From: Methylobacter sp.
Lineage (GTDB): Bacteria; Pseudomonadota; Gammaproteobacteria; Methylococcales; Methylomonadaceae
Assembly: GCF_030680395.1 (NCBI RefSeq)
Contig: NZ_JAUXVR010000009.1
Span: 103,931-167,930, forward strand
Reading direction: 5' to 3'
DNA length: 64,000 nucleotides
Part shown: in pieces, positions 1 through 64,000 of the stretch
How positions within the stretch are numbered: position 1 is the first letter of the stretch
Layout of the letters: each line of letters begins with the position of its first letter
Position numbers and translations under genes: made by a program
Notes under the pieces: model-generated
Databases searched by the model: none
Seen by the model: the letters and a program-made list of their open reading frames with translations, nothing else
What the model was told of the DNA's origin: nothing

Positions 1-285
1 TATACTTCGAGCATTTTTGAGGGCTTGAATGGCTTCGTCAGTGGGGGCAAGCGCCATTTTACGCGCATGGCTGAGTGTGTCGGCAGCGGTAATTTCTTTC
101 TTTAATTGGCTGAGTTCCTGGTATTGCCCGGAGCCGGCGGAACAGGAAGAATTAATCAATTCCATGGAACCTGCTGAAGGCCAAACATTGGCGTTTGCTG
201 TTTGCAGCATTGAAACGACGAAGATCGATGCGAGCGCTAAAATAATCAACATATTTAGGCCGTATATGTTTTTTTTGATAGCCAT
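1..285 (-). CDS. Secreted protein of unknown function, partial (3' end outside window)
   Basis: An open frame starts at an ATG whose first base is at 285, preceded by a GGAGAAAAG ribosome binding site, and stays open for 95 codons to the window edge. The first 32 residues are a typical Sec signal peptide: a lysine-rich start, a hydrophobic core and a likely cleavage after the Ala-Asn-Ala stretch. The mature part is helical and charged and has one visible Cys near residue 48. I do not recognise the family. The plus-strand frame over the same bases looks like a shadow because it lacks a ribosome binding site and a plausible composition. Confidence 0.6.
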   Translation of the reverse strand, partial: MAIKKNIYGLNMLIILALASIFVVSMLQTANANVWPSAGSMELINSSCSAGSGQYQELSQLKKEITAADTLSHARKMALAPTDEAIQALKNARSI

Positions 286-469
286 AACTTTTCTCCTAAA
301 TAATTATAAATTTCCTATACGGTAAAACATGACTAAAAAGCTCTAAACAAATTACTTTCTAATCACAATAACAGAATTATTCGGTAATCACTGTTTGGTA
401 GCATACATAACAGACGTCTGTAATCAAATCACGATGAAAAACGTATCCAAATAGCGGGTAAAAAGCATA

Positions 470-593
470 GAAATTTGCCGGTTTTCCACAAAAAAACGTT
501 AACATTTACCGGCAGTCTTCGTTATCTTGTTGTTATCAAACTACCTGCCAACGTATTTAACTGAAAAAACCGACGCCGGGAGCGGTAAATTTT
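470..593. repeat. Left copy of a 124-bp inverted repeat
   Basis: This 124-bp segment is the reverse complement of 5112-5235 with only about four mismatches by eye. A partial third copy is at 4434-4477. The pair encloses about 4.5 kb of gene-poor DNA. No ORF lies in it, so it is probably a non-coding interspersed element. The rest of the 286-796 gap shows only the promoter noted at 721-750. Confidence 0.85.
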
Positions 594-720
594 GGACGCT
601 TTTTTACAAGCAAAGGCGCTTTCAGACGGTGAAGTCAATTGCTGGTGTAGTTGACTTCCATGAACGGTTTATGAATGAATTGTACTCGAAATAGGAAACA
701 ATCCATGAAATACTGGTGTC

Positions 721-750
721 ATTGTCAACAATAGATATTTTTACTATAGT
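721..750 (+). promoter_or_regulatory. Promoter with palindrome for the first small membrane protein gene
   Basis: TTGTCA (722-727) and TATAGT (745-750) are separated by 17 bases, a good sigma-70 match. The near-palindrome ATTGTCAACAAT (721-732) overlaps the -35 box. The same boxes, spacing and palindrome recur at 50769-50798 in front of the twin gene, although the spacer sequence differs. That pattern suggests functional conservation and possibly an operator. Confidence 0.65.
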
Positions 751-796
751 TAAGTTGCAGTATGAACTACCCTTCAACTTATACGAGGATTGACTC

Positions 797-970
797 ATGA
801 ACGACTTCTACAAAGATATTATAATAGGCACGGTATTTGTTATCGGTTTGCTGGGCTTTATTTCAGGCGAATTTATTATCTCATCAGCACTGTTTGCGTC
901 AGCGGCCATTGCCAGTAATGTTAAAACGAATGGTAAAAGAAGCAAAACGGATCAACTTTCATGGGATTGA
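797..970 (+). CDS. Small membrane protein, 57 aa (copy 1 of 2)
   Basis: The ORF starts at ATG 797 with an ACGAGGA ribosome binding site seven bases upstream and ends at TGA 970. Residues about 10-42 form one long hydrophobic segment containing GLLGFISGEFIISSALFA. The tail is basic and polar (KTNGKRSK). A second copy at 50845-51018 has the same length and about 75% identical residues, and it shares promoter, ribosome binding site and terminator layout. Conservation of the protein with a diverged spacer and UTR indicates a real coding gene. I know no named family. A single-pass inner membrane peptide is the simplest reading; its function is unknown. Confidence 0.7.
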   Translation: MNDFYKDIIIGTVFVIGLLGFISGEFIISSALFASAAIASNVKTNGKRSKTDQLSWD

Positions 971-1003
971 TTCACTTAATTAAACCGATTAACCCAGTGA
1001 CTT

Positions 1004-1043
1004 GAAGACTTCCAGGGTTTAAAGGCCTTGGAAGTTTTCTTGC
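1004..1043 (+). terminator. Rho-independent terminator of small membrane protein gene 1
   Basis: GACTTCCAGG and CCTTGGAAGT form a stem around a short loop, followed by a T-rich run. It lies about 35 bases after the stop codon at 970. The twin gene at 50.8 kb has the equivalent hairpin with a different but related stem. Confidence 0.7.
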
Positions 1044-1154
1044 TTCACAGCATTACATGTTGACCGCAACCGAAACGCCGCCACCGCCACTCTCCCTCAT
1101 CCGCAATAATGGCTATAGCAAGATTTCTTAATCATTCTGTTCAATACGATTGTT

Positions 1155-1451
1155 TCACACCGCTTTACTTGCGGCGCTATACCCGTTACTGAACAGCCGA
1201 ATCACGATGGCAATCATCGCTTGGGTAATTTTAGTTGCTGGAACCCTGCTTGGACTTTCTAAAGCGAAATCATCAATTGCCGCATTCATAAAGTTGACCA
1301 AGCCCCTCTGAACTGTTTCTTCTGACGACCGTTTCACAAACCGATCTTGAAGTTTCGACCTGATTTTTTCGTCCATGGGTCGCTCTTTAACCAACGATTG
1401 TAATTAGGCATCCAACAGCACGGCCTGTTTTTCTAGCCAATTAAAATCCAT
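1155..1451 (-). pseudogene. Hypothetical gene with an in-frame stop, probably degenerate
   Basis: A minus-strand frame begins at an ATG ending at 1451, reads 15 codons (MDFNWLEKQAVLLDA), meets TAA, and then continues open in the same frame for about 83 codons to a stop at 1155. The downstream part (MDEKIRSKLQDRF and onward) has helical, charged composition that looks like real protein. It could also be an intact 79-codon gene starting at the ATG within 1376-1394. I do not recognise a family. The gap 1452-1642 shows only short hydrophobic frames that I cannot support. Confidence 0.35.
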
Positions 1452-1642
1452 TTCACTTTAAGAGGGTAATGGACCGAAGGCATTTTGAAAGACATACCGC
1501 ACATCGAAACACAGATCCATAAACAGGACATTTCCTGACTCGGTTCATACATCATGTCAATCCGGTATCCGCTGCTAAATTTTAAAATCATATGGGAATA
1601 AAGATGATGCTGAAAATGCAGTCACGAGCTAAACCAGCTCAG

Positions 1643-1882
1643 CTATACAAGCCAGAGTGCAACGAGAGGCGCGATATTCAGCAACATGATGCCAATCTTG
1701 TAGAGCGCCATACTGGCATAGTGAATCGCGTCAAAAGTTTCAACCGAAAGGCTGAACCATCGGCTGTGGAGCCGGTACATTGAGTCGTGGGCAAGACTGA
1801 ATACGCCAAACCAGATGATGAGGATCACGTAGTTGAAGGCGAGACTGTAAATCAAAAGTGCTTTGATGGCATCGGGATTCAT
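1643..1882 (-). CDS. DUF6868-like two-helix membrane protein
   Basis: The protein has 79 residues. I take ATG 1882 (MNPDAIKALL) as the start because GAGGT lies seven bases upstream; the longer frame from 1927 has no such site. Two hydrophobic segments (residues about 7-28 and 56-78) flank a conserved-looking middle, HDSMYRLHSRWFSLSVETFD. The layout is that of the small DUF6868 family of two-TM proteins, whose function is unknown. It probably sits in the inner membrane. It stands alone on the minus strand, downstream of the amidotransferase gene. Confidence 0.65.
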   Translation of the reverse strand: MNPDAIKALLIYSLAFNYVILIIWFGVFSLAHDSMYRLHSRWFSLSVETFDAIHYASMALYKIGIMLLNIAPLVALWLV

Positions 1883-1983
1883 CACTGTACCTCGTGTATT
1901 TAAAATTGATAGGCCCCCGAACAGCAACGCGAGAACTGTACAGCTCCATTCACGCAGAGCGCACCTAATGCACCATTGGAATT

Positions 1984-2709
1984 TCAGCTCAGGCTTGTTT
2001 CCTGCACAATCGTCATAAATCGCTTGAGTAGCGTATTAGCCGCATCGGTGTTACCAATTGCCGCTGTTAATTCTGCGACATTATGCCCTTCCTTAAGCAA
2101 TGTGGCGGTTTGCTCGCTAACATAAGCACTCATAATGTCTGCTGAAAACTCAGGATGAAATTGCACGCCCCAAGCATTGTCACCCAGACGAAACGCATGA
2201 TGAATTTCAAACGAGTTTTCTGCAAGTCTTAGCGCATCCGCCGGTAACTTAATAACCGTTTGGACATGCGTGGTGTGAGCAGGAAAATCATCGGGCAAAG
2301 TGCCTAACAACTTGTCCTGCTTGCCTTCAGGGGTCAATTGAATAGAGACAGTACCCATCTCTCGACCTTTAGGATGATAATCCGAATATCCACCCATCGC
2401 CTCCGCCAGCAGCTGATGACCAAAACAAATACCCAGCAGCGGGATATTGCGTTCCAATACTTGCGGTATCCAGGCTGTCAGCACCTGCATCCAGCCATCC
2501 TTATCCGTTACCATCGCAGGAGAGCCCGTTATGATAACGCCCGATATGGCATCAACAGACGGTAAGGCTTCGCCGTCCATGGCATTGACTACTGTTATCG
2601 CTACGTCAGTCGATCCAATTTCATGAATTATCCAATCCTCGAAATCACCTAACCTTTGTCGAATTGTTGGAAAAGTAGACCCTGCTTTGATGATAATAAA
2701 TGGCTTCAT
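1984..2709 (-). CDS. Class I glutamine amidotransferase (GMP synthase GATase-like)
   Basis: The protein has about 241 residues when started at the ATG ending at 2709 (MKPFIIIKAG). A TTG 51 bases upstream is possible, and neither has a strong ribosome binding site. The triad of class I glutamine amidotransferases is visible: the nucleophile in GICFGHQLLAEAMGG and the His-x-Glu pair in GVQFHPEF. The family hydrolyses glutamine and passes ammonia to a synthase domain. No synthase is encoded nearby, so this is a stand-alone GATase1 protein of the type often annotated as GMP synthase-like, and its acceptor substrate cannot be deduced. It acts in the cytoplasm. Confidence 0.85.
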   Translation of the reverse strand: MKPFIIIKAGSTFPTIRQRLGDFEDWIIHEIGSTDVAITVVNAMDGEALPSVDAISGVIITGSPAMVTDKDGWMQVLTAWIPQVLERNIPLLGICFGHQLLAEAMGGYSDYHPKGREMGTVSIQLTPEGKQDKLLGTLPDDFPAHTTHVQTVIKLPADALRLAENSFEIHHAFRLGDNAWGVQFHPEFSADIMSAYVSEQTATLLKEGHNVAELTAAIGNTDAANTLLKRFMTIVQETSLS

Positions 2710-2799
2710 AGAGGTTGTTAGCGATGAAGGTGTCAAAAAGTACTGTGAATTTACCGGCAAGAGCCTAACGGCATGACTGTGAATTGTAATTTTACCTGC

Positions 2800-3180
2800 T
2801 CAATAAGGGCAGTTTTTACAGCTATTTCCACAGCATGAACCCCGTTTTAAGTGATACCACCGGGTAAAAACATATTTATCATTTTCAATTAAATAGTCTA
2901 TGCCTTGAATCAATTTATCATTGCTACGGTATTGACGTGCAACAGTAAGTAGTTCCTGGCGATTCGATGTGTTAATAAATCCAGTAATCTTTTCTTGCAT
3001 AGCTTTGCTAAGGCAATCTGCACACAGACAATCCTGTTGAAAATCAGCGGGCATTATAGCGGGATAAGCCAGGCACCAGCACGACTCGCCAGCTTGAAGA
3101 GGGCCACAGACTAAAACAGTATCACATTCTGAGCAGAACTTGTTTTGCGGGCTGACTTTGTTTTTCAATAGCGATACCAT
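2800..3180 (-). CDS. Cysteine-rich CWC family protein fused to DUF5522-like domain
   Basis: The N-terminal half carries the CWC pattern (CSECDTVLVC, then CWCLAYPA, then CLCADCL), which looks like a zinc-binding site. The C-terminal half ends in the DUF5522 signature: IENDKYVFTRWYHLKRGSCCGNSCKNCPY split over its last 30 residues, with the final CCGNSCKNCPY. The two domains are usually separate small proteins in proteobacteria, so this appears to be a natural fusion. The start is uncertain: ATG 3180 is chosen, but TTG 3201 and ATG 3186 are possible and none has a clear ribosome binding site. The function is unknown. Metal binding is inferred from the cysteines. Confidence 0.7.
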   Translation of the reverse strand: MVSLLKNKVSPQNKFCSECDTVLVCGPLQAGESCWCLAYPAIMPADFQQDCLCADCLSKAMQEKITGFINTSNRQELLTVARQYRSNDKLIQGIDYLIENDKYVFTRWYHLKRGSCCGNSCKNCPY

Positions 3181-3353
3181 CAACATATTTAATAGATGCA
3201 AATTTTTCAGTCATCAATACAGGTTTTAACTGAAAGCCACAGGTTAAGACCGGCTATTATTGCTATTTTACCAAACATGAAAAATACATGTAATTGCTAC
3301 CTTTTTTATCGTTAGATCTGACTCCACTTTAAACAGCTATTATAAATATTCAA

Positions 3354-3797
3354 ATGCAAAAAAATGCTAAAAGCCCTTTACTTGTCAATTCTGGAGTTAG
3401 TCAAGCGACAAAATATCTTTTGTCTGCCATCCGTATTATTGGCATTGTTATTTTAGGCGGCTATTCCGGAATGTGGACACATCAACTCCTCAACCAAAAA
3501 CCTCAAGGTTACAATGAAAGCGCTACTCAGTCCGGAAAACAACCACTTAAAAAAGAAGCACGCTCTGAAAGCGAACACGTTAAAAAAGCCCATGACAAAG
3601 AGACGGCTAAACAGAAAGCAAAGGTGCTCCCAGTGGTTATAGCCGATCCCCTGACCTTCGCTTACAATAAATATACCGTTGCCTGCGGGCTAAAAATACC
3701 CAACGTTTCTGGCATCATTGCCTGTTTCATAGGTTCCCCCTATCTCACAACTGTAAAGGGGCGACAAACTCATCTGAAGCCAATCCCGTACGACTGA
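3354..3797 (+). CDS. Hypothetical single-pass membrane protein
   Basis: This 147-codon ORF has one strong hydrophobic segment at residues about 22-42 (LLSAIRIIGIVILGGYSG), followed by a long lysine- and glutamate-rich stretch (residues 60-90) and a short tail with two Cys. The topology suggests an N-terminal anchor with a periplasmic charged domain. I see no family. No strong ribosome binding site precedes ATG 3354, so the start is not firm. It sits between convergent minus-strand genes in a repeat-rich region and could be degenerate. Confidence 0.4.
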   Translation: MQKNAKSPLLVNSGVSQATKYLLSAIRIIGIVILGGYSGMWTHQLLNQKPQGYNESATQSGKQPLKKEARSESEHVKKAHDKETAKQKAKVLPVVIADPLTFAYNKYTVACGLKIPNVSGIIACFIGSPYLTTVKGRQTHLKPIPYD

Positions 3798-3798
3798 T

Positions 3799-3947
3799 TT
3801 AACTTTTGTTACAGCCCACTGGAATCAACCATGAAGCCGAGGGTTTGTCGCGTTTAACGTAATCGGCGACGGGTATGCGCTCTATTTCATCGTAGCGTGC
3901 CAGGATTTTTCAGGAACGACTACTTCGCCAAAAATGGCGGTTTTTCA
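3799..3947 (-). pseudogene. Possible 3' remnant of a cyclophilin-type PPIase gene
   Basis: On the minus strand one frame reads KTAIFGEVVVPEK, similar to the FxVFGxVV segment near the end of cyclophilins. After a one-base shift the next frame reads ILARYDEIERIPVADYV and stays open to TAA at 3799. Together they look like a protein C-terminus broken by a frameshift, with no start in range. The identification as a cyclophilin rests only on the short FGEVV motif and is weak. Confidence 0.3.
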
Positions 3948-3956
3948 AGGTTACCT

Positions 3957-4346
3957 TTAGTTGACCAGTGTATGGCCGCGCTGACGCATACATGTTTTGA
4001 ATGATCGTTTAAAGTTCTCGTTGGCTTCATAACCTTTCCACAATCCAGCGGGAATGGCCAAAATAGCCCCACCCGCGGCACCTGTTGCAGCACTACCCGC
4101 TATAGCGCCAACAGCCGCGCCACCTGCCGCACCCGTAATAGCACCAACACCTGCGCCCATACCGATTTCTTTCGTGATATCCGATGCTTGATCTGCCAGT
4201 GTCTTGCACTCTACCATGTCGCGCTGAGCGGACTCTGGATGTTGGTCCATGCGAGGATCGAGAATAGGACGCCAGCCGCTCATAGATGCGCACCCAGTGA
4301 CTAATGCAGAAAGCACCAACATTGTTGATAAATTATTTTTTCTCAT
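3957..4346 (-). CDS. Lipoprotein with glycine-zipper segment
   Basis: I choose the ATG ending at 4346 (MRKNNLSTM) because GGAGAG lies just upstream; an earlier ATG at 4376 lacks one. The signal peptide ends in the lipobox VTGC, giving a lipidated Cys about 19 residues in. Residues about 65-100 are a repeated GxxxG/AxxxG stretch (GAGVGAITGAAGGAAVGAIAG), a glycine zipper as found in outer-membrane lipoproteins such as the SlyB/OmpA-associated group. It is probably anchored in the outer membrane or inserted in a membrane. Length about 129 aa. No specific function can be assigned. Confidence 0.7.
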   Translation of the reverse strand: MRKNNLSTMLVLSALVTGCASMSGWRPILDPRMDQHPESAQRDMVECKTLADQASDITKEIGMGAGVGAITGAAGGAAVGAIAGSAATGAAGGAILAIPAGLWKGYEANENFKRSFKTCMRQRGHTLVN

Positions 4347-4433
4347 GTTTCTCTCCAAAAAAAGGGCATATTTCAATCGTTAAATAAAATTTTAAAATTT
4401 ATGTTTGGGGCGTTGATTGCAAAAAAGCATCCG

Positions 4434-4477
4434 AAAATTTACCGCTCTCGGCGTCGGTTTTGCCAGTTAAATACGTC
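4434..4477. repeat. Partial third copy of the 124-bp repeat, interrupted
   Basis: Forty-odd bases match the start of the copy at 5112 in direct orientation. Similarity then fades toward 4490, where a MITE-like element begins. A short further match (aataagataac, from 4644) resumes after that element, so the repeat copy appears to have been split by the insertion. Confidence 0.7.
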
Positions 4478-4490
4478 AGGATGTCTTTAA

Positions 4491-4642
4491 TAAGTACTCA
4501 TGCAAAATTATCCCGGTGTTTCCTGCTGTGGCTATAAACAATACCTACACCCGCATGTCTTCTGCTGGTCAGCTGTCATTACCGGAGTTCGCTTGCATAA
4601 GCTCGACACTATTTTGCCGGGTTATTTATGAATGAGTACTTA
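4491..4642. mobile_element. MITE-like element A (about 150 bp, 25-bp terminal inverted repeats)
   Basis: The left end AAGTACTCATGCAAAATTAT and the right end, read as reverse complement, AAGTACTCATTCATAAATAA both run into CCCGG, giving 25-bp inverted repeats with about four mismatches. There is no ORF inside. It interrupts a copy of the 124-bp repeat. A second copy with related ends lies at 20091-20203. No transposase is visible in the window, so the element would depend on one elsewhere. Confidence 0.7.
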
Positions 4643-5111
4643 ACAATAAGATAACAAAGGCTTTGGGTGAATTTTGACGCACATAACAATTGCAGGGTAT
4701 GCCATTCAAAAAGCCATTATTGCCGTTTATCTTGCGATGCTCTGTTCGTTAGGACACATAGTTTAGAAATGGTTTTGGTTGCCGCCTTTATGAATGACTA
4801 GAGTTGAAACTGAGGGCAATTGACTACGGCGTGAAATTCCAGATGGAGCGTAATCCACGCTATTACTCATTCAAGCGAGTGACATATTCGCTAAATCCTT
4901 ATTCTGTCTGTATTCAATGATGAACGGTCAAAATCGCTCATCTCAAAAGTCATCGCGACACAACGCTATGCACAATTCGTTACGACAGGGTAAAGATTAC
5001 ATAAACAAGATGAGAGCAAACCTGTTGGTTTGATTAAGATTAGATGAAGATAGGCATGATTTTAGGCGGAGGCCATGCTGAACTGGATCGCCTCGCGTGA
5101 ACTAAGCGTGT
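4643..5111. other. Intergenic region without recognisable genes
   Basis: Apart from the tail of the interrupted repeat copy at its left edge, I see no supported ORF, RNA gene, or terminator in this stretch on either strand. Frames are short and frequently interrupted. Confidence 0.5.
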
Positions 5112-5235
5112 AAAACTTACCGCTCTCGGCGTCGGTTTTTTCAGTTAAATACGTTGGCAGGTAGTTTGATAACAACAAGATAACGAAGACTGCCGGTCAA
5201 TGTTAACGTTTTTTTGTGGGAAACCGGCAAATTTC
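5112..5235. repeat. Right copy of the 124-bp inverted repeat
   Basis: Reverse complement of 470-593 with about four differences over 124 bases. The boundaries are sharp on both sides. With the left copy it encloses 594-5111. Confidence 0.85.
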
Positions 5236-5282
5236 CACCGCTGTCTTAACACTTATCAGTTTAACGAGAATGTCCAATACGT

Positions 5283-5428
5283 CGTTCCGGCAGGGATTGC
5301 CGGAATCCAGAAGCCAGGGATGGCAAGACCCTGATCACATCCATGTGTCCTCGGCAACTGCTCCATGCGTTGCTCTACCTCCTGCATCCTTGCAGTCGTG
5401 GATACCGGCAGTCCATGCCGGTATGACG
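5283..5428. repeat. REP-type palindromes and one interspersed GGAGGTAGAGCAACGC repeat
   Basis: Two REP-like hairpins are visible: TTCCGGCAGGGATTGCCGGAA near 5284-5304 (shown in part) and ACCGGCAGTCCATGCCGGT near 5403-5421. Between them, 5351-5389 is a minus-orientation copy of a repeat also found at 39069-39105, 39167-39195, 46400-46438 (inside hypF) and 31008-31046 (inside the damX-like gene). The 5236-5571 gap holds no gene I can support; the repeats may act as the end of the sterol operon. Confidence 0.7.
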
Positions 5429-5571
5429 TGCTATTTAAGCAAAGTGATAGGTGGTAAGCCACCGCTGTTTCACAGCTCAAGTCTTTTGCGCGCCTTTGCC
5501 GTGTCTCGGGTCAATGCCTTTAAATAACGGGGAGTTTTAAGCCACTGGCCCGCTTGAGGTCGATAACGTGT

Positions 5572-6402
5572 TTATCTAAGACCCGATGCCAATGGAGAAT
5601 GGGACACCGAGCCGGCTTCTTCGAACTCCTGCCGAAACTTGTCGAATTCCTTTTTCCAGGACGCTTTGTTGTAGCCCCAATTGCCCTCGTCCAATAGCCG
5701 CTCACCCCGCGCGAATTCCGATTTTACCTGGGCTAGAGCATCCTCCTCGCCCTCCTCCCAAAGTGCCTGGGCATAAAACAGGTGGTTGAGCGGATGCCCG
5801 GGATGTTCCTTGACGGCCTTTTCCAGCAGTTCCAGCGCCTTGTCGATATCGCCTATGCCATTGGGCCAGGCTGGGGCTTTGAGATACAGCGCCCCCAAAA
5901 GGCGCAGCGGCCCGCCGTCGTCAATGTCGGGACTCAAGGCCAGCGCTTGTTTCATCTCGCTTTCCAGCCGGCCAAGGTTCTCCACGGCCAGGGTGATGTG
6001 TTCGCGCACCGCCAGGCCAAGATTCGCCGCCAAATAATAATGCACCGCCCCGTTGCCGCCCTGCGCCAAGGCGGTTTCAGCAAAGCGAACGCCTTCGGCG
6101 GCCAGTTTTTCGCGTTTTTCCTGGCTGGCTTCGCGTTCGGCCAGATGCAAACAGATCCGGCTGCCCAACGCGGTACGGCGTACGGCCGGATCCTGAGTGT
6201 CGCGCAAGACATTCAGTGCGCAAGCCAGGGTATGGGTATCACTTAAGGGGCCTAGCTGATTTTGTCCGGCAACCAGCATGTCAGCCGTCTGCTTGGGACA
6301 CTCGAAAAGCAGGTCCGACTGAACTTGGTCGTGCTGGAGGCTGGCACAGCCCGACAGAAAGGCCAGCATCGAAACGACAGGAAGAAATCGTGCGCTGTTC
6401 AA
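5572..6402 (-). CDS. bstC: BstC, TPR-type sterol transport lipoprotein
   Basis: This is the last gene of the sdmB-sdmA-bstA-bstB-bstC run. I place the start at a TTG ending at 6402, nine bases after GAGGGGG and just before the bstB stop codon; this gives a 276-residue protein with signal peptide and lipobox (LAFLSGC). Longer frames read into bstB and lack a signal peptide. The rest is helical and TPR-like, with repeated Ala/Leu-rich pairs such as ALELLEKAVKEHPGHPLNHLFYAQ (given in part). In Methylococcus, BstC is a helical-repeat protein that binds 4-methylsterols and is thought to act at the outer membrane. The assignment rests mainly on gene order and fold. Confidence 0.75.
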   Translation of the reverse strand: MNSARFLPVVSMLAFLSGCASLQHDQVQSDLLFECPKQTADMLVAGQNQLGPLSDTHTLACALNVLRDTQDPAVRRTALGSRICLHLAEREASQEKREKLAAEGVRFAETALAQGGNGAVHYYLAANLGLAVREHITLAVENLGRLESEMKQALALSPDIDDGGPLRLLGALYLKAPAWPNGIGDIDKALELLEKAVKEHPGHPLNHLFYAQALWEEGEEDALAQVKSEFARGERLLDEGNWGYNKASWKKEFDKFRQEFEEAGSVSHSPLASGLR

Positions 6403-6406
6403 AGTC

Positions 6407-7246
6407 TTATTCCCCCTCAATCCACAGTTTGACCATAGGCTCGAACACGGCCGTGTCCACACTGGCGAAAGATTCCACTCCGAACACATCGCATAGCTTT
6501 TTGCCTTCGGCATCGGCACACATCCCCTCCAGCGCCTTGCTGAATCGGGCGCGTTCTTCCGCAGTTGTGGTAGCGCTGTTGGCCACCACTCCCATCAGCG
6601 GGATTTCCTCGGACGTAAAGACGGCTTCAAGAGGCGTCCCCAAATGAAGCGAGCCGAGTCCGGCGAATTGTTGCTCGTTCAAAATAACGGCGTCCAGCTC
6701 CCCTTTATCCAAAGAGCGCAGCGCGCGAATGGCCTGATTGGATGGTTTTAGGACAAAGAAACCGGCAGGGTCGTATTTTCCGGCAAAAACGATCCTGCCG
6801 ATAAATAATGGCTCTTCCAATGCCGTACCGCCCAAGGTCTTGCCTTTCAGCTCGTCCAGGCTCTTGTACTTGCCCTTCCGGACCATGACCCGGTAACGCT
6901 CGCTGGTACGGCCTTTGATCCTGGGCTGAACCAGCGGTACCAGGTTGTGCTGGTTGCGCAATTCCAAATAGAGGCCCAGGGAGTTGATCGCGAACTTGGG
7001 CTTTTTGCCGGCCATCTGTTTCCTGCATTCGTCCGATTTGGTAGTAAACAGACTGTTGAAGCTGTTCGCCTGCCACTGGCCGACGCGTTCCACCACCCGC
7101 AGCATGGAGTTCATCGCTTCGCTGGCGTCCTTGGCATTAACGGAGCCGCCGGGGTAGCACACCACGATTATTTCGGGATTGGGGGCTGCCCTTACGGCAA
7201 GGGAAATCAACAGGCCGGCAATAATAAGATAAAATTTTCGCATCAT
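6407..7246 (-). CDS. bstB: BstB, periplasmic sterol-binding protein
   Basis: The protein has 279 residues, with a signal peptide at residues 1-20 (LIIAGLLISLAVRA). The body resembles the PhnD/phosphonate-type periplasmic binding protein fold: the N-terminal strand EIIVVCYPGGSVNA, a central RVMVRKGKYKSLDELKGKTLGG segment typical of the domain hinge (shown in part), and a C-terminal helical end. In Methylococcus, BstB of this family binds C-4 methylated sterols in the periplasm. Its ATG overlaps the bstA stop (ATGA, 7243-7246), so it is translationally coupled. It probably hands sterol from BstA to BstC. Four Cys residues may form disulfides. Confidence 0.85.
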   Translation of the reverse strand: MMRKFYLIIAGLLISLAVRAAPNPEIIVVCYPGGSVNAKDASEAMNSMLRVVERVGQWQANSFNSLFTTKSDECRKQMAGKKPKFAINSLGLYLELRNQHNLVPLVQPRIKGRTSERYRVMVRKGKYKSLDELKGKTLGGTALEEPLFIGRIVFAGKYDPAGFFVLKPSNQAIRALRSLDKGELDAVILNEQQFAGLGSLHLGTPLEAVFTSEEIPLMGVVANSATTTAEERARFSKALEGMCADAEGKKLCDVFGVESFASVDTAVFEPMVKLWIEGE

Positions 7247-9957
7247 GGTTTTCTCTTGGAATCAATCAGTTGTCCGATGGCCGGGGCCACGACGAGGGTT
7301 GCGGTCAGGCAGCACAACAGCCCGATGGTGATGCTCACGCCCAGGGAAGACACGCCCCGGTAGTTGGCCAAGGTAATGGCGCCCAGGCCGGCCAATTCGG
7401 TGCCAGCGGCCAGTCCGATCACTTTGCCGGCGGCCAGGCTGACTTGCAGGGGGGTGTGACCTTTCAATTCGCCCCAGCGATAGCTGAACCACACGCCGTA
7501 ATCCACCGCCAGCGCAATCACGAGGGGCAATGCGACGATGTTGGCGTAATTATAGCGAATATCGCCTAGGGCCATCAGCCCCAGCATCCAGCCGCCGCCG
7601 ATCAGCAAAGGTAACGTCGCCAGCGCGAAGCCGCGCACGCTGCGCGTCGCCGCCATAATCCAGAGCAGGCACAACACCAGGGACAATTGCGTGCCACGGG
7701 TGAAACTTTCCACCACAGTCTTGGAAAGCGCCTGGTGCGTGGTCGGAAAGCCGGTCGCTTCCGGCGAGACGCTATACACGTCTTTTATCAATGCATCGAG
7801 ATTGTCGGGATCGTACACGGTTTTTGCCGGAAAGGCGTAGACGGCGATGCTGCCGTCAGCGGCAAAGAAGCGGTCGCGCAGGGCCATTGGCAACTGCTCA
7901 GGGGTGAGGGGCTGGGCCTGCCGCCAGGCGTCGATGACTTTAAGCCCGCTATTCGCTCCGGACAGCAAGGCTCGCAAGAAGCTCTCGCTACGAATCCGGC
8001 CCTGATCGCCATCTGCGGCGAGTTTGTCCGAGATCGATAAAAGTTGTTCGCGCACTTTTTCCAAACTTTCGACCAGGTTGGCATGTCCGGCGGAAAATGC
8101 CTGTTCCTGGGCTTCGTCGATAATAGCGGCGCTGTTTTCCAGCACTGCCTGCAATAACTCGAACGATTTTACCGACAAACCTTCCCGGTCGAGTTCGGCG
8201 ACCTGTCTGGCGTAGTCAGTCCGGGCGAACGACTCGCTAATATTTACGGCCTTGCGGAGACGTTCGTCGGCATCCGCAGGAAATAAGTTGGTCAGCGACT
8301 GCACCTTGGCAACCGTCTTGAGTTTGCCCGCCTCATCGGTGATTCGCCGGGCGTCGGCCATGTCCTTGGCGGTAAAAATGATGACTTCGGATTGGTAGTC
8401 GCTTTCCGCCACCATGCGACGTTGGTAATAGGCGGCCTGGGAATCTTTGGGCAACATGGCCAGCACATCGTAGTCGAACGGGATGGTCATGCCTTTTACT
8501 CCGCCAATGACAGCACTACCCAAAGCCAGGAGGACCAGCACTACCGCAACGGGCTTGGGAAACGCGCCGGTGTGTTTCCATATTCGCGCCGGAACCGGCG
8601 ACGTGCTTAGCGAGGGGATATCTCTCAGCTTGGGCGGCAGCAAGGCGTACAGCGCGGGTTGGACCATCCAGGTGCTGATCAGGATCATCAGCACGCCTTT
8701 GGCCGCCACTACGCCCAGTTCGGCAAAGCCCGGAAAATCCACCGTGGTCAAGGCGCCGAAAATCAGCAGCGAGGCGCCGCCCGCCGTCAATACCGCTATA
8801 AAAGATGAGCCGATGCCGGCCCCTATGGCTTCGATCAAGGGCTTGCCTGCACGGCGCTCATCGGCGATGCGCGAGGAGGTGAAAATGCCGTAGTCCGCTC
8901 CCAGACCGAACAGGATGGCGATGAAGGCGGCGGTGATCAGGGTCAGGTGGCCGACGGTGACCAAGGCCAGCCCCAAACTCCACAGCACTCCGAGCCCCAT
9001 CGGGATAAAAATCAGCACGGCCCAGCGCACGCTACGGACCACCAATAAAATCAATGCGACGATCAGCGCGGCGGAAGTAAATACCACGAAGATGATATCC
9101 TTGCGGATATTGACGTACTCCTCGTACTCGATGGCCGGTAATCCGGTCAGGCCCACAGTGGGCGGCGTACGGCCGGCGGCGTTGGCTTGTCCGGCCAGGT
9201 CCTTCGACACCTGCTTGACCTTGTCGATGAAAGGGCCGAGATTCTTGAAATCCCCGGAAGGATTTTTCGGGTGGACGAATAAAAACAGCATTTGCCCGTC
9301 GCGCGAAGCAAAGTAACCGTCGGACATGCCCCCTGCCCCGTTTTTGGCCAGCAGCCGGTTCCAGTCCAATCCGGCTGGCGCTGTTTCTGCGGACAGCCAG
9401 CGCTGCCACTCTTCCAGGAAAAACGCCGCCAGATTCAGGCTTGCTTCGGCGGTTTGCAAGTCGGTATCCGCCCCGCCCAGAGGCGGGTGGTCTTTGCTCC
9501 AATTCAGCGCTTTACGCAGGTTTTCTTCCATCCCGCCGCCCGCCGGAATTGGCTGGTCCGCCATCGCGGCAAGCTTGTCCAGACTCTCGACCGGCATCAG
9601 CAGGTAGGCGTGGTCCAGAAAAAACGTCATGTCGAGACGGGCGGTCGCCTGGTCGATCTCGGGTTCTGTCTGAAGTTTGGCGGCTAGTTCGTTGGCAAAG
9701 GACTCCAGTTCGCTGCGCGGAGCGCCCTCCAGAACCACCATCAGATCCGAAGCAGCACCGAAATTTTTCAAGAAATCGTTGAAGCGCTTCGCCACCGCCG
9801 TATTCTGTGGAAGCAGCGCCTGCCGCGAAGTATGGACCGGGAGCTGCGCCGTTGCCCATCCGGCCAGAATCGACAGCGCCAACGCCATCCCCAAGATCCA
9901 CCAAGGGTTTCGGGCGGCGTATTCGGCGAGCTTGGCAATGCGCTGGGTGATCTTCAT
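7243..9957 (-). CDS. bstA: BstA, RND/MMPL-type inner-membrane sterol transporter
   Basis: The 904-residue protein has the duplicated RND layout: TM1 near residues 18-38, a large periplasmic domain to about 270, five TM segments to about 440, then the same again (TM near 470, periplasmic domain to about 740, TM bundle to the end). The motif region GLGADYGIFTSSRI in the first half corresponds to the MMPL/HpnN group of lipid exporters, and ALAVDYGVWFSYRW is its second-half counterpart. It lies between sdmA and bstB. The known role of BstA in Methylococcus is export of 4-methylsterol from the inner membrane. The DNA here is visibly GC-rich (about 60% in a sampled 60-base line). Confidence 0.88.
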   Translation of the reverse strand: MKITQRIAKLAEYAARNPWWILGMALALSILAGWATAQLPVHTSRQALLPQNTAVAKRFNDFLKNFGAASDLMVVLEGAPRSELESFANELAAKLQTEPEIDQATARLDMTFFLDHAYLLMPVESLDKLAAMADQPIPAGGGMEENLRKALNWSKDHPPLGGADTDLQTAEASLNLAAFFLEEWQRWLSAETAPAGLDWNRLLAKNGAGGMSDGYFASRDGQMLFLFVHPKNPSGDFKNLGPFIDKVKQVSKDLAGQANAAGRTPPTVGLTGLPAIEYEEYVNIRKDIIFVVFTSAALIVALILLVVRSVRWAVLIFIPMGLGVLWSLGLALVTVGHLTLITAAFIAILFGLGADYGIFTSSRIADERRAGKPLIEAIGAGIGSSFIAVLTAGGASLLIFGALTTVDFPGFAELGVVAAKGVLMILISTWMVQPALYALLPPKLRDIPSLSTSPVPARIWKHTGAFPKPVAVVLVLLALGSAVIGGVKGMTIPFDYDVLAMLPKDSQAAYYQRRMVAESDYQSEVIIFTAKDMADARRITDEAGKLKTVAKVQSLTNLFPADADERLRKAVNISESFARTDYARQVAELDREGLSVKSFELLQAVLENSAAIIDEAQEQAFSAGHANLVESLEKVREQLLSISDKLAADGDQGRIRSESFLRALLSGANSGLKVIDAWRQAQPLTPEQLPMALRDRFFAADGSIAVYAFPAKTVYDPDNLDALIKDVYSVSPEATGFPTTHQALSKTVVESFTRGTQLSLVLCLLWIMAATRSVRGFALATLPLLIGGGWMLGLMALGDIRYNYANIVALPLVIALAVDYGVWFSYRWGELKGHTPLQVSLAAGKVIGLAAGTELAGLGAITLANYRGVSSLGVSITIGLLCCLTATLVVAPAIGQLIDSKRKP

Positions 9958-9976
9958 TGGCGGGAGATTCCGTTCA

Positions 9977-11083
9977 TCAATTCGCGTAAGCTGCTTGAGT
10001 GTTTTTGGCGCGCTCCAAATAGCCCTCCCATTTTCGTGCAGTCAAGCGCTGGAACATCGGCACCACGGGATTGAGTTCGATGGGCGGCGCATCCCAGTAG
10101 GTTTCGTAGCTTAACTGTTCCGCTTCCAGAGCAATGCCGTCTTCGTCGAGTATGGGCTTGAACACCAAGGGCTTGGCAATATTCAACACCAATTGGGTCA
10201 GCCACTTCGGGGTTTTCATGGCAATCAGCGGAATCTTCAGGGCATCGAAATAAAACAGGAAGAACACCCGCGTGGTCTGCTCGTTGATCGGCAGCATAAA
10301 CGACCAATTCTTGATGCTGTCGCCGGTGTTGGTCCATTGGTAGGGATACTCGTAGCACAACTCGATGGAGCGGGTATTGACCCGGTTGCGGTCAACGAAA
10401 ATTCCGGAAATCCGGCCGCCGGCCATATAAGCATCATAAGTCAGGTAAACCCTGTCGTCATCGGCCTCGTGGTGGGTCAGTTTGGCATCGATGAAAGGCT
10501 TGTATTTACGGTGCAGGAAGGCATGGGAGAAATCGCAGATATTGTCGATCACCATGGAATGATGCGTGCGCCACGTGTAATCCACGGCAAAGCTGGCCCA
10601 GGTGTTATCGCCGGTGAGTTCGGGTATTTCCGGTATTTTATGCTCGAAGGCAAGTTCCGGATCGCCTGGGAACAACCAGATCAGGCCATAGCGGACTTGT
10701 ACGGGATAAGTCCGCAATTGCTTCTTGATCAGCGGGTTGCCAAAGCTGTCATGGGAGTAGTCCTCCAGCCAGCCTTCCCTATTGTAGGCCCAGCCATGAT
10801 AGGCGCAACGCAAAGTGCACTTGTCCACCGCGCCATGGGTCAGCTTTAGCTGGCGATGTACGCAGAGGTTGCGCATGGCCGCGAGTTCGCCGTCTTCGCC
10901 GCGATAAAGGGCAATGGAGGTATTCCAGAAAATTACCTCTTTCACCTGGCCTTTTTTTACTGCGCTATCGTATTCCACTACATACCAGCGGTCAGGGTCC
11001 ATTCCAGCGGCGCGGGCCTTTTGCCGGGAATTTTTAGCTTCCGCAAAGGAAGGAGGTGGGGATTTCATCTGCACGCTGTTCAT
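9977..11083 (-). CDS. sdmA: SdmA, Rieske-type sterol C-4 demethylase oxygenase
   Basis: The 368-residue protein carries the Rieske [2Fe-2S] ligands Cys74-x-His76 and Cys93-x2-His96 (NLCVHRQLK and CAYHGWAY) and the mononuclear iron motif Asn181-x2-Asp184-x2-His187-x3-His191. This is the oxygenase class to which Methylococcus SdmA belongs. SdmA oxidises one C-4 methyl of 4,4-dimethylsterols to the acid so that SdmB can decarboxylate it, leaving 4-monomethylsterols. It needs a separate electron donor, not encoded next to it; the ferredoxin domain fused to CYP51 nearby is one candidate. The gene lies 19 bases upstream of bstA. Confidence 0.88.
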   Translation of the reverse strand: MNSVQMKSPPPSFAEAKNSRQKARAAGMDPDRWYVVEYDSAVKKGQVKEVIFWNTSIALYRGEDGELAAMRNLCVHRQLKLTHGAVDKCTLRCAYHGWAYNREGWLEDYSHDSFGNPLIKKQLRTYPVQVRYGLIWLFPGDPELAFEHKIPEIPELTGDNTWASFAVDYTWRTHHSMVIDNICDFSHAFLHRKYKPFIDAKLTHHEADDDRVYLTYDAYMAGGRISGIFVDRNRVNTRSIELCYEYPYQWTNTGDSIKNWSFMLPINEQTTRVFFLFYFDALKIPLIAMKTPKWLTQLVLNIAKPLVFKPILDEDGIALEAEQLSYETYWDAPPIELNPVVPMFQRLTARKWEGYLERAKNTQAAYAN

Positions 11084-11123
11084 CTTCGGGACTCCGGTTC
11101 GTGGTTAAGGAAGGATCGATTTT

Positions 11124-12140
11124 TTACTTAGCAAGGGTGATCAAACCTCTGCGTACGAAATCGTCATAGGCTTCCTGTACTGCCTGGGACAATTGGGTGG
11201 GCTGGTAGCCCAATTCCTGTTTCGCCTTGTCGTGGTCAGCCCTGCGCCGCATCTGAAGCAAGCGCACTGCGCCCGGCGTGAAGCGTCTGGGCAGATTGGG
11301 GAATGCCCGATACCAGGTCTTGTCGGCCACTTCGGCCAGCATGGACATCAGGTATGGCGGCAGCCGCAGCCTCGGCAACGGACGGCCGGTAGTTTCCTTA
11401 AACAGCGCCAGCAGATCATCCACGCTGGCATAGGCGGTGCTGAAGATGTACTTCTGCCCGGAACGCCCATGCCGCATGGCTAATATATGGCCTTCGGCGA
11501 TATCGCGGCCGGATACGAACTCGAAGCCTCCGGGAATGTAAGCGCGCAGAGCGCCGTGAGCGTAATCGATCAGTACGCGGCCCATGCGCGAAGGCACGTA
11601 ATCATGCGGCCCGATGATCGCGCAGGAGGTGGCGACGACCACATTCAGGCCGTTGGCGTACGCCTTGAGGCACTCATGCTCGGTAAGATGCTTGGTAAAA
11701 CCGTAAGGCAGATGGCGTTCGAAGGGATAGAACGGCATGTCCTCGTGGCTGGAACGATCCGGCTCGTAGCCGGTGGCGCTCAGCGATCCCGACACAACAA
11801 TCTTGTCGACGCTGTGGCGCTCGGCCGCCTGGAGGATATGGATGGTACCGCGGACGTTGGTATCGAATATTTCGCGCTTATGGGCCGCATTACCTTCGAT
11901 GGTCGAAACCAGAGCGGCGCAATGATAAACGCGGGCGCAGCCGCGCACGGCGGTGGACACTTCTTCGCTGTTGCGCAGGTCGGCAAACACACGCTCCACG
12001 TCGAGACCGTCCAATGCTCCGTTGTCGCGCTCGGCTCGCATCATCACTCGCACTTGCTCGCCCTCTTTGAGCAGGCGGCGAACCAGATTAGCGCCAAGGT
12101 GTCCGGTGGCGCCTGTAACGAGCGTGATTCCAGCGCTCAT
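11124..12140 (-). CDS. sdmB: SdmB, NAD(P)-dependent sterol C-4 decarboxylase/reductase
   Basis: This is an extended short-chain dehydrogenase of the 3-beta-HSD/epimerase family. It has the nucleotide-binding motif GATGHLG near the start and a catalytic YGFTK (Tyr146, Lys150 counted from MSAGITLV). The ATG ending at 12140 is preferred; a TTG nine codons upstream is possible, and neither has a strong ribosome binding site. Length about 338 residues. In Methylococcus, SdmB completes C-4 demethylation by oxidising the 3-hydroxyl, decarboxylating C-4 and restoring the 3-hydroxyl. It heads the GC-rich sdm-bst module; 12141-12373 upstream is AT-rich and probably holds its promoter, though I could not place one. 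Confidence 0.85.
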   Translation of the reverse strand: MSAGITLVTGATGHLGANLVRRLLKEGEQVRVMMRAERDNGALDGLDVERVFADLRNSEEVSTAVRGCARVYHCAALVSTIEGNAAHKREIFDTNVRGTIHILQAAERHSVDKIVVSGSLSATGYEPDRSSHEDMPFYPFERHLPYGFTKHLTEHECLKAYANGLNVVVATSCAIIGPHDYVPSRMGRVLIDYAHGALRAYIPGGFEFVSGRDIAEGHILAMRHGRSGQKYIFSTAYASVDDLLALFKETTGRPLPRLRLPPYLMSMLAEVADKTWYRAFPNLPRRFTPGAVRLLQMRRRADHDKAKQELGYQPTQLSQAVQEAYDDFVRRGLITLAK

Positions 12141-12373
12141 TGCGTCAGCCCGAGATAGCGCCACCAACGAGAGAGGCGACAGCTCAAGCCGGGGAATTCA
12201 GATGCCGTAGGGCTTGTTTTAAAATCGGTTTGGCAAAATATCATAGGCTCTGCTTCATTCTGTTCTTTGCAACTTCTTTGACCATCTGTTTGTAAGTTCA
12301 TTTTCTAAACCTTTATCAGGCAACAAGCAGTTTATGGCTTTAGCAGGATAACCTTGTCCGTAAACAGCACGAC

Positions 12374-13816
12374 TTAAGGCCGTTGAATATTTGTGCCATA
12401 ACCGGAAAAAGCAAAATATTTTATTTTTCCGAGATAATAATAAAAAAGCACTGCCAACGGAACTTCGTTTTTTAACAATGGCTTAATAATGGCAACTGCA
12501 TCCGAAAGAAGTTTTATGGCCTTGGGTAAATTTGCAATGTTATGACGCACTAAATTGCCGGCGCCGAATGCTGTCAAAAAACAGAATTGTTTCATCAATG
12601 TGTAATGGTTCCTGTTCAGGCCGGCCAACATGGCGATCGACTCTTGCGCATTAGTACCGCCGCGTTGCAGATATTTGGACACCGCCGTTTTAAGTAAATC
12701 GTTAGACATGACACCATAGAGTGCGTTAGCAAGAATATTTAGATTGGCATTGGCTTTTTGTCTTTCCCGGTAATAGGCTTCGATTTTTTCGTGAATCAAA
12801 TCGGTATTATTGAAATCAGGCATGGCCAGTAAATGCGCACTCAATATTTGGATGTCCGAAAATACCGCTGTCAATCCGCCGCCCGTTAAGGGATGGCGCA
12901 TATTCAAAGCATCTCCCAGCAACACGGCGCCTTTACGGATGATGGGTTTTGCCGCCATGTAATGGTTGGGCATGACCTTAAATCCGCCTTCCTGCAAGGC
13001 TTGTTGATAGCTGTTAAGCATACAATCGGGAATATAAGGCGTCACATTGACATCCAAATGGGTTTGTATCAACTGTTTTCTAGGAAGCTGTTCACTCGGA
13101 AAATCAATTAAAATCCTGACTTCATAACTGGAAATCGGATAACAAATGAACGGCGTCGGCCCTGATAAAAACACATGACCATGTTTTGGAAAAGGTGTTT
13201 CACAATCTTTTAAAATCAAGCCGATAAAGTAAGACGTTACGGTTTTTTCATTATTGCTGAGATGCTCTCTAAAGTTTGAAAAGAAGCCGTCGCTGGTAAT
13301 GGTCAGAGGCGCATGTATGGTCTTGATCTTGGATGTGAGCGAGTCCCGGTAACTGATGCCGGTAATCTCGTTCCGTTCGTTTTCCTGAAGCTGCAATGCT
13401 TTGCCATGAATTTGCGTAACCGATTTATTTTGCAGCGCAGAAGCCCTGATTTGCTGCAAAAACCGGCCATTGTGCAAACCCATTCCTTTACAATGGTTAG
13501 GATAAGGAATGGTGATTCTCTCGCCGCCTTGCAGGATTGCGTAGCCTTCAACCGGCTGCGCATCAAAACCATCCAGTAAATGCCCAAGCCCCATCTGCTT
13601 AAGCGACAACACCGCTCCAGGTTGCAACAATTCACCGACAATGCGCTTTTTTTCCTCAAAGGAATGATCGACTAACGCGATCCTAATGCCTTTGGGGGCA
13701 AGATAAGCGGCGATGCTTGCACCCGCCATTCCTGCACCAATAATGCAAATGTCGAACCCGGACTCCGCCGAGCTACCTGATGCACATACTTTAAACTGCG
13801 GTGATTGTTTTATCAT
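12374..13816 (-). CDS. sqmo: Squalene monooxygenase (squalene epoxidase)
   Basis: The 480-residue flavoprotein has the FAD dinucleotide motif Gly27-x-Gly29-x2-Gly32 (IIGAGMAGASIAAYLA), followed by VGELLQPGAVLSLKQMGL, typical of squalene epoxidases, and the second FAD motif LLGDALNMRHPLTGGG near residues 300-320. It converts squalene to 2,3-oxidosqualene using O2 and a reductase. Its ATG overlaps the oxidosqualene cyclase stop (13813-13816), so the substrate maker and user are translationally coupled. A hydrophobic C-terminal part (residues about 430-470) probably attaches it to the membrane. Confidence 0.92.
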   Translation of the reverse strand: MIKQSPQFKVCASGSSAESGFDICIIGAGMAGASIAAYLAPKGIRIALVDHSFEEKKRIVGELLQPGAVLSLKQMGLGHLLDGFDAQPVEGYAILQGGERITIPYPNHCKGMGLHNGRFLQQIRASALQNKSVTQIHGKALQLQENERNEITGISYRDSLTSKIKTIHAPLTITSDGFFSNFREHLSNNEKTVTSYFIGLILKDCETPFPKHGHVFLSGPTPFICYPISSYEVRILIDFPSEQLPRKQLIQTHLDVNVTPYIPDCMLNSYQQALQEGGFKVMPNHYMAAKPIIRKGAVLLGDALNMRHPLTGGGLTAVFSDIQILSAHLLAMPDFNNTDLIHEKIEAYYRERQKANANLNILANALYGVMSNDLLKTAVSKYLQRGGTNAQESIAMLAGLNRNHYTLMKQFCFLTAFGAGNLVRHNIANLPKAIKLLSDAVAIIKPLLKNEVPLAVLFYYYLGKIKYFAFSGYGTNIQRP

Positions 13817-16056
13817 GCCTGAACGTCCATTTTAAAGTGTCGATTCAACGCCCAGATAGGAAAGATATTCCTATAATTGGCGTAAGTTATCATGCAGTTG
13901 TAATTAAAAACGCCGGAAATACTTTCCTGAGGCCAATCGCCAATGTCGGTCTGTCTGTTCAGCAATACGTTGATACCCGTTTCGGTAACCGTCTTATCGC
14001 CAAAATCAGCGGCCATCAGTGCCAGCAACGCCCAGGCCGTATTAATGACTTGAGACGAATCAGCCTCGGTGTAAGTCAACGTCGAACAGGATTTGAACGT
14101 CTCTCCCCAACCGCCATCCGCTTTTTGCTTGCCGACTAAAAAGGTACAGGCCTTGCTAAGGCTGGCCGTTAAGAGGGTGGCGTTATAGTAGCCTTTACCT
14201 TTGGCCTTACTGAGCGCTTCCACGCCAAACCAGGTTGCATAGGTGAAACAGACCGCCCAGCCGCCGTACCAGGAGCCATCCGATTTTTGTTGCTTAAGGA
14301 TAAAATCGATTCCCGCACTGATGGCTTTGCGTATTTCGCTATTTTTATAGGCCGGATAAGTTTCCTGAACTTCCATTAATGAAATAACGCAAGCCGCAGT
14401 ACATTCCGTCCAGGAGCAATCGATCATAATGTCGGCAAAGACTTCGGATGGGTTGAGCTTTTCCAGCCATTTTGGTGCACGTGTCAGTTCATACGTTGCC
14501 CAGCCGCCATCGCTATTTTGATAAGAAAGGAGTGTCTCTACGGCCTGTTTGATGCGCTGATCGTCAATCGCCGGTTTAACCAGCCCGGAATGATGAACGG
14601 CGAAAGTGGCGCTTAGGCCTTCGGCTGTGCAATCGGCAACCGGCCAGCCATTTTCTGCCGTTGAAAAAGGCCAACTGCCGATCATCGGATGACGGAAGAA
14701 CTCGGCATGCGTCGGGTGTTCGGCCTTGATTTGCGACAGCTCGATAAACCGATAGCTTTTTGCAATCGTCGCAGGAAACAGCTTGCCCAGGTCGCTTTCC
14801 AGCATAGCGCGGGTTGCAAAAGCGGTATCCCAAAGCTGCGAGCCATTGTAGCCGTTCATTTTCATGCCATCTTCGGCCACCCATAAATAATCAAACCAGC
14901 GCGCCGCATGCTTTTTAAATTGCTCGGAATCTTTGCCGTAAGCATGCCAGATGCAAATGGAATTAATGGCTTGATTGACGGGGCCTATATTGATGTAGTT
15001 GGTTTGCTCATCTTCGGCATTGAGGTATTTTAAAATATAGTCCGTGGACTTCTTTCTTAACCAGGTGGATTTGAACTTTTCATAGCTATTGGTGAAAAAG
15101 TTCATCCACTTCAGCACCGGAGACGGCGTCGTGTAACAGTCTTTTTCGCACACGGCATTGCGTTGTTTCGGCCAGTCAATGGAGGCGAAATCCTCGTTAT
15201 AAATTTCCTCTCTTAAGGCCAGAATCAGTTCATTTTCGGGCGCTTTAATCCGTTGCGCATAGCAATAGGCCATCGGCAAGTAGACCATGCGGGTATGACA
15301 CCAGTAACGCCAGGGATGGACCGGCAGCCACCGGGGGAACAACCACATTTCAGGAAACAGGCTGTTAAAGCCTTGCCAGTCGTAACAATTCAGCACCGCC
15401 AGATAAAACTTTCCCCAGGAGGGAATGCCGGTCGCACCGCCATTGTTTTTGATCCACGTCCTGGCCTGGACCAATTGCCGATGATTTTTATCGACGCCAA
15501 GAAGGCGCAATGACACGTATTGCATGACGGTGCCGAACATCGTCGATTCGCCCTCGATATGCATGCCCCAACCGGCATCTTTATTTTGATGATTGAATAA
15601 ATAAAGCTTCATCATTTCCCGGTGCGCTTTGGGAAACGGTGTGTCTGAAATATAAGAGGCGATAAGCAGGCCGGGCAAAAGAAATAGCGGGCCGCCGTAA
15701 TCACCCGGCCAATGACCGTCTTCACTTTGCAAATAAGAGTAGTAGTTCATTCCCTTGATGAGCGCATCGATGACTTTTTGCTCATAGGGACTCTCTAACT
15801 GCGGTATTTGTCCGGTAAATTTCTGGAACTTCGTGTCAGTGGCTGCATTTCTGAAAACCTTGTCGCCGGAGTTGGGATTGCCGGATTTATCAAACTGAAA
15901 ATCTTTAGCAAACTGCGCAATGTCTTGCTCTGTAATATTATCGACGTTTTGCAAATGCGCATCGATATTGCTTGAGCCGGGCTTGAACGCCCAGACTTGC
16001 CGTCCGTTATCAGTGAGTAGTTGCCAGTTTTTCCAACCAGATTTTATATTCAGCAT
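13813..16056 (-). CDS. osc: Oxidosqualene cyclase (lanosterol synthase type)
   Basis: The 747-residue triterpene cyclase has several QW repeats (such as QKADGGWGE, QNSDGGWATYE, QKSDGSWYGGW) and the catalytic DCTAE motif with Asp475. DCTAE rather than DxDD marks an oxidosqualene, not squalene, cyclase. Product-determining positions are Val473 (lanosterol-type; cycloartenol synthases have Ile), Tyr403 in GYNGSQLWDTAF (as in cycloartenol synthases) and Asn469. With Val473, lanosterol is the expected product. It lies 77 bases after the NTF2-like gene. It acts on the cytoplasmic membrane. Confidence 0.93.
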   Translation of the reverse strand: MLNIKSGWKNWQLLTDNGRQVWAFKPGSSNIDAHLQNVDNITEQDIAQFAKDFQFDKSGNPNSGDKVFRNAATDTKFQKFTGQIPQLESPYEQKVIDALIKGMNYYSYLQSEDGHWPGDYGGPLFLLPGLLIASYISDTPFPKAHREMMKLYLFNHQNKDAGWGMHIEGESTMFGTVMQYVSLRLLGVDKNHRQLVQARTWIKNNGGATGIPSWGKFYLAVLNCYDWQGFNSLFPEMWLFPRWLPVHPWRYWCHTRMVYLPMAYCYAQRIKAPENELILALREEIYNEDFASIDWPKQRNAVCEKDCYTTPSPVLKWMNFFTNSYEKFKSTWLRKKSTDYILKYLNAEDEQTNYINIGPVNQAINSICIWHAYGKDSEQFKKHAARWFDYLWVAEDGMKMNGYNGSQLWDTAFATRAMLESDLGKLFPATIAKSYRFIELSQIKAEHPTHAEFFRHPMIGSWPFSTAENGWPVADCTAEGLSATFAVHHSGLVKPAIDDQRIKQAVETLLSYQNSDGGWATYELTRAPKWLEKLNPSEVFADIMIDCSWTECTAACVISLMEVQETYPAYKNSEIRKAISAGIDFILKQQKSDGSWYGGWAVCFTYATWFGVEALSKAKGKGYYNATLLTASLSKACTFLVGKQKADGGWGETFKSCSTLTYTEADSSQVINTAWALLALMAADFGDKTVTETGINVLLNRQTDIGDWPQESISGVFNYNCMITYANYRNIFPIWALNRHFKMDVQA

Positions 16057-16133
16057 AGGTTCCTGTGTGTTGACTATTATCTTGGTTAAGCGCCAAATGC
16101 CATATTCGAATGGATGGCAATGATAATTCTAAT

Positions 16134-16736
16134 TTATTTATTACACAGAACAATACGTAACATTACTATGAAGCCTTTCATTTTCTTCAATAAACCGGGT
16201 GGTTTGCGTAAACGCTCATGGCCCGGCAGCAATTGCCCTTTGGCCAATTTACCTATTTTTCTTTTCACGGCCGAATCAAGCTTACCGTCAGCGGCTAATT
16301 CGAAAAACAAGGCTTTCACATTGCCTAAATCAAAAAAATCCCGTTGCCATTCCCATTTGTAATTGCCGCCATAGCGAAACCAGGAGCCGCCTATGCCTGC
16401 GACTTCATAATGCGTGCCGTCTTCCCGTAGCGCAGGCGACACCTGTCGCCAGAGGCCAATCACTTCGCCCTGTTTTTCATCGATTAATATGCGGTGGTAC
16501 GGATAGCGCCATTCTTCAAAGCCTTCCATTTGCACACCTAAAGCCCATTCTTCTATCTGTTTACGGCTGCGCGCGACAAACTCTTCATTAGGCCCGATAT
16601 TCCAGCGATATTCTGCGTCGTCGGTATACATCGCGCCCAAATATTTGGGCCAGTTACCTTCTTTTTCAGCGTCACGATTCGCCTGCAACCAACGTTCAAC
16701 CATTTCTTCAAGTTCTGCTCTGGGATATGCAGTCAT
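16134..16736 (-). CDS. NTF2/SnoaL-like protein in the sterol operon, function unknown
   Basis: This 200-residue protein has an N-terminal alpha helix (EMVERWLQANRDAEKEGNW), then YLGAMYTDDAEYRWNIGP, the pattern that opens SnoaL/ketosteroid-isomerase-type NTF2 folds. Aromatic strands follow (EEWRYPYHRILID, VIGLWRQVSP, WFRYGGNYKWEWQRDFF). The basic C-terminal 45 residues (KRKIGKLAKGQLLPGHERLRKPP) could contact membranes. It starts 19 bases after the CYP51-Fd gene and precedes osc, so it should be co-expressed with them. The catalytic Asp of ketosteroid isomerase is not in the expected place (Trp/Asn instead), so isomerase activity is unproven. Roles as sterol isomerase, carrier or accessory protein are open. 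Confidence 0.75.
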   Translation of the reverse strand: MTAYPRAELEEMVERWLQANRDAEKEGNWPKYLGAMYTDDAEYRWNIGPNEEFVARSRKQIEEWALGVQMEGFEEWRYPYHRILIDEKQGEVIGLWRQVSPALREDGTHYEVAGIGGSWFRYGGNYKWEWQRDFFDLGNVKALFFELAADGKLDSAVKRKIGKLAKGQLLPGHERLRKPPGLLKKMKGFIVMLRIVLCNK

Positions 16737-16755
16737 TCTTTGCCTCTCTAGTGTG

Positions 16756-18387
16756 TTAGTCGGATTTAATTTTAATTGCCTTGGCCGGACAGTATTTTTC
16801 GGCTTGTTGCGCTTTTTTCAGCAATTCCCGCGGCGGGTTCTCTTGCAAGACGGTGACATTCCCTGCATCGTCTACCTGAAAAAGTTCAGGCGCTTCAGTC
16901 ATGCAGGTTGCATGGCCCTGGCAAAGCTCCCTGTCGATTGTTATTTGAAAACGCGGGCCTGCTTGTACTGTTTCCAGAACGATAGCTGCCGCTGAATCAG
17001 CGGAAGCTTCTTTAACGAGCGAGCGTTTTTTGTATCGGACACGGCAAGGTGATAGCGGTTGCACAACCATCTGGGTGAAGTCGTCCTGATAAGTGTCCTT
17101 GTCGTCGATCAGTTCGAAGGTATAGCGGCGCAGCAGAATGCTGAAAATGGCTTTGAGTTGCAGCATCGCAAAAGCGTTGCCGCTGCACTTGTGTTTACCG
17201 CCGCCGAAGGCAATCCAGCTGAAAGGCGTGGCATCTTCCTGGCGGGTTTCCGAGTAACGGTCGGGATCGAACTTTTCCGGGTCCGGGAAAACATCCGCAA
17301 TGCGATGCGACACGCGTGGCGAGGCACAAACGTATTTTCCGGCTTTTACCGTGTAATCTTTAAACTGAAAGTCTTGCATCACTTTGCGAATTAAAAATAT
17401 CAACGGCGGATGCAGGCGCAGCACCTCCTTAATGACATTTTCCAGTGCCGGAATTTCCCGTAAAGATTGAAAAGTGACCTCGCCATCGGCGCCGAAGTGT
17501 GCATCCAGGTCATTCAATACCTGCGCCAACTGTTCAGGCCGGCGCGCCAATTCCAGCAAGGTCCAGGCAGCTGTCCCTGCTGTTGTATGATGCCCTGCGA
17601 AGATGGTGCCTATTAGCATGCCCGTTATTTCATGAGCGGATAAGCGACTGCCGTCGTCATAGCGGGCATCAATGAGTAATTGAAACGCATCTTCGCTTTT
17701 TTCCGGCTTCTGCGCTCTTTTGGCAATGATGCCGGTGACTAGTTCCTGAAGTCTTGCGCGCGCTTTATCACGGCGGCGAAATACGGGTAACGGCAAATAG
17801 GGAAACACAAAGGCCAGTGGATTTACGCCTTTTTCAAGATCATGATAGATCTTCGCAAACTCTTCATTCAGTTCGTAACGGAACTCATCGCCAAGCAGGC
17901 AGTGGCTGGAGGTATAAATGGTGAGTTCTTTCATAAACTCAAGTAAATCAATTTCGCCGCTATCGCCCCAGCAGGCAATCATTTGTTCGACTTCCCGGAC
18001 GATCACTTGGGCATAGCCGCGCATCGGCTTGTCGCGCAATACCGGCATCAGCATCTTAAGCTGCTGGTCTTTCTTATGCGGCGGCGCGTCAAAAACCACG
18101 CCCTTGCCAAAAATAGGCGTCATGATTTTATACGCCTGGCTTTGATCCAGCTGAGCGTCGGGCGCGCGAAAAAAAGCTTCATTCGCTTCAGGGCCGGTCA
18201 TCAACACCATTTTTTGATGAAACATGCGAAATTCGCCGATTTCTCCCAGTTTATTCCTGAGTCTCATCATGTAGTCGAAAGGATTTTTGCCAAATTCGAG
18301 CATGTGCCCTAAAAGGGGCAATGCGCCGGGCATTTTAGGCGGCTCTTTGCCTGACGAAACGTTTTTTTGGGTATTAGTTGCAGTCAT
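16756..18387 (-). CDS. cyp51: CYP51 sterol 14-alpha-demethylase fused to ferredoxin
   Basis: The protein has 543 residues from the ATG ending at 18387 (MTATNTQKN); a longer frame to 18480 has unusual composition. The P450 part (residues 1 to about 450) shows FAGHHTTAG (oxygen-binding helix), KEVLRLHPP (ExxR) and the heme ligand Cys401 in FGGGKHKCSGNAFA. After an Ala-rich linker near 460-480 comes a small ferredoxin with Cys489, Cys495 and Cys533-Pro; the second cluster position is His492, so a [3Fe-4S] cluster is likely. The same fusion is known from Methylococcus capsulatus. It removes the 14-alpha methyl of lanosterol and heads the cyp51-NTF2-osc-sqmo run. Confidence 0.94.
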   Translation of the reverse strand: MTATNTQKNVSSGKEPPKMPGALPLLGHMLEFGKNPFDYMMRLRNKLGEIGEFRMFHQKMVLMTGPEANEAFFRAPDAQLDQSQAYKIMTPIFGKGVVFDAPPHKKDQQLKMLMPVLRDKPMRGYAQVIVREVEQMIACWGDSGEIDLLEFMKELTIYTSSHCLLGDEFRYELNEEFAKIYHDLEKGVNPLAFVFPYLPLPVFRRRDKARARLQELVTGIIAKRAQKPEKSEDAFQLLIDARYDDGSRLSAHEITGMLIGTIFAGHHTTAGTAAWTLLELARRPEQLAQVLNDLDAHFGADGEVTFQSLREIPALENVIKEVLRLHPPLIFLIRKVMQDFQFKDYTVKAGKYVCASPRVSHRIADVFPDPEKFDPDRYSETRQEDATPFSWIAFGGGKHKCSGNAFAMLQLKAIFSILLRRYTFELIDDKDTYQDDFTQMVVQPLSPCRVRYKKRSLVKEASADSAAAIVLETVQAGPRFQITIDRELCQGHATCMTEAPELFQVDDAGNVTVLQENPPRELLKKAQQAEKYCPAKAIKIKSD

Positions 18388-18597
18388 AGCTCGCTCGATC
18401 TTGATGTATTTGTGCATTAAGGAACGCTGACGCCATGAGTTCCAATTTCCTCGGAAAGCATTAGCATTTGAACTCAACAATAAACCCCATTAAATTTATA
18501 TTCAATGAATCATGAGAAATTTCCTCTTTACACGCCAGGTAGCGCACGAAAAAAACCTGTCGATGGCGAAAGATTTCAATGAATAGAGTGGCAATTC

Positions 18598-19860
18598 TCA
18601 CCCCGCCTTTTCCATCCTTCTCATCTCGACTGGCGAACCCCTTCCTTTCGAGGAAACCTTGTCGTACACCTCATCGAAAGCTTGCCGGCAATACGGCAAC
18701 CGCTCCCGCAACAGGTCATAGCCGGCATGATCGAACATCATCCTGAAACCTTCCCTGCTCATGAAAGTTCTTGCATACAAGGCTTGGTAGCCCTGGTGTT
18801 CGATGACGAATTTTCCCAGCAACGGCAGGGCGACGGCATTATCGAAGCCTTTCTTGCCCGGCGTGCCATAGGCGCCGATATCCACGTACATTTCGTCCAC
18901 TAAGCCGTCCTCAGTCCTGAAAGGATGTACAAAGCCCCGCTGTCCGCCGTTATCCTTGATCGCCATCGGCGAAAGCCATAACGGATATAACCGGAAATGC
19001 GCGTCGAAATACTCAATAGACTGTTTCAGATGCCGGATCGGCATGAGCATGTCCTGAATCACATGAAATTTTTCCCTGAGCCGTTGGGTGGTTTGCGTTT
19101 CCGTGTATTTCAATAATTCGATCCGGGGAGGCACGGCCCAGCCCAGCAATGCCCTGAATATCGGATGGTTTCCGAACGGAATGATTTCCTCCATGGCCCA
19201 GAAATAACCCCGGGTATGTCTGTGATAATAATCCCGCACCGGCACATATTCGACGCCCGGCTCTCTTCGCTCCAGGTAGGTTTGGACATGTTTGTAAAAC
19301 CACGGCTTGTACCATCGCCCGATGGCGTTCAAAGATCCCGGGCCTACGGCATCGACGAAATTGCCGACCATGATGACCGCCCGATCGCAGCCGTAAACCA
19401 GTCCTTCGACGAAATCGTTGTTTTTGGTATCGCGAGAAGTATGCTCGAAAACGCTGACCATACTATCAAGGGTATAGACAGGCCGGTAGTGAAGCCGGAC
19501 ATACTTTTTGACCGGAATAATTTTCAATTCGGCAGCCACCAGAAAGCCTAGGGTACCGTGGCTCCACGGAATCTGGTAAAAGAGATCGGGATTTTCCGAA
19601 GGAGTGCATTTCAGCAGTTTGCCTTCCGCCGTCACGATCTCGAAGGCTTCGCAAATGTGCTGGAACAGCCCGTATTTATGGCTGCTGGTTTCCACGCCGA
19701 ATCCCATGATCAAACCGCCTACCGTCAAACTATCCAGTTCCGGCACCACCGGCAGCGTCCAACCCCGGGATATCAGGCTGCGCGAAATCTGGCCCATGTT
19801 CGCCAGCGGCTCCACCCGAACAATTCCACGATGTTCGTCGATTTCAAGCATGTCGTACAT
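18598..19860 (-). CDS. dhcr24: DHCR24/DWF1-like delta-24 sterol reductase, 5'-truncated
   Basis: The 420 residues align to DHCR24/DWF1 flavoproteins from about residue 130 of those proteins: RVEPLANMGQISRSL, PELDSLTVGGLIMGFG, SSHKYGLFQHICEAFE, IPWSHGTLGFLVAAELKII, YYHRHTRGYFW and HVIQDMLMPI are all family motifs. The family reduces the C-24 double bond of sterol side chains using FAD and NADPH. The N-terminal part, including the first half of the PCMH-type FAD domain, is absent. An in-frame TGA lies six codons before the first ATG, and the bases beyond read as part of a different gene on the other strand. The enzyme is therefore probably inactive or altered, although the remaining frame is intact. 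Confidence 0.8.
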   Translation of the reverse strand: MYDMLEIDEHRGIVRVEPLANMGQISRSLISRGWTLPVVPELDSLTVGGLIMGFGVETSSHKYGLFQHICEAFEIVTAEGKLLKCTPSENPDLFYQIPWSHGTLGFLVAAELKIIPVKKYVRLHYRPVYTLDSMVSVFEHTSRDTKNNDFVEGLVYGCDRAVIMVGNFVDAVGPGSLNAIGRWYKPWFYKHVQTYLERREPGVEYVPVRDYYHRHTRGYFWAMEEIIPFGNHPIFRALLGWAVPPRIELLKYTETQTTQRLREKFHVIQDMLMPIRHLKQSIEYFDAHFRLYPLWLSPMAIKDNGGQRGFVHPFRTEDGLVDEMYVDIGAYGTPGKKGFDNAVALPLLGKFVIEHQGYQALYARTFMSREGFRMMFDHAGYDLLRERLPYCRQAFDEVYDKVSSKGRGSPVEMRRMEKAG

Positions 19861-20029
19861 CCCGATATCGATCTTTCAGATCGTTTATCACTCTGGGAAA
19901 TTGCTCACCGTTGGCAAAATGCCGACTCTTCTCATTCAAAAACGATTGCTGATATTCCTCTGGACGTTAAGAAATCTTGCCGCAGAGGTTTATTATGAGC
20001 GCCTTTATAGCACCCTGCTGGTAGTGTAA
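19855..20029 (+). pseudogene. Frameshifted 3' remnant of an unrelated gene
   Basis: On the plus strand one frame reads HPDIDLSDRLSLWEIAHRWQ and continues to IADIPLDVKKSC. After a shift near 19965 another frame reads LRNLAAEVYYERLYSTLLVV and stops at 20029. The joined sequence looks like an ordinary helical C-terminal region broken by one small indel, with no start upstream. It abuts the truncated start of the DHCR24-like gene, so 19848-19860 looks like a rearrangement junction. I do not recognise the family. Confidence 0.5.
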
Positions 20030-20090
20030 TGGCCAATTAAAGTGAGCCATTGATAGTTATGGTGGGCATGTTAAATACTGAAATCTTTTA

Positions 20091-20203
20091 TAAGTATTCA
20101 TTCATAAATATTTAGGTGTTAGTCATACTTAGCTTACTGTTTTTTAAAAGATTATGCGCACCAATGCTGGAAAAAATACCGGATTAATTTTGAATGGGTA
20201 CTT
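20091..20203. mobile_element. MITE-like element B (about 113 bp)
   Basis: The left end AAGTATTCATTCATAAATAT and the reverse complement of the right end, AAGTACCCATTCAAAATTAA, resemble each other and the ends of the element at 4491-4642 (AAGTACTCATTCATAAATAA). The interior is non-coding. It lies 60 bases beyond the truncated gene junction. The remaining bases 20204-20749 carry the attachment site copy and no gene I can support. Confidence 0.6.
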
Positions 20204-20422
20204 GTTATGAATGCAGCTACGTTATCTACATCTAAAAATATTGTACCCTATCAATCGTAGGGGCTTGTTTAGAGGTCGCGAACGAGTTTTTTCAATCTGC
20301 TGGGATTTTATAGTAATCGCAGGAAACACATACGCATCTCAAAAAAGTGACTTTTTTACTATCTGCACTGCGTCTACATGCAAAGTACAATTAAATTTAA
20401 ACCATACAACATATTGATTTTA

Positions 20423-20468
20423 TGGAGCCAATGGCGAGAATCGAACTCGCGACCTACTGATTACGAAT
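20423..20468 (-). repeat. Left attachment-site copy (3' part of tRNA-Thr)
   Basis: Forty-six bases match 26958-27003, the 3' half of the intact tRNA-Thr(CGT), with three mismatches. Two of these (A/G and C/T in the T-arm stem) compensate each other so the stem still pairs. The last 18 bases (gacctactgattacgaat) are identical and are the likely crossover core. Past the core the sequence leaves the tRNA, so this is not a functional tRNA. Confidence 0.85.
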
Positions 20469-20749
20469 GCGAAGTTTTACTATATTCAGTAACAAACCAC
20501 AGCAAACTATAATAATAAAATCAATAACTTGAGTAATTTTAATTATTGCTGATTATTGCCATTTACTGCAATTATTTATAGTTAATTGCAGTAAAAATGC
20601 AGAGCAATTATAATCATAACCCTAGAAACAAAGCGGCCTCGCAGGTGCTACCAACACCAAACAAGGCCTTACCAATAACTTAATTCTGGGTTAAGCAATG
20701 GCTGAATACATCATATCAAAAAGCCGGTTGTTATCCCATAGGGGCAATC

Positions 20750-21817
20750 ATGGCAAACATTACCGAACGAACCATAAAAGATGGAAGCAAGCGCTATACC
20801 GTCATTATCAGGATTAAAGGTTGCGAATCCCGAACCAAAACATTTAGACGGCTAACCGATGCCAAGAAATGGATAGCGAAAACAGAATCAGAAATCAGGG
20901 ACGGCAAACAGCTTATTCCCCGAGCCGCCTTAAAGAAAACCCTTGGTGACGCAATAGAGCGCTATATAAGCGAGGTTCTACCAGAAAAGCCAGCATTACA
21001 GGCCGACCAAACAACACAGCTCAATTGGTTCAAGGCTGAGTTAGGCAATATACCATTAGCCAGCATCACTACACCTTTAATAGTCCAGTGCAGGGATAAG
21101 CTAAATACTGAAATGGGACAGCGCGGTAAAGTTCGCAGTCCTGCGACTGTTGCGCGATTCCTGGCGGCCTTAAGTGCGATGTTTAGCCATTGCATATCTG
21201 AATGGGAATGGACGCAAGACAACCCCGTAAAGCGCGTAAAAAAGCCCAAGGTATCAAATGACCGCGTTCGGTTTTTGGATGATGACGAACGGCAACGATT
21301 TTTAAAAACCTGCCAAGAATCCAGTAACAAATTGCTTTATTTGTGCGTCATTTTGGCAATGTCCACCGGCATGAGGCAGGCCGAATTAATGGAATTGACA
21401 TGGAAAGATGTAGACATCAAAACAGGTTTTCTACTACTCAATAAAACAAAGAACGGAGAGAAGCGGCGAGTCCCATTGTCTGGGCATGGTTTAGAGCTGT
21501 TACGCGAGCATGCCAAGGTTCGGCGGCTTGATACCTCATTATTGTTCCCTGGCAAAAAAACCCCGTTAAATCCTATCGATTTAAGGCGACCTTTTGAAAA
21601 CGCAGTAAAACTGGCTGAGATAACGGACTTTCATTGGCATGACTTACGCCATTGCTGTGCGTCATATTTGCTTATGAACGGCGCAAGCTTGCCGGAAATA
21701 GCCAAAATTCTGGGGCATAAAACTTTAGCTATGGTGATGAGGTACAGCCACATGAGCGACGACCACGCAGGCGGTATTGTTGCTTCGATGAATGAAAAGA
21801 TTTTCGGTGGCTTGTGA
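20750..21817 (+). CDS. int: Tyrosine recombinase (integrase)
   Basis: The 355-residue protein has the full catalytic set: Arg209 (TGMRQAELMELTW), His297-x2-Arg300 (HDLRHCC), His323 (LGHKTLAMV) and Tyr332 (RYSHMS). The N-terminus (about 60 residues, KDGSKRYTVIIRIKG) is an arm-type DNA-binding domain, followed by a core-binding helical domain (about 65-165). It would integrate and excise the element at the tRNA-Thr site. The gene starts about 280 bases inside the left attachment site and overlaps the next gene by four bases. Confidence 0.93.
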   Translation: MANITERTIKDGSKRYTVIIRIKGCESRTKTFRRLTDAKKWIAKTESEIRDGKQLIPRAALKKTLGDAIERYISEVLPEKPALQADQTTQLNWFKAELGNIPLASITTPLIVQCRDKLNTEMGQRGKVRSPATVARFLAALSAMFSHCISEWEWTQDNPVKRVKKPKVSNDRVRFLDDDERQRFLKTCQESSNKLLYLCVILAMSTGMRQAELMELTWKDVDIKTGFLLLNKTKNGEKRRVPLSGHGLELLREHAKVRRLDTSLLFPGKKTPLNPIDLRRPFENAVKLAEITDFHWHDLRHCCASYLLMNGASLPEIAKILGHKTLAMVMRYSHMSDDHAGGIVASMNEKIFGGL

Positions 21818-22815
21818 TGGCTGACATTAACTGGACTGATTGGCTAAACCGAGAGCATATAACCCTTGATGATGCTTTGTTGTTATCAATGGAGGAAAAC
21901 CCGGATAACCCCGGCATTAATCAAGATTATGACGAAACAAAATATATCGAATTACGCGACAAAGCCGAGCATTGGATTTTAATAAGCAGAGAGTTACAAG
22001 CAATAGGAGAGCTTAACAACGGTTCGCAGGAATTTAAAAACATTAACCCGCTTAGTTTTTTTAAGCTGGCGCGGCTGAATGGCTGGTTTTTACCAAAGCC
22101 GGTTAATGATTTTTTAGACATCCACCAAAAACAGCAAATCGTTACCTGGAGCGGTGATATACAAGCACTTGAACCACTCACAGCCGAACAAAGACAGGCT
22201 TACAACAAGCTGGCGGCCTGGACATGGGTTGATGCTATTTATATTTTACAAGGCTTCAAGCCATGCCCACAGATAAGCACTGAACAGGTGCGCTCACACT
22301 TTCCTAATGATGTTGAATTCTTCACTAAATCAATATGGCTAGGTAATATCGGCAAAAAAATAATCGAAGCAGGACAAAGGACATTTATTGGTTCACCGGC
22401 AAGATGGGAAGATTTCTGGCAAGACAAGCTGAAAGCAGAACAGCAAGCCGAAGCCGTGGGCAATGCTGGTGCGGTTGATGGAGTAGCCATAAAACCGGCA
22501 AGTGCAAAGAGCATTAAAGCCAATAGCAACGAATTTTCATTTTCAGGGTTGCTTCATATACCTAGCGGTGTAGATGATTGGTTTGAAGTTATTGATGTTA
22601 TGACAAAGGCTTTTTATGCTAACAAAAATGCAATGCCGACTAAAGCCCAAGCATGGGCGGAATTGTGTACAAACACGCCAATTGGTTACGGTATAGAGTC
22701 CATGGGAAATCAATCTTTGACGATGCCGGGAGTCGCCAAAGAATTTAATAAGCGTTCTTTTGGTAGAAGATGGGGTAAATACACAGCCAAATCTAACCCT
22801 TTCAAGCCAAACTAA
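21814..22815 (+). CDS. Element protein of unknown function, 333 aa
   Basis: The start is GTG 21814 or ATG 21817, overlapping the integrase stop, so it is probably coupled to int. The protein is acidic and soluble, with no membrane segment. The first 200 residues are Trp-rich (DINWTDWLN, AAWTWVDAIYILQGF, RWEDFWQDKL). A variable middle (about 205-240) joins a C-terminal domain of about 80 residues ending in FGRRWGKYTAKSNPF. Such a basic, Trp-containing end is common among element-borne proteins of unknown function, but I recognise no named family. Confidence 0.7.
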   Translation: MMADINWTDWLNREHITLDDALLLSMEENPDNPGINQDYDETKYIELRDKAEHWILISRELQAIGELNNGSQEFKNINPLSFFKLARLNGWFLPKPVNDFLDIHQKQQIVTWSGDIQALEPLTAEQRQAYNKLAAWTWVDAIYILQGFKPCPQISTEQVRSHFPNDVEFFTKSIWLGNIGKKIIEAGQRTFIGSPARWEDFWQDKLKAEQQAEAVGNAGAVDGVAIKPASAKSIKANSNEFSFSGLLHIPSGVDDWFEVIDVMTKAFYANKNAMPTKAQAWAELCTNTPIGYGIESMGNQSLTMPGVAKEFNKRSFGRRWGKYTAKSNPFKPN

Positions 22816-22863
22816 GCCACTTCATACCCGCCACCGTTTCAGAGACGGCAATAATCAGAAACT

Positions 22864-22933
22864 ACCCCCAACAGAGCCGAAAAGCTTTGGAAATCCTGCA
22901 AACACAGGAACACAAAATAAACCCATTGGGGGT
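22864..22933 (+). promoter_or_regulatory. Hairpin that can hide the AlpA-like gene's ribosome binding site
   Basis: ACCCCCAA (22864-22871) is exactly complementary to TTGGGGGT (22926-22933), and a smaller CCTG/CAGG hairpin lies between. The GGGGG of the right arm is the only ribosome binding site candidate for ATG 22939, six bases away. Pairing would block it, suggesting translational control. Confidence 0.4.
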
Positions 22934-22938
22934 GTTAA

Positions 22939-23136
22939 ATGCCTACATTATCAACAGTAAATCAGTTCACCGCAAAACAACCCGCCTTCACTACAGGCGG
23001 AATCCGCAGCTTAATTTTCAATGAGCATCAAAACGGCCTTGCTAAGTCCGGCGCGATTGTTCGCATTGGCCGCAAAGTTTTGATTGATGAAACCAAGTTC
23101 TTTGCTTGGATTGAGTCACAAAACAAGGCGGCCTAA
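22939..23136 (+). CDS. AlpA/excisionase-like small DNA-binding protein
   Basis: The protein has 65 residues. It has the MerR-like small helix-turn-helix layout of element AlpA/Xis proteins: TVNQFTAKQPAFTTGGIRSLIF, then GLAKSGAIVRIGRKVLIDETKFFAWIES (both shown in part). The G-x-I-V-R-I-G-R-K-V-L-I-D segment is the beta wing. Such proteins direct excision or regulate the integrase. The stop codon is directly followed by the next start, so the two are co-translated. Confidence 0.75.
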   Translation: MPTLSTVNQFTAKQPAFTTGGIRSLIFNEHQNGLAKSGAIVRIGRKVLIDETKFFAWIESQNKAA

Positions 23137-23538
23137 ATGATTATCTCAAAAGTGATTAGGGATGACGGGCGGCACATCACTAGAGCGGATTATGACGACT
23201 CAAGGCCGCTATTAGATTCAATCAATGTGAAATTCCCAAGAGTAAATAGTCTGCAAGCTAGGTCACTTCGTAGGGTTTTATCGGGGCTGATGTTGACGCA
23301 CATGGATTTTTACTTTGCATCACGGAGCTATCGACTCAGTTCATTTATAGACGAACTACGGAAAAAGGGCTGGACTATTGTTGACCATGACGAGGTAGCA
23401 CCTACAAAAGATATTGTCCCGCGCAACGCTCCATTCACTCGCTACGAACTGTTTGCAGAATTTACGACGGAACTGATGACGAGGATTAAGGCGTTTTGCC
23501 AAGCTGTCGATGATTTAGAATCGAAGGCGGCTAAATAA
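23137..23538 (+). CDS. Winged-helix-like element protein
   Basis: The 133-residue protein has RSLRRVLSGLMLTHMDFYFA followed by SYRLSSFIDELRKKGWTIV. This is the helix-helix-wing pattern of small phage/element proteins with a helix-turn-helix and the typical ELRKKGW recognition-helix end. The C-terminal 50 residues are helical and acidic. Start ATG 23137 follows the previous stop directly, and its stop overlaps the primase start (ATGA type). It probably helps replication or regulation. No specific family can be named. Confidence 0.6.
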   Translation: MIISKVIRDDGRHITRADYDDSRPLLDSINVKFPRVNSLQARSLRRVLSGLMLTHMDFYFASRSYRLSSFIDELRKKGWTIVDHDEVAPTKDIVPRNAPFTRYELFAEFTTELMTRIKAFCQAVDDLESKAAK

Positions 23539-25850
23539 TGAATCTATCGGCTGCAATGATGGCGGCGGGGTTTGAGCCTCCCGACTTCATCCCAGCCGGT
23601 CAAACCGTGAGATTTTCCACCAACGGGAAGTCGAGCGACAAGGCCGGATGGGTTTTTAAGTTCGCTGATGGTAAAGGCGCGACGTTTGGATGCAATCGGA
23701 CTGGTGAGCAGCACGTCTGGCAGGAAGCGAGAGATAAACCATTCAACGAAGCGGAACAGGCTAAATTTAGGCGGGATTGTATCGAGGCCAAGAAAGCGTC
23801 TATTGCTGAGAAAGAAGCCGCTTATGGACAGGCCGCAGCGACTGCACAAACAGAATGGGAAGCGTCGGCGCTGACTCCTGAATCACATCATTATTTAAGG
23901 CGTAAAGGCATAAGGCCGAACATGGCGCGGGTTGATGTTCAAGGAAACTTATTAATTCCGGTCTATGGCCTGACTGGGCAAATTCAATCTTTACAACGCA
24001 TTGCCCCAGACGGTCAAAAGCGATTTGTTAAAGGCGGGAAAACGCGCGGCGGTCATGTGTGGCTTGGGAAGCCTGAGAACGGGGCTACATTGCTATTGTG
24101 TGAGGGCTTCGCCACTGGTGACAGTTTGAGCAGGGCGACAGGTCACGCGGTTTGTATTTGCTTTTCGGCTGGTAACTTACGAAACGTTGCTGAAACGTTA
24201 CGGAAACGTTACACAAAAGCGACTCTGATTATTGCCGGTGATGATGATACCAAGACCGACGGCAATCCCGGACGAGCTAAGGCCACCGAAGCAGCGCAAG
24301 CGGTAGCGGGTACGGTGGTTTTTCCGGCTGGTGGCAGTGATTTTAACGACTTGGAACAATCCGAAGGGCTGGATGCAGTGCGAGGGCATTTTATAGGAGG
24401 CGCGAAAACCAGCGGCACATCATTACAAGTTGCATTCGATACCCCGGCGTTATCTGGCACTGACTCAAGGGACGGAACAGACAACACGCGCCCATTGTCA
24501 GAATTAGGGAATGCGTACCGGTTAATGGATGCTCACGGCGGCAATATTCATTATGTACACGATGCTAAGGCGTGGTTGCATTGGCGCGGTGGCGCGTGGA
24601 TTTGGGATGTTGACGGGGCAGCGGTACGCGGTCTGGCCTCACTGTTACCGCAACAAATTTATAACGAGGGTGGCTTACACTTGGCTGATGCAGAATACTT
24701 TGCTAAATGGTCAAGGACAAGCCAAAAAGAAAGAACCGTATTGGCTACCGTGTCATTGCTGCAAGACTTTGAGCTAGTACGCTTACCTTTATCATTGGTG
24801 GATGTTGACCCGCTCAAGATTGGATTTGACAATGCCAAACAGATTCTTGACCTGAGAACAGGCAAAGCAAGACCGGCTCTGCAATCCGATTTAATCACCA
24901 AGTCATTAAGTGTTGACCGGCTGGGCGAGTCATCCAAGGCGGTACGCTGGATGCAGTTTTTAGCGCAAATCTTCGGGGATGATGCGGAGCTTATAGATTG
25001 GGTTAAACGGTGGTGTGGGTACATGCTGACCGGCTCAACGGCTGAACAGATATTTATATTTTGCTTCGGATTGGGCGCTAACGGCAAAAGCGTATTAGGC
25101 GATATTTTGCGGCATATCCTATGCGACTATGCCCGAGCTATTGCTTCGGAAACTCTGACGGAATCAAAGAGGGCAGCGGGAAGCGCAACGCCCGACATTG
25201 CCGAACTCATCGGCGCACGTATGGCAATGAGCGCAGAAACTGAGGACGGGGCGGCGCTGGCTGAATCATTAATCAAAAGCTTGGTATCAGGCGACACCAT
25301 GACAGTGCGGAAGCTGTACACGGCTCCTGTGCAATTCACACCACAATTTAAACTGATGATGCTGGGTAATCATAAGCCGATTATCAAAGGCAACGACCAC
25401 GGAATCTGGCGGCGGGTTCGGTTGATACCATTTAGGCGCACATTCAAACCGGAAGAACGAGACGCGGCGTTATCGGATAAGCTCAAGGCCGAAGCTCCAC
25501 ATATTCTGGCATGGATGGTCGAGGGCTGCATTGATTGGCAAAAGCGCGGCTTAAAAGATACCCCCCTCACAATACAACAGGCTACCGGAAATTACCAAGA
25601 GGAACAGGATTTAATCGGTAACTGGTTGTCCGAATGTTGTGACATATCACCAATGAACGAAGCATCCTCTAGCGACATTTACGCCAATTATAAAAACTGG
25701 TGCATAGATAACGGGTTAAGGCCGAGTAGTAGCGTGGTATTAGGTCGGAGGCTTGAGGAACGCGGATTTCCCGCCATAAAGCCACGGGGCGTAAGGAGTC
25801 GGGGCGGTTTAGCAGTCATTAATTCACACTACGGAACAGCAAACTTTTAA
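23538..25850 (+). CDS. Phage/plasmid-type primase-helicase (TOPRIM plus D5/SF3)
   Basis: The 770-residue protein has an N-terminal primase-type region (about 1-300) with the TOPRIM motifs LLLCEGFATGDS and LIIAGDDDTKTDG, a D5_N-like linker (about 340-490), and an SF3 helicase with Walker A GLGANGKSV near residue 513 and the sensor segment KLMMLGNHKP. A winged-helix end follows. This is the replication protein of P4-like satellites and related elements: it primes and unwinds DNA at the element's origin. The origin itself was not identified. The intergenic 25851-26038 is AT-rich and could hold it. Confidence 0.88.
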   Translation: MNLSAAMMAAGFEPPDFIPAGQTVRFSTNGKSSDKAGWVFKFADGKGATFGCNRTGEQHVWQEARDKPFNEAEQAKFRRDCIEAKKASIAEKEAAYGQAAATAQTEWEASALTPESHHYLRRKGIRPNMARVDVQGNLLIPVYGLTGQIQSLQRIAPDGQKRFVKGGKTRGGHVWLGKPENGATLLLCEGFATGDSLSRATGHAVCICFSAGNLRNVAETLRKRYTKATLIIAGDDDTKTDGNPGRAKATEAAQAVAGTVVFPAGGSDFNDLEQSEGLDAVRGHFIGGAKTSGTSLQVAFDTPALSGTDSRDGTDNTRPLSELGNAYRLMDAHGGNIHYVHDAKAWLHWRGGAWIWDVDGAAVRGLASLLPQQIYNEGGLHLADAEYFAKWSRTSQKERTVLATVSLLQDFELVRLPLSLVDVDPLKIGFDNAKQILDLRTGKARPALQSDLITKSLSVDRLGESSKAVRWMQFLAQIFGDDAELIDWVKRWCGYMLTGSTAEQIFIFCFGLGANGKSVLGDILRHILCDYARAIASETLTESKRAAGSATPDIAELIGARMAMSAETEDGAALAESLIKSLVSGDTMTVRKLYTAPVQFTPQFKLMMLGNHKPIIKGNDHGIWRRVRLIPFRRTFKPEERDAALSDKLKAEAPHILAWMVEGCIDWQKRGLKDTPLTIQQATGNYQEEQDLIGNWLSECCDISPMNEASSSDIYANYKNWCIDNGLRPSSSVVLGRRLEERGFPAIKPRGVRSRGGLAVINSHYGTANF

Positions 25851-26038
25851 TTGGATTGGACACATTGGACGCATTTAACCCTATTTTCTAAAAGTCCCAC
25901 GGAAAAAAATTATAGGAAAACTTTAGAAAAACGCCGTTTATGCGTCCAATGTGTCCAGAAACCCCAAAGCAGATTAATTAAACGCCGTTATATTCCTGTA
26001 TACCGGCGCTAGTATACAATTAGAATAAAGGCTCAATC

Positions 26039-26635
26039 GTGAAAATGACAACCAACAGAAAATTAACCTTGCTGGCAATATCTCAAGGCAACGGTGACGA
26101 GCCGCCTTATTCGGCAACAGAAATTGGTGATATGTTGAGGCAAGCCATAGCATATGGATGGCAAGGCTACGAAGCATTAAAGAGCGCACCCAACAAGCAG
26201 CAGGTACACCGAACGCTTAGAGACTTATGGCGCGATGGTGTAATCGTAGGGACTCGCTTTAAAGATGAGCCTTATGGCGGCGGCTTACCTTGCTGGGTTA
26301 TCCGGTATCAGTTATCAAGCGAGGTTGAATATAATTTCATAGCGACGACCTGCAACGCATTACATCGAAAGGTTGATAAGGCGAAGCATGGCATTAACTT
26401 TTTTGGCGCTGTAATGGATATGGGCTTGATGCCTGATGAAGTGACCGCGTTATCCATTGAGGTTAAGCGCCTGCTCCAGCGTACACACCCGGACAAGGTG
26501 CAGGGCTTCGGTGAGCAGTTCAAACAAATGATTCAATGTAGAGACTGGATTAAGTCCGGCATACCACTACCAGCTCCAACGCACTCAACAGAACAGCGTC
26601 AACCCAAAACAGGCAGGTTAAATAATGGTGAATAA
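26039..26635 (+). CDS. Winged-helix plus J-domain-like protein
   Basis: The start here is a GTG (GTGAAAATGACA; ATG 26045 also possible). Residues about 1-100 form a winged-helix-like region (QQVHRTLRDLWRDGVIVGTR). Residues 130-175 (EVKRLLQRTHPDKVQGFGEQF, in part) carry His150-Pro151-Asp152-Lys153 flanked by two helices, the signature of J-domains that activate DnaK. J-domain helices II and III and the HPD loop fit; helix I is shorter than usual. As the last gene of the element next to the primase-helicase, a role in recruiting host DnaK for replication is possible but inferred. Confidence 0.6.
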   Translation: MKMTTNRKLTLLAISQGNGDEPPYSATEIGDMLRQAIAYGWQGYEALKSAPNKQQVHRTLRDLWRDGVIVGTRFKDEPYGGGLPCWVIRYQLSSEVEYNFIATTCNALHRKVDKAKHGINFFGAVMDMGLMPDEVTALSIEVKRLLQRTHPDKVQGFGEQFKQMIQCRDWIKSGIPLPAPTHSTEQRQPKTGRLNNGE

Positions 26636-26807
26636 ATACCACGCTCAAAGGTGTCCAAACGGCATTATTACGGCATGGCCTGGCGGTGAGGTTACGGGTA
26701 GGGTATAGCTCTGCAAAATGGCGATGTTACGGCGAGGTTTTTATCTAAAGTAGATTGATTTAGATACCGCCGGTTTCAGCGACACGATGTTATAAAGTAA
26801 CAATTAG

Positions 26808-26840
26808 GCCGGTATTCTTAACAGGGTATCGGCTTTTTTT
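26808..26840 (+). terminator. Rho-independent terminator of the element operon
   Basis: GCCGGTA and TATCGGC pair around a 12-base loop and are followed by seven T. It lies about 170 bases after the last element gene. The rest of 26636-26957 holds no gene I can support; a 27-codon frame at 26624 was not accepted. Confidence 0.65.
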
Positions 26841-26957
26841 GTGCCTGAATTGTTGGCAAGTGTTGCGGGTGGTTTTTAGTGATTGCAGAAAAATTGCAGA
26901 AAATACAGTTTTTCGCATAAAAAAAGACCCGGCAATGATAATAAGTTATTGATTTAA

Positions 26958-27033
<76 letters not shown>

Positions 27034-27135
27034 TTTGGTGCCTATCGTACCTTAGAGTATCACTGTAAGACCATTTAAAACTTGGTTATAACTGATAGTT
27101 ACCCTGATCTTTTGTTTCTTTACGGCAACCACTTT

Positions 27136-28173
27136 TCACAGCTCTAACTTGGCCGTTTTTTTAGCGTAACTTAACGCGCCTAATAAGGCGACCTCCGGGT
27201 TGGTGCATACTTTAACCGATATTTTCTGCAACACGGCCCGGCAACGTCCCTTTGCCAAAAAGCCGCGCATAAATTCACCTTGTTGCAGCACTGGCAGGAT
27301 TTTTGCCCCTATGCCTCCGGCCAGATAAACACCGCCATAAGGCAGGCACTTTAACGCCAGGTTTCCTGATTCCGCGCCATATAACCTGCAAAACAACTTT
27401 AACGCTTCAACGCATAATGCATCGCTTCCTGCAACGCCTGCTTCGCCTATGACTGCGGCCGGGTCTCGTCCTGTCATTTGCTGTTCGGTTTCCGGGTTGG
27501 TTTGTGCGTAGTTAATGTGTTTAAGAAATTGATAAATATTGACCAGGCCTTCACCGGATATGAGCCGCTCACAGCTGATGTGCTCCGGGTATTTTTCCAG
27601 CAAGTACCTGAGCAATGCTATTTCCCGTTCATTCGTCGGTGCAAAATCGGCATGTCCGCCTTCACTGGCAATAATATGGTATGCGGCGCCATCCCATGCG
27701 ATGATTGCCTCACCCAAGCCGGTTCCGGCGGCAATCACGGCAATGTTACCTTGCTGCGGTTGTGCATCGGGATTCAATTCGACAAAATTGCGCGCCGGCA
27801 AGTCCAACAAGCCCCACGCAGTTGCTTCCAGGTCATTCAACAACCAAACATTTTGAGTATTGACCCGCCCGCCAATTTCTTTACTGCTGAGTACCCACGG
27901 TAAGTTGGTTGTTTCGCAACGGCCATCGGCAATAACGCCGGCTACTCCGATGCAAACAGCTGCTATCTGCGTGCAATCTGCGTCAGTTAAAAATGCTGCT
28001 AATAACTCGGTAAACGTTTGATAGTTGGTACTGGAAAATTGCTCTTTTTTTAAGCACTTAACATCATCGCCTTCGGTCTCAAACAGTGCCAGGATAGTTT
28101 TTGTCCCCCCTACGTCGCCAGCCAGACAAATCTGCCGGAGGGAGGCGGGCATGGATAGCCCGGCATGAATCAT
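27136..28173 (-). CDS. glk: Glucokinase
   Basis: The protein has up to 345 residues; a start at MPASLRQI, seven residues in, is also possible. The phosphate motif LAGDVGGTKTILALFE is at the start, and IAAGTGLGEAIIAW and SEGGHADFAPTNERE are the glucose- and ATP-site segments of the bacterial Glk (non-ROK) family. It phosphorylates glucose with ATP in the cytoplasm. The start overlaps the DUF411 stop by four bases. In methanotrophs such an enzyme probably serves glycogen or sucrose recycling, since sugars are not growth substrates; this is inference. Confidence 0.92.
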   Translation of the reverse strand: MIHAGLSMPASLRQICLAGDVGGTKTILALFETEGDDVKCLKKEQFSSTNYQTFTELLAAFLTDADCTQIAAVCIGVAGVIADGRCETTNLPWVLSSKEIGGRVNTQNVWLLNDLEATAWGLLDLPARNFVELNPDAQPQQGNIAVIAAGTGLGEAIIAWDGAAYHIIASEGGHADFAPTNEREIALLRYLLEKYPEHISCERLISGEGLVNIYQFLKHINYAQTNPETEQQMTGRDPAAVIGEAGVAGSDALCVEALKLFCRLYGAESGNLALKCLPYGGVYLAGGIGAKILPVLQQGEFMRGFLAKGRCRAVLQKISVKVCTNPEVALLGALSYAKKTAKLEL

Positions 28174-28625
28174 TGCGTGCCTTCGTAGCTGTTGAATACC
28201 TTAGTGTGGTTTTCGCGATCGAAACTCATCACTTTATAAGGGTCTTTTTTATCTCCCATTTCCATTCCCGGACTACCGTTAACCATGCCGGGAACAGCAA
28301 TTCCGGCAACTTTAGGCTTGGTTTTCAATAGCGTCATAATGTCATTTGCCGGCACATGGCCTTCAACAACGTAGCCATCGACGATCGCCGTGTGGCAGGA
28401 AGCCATTTCTCTGGTAACGCCGTATTTATCCTTTATAGACTGCACGTCATTGGTGACGACATCTTCTACATTGAAATTATTTTCTTTCAAATGCTCCAGC
28501 CACTTGCCGCAACAGGTACAAGTCGGGCTCCTATGAACCACGATATCAATAGGCTTGCTCTCGGCACTAGCGCCCATATTGGCAACGAGCAAACTGATTG
28601 CCAAAAAAGTTTTCGATATTCTCAT
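28170..28625 (-). CDS. DUF411 periplasmic metal-binding protein
   Basis: The 151-residue protein has a Sec signal peptide (residues 1-21, ending GASA). The DUF411 core begins IDIVVHRSPTCTCCGKWLEHL, with a CxCC motif, then EMASCHTAIVDGYVVEGHVP and GIAVPGMVNGSPGMEMG. Family members bind copper or other soft metals and often sit near metal-handling genes. Here the neighbours are hemE upstream and glk downstream, so the location says little. Copper need is high in methanotrophs, and a copper-delivery role is plausible but not shown. Confidence 0.85.
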   Translation of the reverse strand: MRISKTFLAISLLVANMGASAESKPIDIVVHRSPTCTCCGKWLEHLKENNFNVEDVVTNDVQSIKDKYGVTREMASCHTAIVDGYVVEGHVPANDIMTLLKTKPKVAGIAVPGMVNGSPGMEMGDKKDPYKVMSFDRENHTKVFNSYEGTQ

Positions 28626-28658
28626 AGTCGTAACCTCTTTATTGATTAGATTAAATGC

Positions 28659-29726
28659 TTAGGCCTGATGATAAACCCGGCTGTGCTCGTGTACGGCATC
28701 AACCATCGCTTTAACATGATCGGGATTCATATCGGGCAAAATACCGTGCCCCAGGTTGAACACATGGCCTGACCCCGAACCGTATTTATGTAAAATGGTT
28801 TTTACTTTTTCGGTGATGACTTCAGGACTGGCATACAGCGCAACCGGATCCATATTGCCCTGCAAGGCGACCTGATGCCCCACTCTGGCGCGAGCCTGTT
28901 GCATATCGGTCTGCCAATCCAGACCCAAGGCATCATAGCCGGAATCGGCCATGGCTTCCAGCCAAAGCCCACCGCCTTTGGTGAACAGGATAGTGGGGAT
29001 CTGCTGCCCATCTATATTTGTTTTAAGTAACGCTCTGACTTGCTTGGCGTAGTATAAAGAAAATTCGACATAATCTTCGGTCGTTAGCATGCCGCCCCAA
29101 GTATCGAACAGCATGACCGCCTGAGCGCCCGCTTCAATCTGGGCATTCAAATAAACGGCGACTGATTGCGCCAGTTTATCCAGCATGACATGCATCAACT
29201 TGGGCTGCTCGTACATCATGCCTTTAACTTTTTGAAAGCTTTTGCTACTGCCGCCCTCAACCATATAGGTTGCCAACGTCCAGGGACTGCCGGAAAAGCC
29301 GATTAACGGTACGCTGCCTTGCAGGTTTTTTCTTATCAACCGAACCGCATCAACCACGTAACGCAAATCGGTTTCCGGGTCGGGAATCGGCAACTTATTC
29401 ACATCTGCCACTGTTCTTACCGGATTGGTAAATTTAGGCCCCTCGCCTTCGGTAAAATAAAGCCCCAAACCCATGGCATCGGGAATGGTCAATATATCCG
29501 AAAACAGAATGGCCGCATCAAAATCAAAGCGCCGTAACGGCTGTAAGGTGACTTCACAGGCCAGCTCAGGATTGGTACATAGATCTAAAAAACTGCCGGC
29601 CTGCTCCCTGACTTTTCGGTATTCCGGCAAATAACGCCCCGCTTGGCGCATCATCCAAATCGGTGTGTAGTCCACAGGTTGTTTTAACAGCGCTCTAATA
29701 AAGGTATCGTTTTTTAATGCGGTCAT
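28659..29726 (-). CDS. hemE: Uroporphyrinogen decarboxylase
   Basis: The 355-residue protein matches HemE along its full length. The N-terminal signature [16 protein letters not shown] holds the invariant Arg residues for substrate carboxylates, and the Asp of [16 protein letters not shown] and the C-terminal [16 protein letters not shown] are family blocks. It decarboxylates uroporphyrinogen III to coproporphyrinogen III in haem synthesis. It follows the damX-like gene on the same strand, an arrangement also seen in other gammaproteobacteria near aroB. Confidence 0.95.
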
Positions 29727-29800
29727 GGATTTAATTCGTCGGGTTTAAAATTAGGGTGTTTTATCGTATGAGTGATCAATCGGTCGCTGTTACCTATGTT

Positions 29801-31825
29801 TTATCGAGCTATTTTTCTTACCAAGGCTCTGTGGAATTCAAAAGGTAAGGACTGCTTGGCTTTATTGGCTGATTCGGTATCGGAATATGAGCCATACTCT
29901 AAAATAAATTTTTCTTTGCCTTTGGCTATCGTTCTAATGACTCTAATATCCGGCGCCAACGCCGGATATTTTGTGAACATGTCGTCGGCAGACGATTGCT
30001 TTGATAACACCATAAGCTGCAACGTGAAATTATTTACTGTCGGTGCCGATGGCGCTTCGACTGCCAGGGATGGCGGAAGTGTCGCAACGGGTAGGGAACC
30101 AGTGCGACCGACTGCCGGAAATGGCGGAAGTGTCGCAATCGGTAGAGAACCGATGCGACCAGGCTCCACTTGCTGAGGTGCCGCAGTTTCCATGACTCGC
30201 TGTTCAGGGATTCCAGCAACTTCTACGGGCTTTTGCGGTATCTGGATTGTTTCCAGCTGATTGGGCTTAAACGGCTCCATGCTATTAACCGTTTTCTTCA
30301 ATTCCGTTTGTTTTAATTTTTCTCGCGAGGCCCAAAGCCGGTCAGCCATTTTCTGCTGAGCGACATCAGATTGCTTCTTGCCCTCAACTGCCTTCACCGG
30401 CTCGGATTGGGCTTTAATTTCCGAATTCTGAGCGATAGGCGGTTCGACAGGATCAATCGTTTTACTTAGCGCCTTACTTAACTCCAACTGCTTTGATTTT
30501 TCTTGCTCGGTCCCAAGCGGCAAAGAACGCGCCGACGATGGCATGGCCGCGACGGCTCCCGGCAGTCTTGCCGCATTTTCTCCATCCCTGGAGGTCGGAT
30601 CAGGAGGTAGAGCTTCTAAAGCAGGCGTTTTAGGCGATACAGATGCGATTGCCGAGGAACGAGGCGTATCACTCGTTAACGGCTTATCAACAGCCATGCT
30701 TGCTGTCTCGGGTTGTACCGCAGGGGTAACAGGCTGTTGATTATTCCTGTTTACATTGACTTCGACTGAAGGCTTTAATGCGTCTTTCGCTTCATTTGCC
30801 GGCACTGATTGCTGTTGGATAACCGGCTGAACGGGCGGCAGCGCGAGCATTGTCTGAGACTCAGGCCGTGGAGGAACAACTTCGGTATTGTCTGTTTTCT
30901 GTTCGGCTGCAGCAGGCGCTATTTCTTTTTTATCATTATCTTGTGACGACTGCATGGCCGCGACTGCTCCCGGCAGTCTTGCTGCGTTTCCTCCATCCAT
31001 GGAGGTCAGATCAGGAGGTAGAGCAGTGCCGGGAGCGATTGCCGACGATAACAGCCACTGAACGCCTAAGGCTATGACGATTGCAGCTGCAACGGCAAGG
31101 ACAAGTATCCATTTCAATTTTCCGCCTTGCTTGGCGCTGGAGGATAAACCGGATATCTCGGCGATAATCCTCCCCGGAACCCCGTGCGTCTCCCGGTAGA
31201 TATGCGCTATCATGTTGTCGTCGATTGCTCTAAACGACAAGTTTGCGTAAGGTAAGGTTGACAAGTGCTGTAAAAAATCACCGCACTGCTTTTCTGATAA
31301 GGGAGGAATTTCAACGATATGGCAATCATCAATCGCTCTATCCGAGCCTCGTTTCACCTGCAATTCATCATGCGTTAAAGCGAAAATCACTCTTAAAACG
31401 GGATTTGCCGCTGCATATTGAATGATTGCCGCGATCAGGCCGGGGACCAATTCACCCGCATTATCAATAATTAATACGACTTGTTTATATTGGCCTGATG
31501 CTGTTGATAACGACTGAACAGACCTGCCTGGCTGAGCCTTAACCAACTGCTCCTGAACCGCCTCAAAACTTACGTCGGCATTACCCTGTATAAGGCAATA
31601 CCGCCATGACTCAGTCTTGCGCTCCTGCAAAATTTTAAGCAATGTGGTTTTGCCGATACCTTCCGGGCCGCAGACAACAAGGGCCTGAGTCAGGTTTGAA
31701 AGCAGATGAACCAATAAATCAAGCTTCTGTGTTCGTTCCTTTGTTATCAAGGATTGAGCAGCCTTATTTATCTGATCAGCCGGCTGCTGTTTCACATGAT
31801 AAGTAAAAGTATCATCTTCTACCAT
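29801..31825 (-). CDS. damX: DamX-like AAA ATPase/SPOR-domain protein with inserted repeats
   Basis: The 674-residue protein has an AAA+ domain (about 20-235) with Walker A GPEGIGKTT (residues 53-61) and VVLIIDNAGEL as Walker B, one TM segment (about 238-258), a long Pro/Gln/Ala-rich periplasmic linker, and a C-terminal SPOR domain (about 595-674, starting FTLQLMVLSKQ) that binds denuded peptidoglycan at the septum. This matches the AAA-SPOR DamX class, always near aroB. The linker holds two near-identical segments (LPPDLTSMDGGNAARLPGAV and LPPDPTSRDGENAARLPGAV) and a 17-residue tandem repeat, all from DNA repeats. The start overlaps the aroB end by 14 bases. Confidence 0.82.
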   Translation of the reverse strand: MVEDDTFTYHVKQQPADQINKAAQSLITKERTQKLDLLVHLLSNLTQALVVCGPEGIGKTTLLKILQERKTESWRYCLIQGNADVSFEAVQEQLVKAQPGRSVQSLSTASGQYKQVVLIIDNAGELVPGLIAAIIQYAAANPVLRVIFALTHDELQVKRGSDRAIDDCHIVEIPPLSEKQCGDFLQHLSTLPYANLSFRAIDDNMIAHIYRETHGVPGRIIAEISGLSSSAKQGGKLKWILVLAVAAAIVIALGVQWLLSSAIAPGTALPPDLTSMDGGNAARLPGAVAAMQSSQDNDKKEIAPAAAEQKTDNTEVVPPRPESQTMLALPPVQPVIQQQSVPANEAKDALKPSVEVNVNRNNQQPVTPAVQPETASMAVDKPLTSDTPRSSAIASVSPKTPALEALPPDPTSRDGENAARLPGAVAAMPSSARSLPLGTEQEKSKQLELSKALSKTIDPVEPPIAQNSEIKAQSEPVKAVEGKKQSDVAQQKMADRLWASREKLKQTELKKTVNSMEPFKPNQLETIQIPQKPVEVAGIPEQRVMETAAPQQVEPGRIGSLPIATLPPFPAVGRTGSLPVATLPPSLAVEAPSAPTVNNFTLQLMVLSKQSSADDMFTKYPALAPDIRVIRTIAKGKEKFILEYGSYSDTESANKAKQSLPFEFHRALVRKIAR
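30062..30163. repeat. Two 51-bp tandem units inside the damX-like gene
   Basis: The unit beginning at 30062 repeats at 30113 with a 51-base period, which is 17 codons. It encodes RTGSLPVATLPPSLAVE and RIGSLPIATLPPFPAVG in the linker. Confidence 0.75.
30536..30618. repeat. Interspersed repeat copy inside the damX-like gene (1)
   Basis: This segment matches 30949-31031 over most of its length (atggccgcgac...cccggcagtcttg...ccatcc.tggaggtc.gatcaggaggtagagc). It is in frame and adds about 27 residues to the linker. Confidence 0.7.
30949..31047. repeat. Interspersed repeat copy inside the damX-like gene (2)
   Basis: Second copy of the same repeat. It also contains 31008-31046 (GGAGGTAGAGC...GGGAGCGATTGCCGA), matching the repeats at 5351, 39069 and in hypF at 46400. 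It starts with cgactgcatgg, found at other copies too. Confidence 0.7.
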
Positions 31826-32894
31826 AGGTTTTAAGTGTCATCTCCAATAGGTCTTGGTCTACGTCTACAGGCAATGTTGCCGTGCCGATTTTTTGTAACA
31901 GAATCAGTCTGATCTGACCGTCTACATTTTTTTTATCTACCGCCATTAATTCCAGAAACCGGTCTGAATCGATTTGTTCCGGCGGAACTACGGGCAGCTT
32001 TACTTTTTTAAATAGTGCAATAATTCGTGCGACATCGTCTTCATTCAGCCAGCCTTTTCTTCTGGAAAGATCGGCGGCCTGACAGGTGCCGATAGCTACC
32101 GCCTCACCATGGAGATATTTACCGTAACCGGCGCCGGTTTCTATCGCATGCCCAAAAGTATGGCCTAAATTTAACGTCGCCCTGACTCCGGTTTCGGTTT
32201 CGTCTTCGGCGACAATTTCAGCTTTATTAATGCATGACTGTTCAATGGCATAAGCCAATGCCTGTTTATCTCTGGCCAATAACACGTCGACATTGTTTTC
32301 CAGCCATTCAAAGAATTCGGCATCCCTGATCAGGCCGTATTTGATCACTTCGGCCAAGCCTGCAGATAATTGACGGTCATCCAGCGTATCCAAAACATCG
32401 GCATCGGCGATAACACATTGCGGCTGATAAAAAGCGCCAATCATGTTTTTGCCCAGCGGATGATTAACGCCGGTTTTGCCTCCCACCGAAGAATCAACCT
32501 GCGCCAGCAATGTTGTGGGTATTTGCAGGAAAGGAATGCCTCGCTGATAACAGGCGGCAGCAAAACCGCCCATGTCACCAATAACACCACCGCCCAAAGC
32601 AATCAAGGTGGCATTACGGCTAAACTTGCTGGCCAGCAGCTTATCAAAAATTTGAGTTACAAAATCTAAAGTCTTGAACTGTTCGCCGTCGGGCAGTATC
32701 ACTGTTTCGACAATATAGTCCTGTAAATTCTTTAAAACCGCATTTAGATACAGGGGAGCAATGGTTTCATTGGTAACCACAACAACCTGCTTGGACTTTA
32801 TATGCTTTATGAATAGCTCGGACTGGCTCAATAAATCAGAGCCTATATAGATTGGGTAACTACGGTCACCTAATTCAACCAGTAATTTTTTCAT
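31812..32894 (-). CDS. aroB: 3-dehydroquinate synthase
   Basis: The 360-residue protein matches AroB: N-terminal GDRSYPIYIGSDLL, the NAD-binding LIALGGGVIGDMGGFAAACY, and metal-site segments NLGHTFGHAIETGAGYG and YLHGEAVAIG, with the expected Glu/His zinc ligands. It converts DAHP to 3-dehydroquinate, the second step of the shikimate pathway. It lies between aroK (upstream, 199 bases away across REP-like repeats) and the damX-like gene, the common gammaproteobacterial order. Confidence 0.96.
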   Translation of the reverse strand: MKKLLVELGDRSYPIYIGSDLLSQSELFIKHIKSKQVVVVTNETIAPLYLNAVLKNLQDYIVETVILPDGEQFKTLDFVTQIFDKLLASKFSRNATLIALGGGVIGDMGGFAAACYQRGIPFLQIPTTLLAQVDSSVGGKTGVNHPLGKNMIGAFYQPQCVIADADVLDTLDDRQLSAGLAEVIKYGLIRDAEFFEWLENNVDVLLARDKQALAYAIEQSCINKAEIVAEDETETGVRATLNLGHTFGHAIETGAGYGKYLHGEAVAIGTCQAADLSRRKGWLNEDDVARIIALFKKVKLPVVPPEQIDSDRFLELMAVDKKNVDGQIRLILLQKIGTATLPVDVDQDLLEMTLKTYGRR

Positions 32895-32910
32895 ATTTAT
32901 TAACGCTTGT

Positions 32911-33075
32911 AGATCGGGTTAGCGATAGTGTGACCCGACATTTGCCGCTTCGATGTGTCGGGTTAAGCTACGCTAACCCGACCTACAACGACTGCATGGG
33001 CAGCTATTTGCTCCTGCAAATCTGCATTCACCACATCCATGTGGATTATGAGCAATGCAGAAGCAGCGTAACGGT
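32911..33075. repeat. REP-like palindromes between aroK and aroB
   Basis: Bases 32911-32985 form an imperfect palindrome around GATCGGGTTAGCGATAG, ACCCGACA, TGTCGGGTTA and GCTAACCCGACC. Next to it, 32987-33075 begins CGACTGCATGG, as do other copies of the interspersed family, and contains a CCACATCCATGTGG hairpin. No ORF is supported here. Confidence 0.65.
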
Positions 33076-33093
33076 GTGCCGAGATTTTGTTTA

Positions 33094-33618
33094 TTAACGA
33101 TTAACCGAGTTGTATTCTTCTAAAATATGGCTAACGACCTCTTTGCTTTGCATGACGCCTGTATCAATTTTAAAGTCAGCGCAAGACAAATACAGCGGCT
33201 CACGCTGTGCGAACAAGCTTTCTATCCGGTCTCTGGGGTTATCTGTTTTCAGCAACGGGCGTTGTGTATCTCTGCGTGTCCGTTCTAAAATCCTTTCTAC
33301 CGAACATTGCAGGTAGACAATAAAGCCATTTTCTTTCAATAACCTGCGATTCTCCTCTCGCAAAATCGCACCGCCACCGGTAGCCAGTACGATACCCTCC
33401 ATTTGCGTCAATTGCTGAATCATTTTCTGCTCCCTATCCCGGAATCCTTCCTCCCCCTCGAACTCGAATATGGTCGGAATATCTACGCCGGTTCTTTCCT
33501 CAATGGCTTTGTCACTGTCATAAAAAGGCAATTTAAGCGCTCTAGCTAACTGCCGTCCTATCGTAGTTTTTCCTGCACCCATGAGGCCAACTAAATATAT
33601 ATTCTCTGATCGCGTCAT
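33094..33618 (-). CDS. aroK: Shikimate kinase
   Basis: The protein has 174 residues when started at the ATG ending at 33618 (MTRSENIYLVG), the usual length. Longer frames run into the terminator behind pilQ. Walker A GLMGAGKTTIG, the shikimate site DSDKAIEERTG with the Asp and Arg pair, and VLATGGGAIL are clear; the lid has ERTRRDTQRPLL. It phosphorylates shikimate with ATP. A strong bidirectional terminator at 33650-33676 separates it from pilQ, so it may have its own promoter or rely on read-through. Confidence 0.93.
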   Translation of the reverse strand: MTRSENIYLVGLMGAGKTTIGRQLARALKLPFYDSDKAIEERTGVDIPTIFEFEGEEGFRDREQKMIQQLTQMEGIVLATGGGAILREENRRLLKENGFIVYLQCSVERILERTRRDTQRPLLKTDNPRDRIESLFAQREPLYLSCADFKIDTGVMQSKEVVSHILEEYNSVNR

Positions 33619-33649
33619 GACCTGCCTTATTTTGCGGGTTAAATCATTA

Positions 33650-33676
33650 AAAAAGGGGGCATTATGCCCCCTTTTT
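33650..33676. terminator. Bidirectional Rho-independent terminator between pilQ and aroK
   Basis: AAAAAAGGGGGCAT and ATGCCCCCTTTTT form a perfect stem with A-runs and T-runs on both sides. It lies just after the pilQ stop (33694) and before aroK. Confidence 0.85.
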
Positions 33677-33693
33677 GCTCTAAGTAGAAGCAA

Positions 33694-36051
33694 TCAATCG
33701 CTGGCTACATTATCTTTCATGATTTTTGGAGTAACAAAAATCAGCAATTCTTTCTTCGTTTTATTGGCTGTTGAATTTGTAAATAAAAACCCGATACCCG
33801 GTAAATCGGCGAAAAATGGGATTTTATTCTTGCCATATGATTCAGCACCTTCATAAACTCCGCCTAAAACTACCGTCTCGCCATCCTCAACGAGTACCGA
33901 TGTTTTAATCTCTCTTTTATCGATCCCGGGATTGCCCGATACCGGATTGCTGGTATTGTTCGCATTGTCCTTCGTAATCAACAGATTCATAATAACCGAT
34001 CCGCTGGGAGTAATCTGGGGCGTTGCATTTAATTTAAGAACCGCATCGATATAAGTAGTTGTTGCCGGTGAATTTGCCGTCGAGGGCGTCGTAACCGGAA
34101 TCTGCACACCTTGCATCATAACTGCCGTGCAGCGATCCATGGTCATTACTCTGGGGTTGGATACTATTTCACCTTTCCCTTCAATTTGTAATGCCTGAAG
34201 TTCAAGATTCAACACATAATCGGCGCCTCTAGCGAGAGTCATACCCAAGGCGCCTGGAGGAGTCGCAGTCAACCCTGCCACACCCAAATCAACCAGCGAA
34301 TCACTTAAAGTGCCTATTGTTCCGTCGGCATTAGGTTGAAGGTTACCGTTACCTTTGGTTCCTAGCCCTCCTACAGCAAAACTTTTGCCGCTTCCGAGAC
34401 TAGCCGCCTTTGCTGCGCCAAACTTGACACCTAAATTTTCAGTAAAACTATCATCGGCAATAACAACACGCGCTTCAATCATTACCTGCCGCACAGGGAC
34501 ATCGAGCTTACGTATCAGTTTTTTTACCTCGTCCAAGCGTTTTGTCGTTTCTCGCACAATCAAAGTATTGGTTCTGGCATCGACAACCGCCGATCCACGG
34601 GGCGAAAGCAAACCGAACTTGTCATTATTGACCTCTGAGTCTTTTCCCCCTTGACTTGATTGCCCGGCAGTTGAAGAACCTCCAGCAGCCGAAGCCGACG
34701 ATGAACTGCCGGATGAAGCCGATGAACCGCCGGATGAGGCAGCACCAGCTGCACCGGGCACTCCACAAGCGCCAAAAGCACCGGTATCTTCGCCATTCAA
34801 CAAATTTCTAAAGTTCTCGGCTTTGGCGTAATTGATTTTAATATATTCAGTTACCAACGGATCTAATTGTTCGACGACTTTTTCCGTTTCCTGTTGTTTC
34901 TTTTTATAGTCCTTGATTTTGTCCAAGGGTGAAATTAACGTGACATTACCGGTCTCATACTTACCCAAATCCTTGGTCATCATAATAAAATCTAATGCTT
35001 CGTCCCAAGGCACATCATCCAGCTTTAGAGTAATCGTGCCTGTCACATCATCACCGGCCACTACATTCTGTCCGGTAAACTCGGCCAGAATAGCAATAAC
35101 ACTACGTATTTCAATTTCCTGAAAATTTAAAGACAATCTGTCGCCAGTATATTTGGTACGCGATCTGTCCAGCGCATCTTTCTCTTCATTACTTAAAGGA
35201 CGAAACTCAACAGTCAACAATCCGTCCGCTTGAAACACGGAATAATCATAAAGTTCATTTTGCATGGCCACAGTAATTGTGGTCTGCCGGTCAGACGAGA
35301 CCGTATCAATAAACTTAACAGGCGTTGCAAACTCGGAAACATCCAGCCGTTTAGCCAGACTTTCAGGTAATCGGGTATTTAAAAAGCTTATGATAACTTT
35401 CCCGTTTTGTTTCTTGGAATTAACAATGGTGTTCGGATTAGCCAGGGAAATCAGTATGCGTCCTTCACCTTTATCGCCGCGCTTGAAATCAAAGCCGCTA
35501 ATATCTTGCGCAGGTATTAACGCAGCAACCACCGAATTAGTTGCCTTTGTTGGAACAGGGATGGGAGACTTTGTAACGACAGGCTTTGTAGCGGGCATCA
35601 CAGCCTTTGCAGGAGTCAAAGTCAGCAGTATCTTATTGCCAACCACCTTGGTCTCAAACGGTATTGACTCAATCAGGTTAACAACGACACGGACCCTGCC
35701 CGCAGCCTCTACCACATAAACACTGCTCGCTGATCCCTGATTTATCGGGTACATCTTTTTTGCCAACGCGCTTTTTATACCGGGAAAGTCCAAAGCAATC
35801 CGTGCGGGATTATCCGTCTTAAATATTTGGGGAGTAACGGCGGGCCCCGTCATTACCATTTCAATTTGCAGCTTGTCGCCTGACTGTGTCGCGAAGTCTA
35901 TGCCCGATAGCGCTAACTCTCCCGCTCTAACAGATGCAATTTGAAAGATAAGTAAGAATAGACCTAAGCCAATGTGCGCCGATAACGGTCGCCACGTTTT
36001 ATTTTGTGCCCTGTGGGTATTTAACATAGCATCGCCTTGTTTATTATTCAT
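33694..36051 (-). CDS. pilQ: Type IV pilus secretin PilQ
   Basis: The 785-residue protein has a signal peptide (about 25-43, ending SVRA), two AMIN peptidoglycan-binding domains (about 45-280), an STN/N0 domain near 300-370 (LSLNFQEIEIRSVIAILAEF), an N1 domain interrupted by a Ser/Gly/Ala-rich stretch (about 424-465), and a secretin core (about 490-780) ending with VLGGVYEGAESYGKNKIPFF and FADLPGIGFLFTN. It forms the outer-membrane pore for type IV pili. It is the last gene of pilMNOPQ, with 15 bases between pilP and pilQ. Confidence 0.95.
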   Translation of the reverse strand: MNNKQGDAMLNTHRAQNKTWRPLSAHIGLGLFLLIFQIASVRAGELALSGIDFATQSGDKLQIEMVMTGPAVTPQIFKTDNPARIALDFPGIKSALAKKMYPINQGSASSVYVVEAAGRVRVVVNLIESIPFETKVVGNKILLTLTPAKAVMPATKPVVTKSPIPVPTKATNSVVAALIPAQDISGFDFKRGDKGEGRILISLANPNTIVNSKKQNGKVIISFLNTRLPESLAKRLDVSEFATPVKFIDTVSSDRQTTITVAMQNELYDYSVFQADGLLTVEFRPLSNEEKDALDRSRTKYTGDRLSLNFQEIEIRSVIAILAEFTGQNVVAGDDVTGTITLKLDDVPWDEALDFIMMTKDLGKYETGNVTLISPLDKIKDYKKKQQETEKVVEQLDPLVTEYIKINYAKAENFRNLLNGEDTGAFGACGVPGAAGAASSGGSSASSGSSSSASAAGGSSTAGQSSQGGKDSEVNNDKFGLLSPRGSAVVDARTNTLIVRETTKRLDEVKKLIRKLDVPVRQVMIEARVVIADDSFTENLGVKFGAAKAASLGSGKSFAVGGLGTKGNGNLQPNADGTIGTLSDSLVDLGVAGLTATPPGALGMTLARGADYVLNLELQALQIEGKGEIVSNPRVMTMDRCTAVMMQGVQIPVTTPSTANSPATTTYIDAVLKLNATPQITPSGSVIMNLLITKDNANNTSNPVSGNPGIDKREIKTSVLVEDGETVVLGGVYEGAESYGKNKIPFFADLPGIGFLFTNSTANKTKKELLIFVTPKIMKDNVASD

Positions 36052-36066
36052 TTTTTATCCTCAGAA

Positions 36067-36762
36067 TCACTCTGTCAATGCTATTGAAGCGGGTTGTTCA
36101 CGCCATGTTCCCGGTTTATCAGGGACTATTTCCATCAATTCAATTTTATCGCTGACTATCCGTATAATTTTTCCGTAATTTTTACCCATATAGTTCCCAA
36201 CCCTGACGCGATAAATTGTGCCGTCGCTCGCTTTTACCAATCCCCACAGACTCGACTTCATGTCTATAGTTCCTACCATTCTTAGGCCATCCAAAGGAAA
36301 TGCTTCCAACTCTTCCTTGCGTCGAGTGGTATCCGGCTTTATACCGCTACCCGTTGAAACATCAACACCTTCGGCCTGTTCGGGTTGTTCCAGCGGTTTA
36401 AATGGGTCACGCAGACCTTCCGGTTTAAACATAAAGGGCTCAATCACCTTGATTTCAGGCAGGGGCTTAATCGGCTCCTTAGGCCTGGCCTTAACTTCTG
36501 AGAGATAGCGATTTAAATCTGAAAAATCATCATTGCCGCAACCTGCCAGCAACGTCATAAAAACCAAGCAGCTTATCTGTAAACTTACTCGCGTACCGCT
36601 TGGCGCTAAATTACGCGCTTTACGATTATATGAATGCAAGGGGGCAGACAACCCCAAGGATGAGAGAGTGGCAGCGTAGCGATGTGGCAAAAGCACTAAA
36701 AGCGGGCGCTTTAGATGACTCATAAATAGTTGCCGAAGCGGCGGTAACTTATTGTATTCCAT
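36067..36762 (-). CDS. pilP: Type IV pilus lipoprotein PilP with long N-terminal extension
   Basis: From residue about 64 the protein is a normal PilP: hydrophobic ISCLVFMTLLAGC lipobox, a Pro-rich linker (PIKPLPEIKVIEPFMF) and the C-terminal beta domain (SLWGLVKASDGTIYRV, RVGNYMGKNYGKI). The first 60 residues (LRQLFMSHLKRPLLVLLPHRY and onward) are unusual for PilP and delay the signal peptide. The only ATG before the lipobox region is at 36762 (overlapping the pilO stop) or 36723; no start lies closer. The bases at 36600-36745 may be an inserted repeat. It links PilNO to PilQ in the periplasm. Confidence 0.88.
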   Translation of the reverse strand: MEYNKLPPLRQLFMSHLKRPLLVLLPHRYAATLSSLGLSAPLHSYNRKARNLAPSGTRVSLQISCLVFMTLLAGCGNDDFSDLNRYLSEVKARPKEPIKPLPEIKVIEPFMFKPEGLRDPFKPLEQPEQAEGVDVSTGSGIKPDTTRRKEELEAFPLDGLRMVGTIDMKSSLWGLVKASDGTIYRVRVGNYMGKNYGKIIRIVSDKIELMEIVPDKPGTWREQPASIALTE

Positions 36763-37379
36763 TACTTTTGACCTCTTTTCTTTTTGGCTACGGCAGCCTC
36801 TTCTCCACCACCTTCATTATAGGTCTTTACAGTCGCATTCATTTTCATTTCCCCTTCCTTACTTTCGGGAATAATGTTTACATCATGTACGGTAACAATT
36901 CGGGGTAACGAGGCTAAACCGCTCACAAACAAACCCAACTCTTCGTATTTCCCAATAACCTCAATACTGATTGGCAACTCTGAGTAGAAGTCCTTACGAA
37001 CAGGAGCGCCCGGTTTGAATAACCTGAACTCCAGACCGCTGGCCAATCCTGTCTGGGAAATATCAATCAACAGGCTTGCAACCTCTTCTTGCGTAGGCAT
37101 TTGCCGAATCATATCCTCCAGTTCCGTTTCAATTTGCGCCAATTGATCCTGATAATCCTGAAGATTGATTGATTTCTTTTGTTTCGCTTCAAATGACTGT
37201 TTTAATTCCAGCTCTTTTTTCTCAGAAGCATCAAGCACGGCTAACTGGTCAAGTGTGTCATAGTAAATCCCTGCACCGAAAACCAAGGCGCATATTATTG
37301 CAATTGTTGCCGCTTTGATGGGCAACGGCCAAGTTCCCGCCTCATTAGGGTCCCAATTAATTTCTGAAAGATTCATCAT
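36762..37379 (-). CDS. pilO: Type IV pilus inner-membrane protein PilO
   Basis: The 205-residue protein has one TM segment (about 23-42, PIKAATIAIICALVFGAG), a coiled coil (about 50-100, rich in Lys/Glu/Gln) and a ferredoxin-like C-terminal domain (YSELPISIEVIGKYEELGLF, IVTVHDVNI). It forms the PilMNOP alignment complex with PilN. Start overlaps the pilN stop by four bases (ATGA); its stop overlaps the pilP start. Confidence 0.94.
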   Translation of the reverse strand: MMNLSEINWDPNEAGTWPLPIKAATIAIICALVFGAGIYYDTLDQLAVLDASEKKELELKQSFEAKQKKSINLQDYQDQLAQIETELEDMIRQMPTQEEVASLLIDISQTGLASGLEFRLFKPGAPVRKDFYSELPISIEVIGKYEELGLFVSGLASLPRIVTVHDVNIIPESKEGEMKMNATVKTYNEGGGEEAAVAKKKRGQK

Positions 37380-37948
37380 TTCCCTCCAGCCGCAGCTTGC
37401 ACATTTTGATTACCCTGCTTGGCATGCAGCGTAAAATCACTTAACTGCTCAGGACTAACTTTGCTCGCGGTCTGAATCACATCAAGTGTTGGGACTTTCA
37501 ACCAATCTGAGGCTTCAATGGCTCTCATAAAGGCAGAAACGCGCGCATTTGATTGCGACTTGCCCTGAAAATTAAGTTCTGTGCCCACCTGCGCGAATTT
37601 CGTGAGAAAAACTCCATCCGGTGTAACGTTGGGAAGCTCATCAAACAAATGCACAATCTCCGGACGACTTTCCTGTAGCTTCTGAATCAAGTCTATTTTG
37701 ATCAGCAACTTACTTTTTTGTTCTTCAATAGTTTTTATTTTGGCAATTTTTATATCCAGTAACGCTATTTCGTCCTGTATTATTTTGTTTCTTTGTTCTT
37801 GATACGCCTTAAGTCCGTCAATATACATATGAACCCCGACGAAAATAATTGCTGTAACTAAAACAGCTACGCCAATAGCATTTATAAAATCCTGCTTTTT
37901 CTGCGCCCGCAGTTCTTCACGCCAAGGGAGTAAATTGATTTTTGCCAT
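37376..37948 (-). CDS. pilN: Type IV pilus inner-membrane protein PilN
   Basis: The 190-residue protein begins MAKINLLPWREELRAQKKQ; the INLLPWR motif binds the PilM groove. One TM segment follows (about 24-44), then a coiled coil (about 48-90) and a small periplasmic domain. It bridges cytoplasmic PilM to PilO. Its start directly follows the pilM stop (sharing one base). Confidence 0.95.
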   Translation of the reverse strand: MAKINLLPWREELRAQKKQDFINAIGVAVLVTAIIFVGVHMYIDGLKAYQEQRNKIIQDEIALLDIKIAKIKTIEEQKSKLLIKIDLIQKLQESRPEIVHLFDELPNVTPDGVFLTKFAQVGTELNFQGKSQSNARVSAFMRAIEASDWLKVPTLDVIQTASKVSPEQLSDFTLHAKQGNQNVQAAAGGK

Positions 37949-39009
37949 TAGTCAAAACTCCTCAATGCCAATCCGCATGCAATCATCATTGCAGAAGCAT
38001 CATTGCTCAATGACTGAGGTTTTACTCTATTGGATAAAGCCATATTGATAAAAGGATTTGCTATAACAGTAGGCACCCCTACGGCTTGCTGAACCAATTT
38101 GTCGATGCCGGGTATTGATGCACAACCACCCGCCAGAATAAGACTATCGATGCGCCTATTCGCGCTTGATGAAACAAAAAACTGTATCGACCGCTGGATT
38201 TGCTGAACCATTGCCCGTTTAAACGGATCAAGCACATCAACGGTATAATTGTCCGGAAGTCCGCCCAGCTTTTTTGCCAAGCCGGCCTCTTCATAAGTTA
38301 ATCCGTAGCGACGCTGAATCTCTTCGGTTAATTGCTTACCGCCAAAGCCCTGCTCTCTTGTGTACACGGTACGGCAATTATATAAGACATTTAAGGCGGT
38401 CATGGTTGCCCCGATATCCACAATAGCAACCGTTTGAGCCCCTACGGCATCCGGCAATTGATCAATCAACAAGGTAAAAGCATTTTCCATTGCAAAGGCT
38501 TCAACATCGACAATTTTGGCTTTTAAGCCCGCCTTTGCCAACACTTCCACTCGATCATCAATAATTTCTTTTCTCGATGCCGCGAGCAGCACATTGACCA
38601 TTTCAGGGTTGTTTTCATTTTCGCCCTGGACTTCAAAATCGAAGTTAACCTCATCAAGCGAATAAGGCACATACTGGTCCGCTTCAATCATAATCTGTTC
38701 TTCCATTTCATCATCGGTTAATGAAGCGGACATTGGTATAACCTTGGTCATCACTGAAGATCCTGCAACAGCGACAGATGCTTGCTTTAACTTTGACCCG
38801 GATTGCTTTAAAGCGATTTTTATGGCATCAGCTATCACTTCAATGTTGGCTATGTTTTTATCAATAACAGCGTCTTGCGGCAAAGGTGATACAGCATAAC
38901 TCTCAACCCGGTAACGAGCGCCAACCTTACTCAATTCGAGTAACTTTATAGCTGCTGTACTGATATCAATACCAAGAACTGCGCTCTGTTTCTGACTAAA
39001 CCAACTCAT
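37948..39009 (-). CDS. pilM: Type IV pilus actin-like ATPase PilM
   Basis: The 353-residue protein shows the actin-fold blocks: phosphate-1 AVLGIDISTAAIKLLEL, phosphate-2 VAIVDIGATMTALNVL and the adenosine motif LILAGGCASIPGID. It binds the PilN N-terminus on the cytoplasmic side. It heads pilMNOPQ and is transcribed away from mrcA; the 437-base divergent gap contains repeats and presumably both promoters. Confidence 0.95.
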   Translation of the reverse strand: MSWFSQKQSAVLGIDISTAAIKLLELSKVGARYRVESYAVSPLPQDAVIDKNIANIEVIADAIKIALKQSGSKLKQASVAVAGSSVMTKVIPMSASLTDDEMEEQIMIEADQYVPYSLDEVNFDFEVQGENENNPEMVNVLLAASRKEIIDDRVEVLAKAGLKAKIVDVEAFAMENAFTLLIDQLPDAVGAQTVAIVDIGATMTALNVLYNCRTVYTREQGFGGKQLTEEIQRRYGLTYEEAGLAKKLGGLPDNYTVDVLDPFKRAMVQQIQRSIQFFVSSSANRRIDSLILAGGCASIPGIDKLVQQAVGVPTVIANPFINMALSNRVKPQSLSNDASAMMIACGLALRSFD

Positions 39010-39053
39010 GAACTAACCCTTGAAAAACTTGATGAATAATGTGATCGATCAAT

Positions 39054-39240
39054 TGCAGTGCCGATCTCTCGGCAACCGCTCCCTGCGTTGCTCTACCTCC
39101 TGCATAACCCACAGGGATGTGGGGAATGCAGAGAAATGACGGGATCATTTCCTGTCCATGCAGTCGTCGGCAACCGCTCCCTGCACTGCTCCACTTACCC
39201 ATCCTTGGGGTCATAGCTTCAGCTTCCATGCAGCCGCCAG
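39054..39240. repeat. Interspersed repeat cluster between pilM and mrcA
   Basis: Copies of the GGAGGTAGAGCAACGC family occur in minus orientation at 39069-39105 and, shorter, at 39167-39195; between them lies ggatgtggggaatgcagag, and CCATGCAGTCGTCGG precedes the second. The 39010-39446 gap holds no gene I can support. Bases 39241-39446 are AT-rich and probably contain both divergent promoters. Confidence 0.7.
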
Positions 39241-39446
39241 CTATAACTAACGATCACAAAACTTATTTACTCGCGAAAGTATAGTAGCCTTTTTTATTTT
39301 GATGCTTAAAATGTTCAATTTATTTGCTCAACCAGTTGTTTTTTATCTCCAGCGAGAATAGTTCAGCCGGCATTTAACAAAAACGTATCTTTGATATTCT
39401 TAAAACTTAGGTTTTATCTCTATCGCACTGCTTCCCAGGATCACTT

Positions 39447-41765
39447 GTGACTAAAAAAACATTAAGCGGACAAATTCTAAAATGGTTTGCTATTTTTTTT
39501 ATGATCATAACGTTGAGCTCAGCAATTTTCGGTTATTTTGTATACAACAAGCTTTTAGCCGATTTGCCTGATGTTAAGACCCTGCATAATGTTCAATACC
39601 AGACGCCTTTAAGTATTTACAGCAAAGATAACCTGCTGATTGCTCAATTCGGCGAGAAGAAACGCACACCGATCAATATAGAAGAAGTCCCCCAGCAACT
39701 CATTAATGCCTTCATTGCCGCAGAAGATGATAGTTTTTATGAACACCCCGGCGTAGACTTTAAAGGCCTGCTTCGAGCAGCTCTGCAACTCGCCTTAACC
39801 GGAAAGAAAAAGCAGGGCGGCAGTACCATCACCATGCAAGTTACCCGCAACTTCCTGCTTAACAGTGAAAAAACTTACACCCGTAAGTTAAAGGAAATCA
39901 TGCTGGCGTTAAAAATAGAGCACGAGTATCCGAAAAACAAAATATTGGAACTTTATTTAAATCAGATTTTCATGGGGCACAGAGCCTATGGCATTGCCGC
40001 AGCGGCTCAGGTCTATTACGGAAAATCCTTATCCGAGCTGAGCCTGGCCGAACACGCCATGATTGCCGGCTTGCCTAAAGCACCGTCTATATACAATCCC
40101 ATTACTAACGAGACACGGGCAGTCGAAAGGCGCAATTATGTTTTGCACCGCATGCTTGAGCTTAACCATATTACTCAGCAAGAATATGAGGACGCATCCC
40201 GGCAACCCTCTACCGCAAAAATACAGTCTGTCACACCTGAAATTTCAGCGCTTTATTTAGCCGAAATGGTGCGACAAAAAATCTTCGAACTCTATGGCGA
40301 CCAAGCTTACACTTCCGGGTTCAAGGTCTATACAACAATAAACGGGACGCTGCAAACAACGGCAAATCAGGCGCTTACTAACACCTTGCATGCCTATGAC
40401 GAGCGCCATGGATATCGGCGCTCACGCATTAACAAAGCCGGTGATTTCAAAGACCTCCCGGTCATCGGCGATACTTTGCCAGCCACCGTTCTACGCGTAA
40501 AAAACAATCTCGCAACGGCCAGCCTTCAAGACAGCACTCTCATTGAAATACCTTGGGTGAATATTAAATGGGCCGGCAACTCTATCGGAACTCTACTAAA
40601 AACCGGCGATATTATCCGTGTTCGTCAATTGTCGAATAATACCTGGGCTTTAACACAAGTACCTGAAGCAGAAGGAGCATTTGTTTCGTTAAATCCTGCC
40701 AACGGCGCCATTTTGGCGTTAACCGGCGGTTTCGATTTTTTCCGTAACAAATACAATCGCGCGACCCAATCAAAAAGACAGCCGGGGTCAGGCTTTAAAC
40801 CTATTATTTACACCACCGCCCTTGAACAAGGTTACACCCCCGCAAGCCTTATTAACGATGCACCCATCGTCATCGACAACCCGGGTCAGGAAAACGAGTG
40901 GCGACCGGAGAATTACAGCAAGAAATTCTACGGCCCAACCAGCATCAGATCGGCTATAACCCACTCAAGAAACATTATCTCCATTCGCTTATTGAAAGAA
41001 ATGGGCGTTGAAAAAGCCGTCGCAACGGCATTACGCTTTGGCTTTAATGAAGAACAAATACCTAAAACCCTTTCCCTGGCACTGGGCAGCGGCGATGCGA
41101 CCCCACTGCAAATGACACGGGTTTACGCCACATTTGCTAACGGCGGCTTCCTGATTAAACCCTATTTCATCGAACGCATTGAATCCAACGAGGGCGAAAT
41201 TATTTATCAGGCCAAACCTAAAATTGCCTGTCCTACCTGCGATAGTAGCCAGGAATTAAACCGTAACTACGCTCCCAGAATTATTACGCCGCAAATTTGT
41301 TTTCTGATGAATTCGTTATTAAGAGATGTCATTCAACACGGCACGGCAACAGACGCAAAAGTACTGAACAGACAAGACCTTGCCGGAAAAACAGGCACCA
41401 CAAATGAGCAGCGCGACGCCTGGTTTAATGGCTATACGCAATCAAATGTGGCTACCGCATGGGTCGGATTTGATGACTTTTCGCCACTTGGAAATTCTGA
41501 AACGGGCGGCGTAGCCGCATTACCGATGTGGATAGAATTTATGCGGGTAGCCCTAAAAGATATCCCGGAAATTCCTCTTGAAATACCGGAGGGAATAGTT
41601 AAAGCGTTTATAAGTCCTGAGACCGGCTTGTTAACAGCAGCCGCAAATAAAAACGGGATATGGGAGTTTTTTCAAGCTGAACATGTGCCAACCAGATTCA
41701 CATCAGGAAACTCGGCGACAGGTTCCGATCAGTCTGATGAGAACCCTACTGAAAATCTGTTTTAA
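39447..41765 (+). CDS. mrcA: Penicillin-binding protein 1A
   Basis: The 772-residue class A PBP starts at GTG 39447. It has one N-terminal TM (about 13-33), a glycosyltransferase domain with catalytic Glu93 (AAEDDSFYEHPGVD) and QGGSTITMQVTRNF, an OB-like insert typical of PBP1A (about 310-400), and a transpeptidase domain with Ser448-x2-Lys451 (RQPGSGFKPI), SRN in THSRNIISIR, and KTGTT near 648. It polymerises and crosslinks peptidoglycan in the periplasm. Its position divergent from pilM is the usual gammaproteobacterial one. Confidence 0.95.
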   Translation: MTKKTLSGQILKWFAIFFMIITLSSAIFGYFVYNKLLADLPDVKTLHNVQYQTPLSIYSKDNLLIAQFGEKKRTPINIEEVPQQLINAFIAAEDDSFYEHPGVDFKGLLRAALQLALTGKKKQGGSTITMQVTRNFLLNSEKTYTRKLKEIMLALKIEHEYPKNKILELYLNQIFMGHRAYGIAAAAQVYYGKSLSELSLAEHAMIAGLPKAPSIYNPITNETRAVERRNYVLHRMLELNHITQQEYEDASRQPSTAKIQSVTPEISALYLAEMVRQKIFELYGDQAYTSGFKVYTTINGTLQTTANQALTNTLHAYDERHGYRRSRINKAGDFKDLPVIGDTLPATVLRVKNNLATASLQDSTLIEIPWVNIKWAGNSIGTLLKTGDIIRVRQLSNNTWALTQVPEAEGAFVSLNPANGAILALTGGFDFFRNKYNRATQSKRQPGSGFKPIIYTTALEQGYTPASLINDAPIVIDNPGQENEWRPENYSKKFYGPTSIRSAITHSRNIISIRLLKEMGVEKAVATALRFGFNEEQIPKTLSLALGSGDATPLQMTRVYATFANGGFLIKPYFIERIESNEGEIIYQAKPKIACPTCDSSQELNRNYAPRIITPQICFLMNSLLRDVIQHGTATDAKVLNRQDLAGKTGTTNEQRDAWFNGYTQSNVATAWVGFDDFSPLGNSETGGVAALPMWIEFMRVALKDIPEIPLEIPEGIVKAFISPETGLLTAAANKNGIWEFFQAEHVPTRFTSGNSATGSDQSDENPTENLF

Positions 41766-41774
41766 AGGGTGCAC

Positions 41775-41797
41775 GGAGCGGGTTCTAAACCCGCTCC
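41775..41797. terminator. Hairpin between convergent mrcA and secA
   Basis: GGAGCGGGTT and AACCCGCTCC pair perfectly around a three-base loop. There is no T-run, so it may act as a REP-like boundary or RNA 3' end stabiliser rather than a classical terminator. Confidence 0.5.
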
Positions 41798-41808
41798 TAT
41801 CCATCAAA

Positions 41809-44532
41809 TCAGCTTAATTGACCGTGACACTGCTTAAACTTCTTGCCTGAACCGCAAGGGCATGGATCATTGCGGCCCACTTTATTGCCATCTCTGATAA
41901 ATGGCTGTTCTACAGTAGCAACTTCTTCCTGTTCTGGCGCAAGTAACGACTCTTCATAAGCGTCCAAAGCCGGTGCCTGTGCATGCTCAAAATGCATTTC
42001 CTTGGGCGCTTGCATTTGCTCATCAATAGCGTGAACGTCTTCTTCCTGTCTGACCTGAACTTTAAACAGAATCCCTATCACTTCATACTTGATATGCTCA
42101 AGCAGACTGGTAAACATTTCAAATGCTTCGCGCTTGTATTCCTGTTTGGGGTCTTTTTGCGCATAACCTCTAAAATGTATGCCCTGACGCAAGTAATCCA
42201 TCGCCGCCAGATGTTCTTTCCAGCTGTTGTCGAGTACTTGCAGCATCACTGATTTTTCAAAATGCCGCAACACTTCCCTAGACATTTGTTGTTCTTTGTC
42301 TTTATGGTTTTGTTCCAGAATTCCGATAATGCGTTTACGCAATGATTCTTCCTGCAACGAGTGATCTTCAGCCAGCATTTTACGCACCGGAATTTCAACG
42401 TTAAATTCCTGATGCAAATGCTCTTCCAGCCCCTTGGTGTCCCACTGTTCAACCATAGTTTTTGGCGGAATATACTGGGTAATTACATTATTAACTACAT
42501 CTTCACGTATCGCGGTAATAATGTCGGATATTTCCTCTGCCGCCATCAACTCATTACGCTGCGCATAGACAACTTTACGTTGATCATTGGCAACATCGTC
42601 ATAAGCAAGGATTTCTTTACGCACATCGAAATTGCGGCCTTCAACCTTGCGCTGAGCGCTTTCAATAGAGCGGGTTACCCAAGGATGTTCAATGGCTTCA
42701 CCATTACCCATACCTAATTTCTGCATTAAACTCGCAACGCGATCCGACGCAAAAATACGCATTAAATCATCTTGCAGCGACAGATAGAAACGGGTTGAAC
42801 CGGGATCGCCCTGACGACCCGACCGGCCTCTTAACTGATTGTCGATACGACGCGATTCATGACGTTCCGAACCAATGACATGCAAACCGCCGGTGGCGAT
42901 AACCTGCTCGTGTCTGTCCAACCAAGCGCCACGCACTTGATCCTTATCGGCCTCACCGGCATCTTCGCCTAATGCCGCCAGTTCCGCGTCCAGATTACCG
43001 CCGAGCACAATATCGGTACCCCGTCCCGCCATGTTGGTCGCGATAGTCACCGCTCCCGGCATACCGGCCTGTTCAATGATATGGGCTTCGCGTTCGTGTT
43101 GCTTGGCGTTAAGCACTTCGTGTTTAATGCCCTGCTTTTGCAATAATGCGGACAGCCGCTCGGAGTTTTCAATCGATGTGGTTCCCACCAATACCGGTTG
43201 TCCTCGGCTAACGCACTCTTTAATATCATCGGCAACGGCGATGTATTTCTCGTCGGTGGTCAGGAAGACTACGTCGCCAAAATCCTTGCGGATCATGTTG
43301 CGATGCGTAGGAATAACCACAACCTCAAGGCCGTAAATCTTGTTCAGTTCGAATGCTTCGGTATCCGCAGTACCGGTCATACCGGACAGTTTTTCATATA
43401 AGCGGAAATAGTTCTGGAAAGTAATCGAGGCCAGCGTCTGGTTTTCATTTTGAATGGCGACATTCTCTTTCGCTTCAATCGCCTGATGCAATCCTTCAGA
43501 CCAGCGCCGTCCCGGCATAACCCGGCCGGTAAATTCATCGACGATAATCACTTCATTATTGGCAACGATATAATCGACATCTTTTTTGAATAAAACATGA
43601 CCCCGCAATGAAGCGGTCAGATAATGCATCAAGCGAATATTGGTCGCGTCATACAAGCTGCTTCCTTCCGCCATCAAGCCATGTTCGACCATTAAACGCT
43701 CAACCCGTTCGTGGCCTTCTTCGGTCAGATACAACTGGCGTACTTTTTCATCGACTGAATAGTCACCCGGTTCGCCTTCTTTTTCCTGTTTGGTCAGGAA
43801 AGGGATGATCTTATTGACTTTGATATATATTTCGGTGCTTTCTTCGGTAGGTCCGGAAATAATCAGCGGCGTTCTCGCCTCATCGATAAGAATCGAATCA
43901 ACCTCATCAACAATAGCAAAACTTAAATCCCTCTGGACTTTCTGCTCCAGGCTAAAAGCCATATTGTCGCGTAGATAATCAAACCCGAATTCGTTATTGG
44001 TGCCGTAAGTAATGTCTGACGCATAAGCTTCGCGCCGTGCTTCACTGTCCATCTGACTGATAATCACGCCGGTCGACAAACCCAAGAAACCGTAAAGCCT
44101 GCCCATCCATTCGGAGTCGCGCTTGGCCAGATAGTCATTAACCGTAACGACATGCACGCCGCGCCTTGGCAAGGCGTTCAAATAGGCCGCCAGAGTTGCC
44201 ATCAGGGTCTTACCTTCACCGGTTTTCATTTCGGCAATTTTGCCGTCATGAAGGATCATGCCGCCGATCAATTGCACATCAAAATGACGCATACCGAAGA
44301 CTCGCGTCGATGCTTCCCTGACTGTTGCAAACGCTTCTGGAAGCAGATTGTCCAGTTTTTCACCTTGCGCCAGACGATCACGAAATTCCTGCGTTTTTGC
44401 TTTTAACGCATCATCAGATAATTTCTCGTAATCAGAAGCCAGAGCATTGATCTTTTTGACCAATGATCTTTTCTTCTTTATCAGCCTGTCATTACGGCTC
44501 CCTATAACAAATCTAACCAACTTACCCAGCAT
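41809..44532 (-). CDS. secA: Preprotein translocase ATPase SecA
   Basis: The 907-residue protein is full length. Walker A is TGEGKT (104-109), the DEAD-like box is [19 protein letters not shown], and the second motor domain includes [13 protein letters not shown] and [17 protein letters not shown]. The C-terminal zinc site is [17 protein letters not shown]. It drives Sec-dependent export at SecYEG. It is divergent from hypF with a 98-base gap that should contain both promoters. Confidence 0.97.
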
Positions 44533-44630
44533 GTTTTTTTCCGGTATGAATTTAGTAAATGATTGAATAAAACCATGAGATTATATACTGTCTACTGTTT
44601 TAGTGACAGTTAAAAACACTCTTTATCCCC

Positions 44631-47045
44631 TTGACAAAAGGCTTCAATATTAACAAAGAGCACTTAAAAATCACTATCAAAGGTTTCGTTCAGGGACTTG
44701 GCTTTCGCCCGTTTATTGTTCGCCTTGCCCGGCAACACCAACAAAAAGGCTGGATTGCCAACACCAACAGCGGCGTAACTATCGACATTGAAGGCCTGCC
44801 CGAACACCAGCAAGACTTTATTGACGGCCTGAATAATCAACTGCCGCCTTTTGCAAAAATCGACTCACTAACCATAATCCAATTGCCTCAAGCCGACTTT
44901 GATGATTTCCGGATTAAAGCCAGCACGGCTGACGGCACACAATCCGCCTTTGTTCTGCCCGACATAGCCACCTGCCCTGATTGTATCAGTGATATTTCCG
45001 ATCCTACCAGCCGTTATTATCACTACCCGTTTACCAGCTGTTGCCATTGCGGACCACGCTACAGCATTATGACCCGGCAACCTTATGATCGCAGCCGAAC
45101 CGGCATGGCGGCATTCACTATCTGCCGCGACTGCGGACAGGACTACCAAGCTATAGATAACCGGCGGTTTCACGCCCAAACTATCGCCTGCCCAAACTGC
45201 GGCCCCGGCTTAAGCTTGCTTGATGAATCGGGAAACCTGTTAGCCGAAAAACACGACGCACTGCGTGCCGCAATCGGTCAGTTACGCGCCGGAAAAATTG
45301 TTGCCGTTAAAGGTATAGGCGGCTATCAATTATTGGCCGATGCCACAAATCAGCAAGCTGTCGAACGCCTTAGACTGCGCAAGCATCGCCCGCAAAAGCC
45401 CTTTGCACTGATGGTCGCCAATCTGGCGACTGCGCAACAGCTTTGCATGATCGGCGCACTTGAACAACAAGCACTGAGTTCTGCGGCCGCACCCATTGTG
45501 CTGTTAAACCACCGTGATAGTGGCGAAGAATTGATTAACCCCGAGGCCAATAAATTCGCCCCCGCATCTGCGGTTGCACCCGGCAGCAACCTGCTCGGCA
45601 TCATGCTGCCTTATTCGCCGCTGCACCACCTTTTACTTAATAAAGACATCGTCGCGAAACCGCTCTACATGCTGGTCGCAACCAGCGGCAACCGCCAGAA
45701 TGAACCCATATGCATCACCGAGCGCCAGGCATTAACAAGACTTGCCGGCATTGCCGATTATTTCCTAACCCATAACCGACCCATCCTCCGTCCGCTCGAT
45801 GATTCTGTCGTCCGGTTCATCAACGGCAAAATCACCGTATTGCGCAGAGCCAGAGGCTACACCCCCCTACCCATTACCTTAAAAACAGCAATACCCGACA
45901 CACTGGCCGTAGGCGGTCAGTTAAAAAACACTATCGCTATCAGTCATGGGCCGCATATCATTCTGAGCCAGCATCTGGGGGATCTTGATTCAGAAGCAAC
46001 TCAGCAACAGTTCCAATCTACCCTAACAGACTTACAGGATTTTTATCAAACCGCCCCGACACGCATCATGCACGACCTGCATAGCGGCTATGTCAGCAGC
46101 CGGTTTGCAGCCAATTCAGGCACGCAAACCGGGCCTGTACAACATCACTATGCTCATACCCTATCCTGCATGGCCGAACACGGCCTAGAACCGCCTGCAT
46201 TAGGCATTTCCTGGGATGGCTCGGGACTGGGCACCGACAACACACTGTGGGGCGGCGAGTTTTTGCTTATTAACCGGCAAGGCTTTGAGCGCTACGCCCA
46301 CTTTGCCCCGTTTTCATTGCCCGGCGGACATAAAGCCATACAGGAACCCAGGCGCGCGGCACTAGGCCTGCTTTACGAAATCGTTGCCGACGATTGCATG
46401 GATGCAGGAGGTAGAGCATCGCAGGGAGCGGCTGCCGAAGTAGAATCACGTCTGGAACAGCGATCGAGAGCAATGCATGGAGCAATTGCCGACAGCGTCT
46501 TTGATCGCAAAGACCTGCCCTTTTCCGCGCAGGAATTAAAATTATTACAATCGGCCTTAACCCGCCAACTCAACTGTCCACGCACCACCAGCGTCGGGCG
46601 CCTATTTGATGCGGTCGCCAGCTTGCTGGGACTATGCCATATCAATCACTATGAAGGCCAAGCGGCAATGGCACTGGAAATGAGCGCGGCATCAAGCGCA
46701 TCCGGCCAACATTATGACTTCCACCTCAAGCACGAAACAGTCATCGTTATCGACTGGAAAATTACTCTGAAACAGCTCTTGGACGATATACCGCACAACC
46801 CGGTTGAATTAATCGCCTGCAAGTTTCACAACACCTTGGCCGAAATCATATTGGCCATAGCCCGGCGAGCCGGGCAAAAAACAGTTATCCTGAGCGGCGG
46901 CTGCTTTCAAAATGCTTATCTCACGACAAACGCAGCCAAGAGACTAAAGAGCTCGGGCTTTGAGGTATACTGCAATGAAAAGATTCCCCCAAACGACGGC
47001 GGACTGGCTCTTGGTCAGTTGTATGCCGCAAAATATATAGGATAA
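44631..47045 (+). CDS. hypF: Hydrogenase maturation carbamoyltransferase HypF
   Basis: The ORF starts at TTG 44631, giving 804 residues. In order: acylphosphatase domain (GFVQGLGFRPFIVRLA), two zinc fingers (CPDC with CCHCGPRYS; CRDC with CPNCGP), a YrdC-like domain (about 205-390, KGIGGYQLLADATN), and a Kae1-like carbamoyltransferase domain (about 500-804, VQHHYAHTLSCMAEHG, ILSGGCFQNAYLTTNA). It makes the thiocyanate/cyanide precursor for [NiFe] hydrogenase with HypE. Residues about 588-622 (DAGGRASQGAAAEVES and onward) are an insertion encoded by an interspersed repeat. Confidence 0.93.
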   Translation: MTKGFNINKEHLKITIKGFVQGLGFRPFIVRLARQHQQKGWIANTNSGVTIDIEGLPEHQQDFIDGLNNQLPPFAKIDSLTIIQLPQADFDDFRIKASTADGTQSAFVLPDIATCPDCISDISDPTSRYYHYPFTSCCHCGPRYSIMTRQPYDRSRTGMAAFTICRDCGQDYQAIDNRRFHAQTIACPNCGPGLSLLDESGNLLAEKHDALRAAIGQLRAGKIVAVKGIGGYQLLADATNQQAVERLRLRKHRPQKPFALMVANLATAQQLCMIGALEQQALSSAAAPIVLLNHRDSGEELINPEANKFAPASAVAPGSNLLGIMLPYSPLHHLLLNKDIVAKPLYMLVATSGNRQNEPICITERQALTRLAGIADYFLTHNRPILRPLDDSVVRFINGKITVLRRARGYTPLPITLKTAIPDTLAVGGQLKNTIAISHGPHIILSQHLGDLDSEATQQQFQSTLTDLQDFYQTAPTRIMHDLHSGYVSSRFAANSGTQTGPVQHHYAHTLSCMAEHGLEPPALGISWDGSGLGTDNTLWGGEFLLINRQGFERYAHFAPFSLPGGHKAIQEPRRAALGLLYEIVADDCMDAGGRASQGAAAEVESRLEQRSRAMHGAIADSVFDRKDLPFSAQELKLLQSALTRQLNCPRTTSVGRLFDAVASLLGLCHINHYEGQAAMALEMSAASSASGQHYDFHLKHETVIVIDWKITLKQLLDDIPHNPVELIACKFHNTLAEIILAIARRAGQKTVILSGGCFQNAYLTTNAAKRLKSSGFEVYCNEKIPPNDGGLALGQLYAAKYIG
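46391..46500. repeat. Interspersed repeat inside hypF
   Basis: 46400-46438 matches the intergenic copies at 5351-5389 and 39069-39105 (GGATGCAGGAGGTAGAGCAT and GCAGGGAGCGGCTGCCGA). A second, shorter match (gcatggagcaattgccga) is at 46474-46492. The insertion keeps the reading frame. Confidence 0.75.
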
Positions 47046-47048
47046 CTT

Positions 47049-47294
47049 ATGTGCCTGGCCATACCCGGACAAATTATCAGCTTGTCTGACCACAGCGATT
47101 CTCTGGCGCGTACCGGGCGCGTTAACTTTTCCGGCATCAGCAAAGACATCAGCCTGGCCTACGTGCCTGAAGCCAAAATCAACGATTATGTCATCGTTCA
47201 TGCAGGTTTCGCCCTCTCCATTCTGGATGAAACAGAAGCTAAGGCCAGCCTGCAAGCGTTCCAGGATTTAGCGGATTTCGAGTCTACGTTATGA
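47049..47294 (+). CDS. hypC: Hydrogenase maturation chaperone HypC
   Basis: The 81-residue protein begins MCLAIPGQI, the HypC hallmark with the essential Cys2, and continues with a small beta-barrel (YVIVHAGFALSILDE). It carries the Fe(CN)2CO unit with HypD to the hydrogenase large subunit. It starts three bases after the hypF stop. Confidence 0.96.
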   Translation: MCLAIPGQIISLSDHSDSLARTGRVNFSGISKDISLAYVPEAKINDYVIVHAGFALSILDETEAKASLQAFQDLADFESTL

Positions 47295-47352
47295 CAAATT
47301 TGCCCGGAACAACCAACAGAGCACCACGAGGCGCTGAACAGGAGAGTCGTAC

Positions 47353-48447
47353 ATGAATTATCTGGACGAATTTCGCGATCCGGCAACCGCAAAGAAAATA
47401 ATCGCCGCGATAAAATCCATCACCACACAGCCATGGAACATCATGGAAGTCTGCGGAGGCCAGACCCATAGCATTATTAAATATGGCATTGATCAGTTGC
47501 TGCCTGATGAAATCAACCTGATCCACGGCCCCGGCTGTCCGGTTTGCGTTACGCCGCTAGCTTATATCGATAAGGCGCTGGCGATTGCCGCGCAACCTGA
47601 GGTGATTTTCTGTTCTTTTGGTGACATGCTGCGCGTCCCCGGTTCGCATCATGATTTACTCAGCCTGAAAGCACAAGGCGCCGATATCCGTATCGTTTAT
47701 TCGCCGCTGGATGCGCTGAGTCTCGCCAAGACCCATCCCGACAAACAGGTGGTCTTTTTCGGGGTAGGCTTTGAAACCACCGCCCCGACCACGGCCTTAG
47801 CCGCTTATCAGGCCAAACAACAAAAGCTGAACAACTTTTCGCTGCTGATTTGCCACGTCCGCGTGCCGCCAGTGATACAGGCGCTGCTCGATTCGCCCGG
47901 CACTCAGGTACAGGGTTTTTTGGGCGCAGGCCATGTCTGCTCGATTATGGGTTACCACGAATATCTGCCGCTATCCGCACAACATAAAATCCCTATCGTT
48001 ATCACAGGTTTTGAACCGGTCGATATTCTGCACGGGCTGTATCTGTGCATCAAACAACTGGAAGAAAAGCGTTACCAGGTTGAAAACGAATACAGCCGCG
48101 TGGTTAAGGAGCAAGGCAATCAGCCCGCGCAACAGCTGATAAGCCAAGTATTTGATATCGTCAATCAAAGCTGGCGCGGCTTGGGCGAAATCGCCGCCAG
48201 CGGTCTGGCACTCAATGCCGAATACAACGACTGGAATGCCGAGCAGCGCTTTGCAGTCACCGCCATTAACACGCAGGAGCCTGCCGCCTGCCGTAGCGGG
48301 GAAGTGTTACAAGGCTTGATCAAACCCGCGCAATGCGCTGAATTCGGCACGACTTGCACCCCCGAACACCCGCTGGGCGCCACCATGGTTTCCTCCGAAG
48401 GTGCGTGCGCCGCTTATTACCGCTACCGTCGCCATCAACATGTCTGA
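47353..48447 (+). CDS. hypD: Hydrogenase maturation protein HypD
   Basis: The 364-residue protein contains the HypD blocks [41 protein letters not shown] and [14 protein letters not shown], and a C-terminal Cys region that binds a [4Fe-4S] cluster. It is the scaffold on which CN and CO are attached to iron. Its end overlaps the start of hypE by eight bases. Confidence 0.96.
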
Positions 48448-49486
48448 TTTAAAACTGAACTGTCCCCTGCCCTTGCAATACGAGCAAATCGTCATGGCTC
48501 ATGGCGGCGGCGGCCGCCTGATGCAGCAATTGCTGGACAGGATTATCCAACCGGTATTTAGCAACCCCCTGCTAAACCAGAAACACGACAGCGCTGTGTT
48601 AAACATCAACGGCTCCAAGTTGGCCTTCACCACCGATTCCTATGTGGTCAAGCCGCTGTTTTTTTCCGGCGGCGACATCGGCAAGATGGCGGTATGCGGG
48701 ACGCTGAACGATTTGGCCATGAGCGGCGCCTTACCGTTATATCTGAGTTGCGCACTGATTATTGAAGAAGGTTTCGCAATTAAAGACCTGCAACGCATCG
48801 TCGAATCCATGCAGCACACTGCGCAACAGGCCGGAGTGTCGATAGTGACCGGCGACACCAAAGTGGTCGATCATGGTAGCGGCGACGGCGTTTATATCAA
48901 TACCGCGGGCATCGGAATCATCGACGCAAACGTCAATGTTTCACCCGCCAACATTCAAGTCGGCGACAGCATTATCATTAACAGCGATATAGCGCGGCAC
49001 GGCATTGCGATCATGCTTGAGCGCGAAGGCATGAACTTTGACAGCAGCATAGCCAGCGACTGCGCCGACCTGTCCGGCCTGGTTCTGGATTTGCTTCAAA
49101 ACGGCATTGAAATCCACTGCATGCGCGATTTAACGCGCGGCGGCTTGGCCAGTGGCCTGATAGAACTGGCCGCCACTTCGCACCATGCTATCGAAATCAA
49201 CGAAACGGCATTGCCGATACATCAGGATGTCAGCAGCGCCTGTGAAATTTTAGGCTTTGATCCGCTGTACATCGCCAACGAGGGTTGTTTTGCGCTGTTT
49301 GTACCCGAAGCGCAAACCGCACAAACCCTGAGTGCACTACACCGACATCCATTGGGCAAACAGGCCTGTCAAATCGGCAAAGTTAAAGCGACACACCCGA
49401 GAGGCACGGTTACCCTGCAAACGGCAATGGGCATCAGCCGGGTTCTGGATTTACTGAGCGGAGAACAGTTACCGAGAATATGCTGA
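48440..49486 (+). CDS. hypE: Hydrogenase maturation protein HypE
   Basis: I choose ATG 48440 ([11 protein letters not shown]), overlapping the hypD stop; 348 residues. The PurM-like ATP site [13 protein letters not shown] is near the start, and the protein ends PRIC, whose C-terminal Cys is thiocarbamoylated by HypF and dehydrated to thiocyanate. HypA and HypB and hydrogenase structural genes are not in the window. Confidence 0.95.
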
Positions 49487-50092
49487 TTAATCTTGAATGG
49501 TGCCCACAGTCCTGCAGGCTCGAATAAGCTGGTTTGAACGGCAGCGAAAACCGGCTTTCCTGGTAAACGTTGCGCGCAACGCAAGGATTCCGGGTGAATA
49601 TCGATCAGCATAAACACCACCTGCTGCGCTGAAAATACCGCCACAAGGGGCAAAAGAGCCACAACCGGCTACTGGACTCGTACCGGACGATCGTCGGGCG
49701 ACGCATCCTGCACTGCTGCCAGCACCTTTAATAAAAGCGGCGCTACGGAATACTTCGCGAGGAGCACAAAGGGCCGCCCACCAAGGGCGAAAACGCCTTG
49801 CCGCTATCGAGCAGGATTGTCCCTCGCCCAAATTTACCTCCGACTCCAGCTTCAAAATCGTGCGTTTTTCAAGAAAAACTCTTAAATCACTAATACGCGG
49901 ACTCAAGTCAGCCAGGTTTTTTTCAGGATCGAGAATACCTTGCGCTATTCTCTTGAGGTTTTCTATACCCTGCTTGTTCATTAGTACCCGAACCATTCAG
50001 TGGCGGGATAACGTGTTCTGGCGAGAGCGTCATCAATAACCTCTTTTAAAATATAACGGCAAAAGTTGTCTGATTCGCTTACTGACAGGCAT
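49487..50092. other. Intergenic stretch with one doubtful 169-codon frame
   Basis: A minus-strand frame spans 49487-49996. Its first 55 residues from 49981 (MNKQGIENLKRIAQGILDPE and onward) have normal protein composition. The rest is rich in Gly, Ala, Ser, Arg and Cys, as antisense or non-coding frames in GC-rich DNA are. It could be a gene remnant fused to non-coding DNA. There is no good ribosome binding site. I do not support it as a gene. Confidence 0.25.
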
Positions 50093-50130
50093 AAAAAAAC
50101 CGTAGCTCCCGAAAGAGCTACGGTTTTTTT
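50093..50130. terminator. Strong bidirectional terminator after the cold-shock gene
   Basis: AAAAAAACCGTAGCTC and GAGCTACGGTTTTTTT form a nearly perfect stem with a short loop (ccgaaa). It lies nine bases after the end of the cold-shock gene on the minus strand. Confidence 0.9.
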
Positions 50131-50138
50131 GTACGCAA

Positions 50139-50339
50139 TTAGATGAGTGTTACTTCTTCTGCTTGCGGACCTTTTTGTCCTTGAGTGACAGTAAACTGTA
50201 CTTTCTGCCCTTCATCAAGAGATTTAAAGCCTGAGCTGTTAATGTTACGAAAGTGAACAAAAACATCCGGGCCATTTTCTTGCTGAATAAAACCAAAGCC
50301 TTTTTCAGCGTTAAACCATTTAACTGTACCTGTAGTCAT
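50139..50339 (-). CDS. Cold-shock domain protein (CspA family)
   Basis: The 66-residue protein has RNP1 KGFGFI and RNP2 DVFVHF in the usual spacing ([26 protein letters not shown]). It binds single-stranded RNA or DNA and acts as an RNA chaperone. The upstream AT-rich region to about 50500 could give a long 5' leader as in other csp genes, but I could not place the promoter. Confidence 0.95.
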
Positions 50340-50768
50340 TTAGTGTAATCCTATTTGTAGTAATTGAAGCCTTATTAAAGGCTGATGGAGCTGGGAAATT
50401 AGAGAATTACTTAATGATAACAGGACGAACAATTACATGAAGAACTTCGTAAAGATAAGCATAACGGTAAAACTATTTCAAGCTGAGCGCATTCTATAGA
50501 CACCCTCTGGTAATGTCAAGCCTGCTCTTTCAGTTTCCCGATGCCTTGGCGCCAATGGCATATAACTTAAAAAAGCCAAGTTTATGAGCAATATTAAAAA
50601 CAATCCGGACGATTATCCTTAATTAAAGATTGACACGATTAACTGATAAACGTATTCAACGCCGAATGACAACTCTCACTTTAAATTTTAACCTTTTACA
50701 TTACTTATATGAATGGTTTGTGAATTTAATGCATCAAATAAGGAAACAATCCATCTACTCTCGGTGCT

Positions 50769-50798
50769 ATTGTCAACAATAGCGTCCTTAACTATAGT
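50769..50798 (+). promoter_or_regulatory. Promoter with palindrome for the second small membrane protein gene
   Basis: ATTGTCAACAAT (50769-50780) overlaps TTGTCA (50770-50775), which is 17 bases from TATAGT (50793-50798). The boxes are the same as at 721-750, and only part of the spacer is conserved. An upstream segment, aggaaacaatccat, is also shared by both loci. The rest of 50340-50768 holds no gene I can support. Confidence 0.65.
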
Positions 50799-50844
50799 TA
50801 AGTCGTAATTTAAAAAACTTTCAACTTTATACGAGGATTTACTC

Positions 50845-51018
50845 ATGAACGATTTTTACAAAGACATTTTAACCGGAACGGTATTTATAACAGGCCTATT
50901 GGGCTTTATTTCCGGTGAATTCATCATCTCATCCGCACTATTCGCCACTTCAGCTATTGCCAGCAACATTAACCTGAACCGTAAAAGAGGTAAAGCCGGA
51001 CAATTGTCATGCGAATGA
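50845..51018 (+). CDS. Small membrane protein, 57 aa (copy 2 of 2)
   Basis: ATG 50845 is preceded by ACGAGGA and the frame ends at TGA 51018. The protein starts MNDFYKDILTGTVF, has the same hydrophobic segment GLLGFISGEFIISSALFA as copy 1, and ends in a basic tail (NLNRKRGKAGQ). Differences between the copies are mostly conservative and many are at third codon positions, as expected under selection on the protein. It is flanked by its own promoter and terminator, so it is a single-gene unit. Function unknown. Confidence 0.7.
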   Translation: MNDFYKDILTGTVFITGLLGFISGEFIISSALFATSAIASNINLNRKRGKAGQLSCE

Positions 51019-51048
51019 CCTACCTTGACTGCTTAATCATGCAACTTG

Positions 51049-51083
51049 AAGACTTTCAAGGCTTAACGGCCTTGAAAGTCTTT
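51049..51083 (+). terminator. Rho-independent terminator of small membrane protein gene 2
   Basis: AAGACTTTCAAGGC and GCCTTGAAAGTCTT pair fully, followed by TTT. It corresponds to the hairpin at 1004-1043. Confidence 0.85.
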
Positions 51084-51597
51084 TAAGCTTCTTTTACTGC
51101 ACACTTCGCTTTAGCCCTACCGAGTTATTACTGCGACTTCCGTCGAAATTCACCCCCGTTACATCATCTGCCTCAACCAAATCTAAAATCAGCCTTGATA
51201 TACATCCATAGTCAGGATGATAAACATACCGGAATACTTTAGAAGCCTAAAAGCCGATTAACCGCTTTATAGTAAAAGCTTGTTACCGGAACAGTAACTG
51301 TGCGCATATGCTTGCTATCTTAATGTTAAATATTTACTCACCAACAGCCGAATACCCGCCCAAAATCATTCATCTTTATACGCGCGGTTTTTGCGAAAAA
51401 ATTTTGCAGTGAAATAAATTTCGAAATGGTGGGTATAGCTGACGTGCCGGAGTTGTTAAGTATATAGCGAGTAGAAATAAATAATTGAAATGGTGATATT
51501 TGAACTGATAAGGCGATTAGCGACGTCTTTCAACCGCCAATTTTCGCCAAATTGTTTTTTGATTTTTTATTTTTTGCTTTAAAATCAATTATTTAAA
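51084..51597. other. Intergenic region without recognisable genes
   Basis: This stretch is AT-rich, with no supported ORF, RNA or mobile element on either strand. It separates the small membrane protein gene from tRNA-Ser. Confidence 0.5.
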
Positions 51598-51685
51598 TGG
51601 CGGAGAGAGAGGGGTTCGAACCCTCGATACGTTGCCGTATACACACTTTCCAGGCGTGCGCCTTCGACCACTCGGCCATCTCTCC
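51598..51685 (-). tRNA. tRNA-Ser (anticodon GGA)
   Basis: The reverse complement gives an 88-base class II tRNA: acceptor GGAGAGA/TCTCTCC, anticodon stem-loop around TGGAAA with GGA, a long variable arm (TATACGGCAACGTA), T loop TTCGAAC, discriminator G and encoded CCA. Confidence 0.96.
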
Positions 51686-51824
51686 TATATTCGGCTTCCC
51701 TAGATCACAGGAAGCCGCTTAGAATAATCGATATTGCGTTAAAGCGCAATGCCCGTTCGCTTACGACTCCACGAACAGGGAGGCAGAGCAACGCACGAAA
51801 CAGTCACCGAAAGCGTCTATGTTG

Positions 51825-53732
51825 TTAACCACTACTCTCTTCGGTCAACGCTTCCAACTCATCCCACCGTTTGTAAACTTGTTCCACTTTTTCATCGATC
51901 CGTTTCAGCTCATCCAGGGTCTTGGCAACGACAGCTTGATCTTTTTTGTAGAACTCAGGCGCACTGATTTGCTGATTTAATTCCGCTTGCCTGGCTTCCA
52001 GCTCACCGATCAGTTCCGGCAACTTATCCAGTTCCTGCTGCTCTTTAAAGCTTAGTTTTTTTTTCGTTCCGGTACGCGCGGGAGGCTGAGTCGCCGGTTT
52101 TTCCTGCTTGGTTACCTTGACATTTTCGGCCTGTTTCGCCTGCTTGACATGGTTCATCCAGTCGGTATAGCCGCCGACAAACTCATCGACTTCACCCGAA
52201 CCGTCAAGCACAAAGACGCTGGTTACCACATTGTCCAGAAAAGCCCGGTCATGACTCACCAGCAACAAGGTGCCGTCGAAGTCGACCAATTTTTCTTCCA
52301 GCAGTTCCAATGTTTCCAAATCCAGGTCATTGGTCGGCTCATCCATGATGATCAGATTGGAAGGCTTGGTAAACAACCTCGCCAGCAACAAGCGGTTTTT
52401 CTCGCCGCCCGATAAACTCTTTACCGGAGAACGCGCTCTGGCCGGAGCAAACAGGAAGTCACCCAGATACGACATCACATGCCGTTGATTACCGGCGATT
52501 TCGACAAAATCATTACCGTCGGCGACGGTCTCGGCAACGGTCATGTTCGGATCGAGCTGGTCGCGTAACTGGTCGAAGTAGGCTATTTCAAGCTTGGTAC
52601 CCTGTTCAACCGTGCCGCTGTTTGGCTCCAACTGCTTTAACAGCAATTTTAACAAGGTCGATTTGCCGGCGCCGTTAGGGCCAATCAGGCCGATTTTGTC
52701 GCCGCGCTGAATCAACGTGGAAAAATGCTTAACAATCGGCCTGTCCTCATAACCAAAGCTAATATCGTTAACTTCGACTACTTTTTTACCGGAGGCGTCG
52801 CCTCTCTCCAGAGACATCTTGCTGGTGCCCTGGGTGTTGCGGCGCTGGGAACGTTCATTACGCAATTTCTCCAGCGCCCTGACCCGGCCTTCATTGCGGG
52901 TACGCCTGGCTTTTACGCCCTGCCTGATCCAGACTTCTTCATCGGCCAGCTTCTTGTCAAACTCGGCGTTTTGATTGGCTTCGTCCTCAAGGGCTGCGGC
53001 TTTGCGGGTCAGGTAATCATCATAACTGCCCTGCCAGGACACCAGATTACCACGATCCAGATCGATAATCCGGGTTGCCAGTTTTTGCAGAAACGACCGG
53101 TCGTGGGTCACAAACAACACTGCACCCTGAAAATTCAGCAGCTGATCTTCCAGCCAGGTAATACTTTCAAAATCCAGATGATTGGTCGGCTCATCGAGCA
53201 GTAACACTTCCGGCTCTATCACCAAGGCTCTGGCCAAAGCTACGCGCCGTTTCCAACCGCCTGACAAGCCGCTGATCTTTAATTCGCCGGGCAAATCCAA
53301 CTTGCTTAAGGTGCTTTCAACCCGTTGCTGAAAATGCCAGCCGTTGTGGGCTTCGAGTTTGTGCTGCAAATCGCCCAGCTCATTCAAGGCCTTGTCATCA
53401 TCGTAGTCCATGGTTAGCGTCATCGCATGATAACGGGTAATCCACTCGCCCAGCTCGCCCAAACCACCGGCAACGGCATCATAGATGGTCGCATCATCAG
53501 GCAAATCAGGCGTTTGCTCCAGCCATGCCAGTTTTAATTCCGGTTGCCGCCAGATGTCGCCGTGATCGGCCTGAATATTCCCGGCAATGATCTTCATCAA
53601 GGTTGATTTACCCTCGCCGTTACGGCCTAACAAGCCTACCCGTTCCCCGGCATCCAGCTGAAAGTCGGAGTTTTTCAATAAAGCGTGAGTTCCAAAAGCG
53701 ATGGAAACGTTGGTCAATCGTAATAAGGGCAT
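51825..53732 (-). CDS. uup: ABC-F ATPase Uup
   Basis: The protein has 635 residues from the ATG ending at 53732 (MPLLRLTNVSIAFG). It has two ABC domains with Walker A GRNGEGKST and GPNGAGKST, signatures LSGGWKRRVALAR and LSGGEKNRLLLAR, a linker helix between them (rich in Arg/Glu), and a C-terminal coiled coil (about 560-635, LIGELEARQAELNQQI). The C-terminal coiled coil and length fit Uup rather than EttA. It lacks TM segments and acts on ribosomes or DNA structures. The start is one base from the cinA-like stop. Confidence 0.9.
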   Translation of the reverse strand: MPLLRLTNVSIAFGTHALLKNSDFQLDAGERVGLLGRNGEGKSTLMKIIAGNIQADHGDIWRQPELKLAWLEQTPDLPDDATIYDAVAGGLGELGEWITRYHAMTLTMDYDDDKALNELGDLQHKLEAHNGWHFQQRVESTLSKLDLPGELKISGLSGGWKRRVALARALVIEPEVLLLDEPTNHLDFESITWLEDQLLNFQGAVLFVTHDRSFLQKLATRIIDLDRGNLVSWQGSYDDYLTRKAAALEDEANQNAEFDKKLADEEVWIRQGVKARRTRNEGRVRALEKLRNERSQRRNTQGTSKMSLERGDASGKKVVEVNDISFGYEDRPIVKHFSTLIQRGDKIGLIGPNGAGKSTLLKLLLKQLEPNSGTVEQGTKLEIAYFDQLRDQLDPNMTVAETVADGNDFVEIAGNQRHVMSYLGDFLFAPARARSPVKSLSGGEKNRLLLARLFTKPSNLIIMDEPTNDLDLETLELLEEKLVDFDGTLLLVSHDRAFLDNVVTSVFVLDGSGEVDEFVGGYTDWMNHVKQAKQAENVKVTKQEKPATQPPARTGTKKKLSFKEQQELDKLPELIGELEARQAELNQQISAPEFYKKDQAVVAKTLDELKRIDEKVEQVYKRWDELEALTEESSG

Positions 53733-53733
53733 T

Positions 53734-54960
53734 TTAAAGTTCTTTATGTTGTAAATAGCGTCGTAATAAATCCAGTGCCAGTAACGCCGCCTGATTTTGC
53801 TTGCGCTTGATAGGACCTGCCACTGAATGGGTGGTTTGATGAAATCCATCTCCAGTCAGCAGCGTATTATATAGAATAATGGACTGGTCTTTATCGTGAA
53901 ATGTTTTATTGTCTCCGGCATAGAGCTGAACCAGCACAAAATCGGCGGTACCGGTCTTTTGTATTTCGCTGGCGATGGCCTGTGCAGTTGCGATCAAATC
54001 ATTGGCCTTAACCGTAACCGCGAGTTTTTGGCCTAACCTTTCCAGAGATTGTTCATAGCGCGTTTCCAGCAACCATTGAAAGCCTATGCACTTGGCCGCC
54101 AACAAGCCTTGGCTGGCTGTTTCGACTACGGCCAGAGTATGCCTGCCGACAGTCATCAGTTGATCAATCACAGACACCAGATCGCCACTTGCCGACCCGA
54201 AACCGTCAATGGCAAAAACATGATCGCCAAGCTCTCCTGCAACTTTAGACACCAACCCGGTCATGGCTGTTTCAGGATAATCATGCGGAAACAGCAATTT
54301 GGTTTGTACATCGTCCGGGCTTGCACGAAAACCAAGCTGTACTTGAGCCGGGATTTCAATCGTACCGATACGCTCCTGAATGGCCGATTCGCCTACACCT
54401 AGCGTTTTGATAGTGATTAACTTTCCGGGTCGCAATAAAAACCGGCTTGCCAGCGTCGGCCGGATGGTTTCCAAAAACAAATGCCGCATTTCAAAAGGTA
54501 CGCCGGGTACGAAGGCAAACCAGCAACGCCCGGCTTGCAGTGAAAAGCCCGGCGCAGTGCCCCAGTCATTATCAATACGTTCAGCACCCTTCGGAAACAG
54601 CGCCTGTTTGCGGTTTGCCTCGGGCATGTCCCGGTTTCTGAGCGTAAAGAACCGCTTGATCTGCTCAAAAGCAACGGCGTCGAATTCCAGCGACAGACCG
54701 AACGCTTTCACGACAGCCTCGGCGGTCAAATCATCGCTGGTAGGTCCCAGTCCGCCAGTGCAAATACAGCAATCTGCACGCACTGAAATTTCCCGCAACA
54801 AGGTTGCCAAATCATCAAGCTTGTCGCCCACGGCGGTATGCCGCGTTACGGTAAAACCCATGGTTACGACTTGCTCCGACAGCCAAGCCGCATTGGTATC
54901 GACGGTTTGTCCGGTAACGACTTCTTCGCCTTGCGAAAAGATTTCTAGCGTTGGATTCAT
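53734..54960 (-). CDS. CinA-like protein with degenerate amidohydrolase domain
   Basis: The 408-residue protein has an N-terminal molybdopterin-binding-like (COG1058) domain with TGGLGPTSDDLTAEAV and FVPGVPFEMRHLF. The C-terminal part (about 270-408) is in the place of the CinA/PncC nicotinamide mononucleotide amidohydrolase domain, but the usual AESCTGG with its catalytic Ser reads VETASQGLLAAK, and the following conserved block is also altered. So the first domain (ADP-ribose pyrophosphatase-like in other species) may function while NMN deamidase activity is doubtful. It precedes uup by one base. Confidence 0.8.
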   Translation of the reverse strand: MNPTLEIFSQGEEVVTGQTVDTNAAWLSEQVVTMGFTVTRHTAVGDKLDDLATLLREISVRADCCICTGGLGPTSDDLTAEAVVKAFGLSLEFDAVAFEQIKRFFTLRNRDMPEANRKQALFPKGAERIDNDWGTAPGFSLQAGRCWFAFVPGVPFEMRHLFLETIRPTLASRFLLRPGKLITIKTLGVGESAIQERIGTIEIPAQVQLGFRASPDDVQTKLLFPHDYPETAMTGLVSKVAGELGDHVFAIDGFGSASGDLVSVIDQLMTVGRHTLAVVETASQGLLAAKCIGFQWLLETRYEQSLERLGQKLAVTVKANDLIATAQAIASEIQKTGTADFVLVQLYAGDNKTFHDKDQSIILYNTLLTGDGFHQTTHSVAGPIKRKQNQAALLALDLLRRYLQHKEL

Positions 54961-55014
54961 GTTGGAAAATTCTTCGGTTAAAGGGTAGCTTTAATAAGTT
55001 GTAGGATAAAGATT

Positions 55015-55935
55015 TTAGTTCATCAGCACGTTATGCCAGAACGGCAATGTAATCAGGCTTACTGCCGTTGTTACCGTGACCGCCATCGCGTACAACGAAC
55101 TATCCAGCCGGTAGCGGTCACAAAAAACAAGGCCCAGCACCATGCACGGCATGGCCAGATCAAGCACTGCCGCCGCCCTGTATTCGCCGTTTATAGGCAA
55201 AAACCCGACCATAACCATTGCAAACAACGGCATCAACGCCATTTTAATGATTATAACGAGGATAACATAAGGGATATTACGAACAGTTACCGCCTTCCAA
55301 CTTAAGGCCAGCCCCAGAGAAAACAGCATCAGCGGTACGACTGCGGCGGATAATCTTTGCAATACGCCAAAAAGCCAATCAGGGGCAGCGAAGCCGTTAA
55401 CGTTTAGCATAACGGCAATCGCCGCCGCCCAGAATGGCGGCACATTAAAAAATAACCACAATGATCTGGACTTTTCCGCGCTATCTTCTCCATAGTGCCG
55501 CGCCACTATAACACCGGCGGTAAACAATAACGGCGTGGCAGCAAACAAATCCATCTGTATGGCCACCGATCTGGCCCAATTACCAAAAGTTTGCTCTAAA
55601 ACAGGCAAGCCCAGATACGTCACGTTGGGAAATGCTGCCGCCAGTATCATAGCTCCCATGCGTCGGCCTTCAAAGTTGAACAATGCGCCAACCGTCCAGA
55701 GGCAAAGCATCGCAAAAACGATACTACCCATCCCCAGCAAGGCATACTGAAACGAATGCAAACCTATATCAGCAGACCATAAGACCTCCAGAACCATGGC
55801 CGGCAGCAGCAAATAATAGACTACCGTGGTCAGTACCCGCCGCGTTTGCTCAGCTGACAAGCCCGCCGGTTTTGCAATGCGCCATCCTGCTCCGCACACT
55901 ATTATCAAGGTCATTTGTATTAATGTTGAGTTCAT
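55015..55935 (-). CDS. AEC family (auxin efflux carrier-type) transporter
   Basis: The 306-residue protein has about ten hydrophobic segments spread over its length, with the family's duplicated five-TM layout and the conserved ALLGMGSIVFAMLCLW and PNVTYLGLPVLEQTFG regions. AEC proteins move organic anions or similar small molecules across the inner membrane; the substrate here is unknown. It is on the minus strand upstream of the cinA-like gene, separated by about 55 bases, so they may be co-transcribed. Confidence 0.85.
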   Translation of the reverse strand: MNSTLIQMTLIIVCGAGWRIAKPAGLSAEQTRRVLTTVVYYLLLPAMVLEVLWSADIGLHSFQYALLGMGSIVFAMLCLWTVGALFNFEGRRMGAMILAAAFPNVTYLGLPVLEQTFGNWARSVAIQMDLFAATPLLFTAGVIVARHYGEDSAEKSRSLWLFFNVPPFWAAAIAVMLNVNGFAAPDWLFGVLQRLSAAVVPLMLFSLGLALSWKAVTVRNIPYVILVIIIKMALMPLFAMVMVGFLPINGEYRAAAVLDLAMPCMVLGLVFCDRYRLDSSLYAMAVTVTTAVSLITLPFWHNVLMN

Positions 55936-56028
55936 AATCCCGGACTATTGTGACAATAGTGAATTTTAACATTCACCGTTAAAACAAGTTCCGGTAATAT
56001 ATATCGTCTTATTATTGGGAGCGTTTAA

Positions 56029-56412
56029 GTGCGTCTACTTTCAAAGTATTGCCGACTCGGTGTTTTTTTATTGATCGCCAGCCCTTTTGCCGTTGCGGAA
56101 ACCGATGTTATCTCGCCTAAAGATGCTGCAACAATGCGCGTCACGAACAAAGCAGTGATTGTCGATGTGCGTGAAAATGGCGACTGGAATGAACACCATA
56201 TCCACGGTGCCATTCATATTCCGTTGAGCCAATTAAATGAACGGCTACCGGAACTTGAAGCTTATAAAAACCGTCCGGTCATCACACAATGCCAAGCCGG
56301 CCTGCGCTCCGCACAAGCCCAGCTGATATTAAAGGCGGCTGGGTTTTCCAAGGTTTACTTAATGAACGGCGGAATACAGGCTTGGCATCAACAAGGCTTG
56401 GTGACTGAATAA
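56029..56412 (+). CDS. Periplasmic rhodanese-like protein
   Basis: The 127-residue protein starts at GTG 56029 and has a signal peptide (about 1-23, LIASPFAVAE). The rhodanese domain has VIVDVREN, HIHGAIHIPL and the active loop CQAGLRS with Cys88. Such single-domain exported rhodaneses transfer sulfane sulfur, possibly for periplasmic protein or metal-site repair; the substrate is unknown. A hairpin at 56439-56463 follows. Confidence 0.88.
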   Translation: MRLLSKYCRLGVFLLIASPFAVAETDVISPKDAATMRVTNKAVIVDVRENGDWNEHHIHGAIHIPLSQLNERLPELEAYKNRPVITQCQAGLRSAQAQLILKAAGFSKVYLMNGGIQAWHQQGLVTE

Positions 56413-56438
56413 GCCGCATTCTCTCAATCGCGAACAAT

Positions 56439-56463
56439 GATGGGCTTCGTACCTCAGCCCATC
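56439..56463. repeat. REP-like hairpin after the rhodanese gene
   Basis: GATGGGCT and AGCCCATC form a stem around cgtacct-type loop bases, with no T-run. It is like other palindromes in the window and may act as a 3' end stabiliser. Confidence 0.5.
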
Positions 56464-56500
56464 CTACAGAATCTTTTATTTTTAACTTCTACCTTTAAAT

Positions 56501-57226
56501 ATGTCTCAATCATTTATCTCAACCAAGCCCATCCCCGTCCGCGAACGCTTAATTATGGCGCTTGATGTCCCCAGCATCCCAGAAGCCCAGGCTTTAGTGG
56601 AAGAACTAGGCGATTCGGTAATATTTTACAAAGTCGGCATGGAATTGTTTATGTCCGGCGATTATTTCGGTTTTATTGAATGGTTAAAACAGCAAAATAA
56701 AAAAATCTTTGTCGACCTGAAGTTTTTTGATGTTCCCGCTACTGTGGGCCGGGCCATTAAGGCATTGAGCAGTAAAGGGGTTGATCTTGCCACCATTCAC
56801 GGCAACGATGCGATTATGGAAGCCGCCGCCAAGGAAAAAGGTGATCTTAAAGTACTGGCCGTAACCGCATTAACCAGTTTGGATCGCGGCGACCTTGATG
56901 ATTTAGGCTTTGCCTGCGATGTACGCGAGTTGGTTTTATCCCGCGCCAAGCGTGCTTTGCAAATCGGCTGCGACGGCATTGTTTCATCCGGGCTCGAAGT
57001 CGCCATGCTGAGAGAAGAGCTCGATCATAAACTGCTCGTCATCACGCCGGGCATCCGGCCTGTTGACAACCGCGAAGAGGACGATCAAAAACGGGTTGTC
57101 AGTGTGGAAATGGCTTTTCAAAATGGCGCTGATTATATCGTTGTCGGCAGACCTATACGTGACGCTGAAAACCGTAAAGCGATGGCTGAGAAAATTCAGG
57201 GACAAATTCTTTCACAATTTCAATAG
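56501..57226 (+). CDS. pyrF: Orotidine 5'-phosphate decarboxylase
   Basis: The 241-residue protein has the PyrF signature IFVDLKFFDVPATVGRAI with the catalytic Asp-x-Lys pair, LIMALDVPSIPEA at the start, and VITPGIRP and YIVVGRPIRDAENR for phosphate binding. It makes UMP in pyrimidine synthesis. It has a conventional ATG start at 56501. Confidence 0.96.
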   Translation: MSQSFISTKPIPVRERLIMALDVPSIPEAQALVEELGDSVIFYKVGMELFMSGDYFGFIEWLKQQNKKIFVDLKFFDVPATVGRAIKALSSKGVDLATIHGNDAIMEAAAKEKGDLKVLAVTALTSLDRGDLDDLGFACDVRELVLSRAKRALQIGCDGIVSSGLEVAMLREELDHKLLVITPGIRPVDNREEDDQKRVVSVEMAFQNGADYIVVGRPIRDAENRKAMAEKIQGQILSQFQ

Positions 57227-57291
57227 ATTCCAATCAAAAAAGGACGACCATCCGTTCGCCCTACTCTTTTTTATAATAATGCCTTGCGACT

Positions 57292-58020
57292 ATGGAATTT
57301 GATCTCGCCTTTACTACCTCATATCTGGTCGCCTTAACGATGGGATTATTCAGCAGCATGCACTGTATCGGCATGTGCGGTTCCATTATCGGAACCTTGA
57401 CCTTAAGCCTCAGTCCGGAAATACGGAACCAAAAAAACCGGCTGTTTCCCTTTGTGTTTAATTACAACATTGGTCGCATTACCAGTTACACAATAGCCGG
57501 CGCATTAGCGGGCGTTATTGAAGCATTAATCACCCTCCCCATGGATGAAATCAGCGGACATAGACTGCTGCAATTACTGTCCGCAGCCATCATGACGGGT
57601 GCGGGGCTCTATATAGCCGGTTGGTTCCCCCGCTTTGCCTATATTGAAAAAATCGGCCTGCGTTTCTGGAAAAAAATAGAGCCTTTTGGCCGTAAATTGA
57701 TCCCGGTAAAAAACCGCAGCCAAGCTTATCTATTCGGCATGGTTTGGGGATGGTTGCCGTGCGGCTTGGTCTATTCGGCTTTGGCGCTTGCAGCAACCGC
57801 AGGTAACATCAGCCAAAGCGCACTGACCATGCTGTTTTTCGGATTGGGAACTTTACCTGCGGTCATGGGAGTCGGTATAATGACCGGCATTCTAACAAGG
57901 TTATCCAGAATGCAACGCTTCAAACAGGCTATCGGCCTGTTCATGATCGCACTTGCTCTGTTGGCGGCCCTGCCCTGGCTTAATCCCATGGCGATTACAA
58001 CACATATGGCACTACATTAA
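57292..58020 (+). CDS. TauE/SafE-like (UreH/DsbD_2-type) membrane protein
   Basis: The 242-residue protein has six to seven TM segments. The Cys-containing SSMHCIGMCGSIIG near residues 22-35 and the WGWLPCGLVYSALA segment near 152-165 are the paired motifs of the group called sulfite exporter TauE/SafE or UreH-like, often linked to copper or cytochrome oxidase assembly. It ends nine bases before the sigma-54 activator gene and probably shares its transcript. The substrate is not known. Confidence 0.85.
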   Translation: MEFDLAFTTSYLVALTMGLFSSMHCIGMCGSIIGTLTLSLSPEIRNQKNRLFPFVFNYNIGRITSYTIAGALAGVIEALITLPMDEISGHRLLQLLSAAIMTGAGLYIAGWFPRFAYIEKIGLRFWKKIEPFGRKLIPVKNRSQAYLFGMVWGWLPCGLVYSALALAATAGNISQSALTMLFFGLGTLPAVMGVGIMTGILTRLSRMQRFKQAIGLFMIALALLAALPWLNPMAITTHMALH

Positions 58021-58029
58021 GAGGTATCT

Positions 58030-58995
58030 ATGGATCATTTTAACGCGATCATCGGTCAATCTCCTGCATTGGATTCCTTAATTCGTAGCGCCAGAATTGT
58101 TGCCGCTACCGATGTCACTGTATTGCTTAAGGGTGAAACAGGCACCGGCAAGGAAGTACTCGCTACTGCCATTCAGCAAGCCAGTGCTCGTGCCAATAAG
58201 GCCTTTATTACCTTGAATTGCGCAGCATTACCTGAAAGCCTGATCGAATCGGAATTGTTCGGCCATAAAAAAGGCTCGTTTACGGGAGCCTCAGCCGATA
58301 AGCAAGGGCTTTTACAGGCCGCTGACGGCGGCACCCTGTTTCTTGATGAGATCAATTCCTTACCACTGTCGATTCAGGCAAAATTATTACGCTTTCTTGA
58401 ATCCGGCGAATGCCTTGCCGTCGGTGAAGTCAAGCCTTACAAAGTCGATGTGCGCGTTATTTCTGCAACTAACGCCGACCTACACAAGCAAATCGAAACC
58501 AGCCAATTCAGATCGGATTTGTATTTTCGTTTGAATGTTGTGCCTTTAGAACTACCGCCGTTGGCGCAACGCACAGAAGATATTGAATCGCTGATCAAGC
58601 ATTTCCTGGCCTTATTTGAAAATGCACATACACTGACCGCGCCCAAATTCAGCAAGCAGGCGTTAAAAACACTGAAAGCCTACCCATGGCCGGGCAATAT
58701 TCGCGAATTACGTAATCTATGCGAAAGACTCAGCATTTTATTGGCCGGTAGAGTCATCGAACCGGAAAATCTTCCATCTGAATTCACAACCAAGTATACC
58801 GGCAATACGCCTGCGACAACGGATTTCACGCTACCTGAAAACGGTCTGCAATTGGATACGCTAGAGGCCAATTTAATACATCAGGCCCTGAACCGCACCA
58901 AAGGCAACCGCAGCAAGTCCGCAAAACTACTAGGCATTTCCCGCGATACCTTGCTTTACCGTATGCAAAAACACGGCTTTGCAACGCCGCATTAA
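58030..58995 (+). CDS. Sigma-54-dependent activator without receiver domain
   Basis: The 321-residue protein has Walker A GETGTGKE (35-42), the sigma-54 contact loop GSFTGA (82-87; more often GAFTGA), Walker B LFLDE (102-106), and a C-terminal Fis-type helix-turn-helix (TKGNRSKSAKLLGISRDTLL). No N-terminal receiver, PAS or GAF domain is present, so activity must be controlled by a partner, as with PspF. It is preceded by AGAGG ribosome binding site and by the TauE/SafE-like gene. Target genes are unknown. Confidence 0.9.
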   Translation: MDHFNAIIGQSPALDSLIRSARIVAATDVTVLLKGETGTGKEVLATAIQQASARANKAFITLNCAALPESLIESELFGHKKGSFTGASADKQGLLQAADGGTLFLDEINSLPLSIQAKLLRFLESGECLAVGEVKPYKVDVRVISATNADLHKQIETSQFRSDLYFRLNVVPLELPPLAQRTEDIESLIKHFLALFENAHTLTAPKFSKQALKTLKAYPWPGNIRELRNLCERLSILLAGRVIEPENLPSEFTTKYTGNTPATTDFTLPENGLQLDTLEANLIHQALNRTKGNRSKSAKLLGISRDTLLYRMQKHGFATPH

Positions 58996-59005
58996 TCTGA
59001 ATTAT

Positions 59006-59740
59006 TTAACGCCTTCTTATCCACTGAGCGGTAACATTGTCACTTTTCCCGTGAGCGCGAAATATCGCTAATTGCGCCAATTTGCCAAGCTCATCCTTGC
59101 CGCTGGCGGACTGAGCCAATTGTAAAAATTCCGGTTGCTTTACATATTCCCAGAAACCGTCACTGCAAAGCATAAAAGTCTCGCCTTTTTTCATGGCCGG
59201 ATACAGATTAATCTCCACCTCCTGCGCTTTCAAGATATTGATGCTGCGTGTTAACTGATTTTGCTCCGGATGCAGTGCCATCTCCTGTTCGGTAATTTTT
59301 CCTTCATTCACTAATTGTTGCGGGATTGAATGGTCCCGAGTTCGCCACAAAATCTGCTGGGGGTTCATCCTGTATATCCGCGAATCACCGCAATGAGCGG
59401 TCAATACTCGCTGCTCATCCATGTAAAGAATTGCGCAGGTAGTATGCGCATCATTACCTGATTTATCGAAAGCAAATAGCCTTTTCATTTCGTTAATAGC
59501 CGCCGCCATCCAAATCAAAAAAGTATCGACTGGACTCCGCTGCACCTGTTTACCGTAAGTATCTGCAAACCTGAGCAAGCCCTGACAGAAAAAACGGGAG
59601 GCTTTCTCTCCGGCATGATGGCCGCCCAAGTCATCGGCAACGACAAACAACGCATAACTATCATTAACGATATGCGCAATAAAGTCCTGATTGATCTCTC
59701 GATCGCCTGTCAAGGTTAACTGATAAAACTCCAGCGCCAC
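59006..59740 (-). CDS. PP2C-type serine/threonine phosphatase
   Basis: The 244-residue protein shows PP2C metal motifs: REINQDFIAHI, VVADDLGGHHAGEKAS, TAHCGDSRIYRM, FMLCSDGFWEYV and GKSDNVTAQWI. The canonical VADGMGGH reads VADDLGGH, a conservative change; metal-binding Asp residues remain. It dephosphorylates Ser/Thr proteins in the cytoplasm. No kinase is nearby. It is convergent with the sigma-54 activator, with 10 bases between stops. Confidence 0.88.
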   Translation of the reverse strand: MALEFYQLTLTGDREINQDFIAHIVNDSYALFVVADDLGGHHAGEKASRFFCQGLLRFADTYGKQVQRSPVDTFLIWMAAAINEMKRLFAFDKSGNDAHTTCAILYMDEQRVLTAHCGDSRIYRMNPQQILWRTRDHSIPQQLVNEGKITEQEMALHPEQNQLTRSINILKAQEVEINLYPAMKKGETFMLCSDGFWEYVKQPEFLQLAQSASGKDELGKLAQLAIFRAHGKSDNVTAQWIRRR

Positions 59741-59794
59741 GTGTTCGCCTCAGATCAATCGATCTTCAAACGCTCTGCTGTAATCTTGCATCGC

Positions 59795-60538
59795 CTAAAA
59801 GCGCCTACTGTTGGTACGCATGATCTGCTTCAAGTCCTTGACTGTCTGGGCCAGGCCTGAAAATACAGCCTGCGCGATAATCGAATGGCCGATATTAAGC
59901 TCGACTATTTGCGGTAACGCACATATGGCTTCAACATTATAAAAATTCAGACCATGCCCGGCATTAACTTGCAGTCCGGCACTGTGGGCATAAACAGCGG
60001 CCTTCCTGATGCGCGCCAACTCTTCGGCTTGCTGTTGCGGATTGCCTGCTTCAGCGTAACACCCGGTATGTAATTCAACTACCGACGCACCGGCTTTTAT
60101 CGCCGCATCGATCTGTATTTCATCAGGGTCGATAAACAGCGAAACCTCCACTCCCGCGCTCGCCAATTTATCACAAGCCCATTGCAAGCGATGCAAGTTG
60201 CCGACAACATCCAGACCACCCTCGGTGGTCAATTCTTCCCGTTTCTCCGGCACTAAACAGCAGGCATAAGGCTGTACTTCCACAGCTATACCGACCATCT
60301 CATCAGTTACTGCCATTTCCATATTCAGCCGGGTATGAAGCATCTCTTTTAATAAAAAGATGTCTCTATCCTGAATATGGCGACGATCTTCGCGTAAATG
60401 CGCAGTAATGCCGTCAGCGCCGGCCTGTTCAGCAACTAATGCGGCCTGAACCGGCTCAGGGTAAAGTGTGCCTCTGGCCTGCCTCAAGGTCGCGACGTGA
60501 TCGATATTCACGCCTAATAAAATATGTGTTTTATTCAT
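59795..60538 (-). CDS. pdxJ: Pyridoxine 5'-phosphate synthase
   Basis: The 247-residue protein is full length: [16 protein letters not shown] at the start with the active-site His, [28 protein letters not shown] and the C-terminal [11 protein letters not shown] and [14 protein letters not shown]. It condenses amino-hydroxyacetone phosphate and deoxyxylulose phosphate to pyridoxine 5'-phosphate. It follows recO in the standard rnc-era-recO-pdxJ order. Confidence 0.96.
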
Positions 60539-60610
60539 TTTTCACTATGGAGGAGTTTGTAGCCTCGTCCACTCCGTTAGAGATTATCGTGATTGGGGAT
60601 AGGTAAAACA

Positions 60611-61345
60611 TTACGATCGGGACTGTAAGTCCCGTTCGGCGCTGGCGTGTTTCATGATTTTATTAATTACTGCTCGACTTTTAAGTTGCCTGCCCTGCAA
60701 ATAAGCGTCAATAACCGTCCTCATCAGTATTTTTGCTTCGCTTAAAACTTGCGGATCGGTCAACTTCCTGGAACTTAGTGCCAATAAAGTTTGACCTGAA
60801 AATTGCCCATCCACCGCTTCAACTAGACCCTGACCTACATTGAAGTCATATTTTTTTAAAGGCTCAACAGGCCTTTGATTATCATCATATTCCAACTGTA
60901 AGCCATAACCTGTACATTCCATCAGGTTAAGCTCGAATTGTCGCAATGCAGCTTCCACGGCAGATCCATCCGAGAGACAAGATAAACATTCCCCGTAATA
61001 GCCAAACACTTCAGGATGAGGGTCGTATTGGTGCAAAAAACAAACAACCAGCTCATTAATATAGAAACCGCAATAAAGCGCAAGCCCTTTTATTTCGCTA
61101 ATAGGCTGAATCATTTCAACATCGGTCAGCATTTTTAACTCTGCCTTGCCAAAATAGGAAATGAGTAACGGGATAAAGGGTTGCAGCATTCCTGCTGTTT
61201 TTGACTTGGTTTTTCTTACACCTTTGGCCAACAGGGAAATTCGACCGAAATCTCGGGTCAACACATCAACAATCAGACTGGTTTCCCGATATTTGCGATG
61301 CTGCAGGATAAAGGCGGGTTGCAGATAAACTGCGGATTCAGTCAT
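60611..61345 (-). CDS. recO: DNA repair protein RecO
   Basis: The 244-residue protein has the N-terminal OB fold of RecO (YLQPAFILQHRKYRETSLIV, LTRDFGRISLLAKGVRK) and a helical C-terminal half with LVVCFLHQYDPHPEVFGYY. It helps RecF/RecR load RecA. Its start overlaps the era end by eight bases. The very end of the gene (near 60613-60635) coincides with a small CGGGACTGTAAGTCCCG palindrome, so the last residues may derive from a repeat. Confidence 0.93.
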   Translation of the reverse strand: MTESAVYLQPAFILQHRKYRETSLIVDVLTRDFGRISLLAKGVRKTKSKTAGMLQPFIPLLISYFGKAELKMLTDVEMIQPISEIKGLALYCGFYINELVVCFLHQYDPHPEVFGYYGECLSCLSDGSAVEAALRQFELNLMECTGYGLQLEYDDNQRPVEPLKKYDFNVGQGLVEAVDGQFSGQTLLALSSRKLTDPQVLSEAKILMRTVIDAYLQGRQLKSRAVINKIMKHASAERDLQSRS

Positions 61346-62219
61346 TAAAACCTAAGCTTTGCAAGGCTCGTTCACTATCCGACCAGCCTTTTTTAACTTT
61401 AACCCAAAGCTGTAAATAAACTTTCTGTCCGAGCAGCTTTTCTATATCCAGACGGGCGTCGGTACCGACTTTTTTCAGCATATCGCCGTCCTTGCCGATC
61501 ACAATGTTCTTTTGAGTCAATCGTTCCACCCAGATAATGGCATATATTTTGGTGATACCGGGTTTTTCTTCGTAACGCTCAATCTCTACTGTAAGCGCAT
61601 AAGGCAACTCATCGCCTAACCGTCTGGTCAGCTTTTCCCTGACAATTTCAGCGGCTAAAAACCGCTCGGATCGGTCGGTCACCTGGTCCTCGGGATAAAT
61701 CAAATCCCGTTCAGGCAACAGCGCCATGATCAAACTTTCCAGCTGATCCAGATTCGTCCTTTTTAGCGCGGAAATGGGCACCAAATGCTTGAACGGAAAA
61801 CGATGCTGGGCGTCGTTAAAGAAAGTCAAAATGGCTTCCTTGTCCGCTACCTTATCAACTTTGTTAACAGCAAGAATAACCGGTAAACCCGCCTGTTCAA
61901 GTTTTTTGAAGATCACCTCGTCATACTCATGCCAGGACAAACCATCAATCAACCAGACTATCACATCGACGCCCAGCAAGGTCGTTTCTGCAGTCCGGTT
62001 TAAATAGCGATTCAAGGCACGCTTTTCACTGTTATGCATACCCGGTGTATCCATATAAATGGCCTGTCCCGCGTCAGTGGTGTTAATGCCGAGAATTCGA
62101 TGCCGGGTTGTTTGCGGCTTACGTGAGGTAATGCTGATCTTCTGCTTCAACAAATGATTCATCAATGTTGATTTGCCGACATTGGGGCGCCCGATCAGGG
62201 CGACGAAACCACAATTCAT
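61338..62219 (-). CDS. era: GTPase Era
   Basis: The 293-residue protein has G1 GRPNVGKS (10-17), G3 DTPGMH, G4 NKVDK, and a C-terminal KH domain (ILWVERLTQKNIVIG-type segment: AIIWVERLTQKNIVIGKDGD). It binds 16S rRNA and assists 30S assembly. Start overlaps the rnc stop by four bases. Confidence 0.97.
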   Translation of the reverse strand: MNCGFVALIGRPNVGKSTLMNHLLKQKISITSRKPQTTRHRILGINTTDAGQAIYMDTPGMHNSEKRALNRYLNRTAETTLLGVDVIVWLIDGLSWHEYDEVIFKKLEQAGLPVILAVNKVDKVADKEAILTFFNDAQHRFPFKHLVPISALKRTNLDQLESLIMALLPERDLIYPEDQVTDRSERFLAAEIVREKLTRRLGDELPYALTVEIERYEEKPGITKIYAIIWVERLTQKNIVIGKDGDMLKKVGTDARLDIEKLLGQKVYLQLWVKVKKGWSDSERALQSLGFND

Positions 62220-62899
62220 TTAGTGTCCTTATTTAATAATTCGAGCATAAGCTCTGCCGCCGACTGCTCGGCTTTTTTTCTGGAATTTCCGGTACCGGTG
62301 CAAGACTCCGCGATTAATGATGTCGTACACTTAACTTTGAAAGTCTGTTCATGCGCAAGCCCGGACATGGTTATTAACGTGTAATCCGGCAACTCCATTT
62401 TCTTGGATTGCATTAACTCCTGTAATTGAGTTTTAGGATCTTTCTGCCAATTATCCAGAGACAAACTTTTCAGTTTTTCCGCAAACAGCTGCAAGATCCA
62501 CTGCTGACAAGCATCCATGCCTTGATCGTTATATAACCCACCTATAATAGCTTCCACTGCATCAGACAGAATAGAATCACGACGAAAGCCGCCGCTCTTC
62601 AACTCCCCCGAACCCAGTAACAAATAATCGCCGATCTGATGTTTTCTGGCAAGCTCCGCCAGCGAACCCTGGTTGACCAAGCTCGCTCTTAACCGACTTA
62701 AAACGCCTTCACAGGCACCGGGGAATAACTCATATAACTTCTGGGCGATAACAAAGCCCAAAATTGAATCACCCAAAAACTCCAAGCGTTCATTGTTGTT
62801 CGAACTTGCGCTTCGATGCGTTAAAGCCGTGGTAAAAAGCTGAGGATTATTAAACGTCAAACCCAACTTTTTACACAACTCTTCAGGCTTTTTTATCAC
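62216..62899 (-). CDS. rnc: Ribonuclease III
   Basis: The 227-residue protein has the RNase III signature ERLEFLGDSILGFVIAQKL (from residue 38) with the catalytic Glu/Asp, a second metal Glu/Asp set in ILSDAVEAIIGGLYNDQG, and a C-terminal dsRNA-binding domain (about 155-222, DPKTQLQELMQSKKMELPDY). It cleaves double-stranded RNA in rRNA maturation. It overlaps its neighbours by four bases on each side. Confidence 0.97.
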   Translation of the reverse strand: MIKKPEELCKKLGLTFNNPQLFTTALTHRSASSNNNERLEFLGDSILGFVIAQKLYELFPGACEGVLSRLRASLVNQGSLAELARKHQIGDYLLLGSGELKSGGFRRDSILSDAVEAIIGGLYNDQGMDACQQWILQLFAEKLKSLSLDNWQKDPKTQLQELMQSKKMELPDYTLITMSGLAHEQTFKVKCTTSLIAESCTGTGNSRKKAEQSAAELMLELLNKDTK

Positions 62900-63273
62900 T
62901 CCTGACCAGCCTCGATAGTATCATGGAACTCGGCTAATGCACTCAGGTTACCGACCAGTTTCACGACAGTCTCATATTCAATGTCCACTTTCACATAATT
63001 GCCATGTTTGACAACTTTAATATCATCTTGTTTGACATCGTAAACATAATTGATATTAAAGCGCTTGTTTAAGCTGTCCCTGATTTCAAATTCGCCTTTT
63101 GTTGCAAGATCAGGGGTTGCTTTTAACGCTTCCAACGCACTCTTTACTTTGCCGTGATCCAGATAAATCGGAACTATCTTAAGTGTCAACAAGACAAAAA
63201 ACCCGATGAGCCCCAGAATAAAAACAAGCGAAATCAAGGTTAAACCTCGCTGACGGTTAGGCGATAAATTCAT
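62896..63273 (-). CDS. DUF4845 membrane protein
   Basis: The 125-residue protein begins with a basic stretch and the type-II-like segment RGLTLISLVFILGLIGFFVLL (about 10-31), followed by a small soluble domain (YLDHGKVKSALEALKATPDL). This DUF4845 family is regularly found between lepB and rnc in gamma- and betaproteobacteria, often labelled as a pilin-like or signal-peptidase-associated protein. Function unknown. It lies 44 bases after lepB. Confidence 0.88.
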   Translation of the reverse strand: MNLSPNRQRGLTLISLVFILGLIGFFVLLTLKIVPIYLDHGKVKSALEALKATPDLATKGEFEIRDSLNKRFNINYVYDVKQDDIKVVKHGNYVKVDIEYETVVKLVGNLSALAEFHDTIEAGQE

Positions 63274-63317
63274 TTTTTTCTCCAGATGATTTATTAAAAG
63301 AAATAAGTATAGTCAGT

Positions 63318-64000
63318 TTATTTCAACACGGTGCCAATACGATCAAGGCCTACACCTTCATTTTGCCAATCCCAACTCATCCAGATAAAAAAAGCTTTTC
63401 CAACCAGATTTTCTTCAGGAACCGTACCCCAGTAACGACTATCGTTACTGTTATCACGGTTATCGCCCATCACAAAATAGCTCCCTTTCGGCACCACATA
63501 AACGCCTTCGGCAGAAGCCGCGCCATTTCTGATCAGAATACTGTGCTCAACGCCTGTCAAATCTTCTAACAAATGCTCATTCCCGGTCATATCCTCGCCT
63601 TGACCTACGCCCTGATAGCGCCCCAAAGAAACTTGATTGACAGGAACGCCATTAATATGCAGCTTTTTATCATAATAAGCGACTCGGTCGCCCGGCAAAC
63701 CAACCACTCGCTTGATATAATCAACAGTCGGGTCTTTAGGATAACGAAAAACGACAATATCCCCGCGCATGGGGTCATCCAACTCAATGACTTTTTTATT
63801 GATAACCGGCAACCGTATTCCGTAGGCAAATTTATTGACCAGAATAAAATCGCCTATCAGCAAAGTCGGCATCATGGATGCGGAAGGTATGCGAAAAGGC
63901 TCGGCTATGAATGAACGCAGCAATAACACAATCAGCACAACCGGAAAAAAAGAACGCGCATACTCTACCAGCCAAGGTTCGTTTTCTTCATCGAAAACCT
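63318..64000 (-). CDS. lepB: Signal peptidase I, partial (start outside window)
   Basis: The frame stays open from the stop at 63318 to the window edge; the visible residues before the internal GTG read EENEPWLVEYARSFFPVV. The catalytic Ser is in RIPSASMMPTLLIGD and the Lys in DYIKRVVGLPGD; GDNRDNSNDSRYWG near the end is the third signature. It removes signal peptides from exported proteins at the inner membrane. The N-terminal TM segment(s) lie partly outside. Confidence 0.95.
   Translation of the reverse strand, partial: VFDEENEPWLVEYARSFFPVVLIVLLLRSFIAEPFRIPSASMMPTLLIGDFILVNKFAYGIRLPVINKKVIELDDPMRGDIVVFRYPKDPTVDYIKRVVGLPGDRVAYYDKKLHINGVPVNQVSLGRYQGVGQGEDMTGNEHLLEDLTGVEHSILIRNGAASAEGVYVVPKGSYFVMGDNRDNSNDSRYWGTVPEENLVGKAFFIWMSWDWQNEGVGLDRIGTVLK

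Follow-up and report, generated by a model that had tools for sequence, protein, structure and literature searches.

The closest described system is that of Methylococcus capsulatus Texas, in which the NTF2-superfamily protein H156_RS0106965 was characterised by Lee, Giner and Welander (J Bacteriol, May 2026; PMC13277303) and named the bacterial 8,14-sterol reductase, 8,14-Bsr. When CYP51 alone is expressed in E. coli, 4,4-dimethylcholesta-8,14,24-trienol accumulates; when CYP51-ferredoxin is accompanied by 8,14-Bsr, all detectable trienol is converted to 4,4-dimethylcholesta-8(14),24-dienol. The same conversion was shown for two other homologues, and alphaproteobacterial and mycobacterial homologues were described (PMC13277303). 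The D133A, Y43F, Y43A, Y37A, and Y78A mutants of the enzyme are impaired, and the D136A, Y80F, Y80A, Y37F, and Y78F mutants are not; the requirement for an aromatic residue at positions 37 and 78 was interpreted by the authors as pi-stacking (PMC13277303). As for ERG24, the canonical sterol C-14 reductase, the available part of another report describes protonation of C15 followed by hydride transfer to C14, with Tyr257 and Asp374 predicted to be catalytic (PMC12489058).

The window analysed here is a stretch of 64,000 nucleotides from Methylobacter sp., a methanotroph of the order Methylococcales (contig NZ_JAUXVR010000009.1, positions 103,931 to 167,930). Its ORF list contains a 200-aa frame with an ATG start on the minus strand (16736–16134), in which YLGAMYTDDAEYRWNIGP represents residues 32–49 of the protein. 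An AGAGAGG stretch resembling a ribosome-binding site is located upstream of the ATG. The frame is separated by 19 bases from the end of the cyp51-ferredoxin frame (16756), and osc starts 77 bases beyond it, at 16056, so the position and neighbours given in the preliminary description are correct. Unbroken homologues were found in 91 of the 251 genomes of the order, including the window's own genome, the others having 64–97% identity, which marks the ORF as a real gene. The exceptions are the copy in G211, cut by a contig end, and the copy in G079 (59% identity). In the latter (L099, 2982–3591), residues 2–34 and 31–200 lie in two different frames, which can be either a frameshift or an assembly error. 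A fusion of bsr with another gene was considered on account of two Methylococcus-type frames that remain open for 562–564 codons; this idea was set aside, since the match comprises the normal 198 residues and long open frames are expected in GC-rich DNA.

Over 198 aa, 71% of the residues are identical between the window protein and the protein encoded at L080, on an H156DRAFT contig of M. capsulatus Texas; this is its single match in that genome (G051). The window protein has Y37, Y43, Y78, Y80, D133, and D136 exactly where the M. capsulatus enzyme has them. These six pocket residues are kept in all 80 loci retained from the 110 that matched in the contig scan, as well as in the 14-row alignment A2, which includes homologues down to 58% identity. 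By sequence, the window protein is an orthologue of 8,14-Bsr, and we infer that it almost certainly carries out the same net reaction as the M. capsulatus enzyme. It follows that the sterol substrate guessed in the preliminary description was the right one, the 71%-identical homologue acting on the 8,14,24-trienol, and that this role is no longer new, the function being already published; the remark that no sterol role had been described for this type of protein does not hold (PMC13277303). The idea of a missing double-bond step was correct insofar as such a step is supplied; however, it is a reduction combined with a bond shift and not an isomerisation alone (PMC13277303). Among the literature matches listed, this paper is the only one that, by titles and the beginnings of abstracts, describes an NTF2 protein of the sterol operon. 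8,14-Bsr explains the removal of the Delta14 bond in methanotrophs that have no ERG24, and the remaining interest in the window protein lies in its mechanism.

In the order of transcription, the genes of the locus are the FAD_binding_4 gene, cyp51-ferredoxin, bsr, osc, the squalene epoxidase gene, sdmB-like, sdmA-like, bstA, bstB, and bstC (Table 1). The CYP51-ferredoxin, which presumably makes the substrate of Bsr, has matches of 57–97% identity in the relatives, mostly full length; its later in-frame start at 18396 was preferred to the TTG at 18480 from the ORF list. We take the FAD_binding_4 oxidoreductase to be DHCR24-like. It is devoid of the N-terminal part seen in three relatives (L017, L031, and L046): in the window, the frame extends 5 codons upstream before it closes, compared with 115–149 open codons in these relatives. 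Related genes are present near bsr in 10 of the 80 loci. In the window organism, the double bond in the sterol side chain may be retained. An integrase (20750–21817) and a D5_N/Toprim primase-like protein (23538–25850) are encoded nearby and flanked by an 18-base direct repeat with copies at 20451 and 26986, the latter inside a tRNA-Thr gene (26958–27033). The region 20451–27003, next to the shortened FAD gene, is probably a mobile element inserted at the tRNA gene.

Table 1. Genes of the sterol locus in the window, with the grounds for each assignment.
Feature	Position	Strand	Basis
FAD_binding_4 oxidoreductase	18598..19860	-	Pfam; profile match begins at position 55 of 139
CYP51 (C-14 demethylase) fused to ferredoxin	16756..18396	-	Pfam p450 and 4Fe-4S domains
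8,14-Bsr orthologue, 200 aa, NTF2/SnoaL fold	16134..16736	-	Homology, six pocket residues, predicted fold
Oxidosqualene cyclase (osc)	13813..16056	-	TIGR01787, 676 bits (cut-off 323)
Squalene epoxidase	12374..13816	-	Pfam SE, 260 bits
SdmB-like reductase, C-4 demethylation	11124..12167	-	Best NCBIfam match SdmB, 305 bits (below cut-off 600)
SdmA-like Rieske oxygenase, C-4 demethylation	9977..11083	-	Best NCBIfam match SdmA, 367 bits (below cut-off 600); Pfam Rieske
BstA sterol transporter	7243..9957	-	NCBIfam BstA, 1699 bits (cut-off 1400)
BstB periplasmic sterol-binding protein	6407..7246	-	NCBIfam BstB, 499 bits (cut-off 350)
BstC outer-membrane sterol transporter part	5572..6519	-	NCBIfam BstC, 443 bits (cut-off 350)

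The assignment of the window protein to the NTF2/SnoaL group is weak by sequence, the Pfam scores for SnoaL_2 (18.8 bits, gathering cut-off 27) and SnoaL_4 (15.4 bits, cut-off 24) being below the cut-offs, and firm by predicted fold: the AlphaFold2 model (pLDDT 93) has the NTF2 fold, as the preliminary description had supposed, and the fold matches agree with it. Among these matches, those listed with a stated function include isomerases, cyclases, and hydrolases. Up to E 1, only SnoaL-type matches were obtained from Pfam and none from NCBIfam, and neither a cofactor site nor a nucleotide-binding domain is among the Pfam/NCBIfam matches; the discoverers likewise recognised no cofactor site in the 8,14-Bsr sequence (PMC13277303). 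A single-sequence search of solved structures returned four sequences up to E 10 (the best with E 1e-4 over a short stretch), which are designed or other proteins; of the seven sequences returned by a search with the A2 profile, none is NTF2-like by name. Neither search yielded a useful match.

The net charge of residues 156–200 is +12, compared with -10 for residues 1–150; the last 45 residues are thus indeed basic, as had been noted before. Structure prediction places helices at residues 155–165 and 182–198. The hydrophobic moment is 0.18–0.31 in the three 18-residue windows printed within residues 179–200, and 0.54 in the N-terminal helix; the idea of an amphipathic C-terminal helix is only weakly supported. 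The basic C-terminal helix would probably lie on the membrane or on CYP51.

Among 61 relatives, Bsr was detected in 14, and a near-full-length CYP51-ferredoxin (61–100% identity) in the same 14; the other P450 matches in these relatives do not exceed 36% identity. Of the 251 genomes of the order, 93 carry Bsr, 94 have a CYP51-ferredoxin match at E up to 1e-150, and 95 have a cyclase match at E up to 1e-90. By raw counts without correction for ancestry, 92 of the 93 Bsr carriers have CYP51-ferredoxin and 90 of them have an oxidosqualene cyclase match. The preliminary description had regarded homologues residing mostly in genomes without sterol genes as evidence against its proposal, and this pattern is absent within the order.

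Contig ends or incomplete genomes could account for most exceptions. Bsr without CYP51-ferredoxin was found in G136 (72% complete), and CYP51 without Bsr in G134 (83% complete), where the CYP51 match extends to base 3 of the contig, and in G188 (98% complete), where it reaches base 4128 of a 4129-base contig. Bsr of G164 lies so near a contig end (64 bases at most) that any linked osc would fall outside the contig; the osc matches of G119 are in pieces, and that of G189, a genome where neither CYP51 nor Bsr was found, starts at contig base 6. Only G047 (99% complete; locus L098) and G219 (95% complete) are not explained in this way: they have a full-length cyclase and no match to CYP51-ferredoxin or Bsr. 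Their sterol pathway is predicted to stop before C-14 demethylation, and without this reaction there would be no Delta14 bond to remove, which makes them natural negative controls. Since these two near-complete genomes have only the cyclase of the three, Bsr follows CYP51 and not sterol synthesis as such.

The fetched stretches of the 80 loci contain CYP51-ferredoxin in 72 cases and the cyclase in 54. CYP51 has the same direction as Bsr in 65 loci and the opposite one in seven, and in 60 of the 65 co-directional loci the ends of the CYP51 and Bsr matches are 13–31 bases apart. In three of the eight loci without CYP51, Bsr is within 660 bases of the contig start. In G006, cyp51 and bsr are separated by a gap of about 650 bases, in which inspection of the translation by eye revealed no gene and some repeat-like sequence. 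In M. capsulatus, seven neighbour queries gave no match within 12.6 kb around bsr of L080, in agreement with its published unlinked position (PMC13277303). MAGs titled Crenothrix polyspora (L023, L047, and L049) carry bsr, cyp51-ferredoxin, and osc, and a C. polyspora genome served as a non-producer in PMC13277303; this discrepancy may be explained either by wrong MAG names or by strain differences.

When 398 genomes drawn evenly across the phylum were searched, two matched Bsr at E up to 1e-10, namely the window genome (G000) and G287, which belongs to genus g155, outside the order. Bsr is present in five of the six g155 genomes, and the common core of the five carriers consists of CYP51-ferredoxin, a short-chain dehydrogenase, Bsr, and a 276-residue membrane-type protein. 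A cyclase match was obtained in none of the six genomes with a query that has no positive control among them; elsewhere in the order, the same query finds cyclases at 34–37% identity. A hydroxylase, a 3beta-HSD-like protein, and an aldehyde dehydrogenase are encoded nearby in three of the five stretches. This gene set fits the action on an externally acquired sterol, and the presence of Bsr without a cyclase match again ties Bsr to CYP51 and not to de novo synthesis. The 276-residue protein (L096 8059–8889, L104–L107), located beside Bsr in all five stretches, has no Pfam or NCBIfam match. Presumably, it resembles plant cycloeucalenol cycloisomerase; if so, this would suggest the processing of plant-type sterols in g155.

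As for the mechanism, the Bsr of the window would start from the Delta8,14 sterol that CYP51 produces (4,4-dimethylcholesta-8,14,24-trienol) and add two hydrogens across the conjugated diene in the 1,4 sense, so that one double bond would remain at 8(14); because two hydrogens are added in the net reaction, an electron donor is needed. In the first step, Y43/D133 would act as an acid and protonate C-15. Y37 and Y78 would hold the resulting allylic cation over C14–C8–C9 with their aromatic faces, and a hydride, probably from NAD(P)H, would then land on C-9. This order, the reverse of the published proposal, has in our estimate a little less than an even chance of being correct; it is based on the analogy with ERG24 and on a reading of the published mutants (PMC13277303). 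It would explain both why the reduction and the bond shift are inseparable by mutation and why aromaticity, not the hydroxyl, is needed at Y37 and Y78. We tentatively suggest that an NTF2 fold without a nucleotide-binding domain performs an ionic 1,4-hydrogenation of an unactivated diene, using a Tyr/Asp acid that evolved separately from the pair in ERG24 and passing through the same allylic cation, with the hydride arriving at C-9 and not at C-14. If this is true, Bsr and ERG24 differ only in the carbon that accepts the hydride, C-9 leading to the 8(14) product and C-14 to the Delta8 product.

The opposite order in the same enzyme, where hydride would be transferred to C-15 and the allylic anion then protonated at C-9, has against it that unactivated dienes accept hydride poorly. 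This order, which we consider rather unlikely, was proposed by the discoverers, and the fact that no reduction-only mutant was obtained speaks for it (PMC13277303). However, ERG24 reportedly protonates C15 first on the same diene, according to the available part of PMC12489058, and the impairment that follows the loss of D133 or of the Y43 hydroxyl, along with the tolerance of phenylalanine but not alanine at Y37 and Y78, fit an acid and the stabilisation of a cation. It is improbable that the NTF2 protein only shifts or activates double bonds while the hydrogens come from another reductase of general occurrence. The lack of a nucleotide-binding domain in Bsr and the isomerases, cyclases, and hydrolases among the listed fold matches would suit such a division of labour, and the published assay was performed in whole E. 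coli cells, where a host partner could take part in the reduction (PMC13277303); nevertheless, homologues from three phyla work in E. coli, a shifted, unreduced intermediate is not among the reported results (PMC13277303), and the trienol accumulates in E. coli with CYP51 alone. A sterol carrier or CYP51 scaffold without catalysis of its own is barely credible: despite the tight linkage to CYP51-ferredoxin and the basic C-terminal helix, substitutions of single pocket residues impair the protein, whose product is chemically distinct from that of CYP51, and the carrier or enzyme-binding role considered in the preliminary description is needless given the published catalysis (PMC13277303).

Comparison of the window protein, taken as an 8,14-Bsr, with known systems indicates both common and distinctive features. 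The C-24 'Bsr' of Myxococcota shares the abbreviation and is also a bacterial sterol reductase; in the available part of its description, it belongs to the geranylgeranyl-reductase family and acts on the side chain (PMC12004948). Delta5-3-ketosteroid isomerase has the NTF2 fold predicted for the window protein, whereas the published comparison found no alignment between the active-site residues of the two enzymes (PMC13277303) and the 8,14-Bsr reaction, unlike that of the isomerase, is reductive and requires an electron donor; a chemistry different from that of ketosteroid isomerase had been anticipated in the preliminary description. ERG24 acts on the same 8,14-diene, and a Tyr/Asp pair is implicated in both enzymes (PMC13277303 and the available part of PMC12489058); however, it is an unrelated, NADPH-using membrane protein with a Delta8 product, and the window protein, with its predicted NTF2 fold, has no Pfam match to this membrane sterol-reductase family up to E 1. 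M. capsulatus 8,14-Bsr is the nearest to the window protein, sharing with it 71% identity over 198 aa, the six residues, the fold, and the CYP51-ferredoxin partner; the difference is that bsr is unlinked in M. capsulatus, while in the window it forms one sterol operon with cyp51-ferredoxin, osc, and the squalene epoxidase gene.
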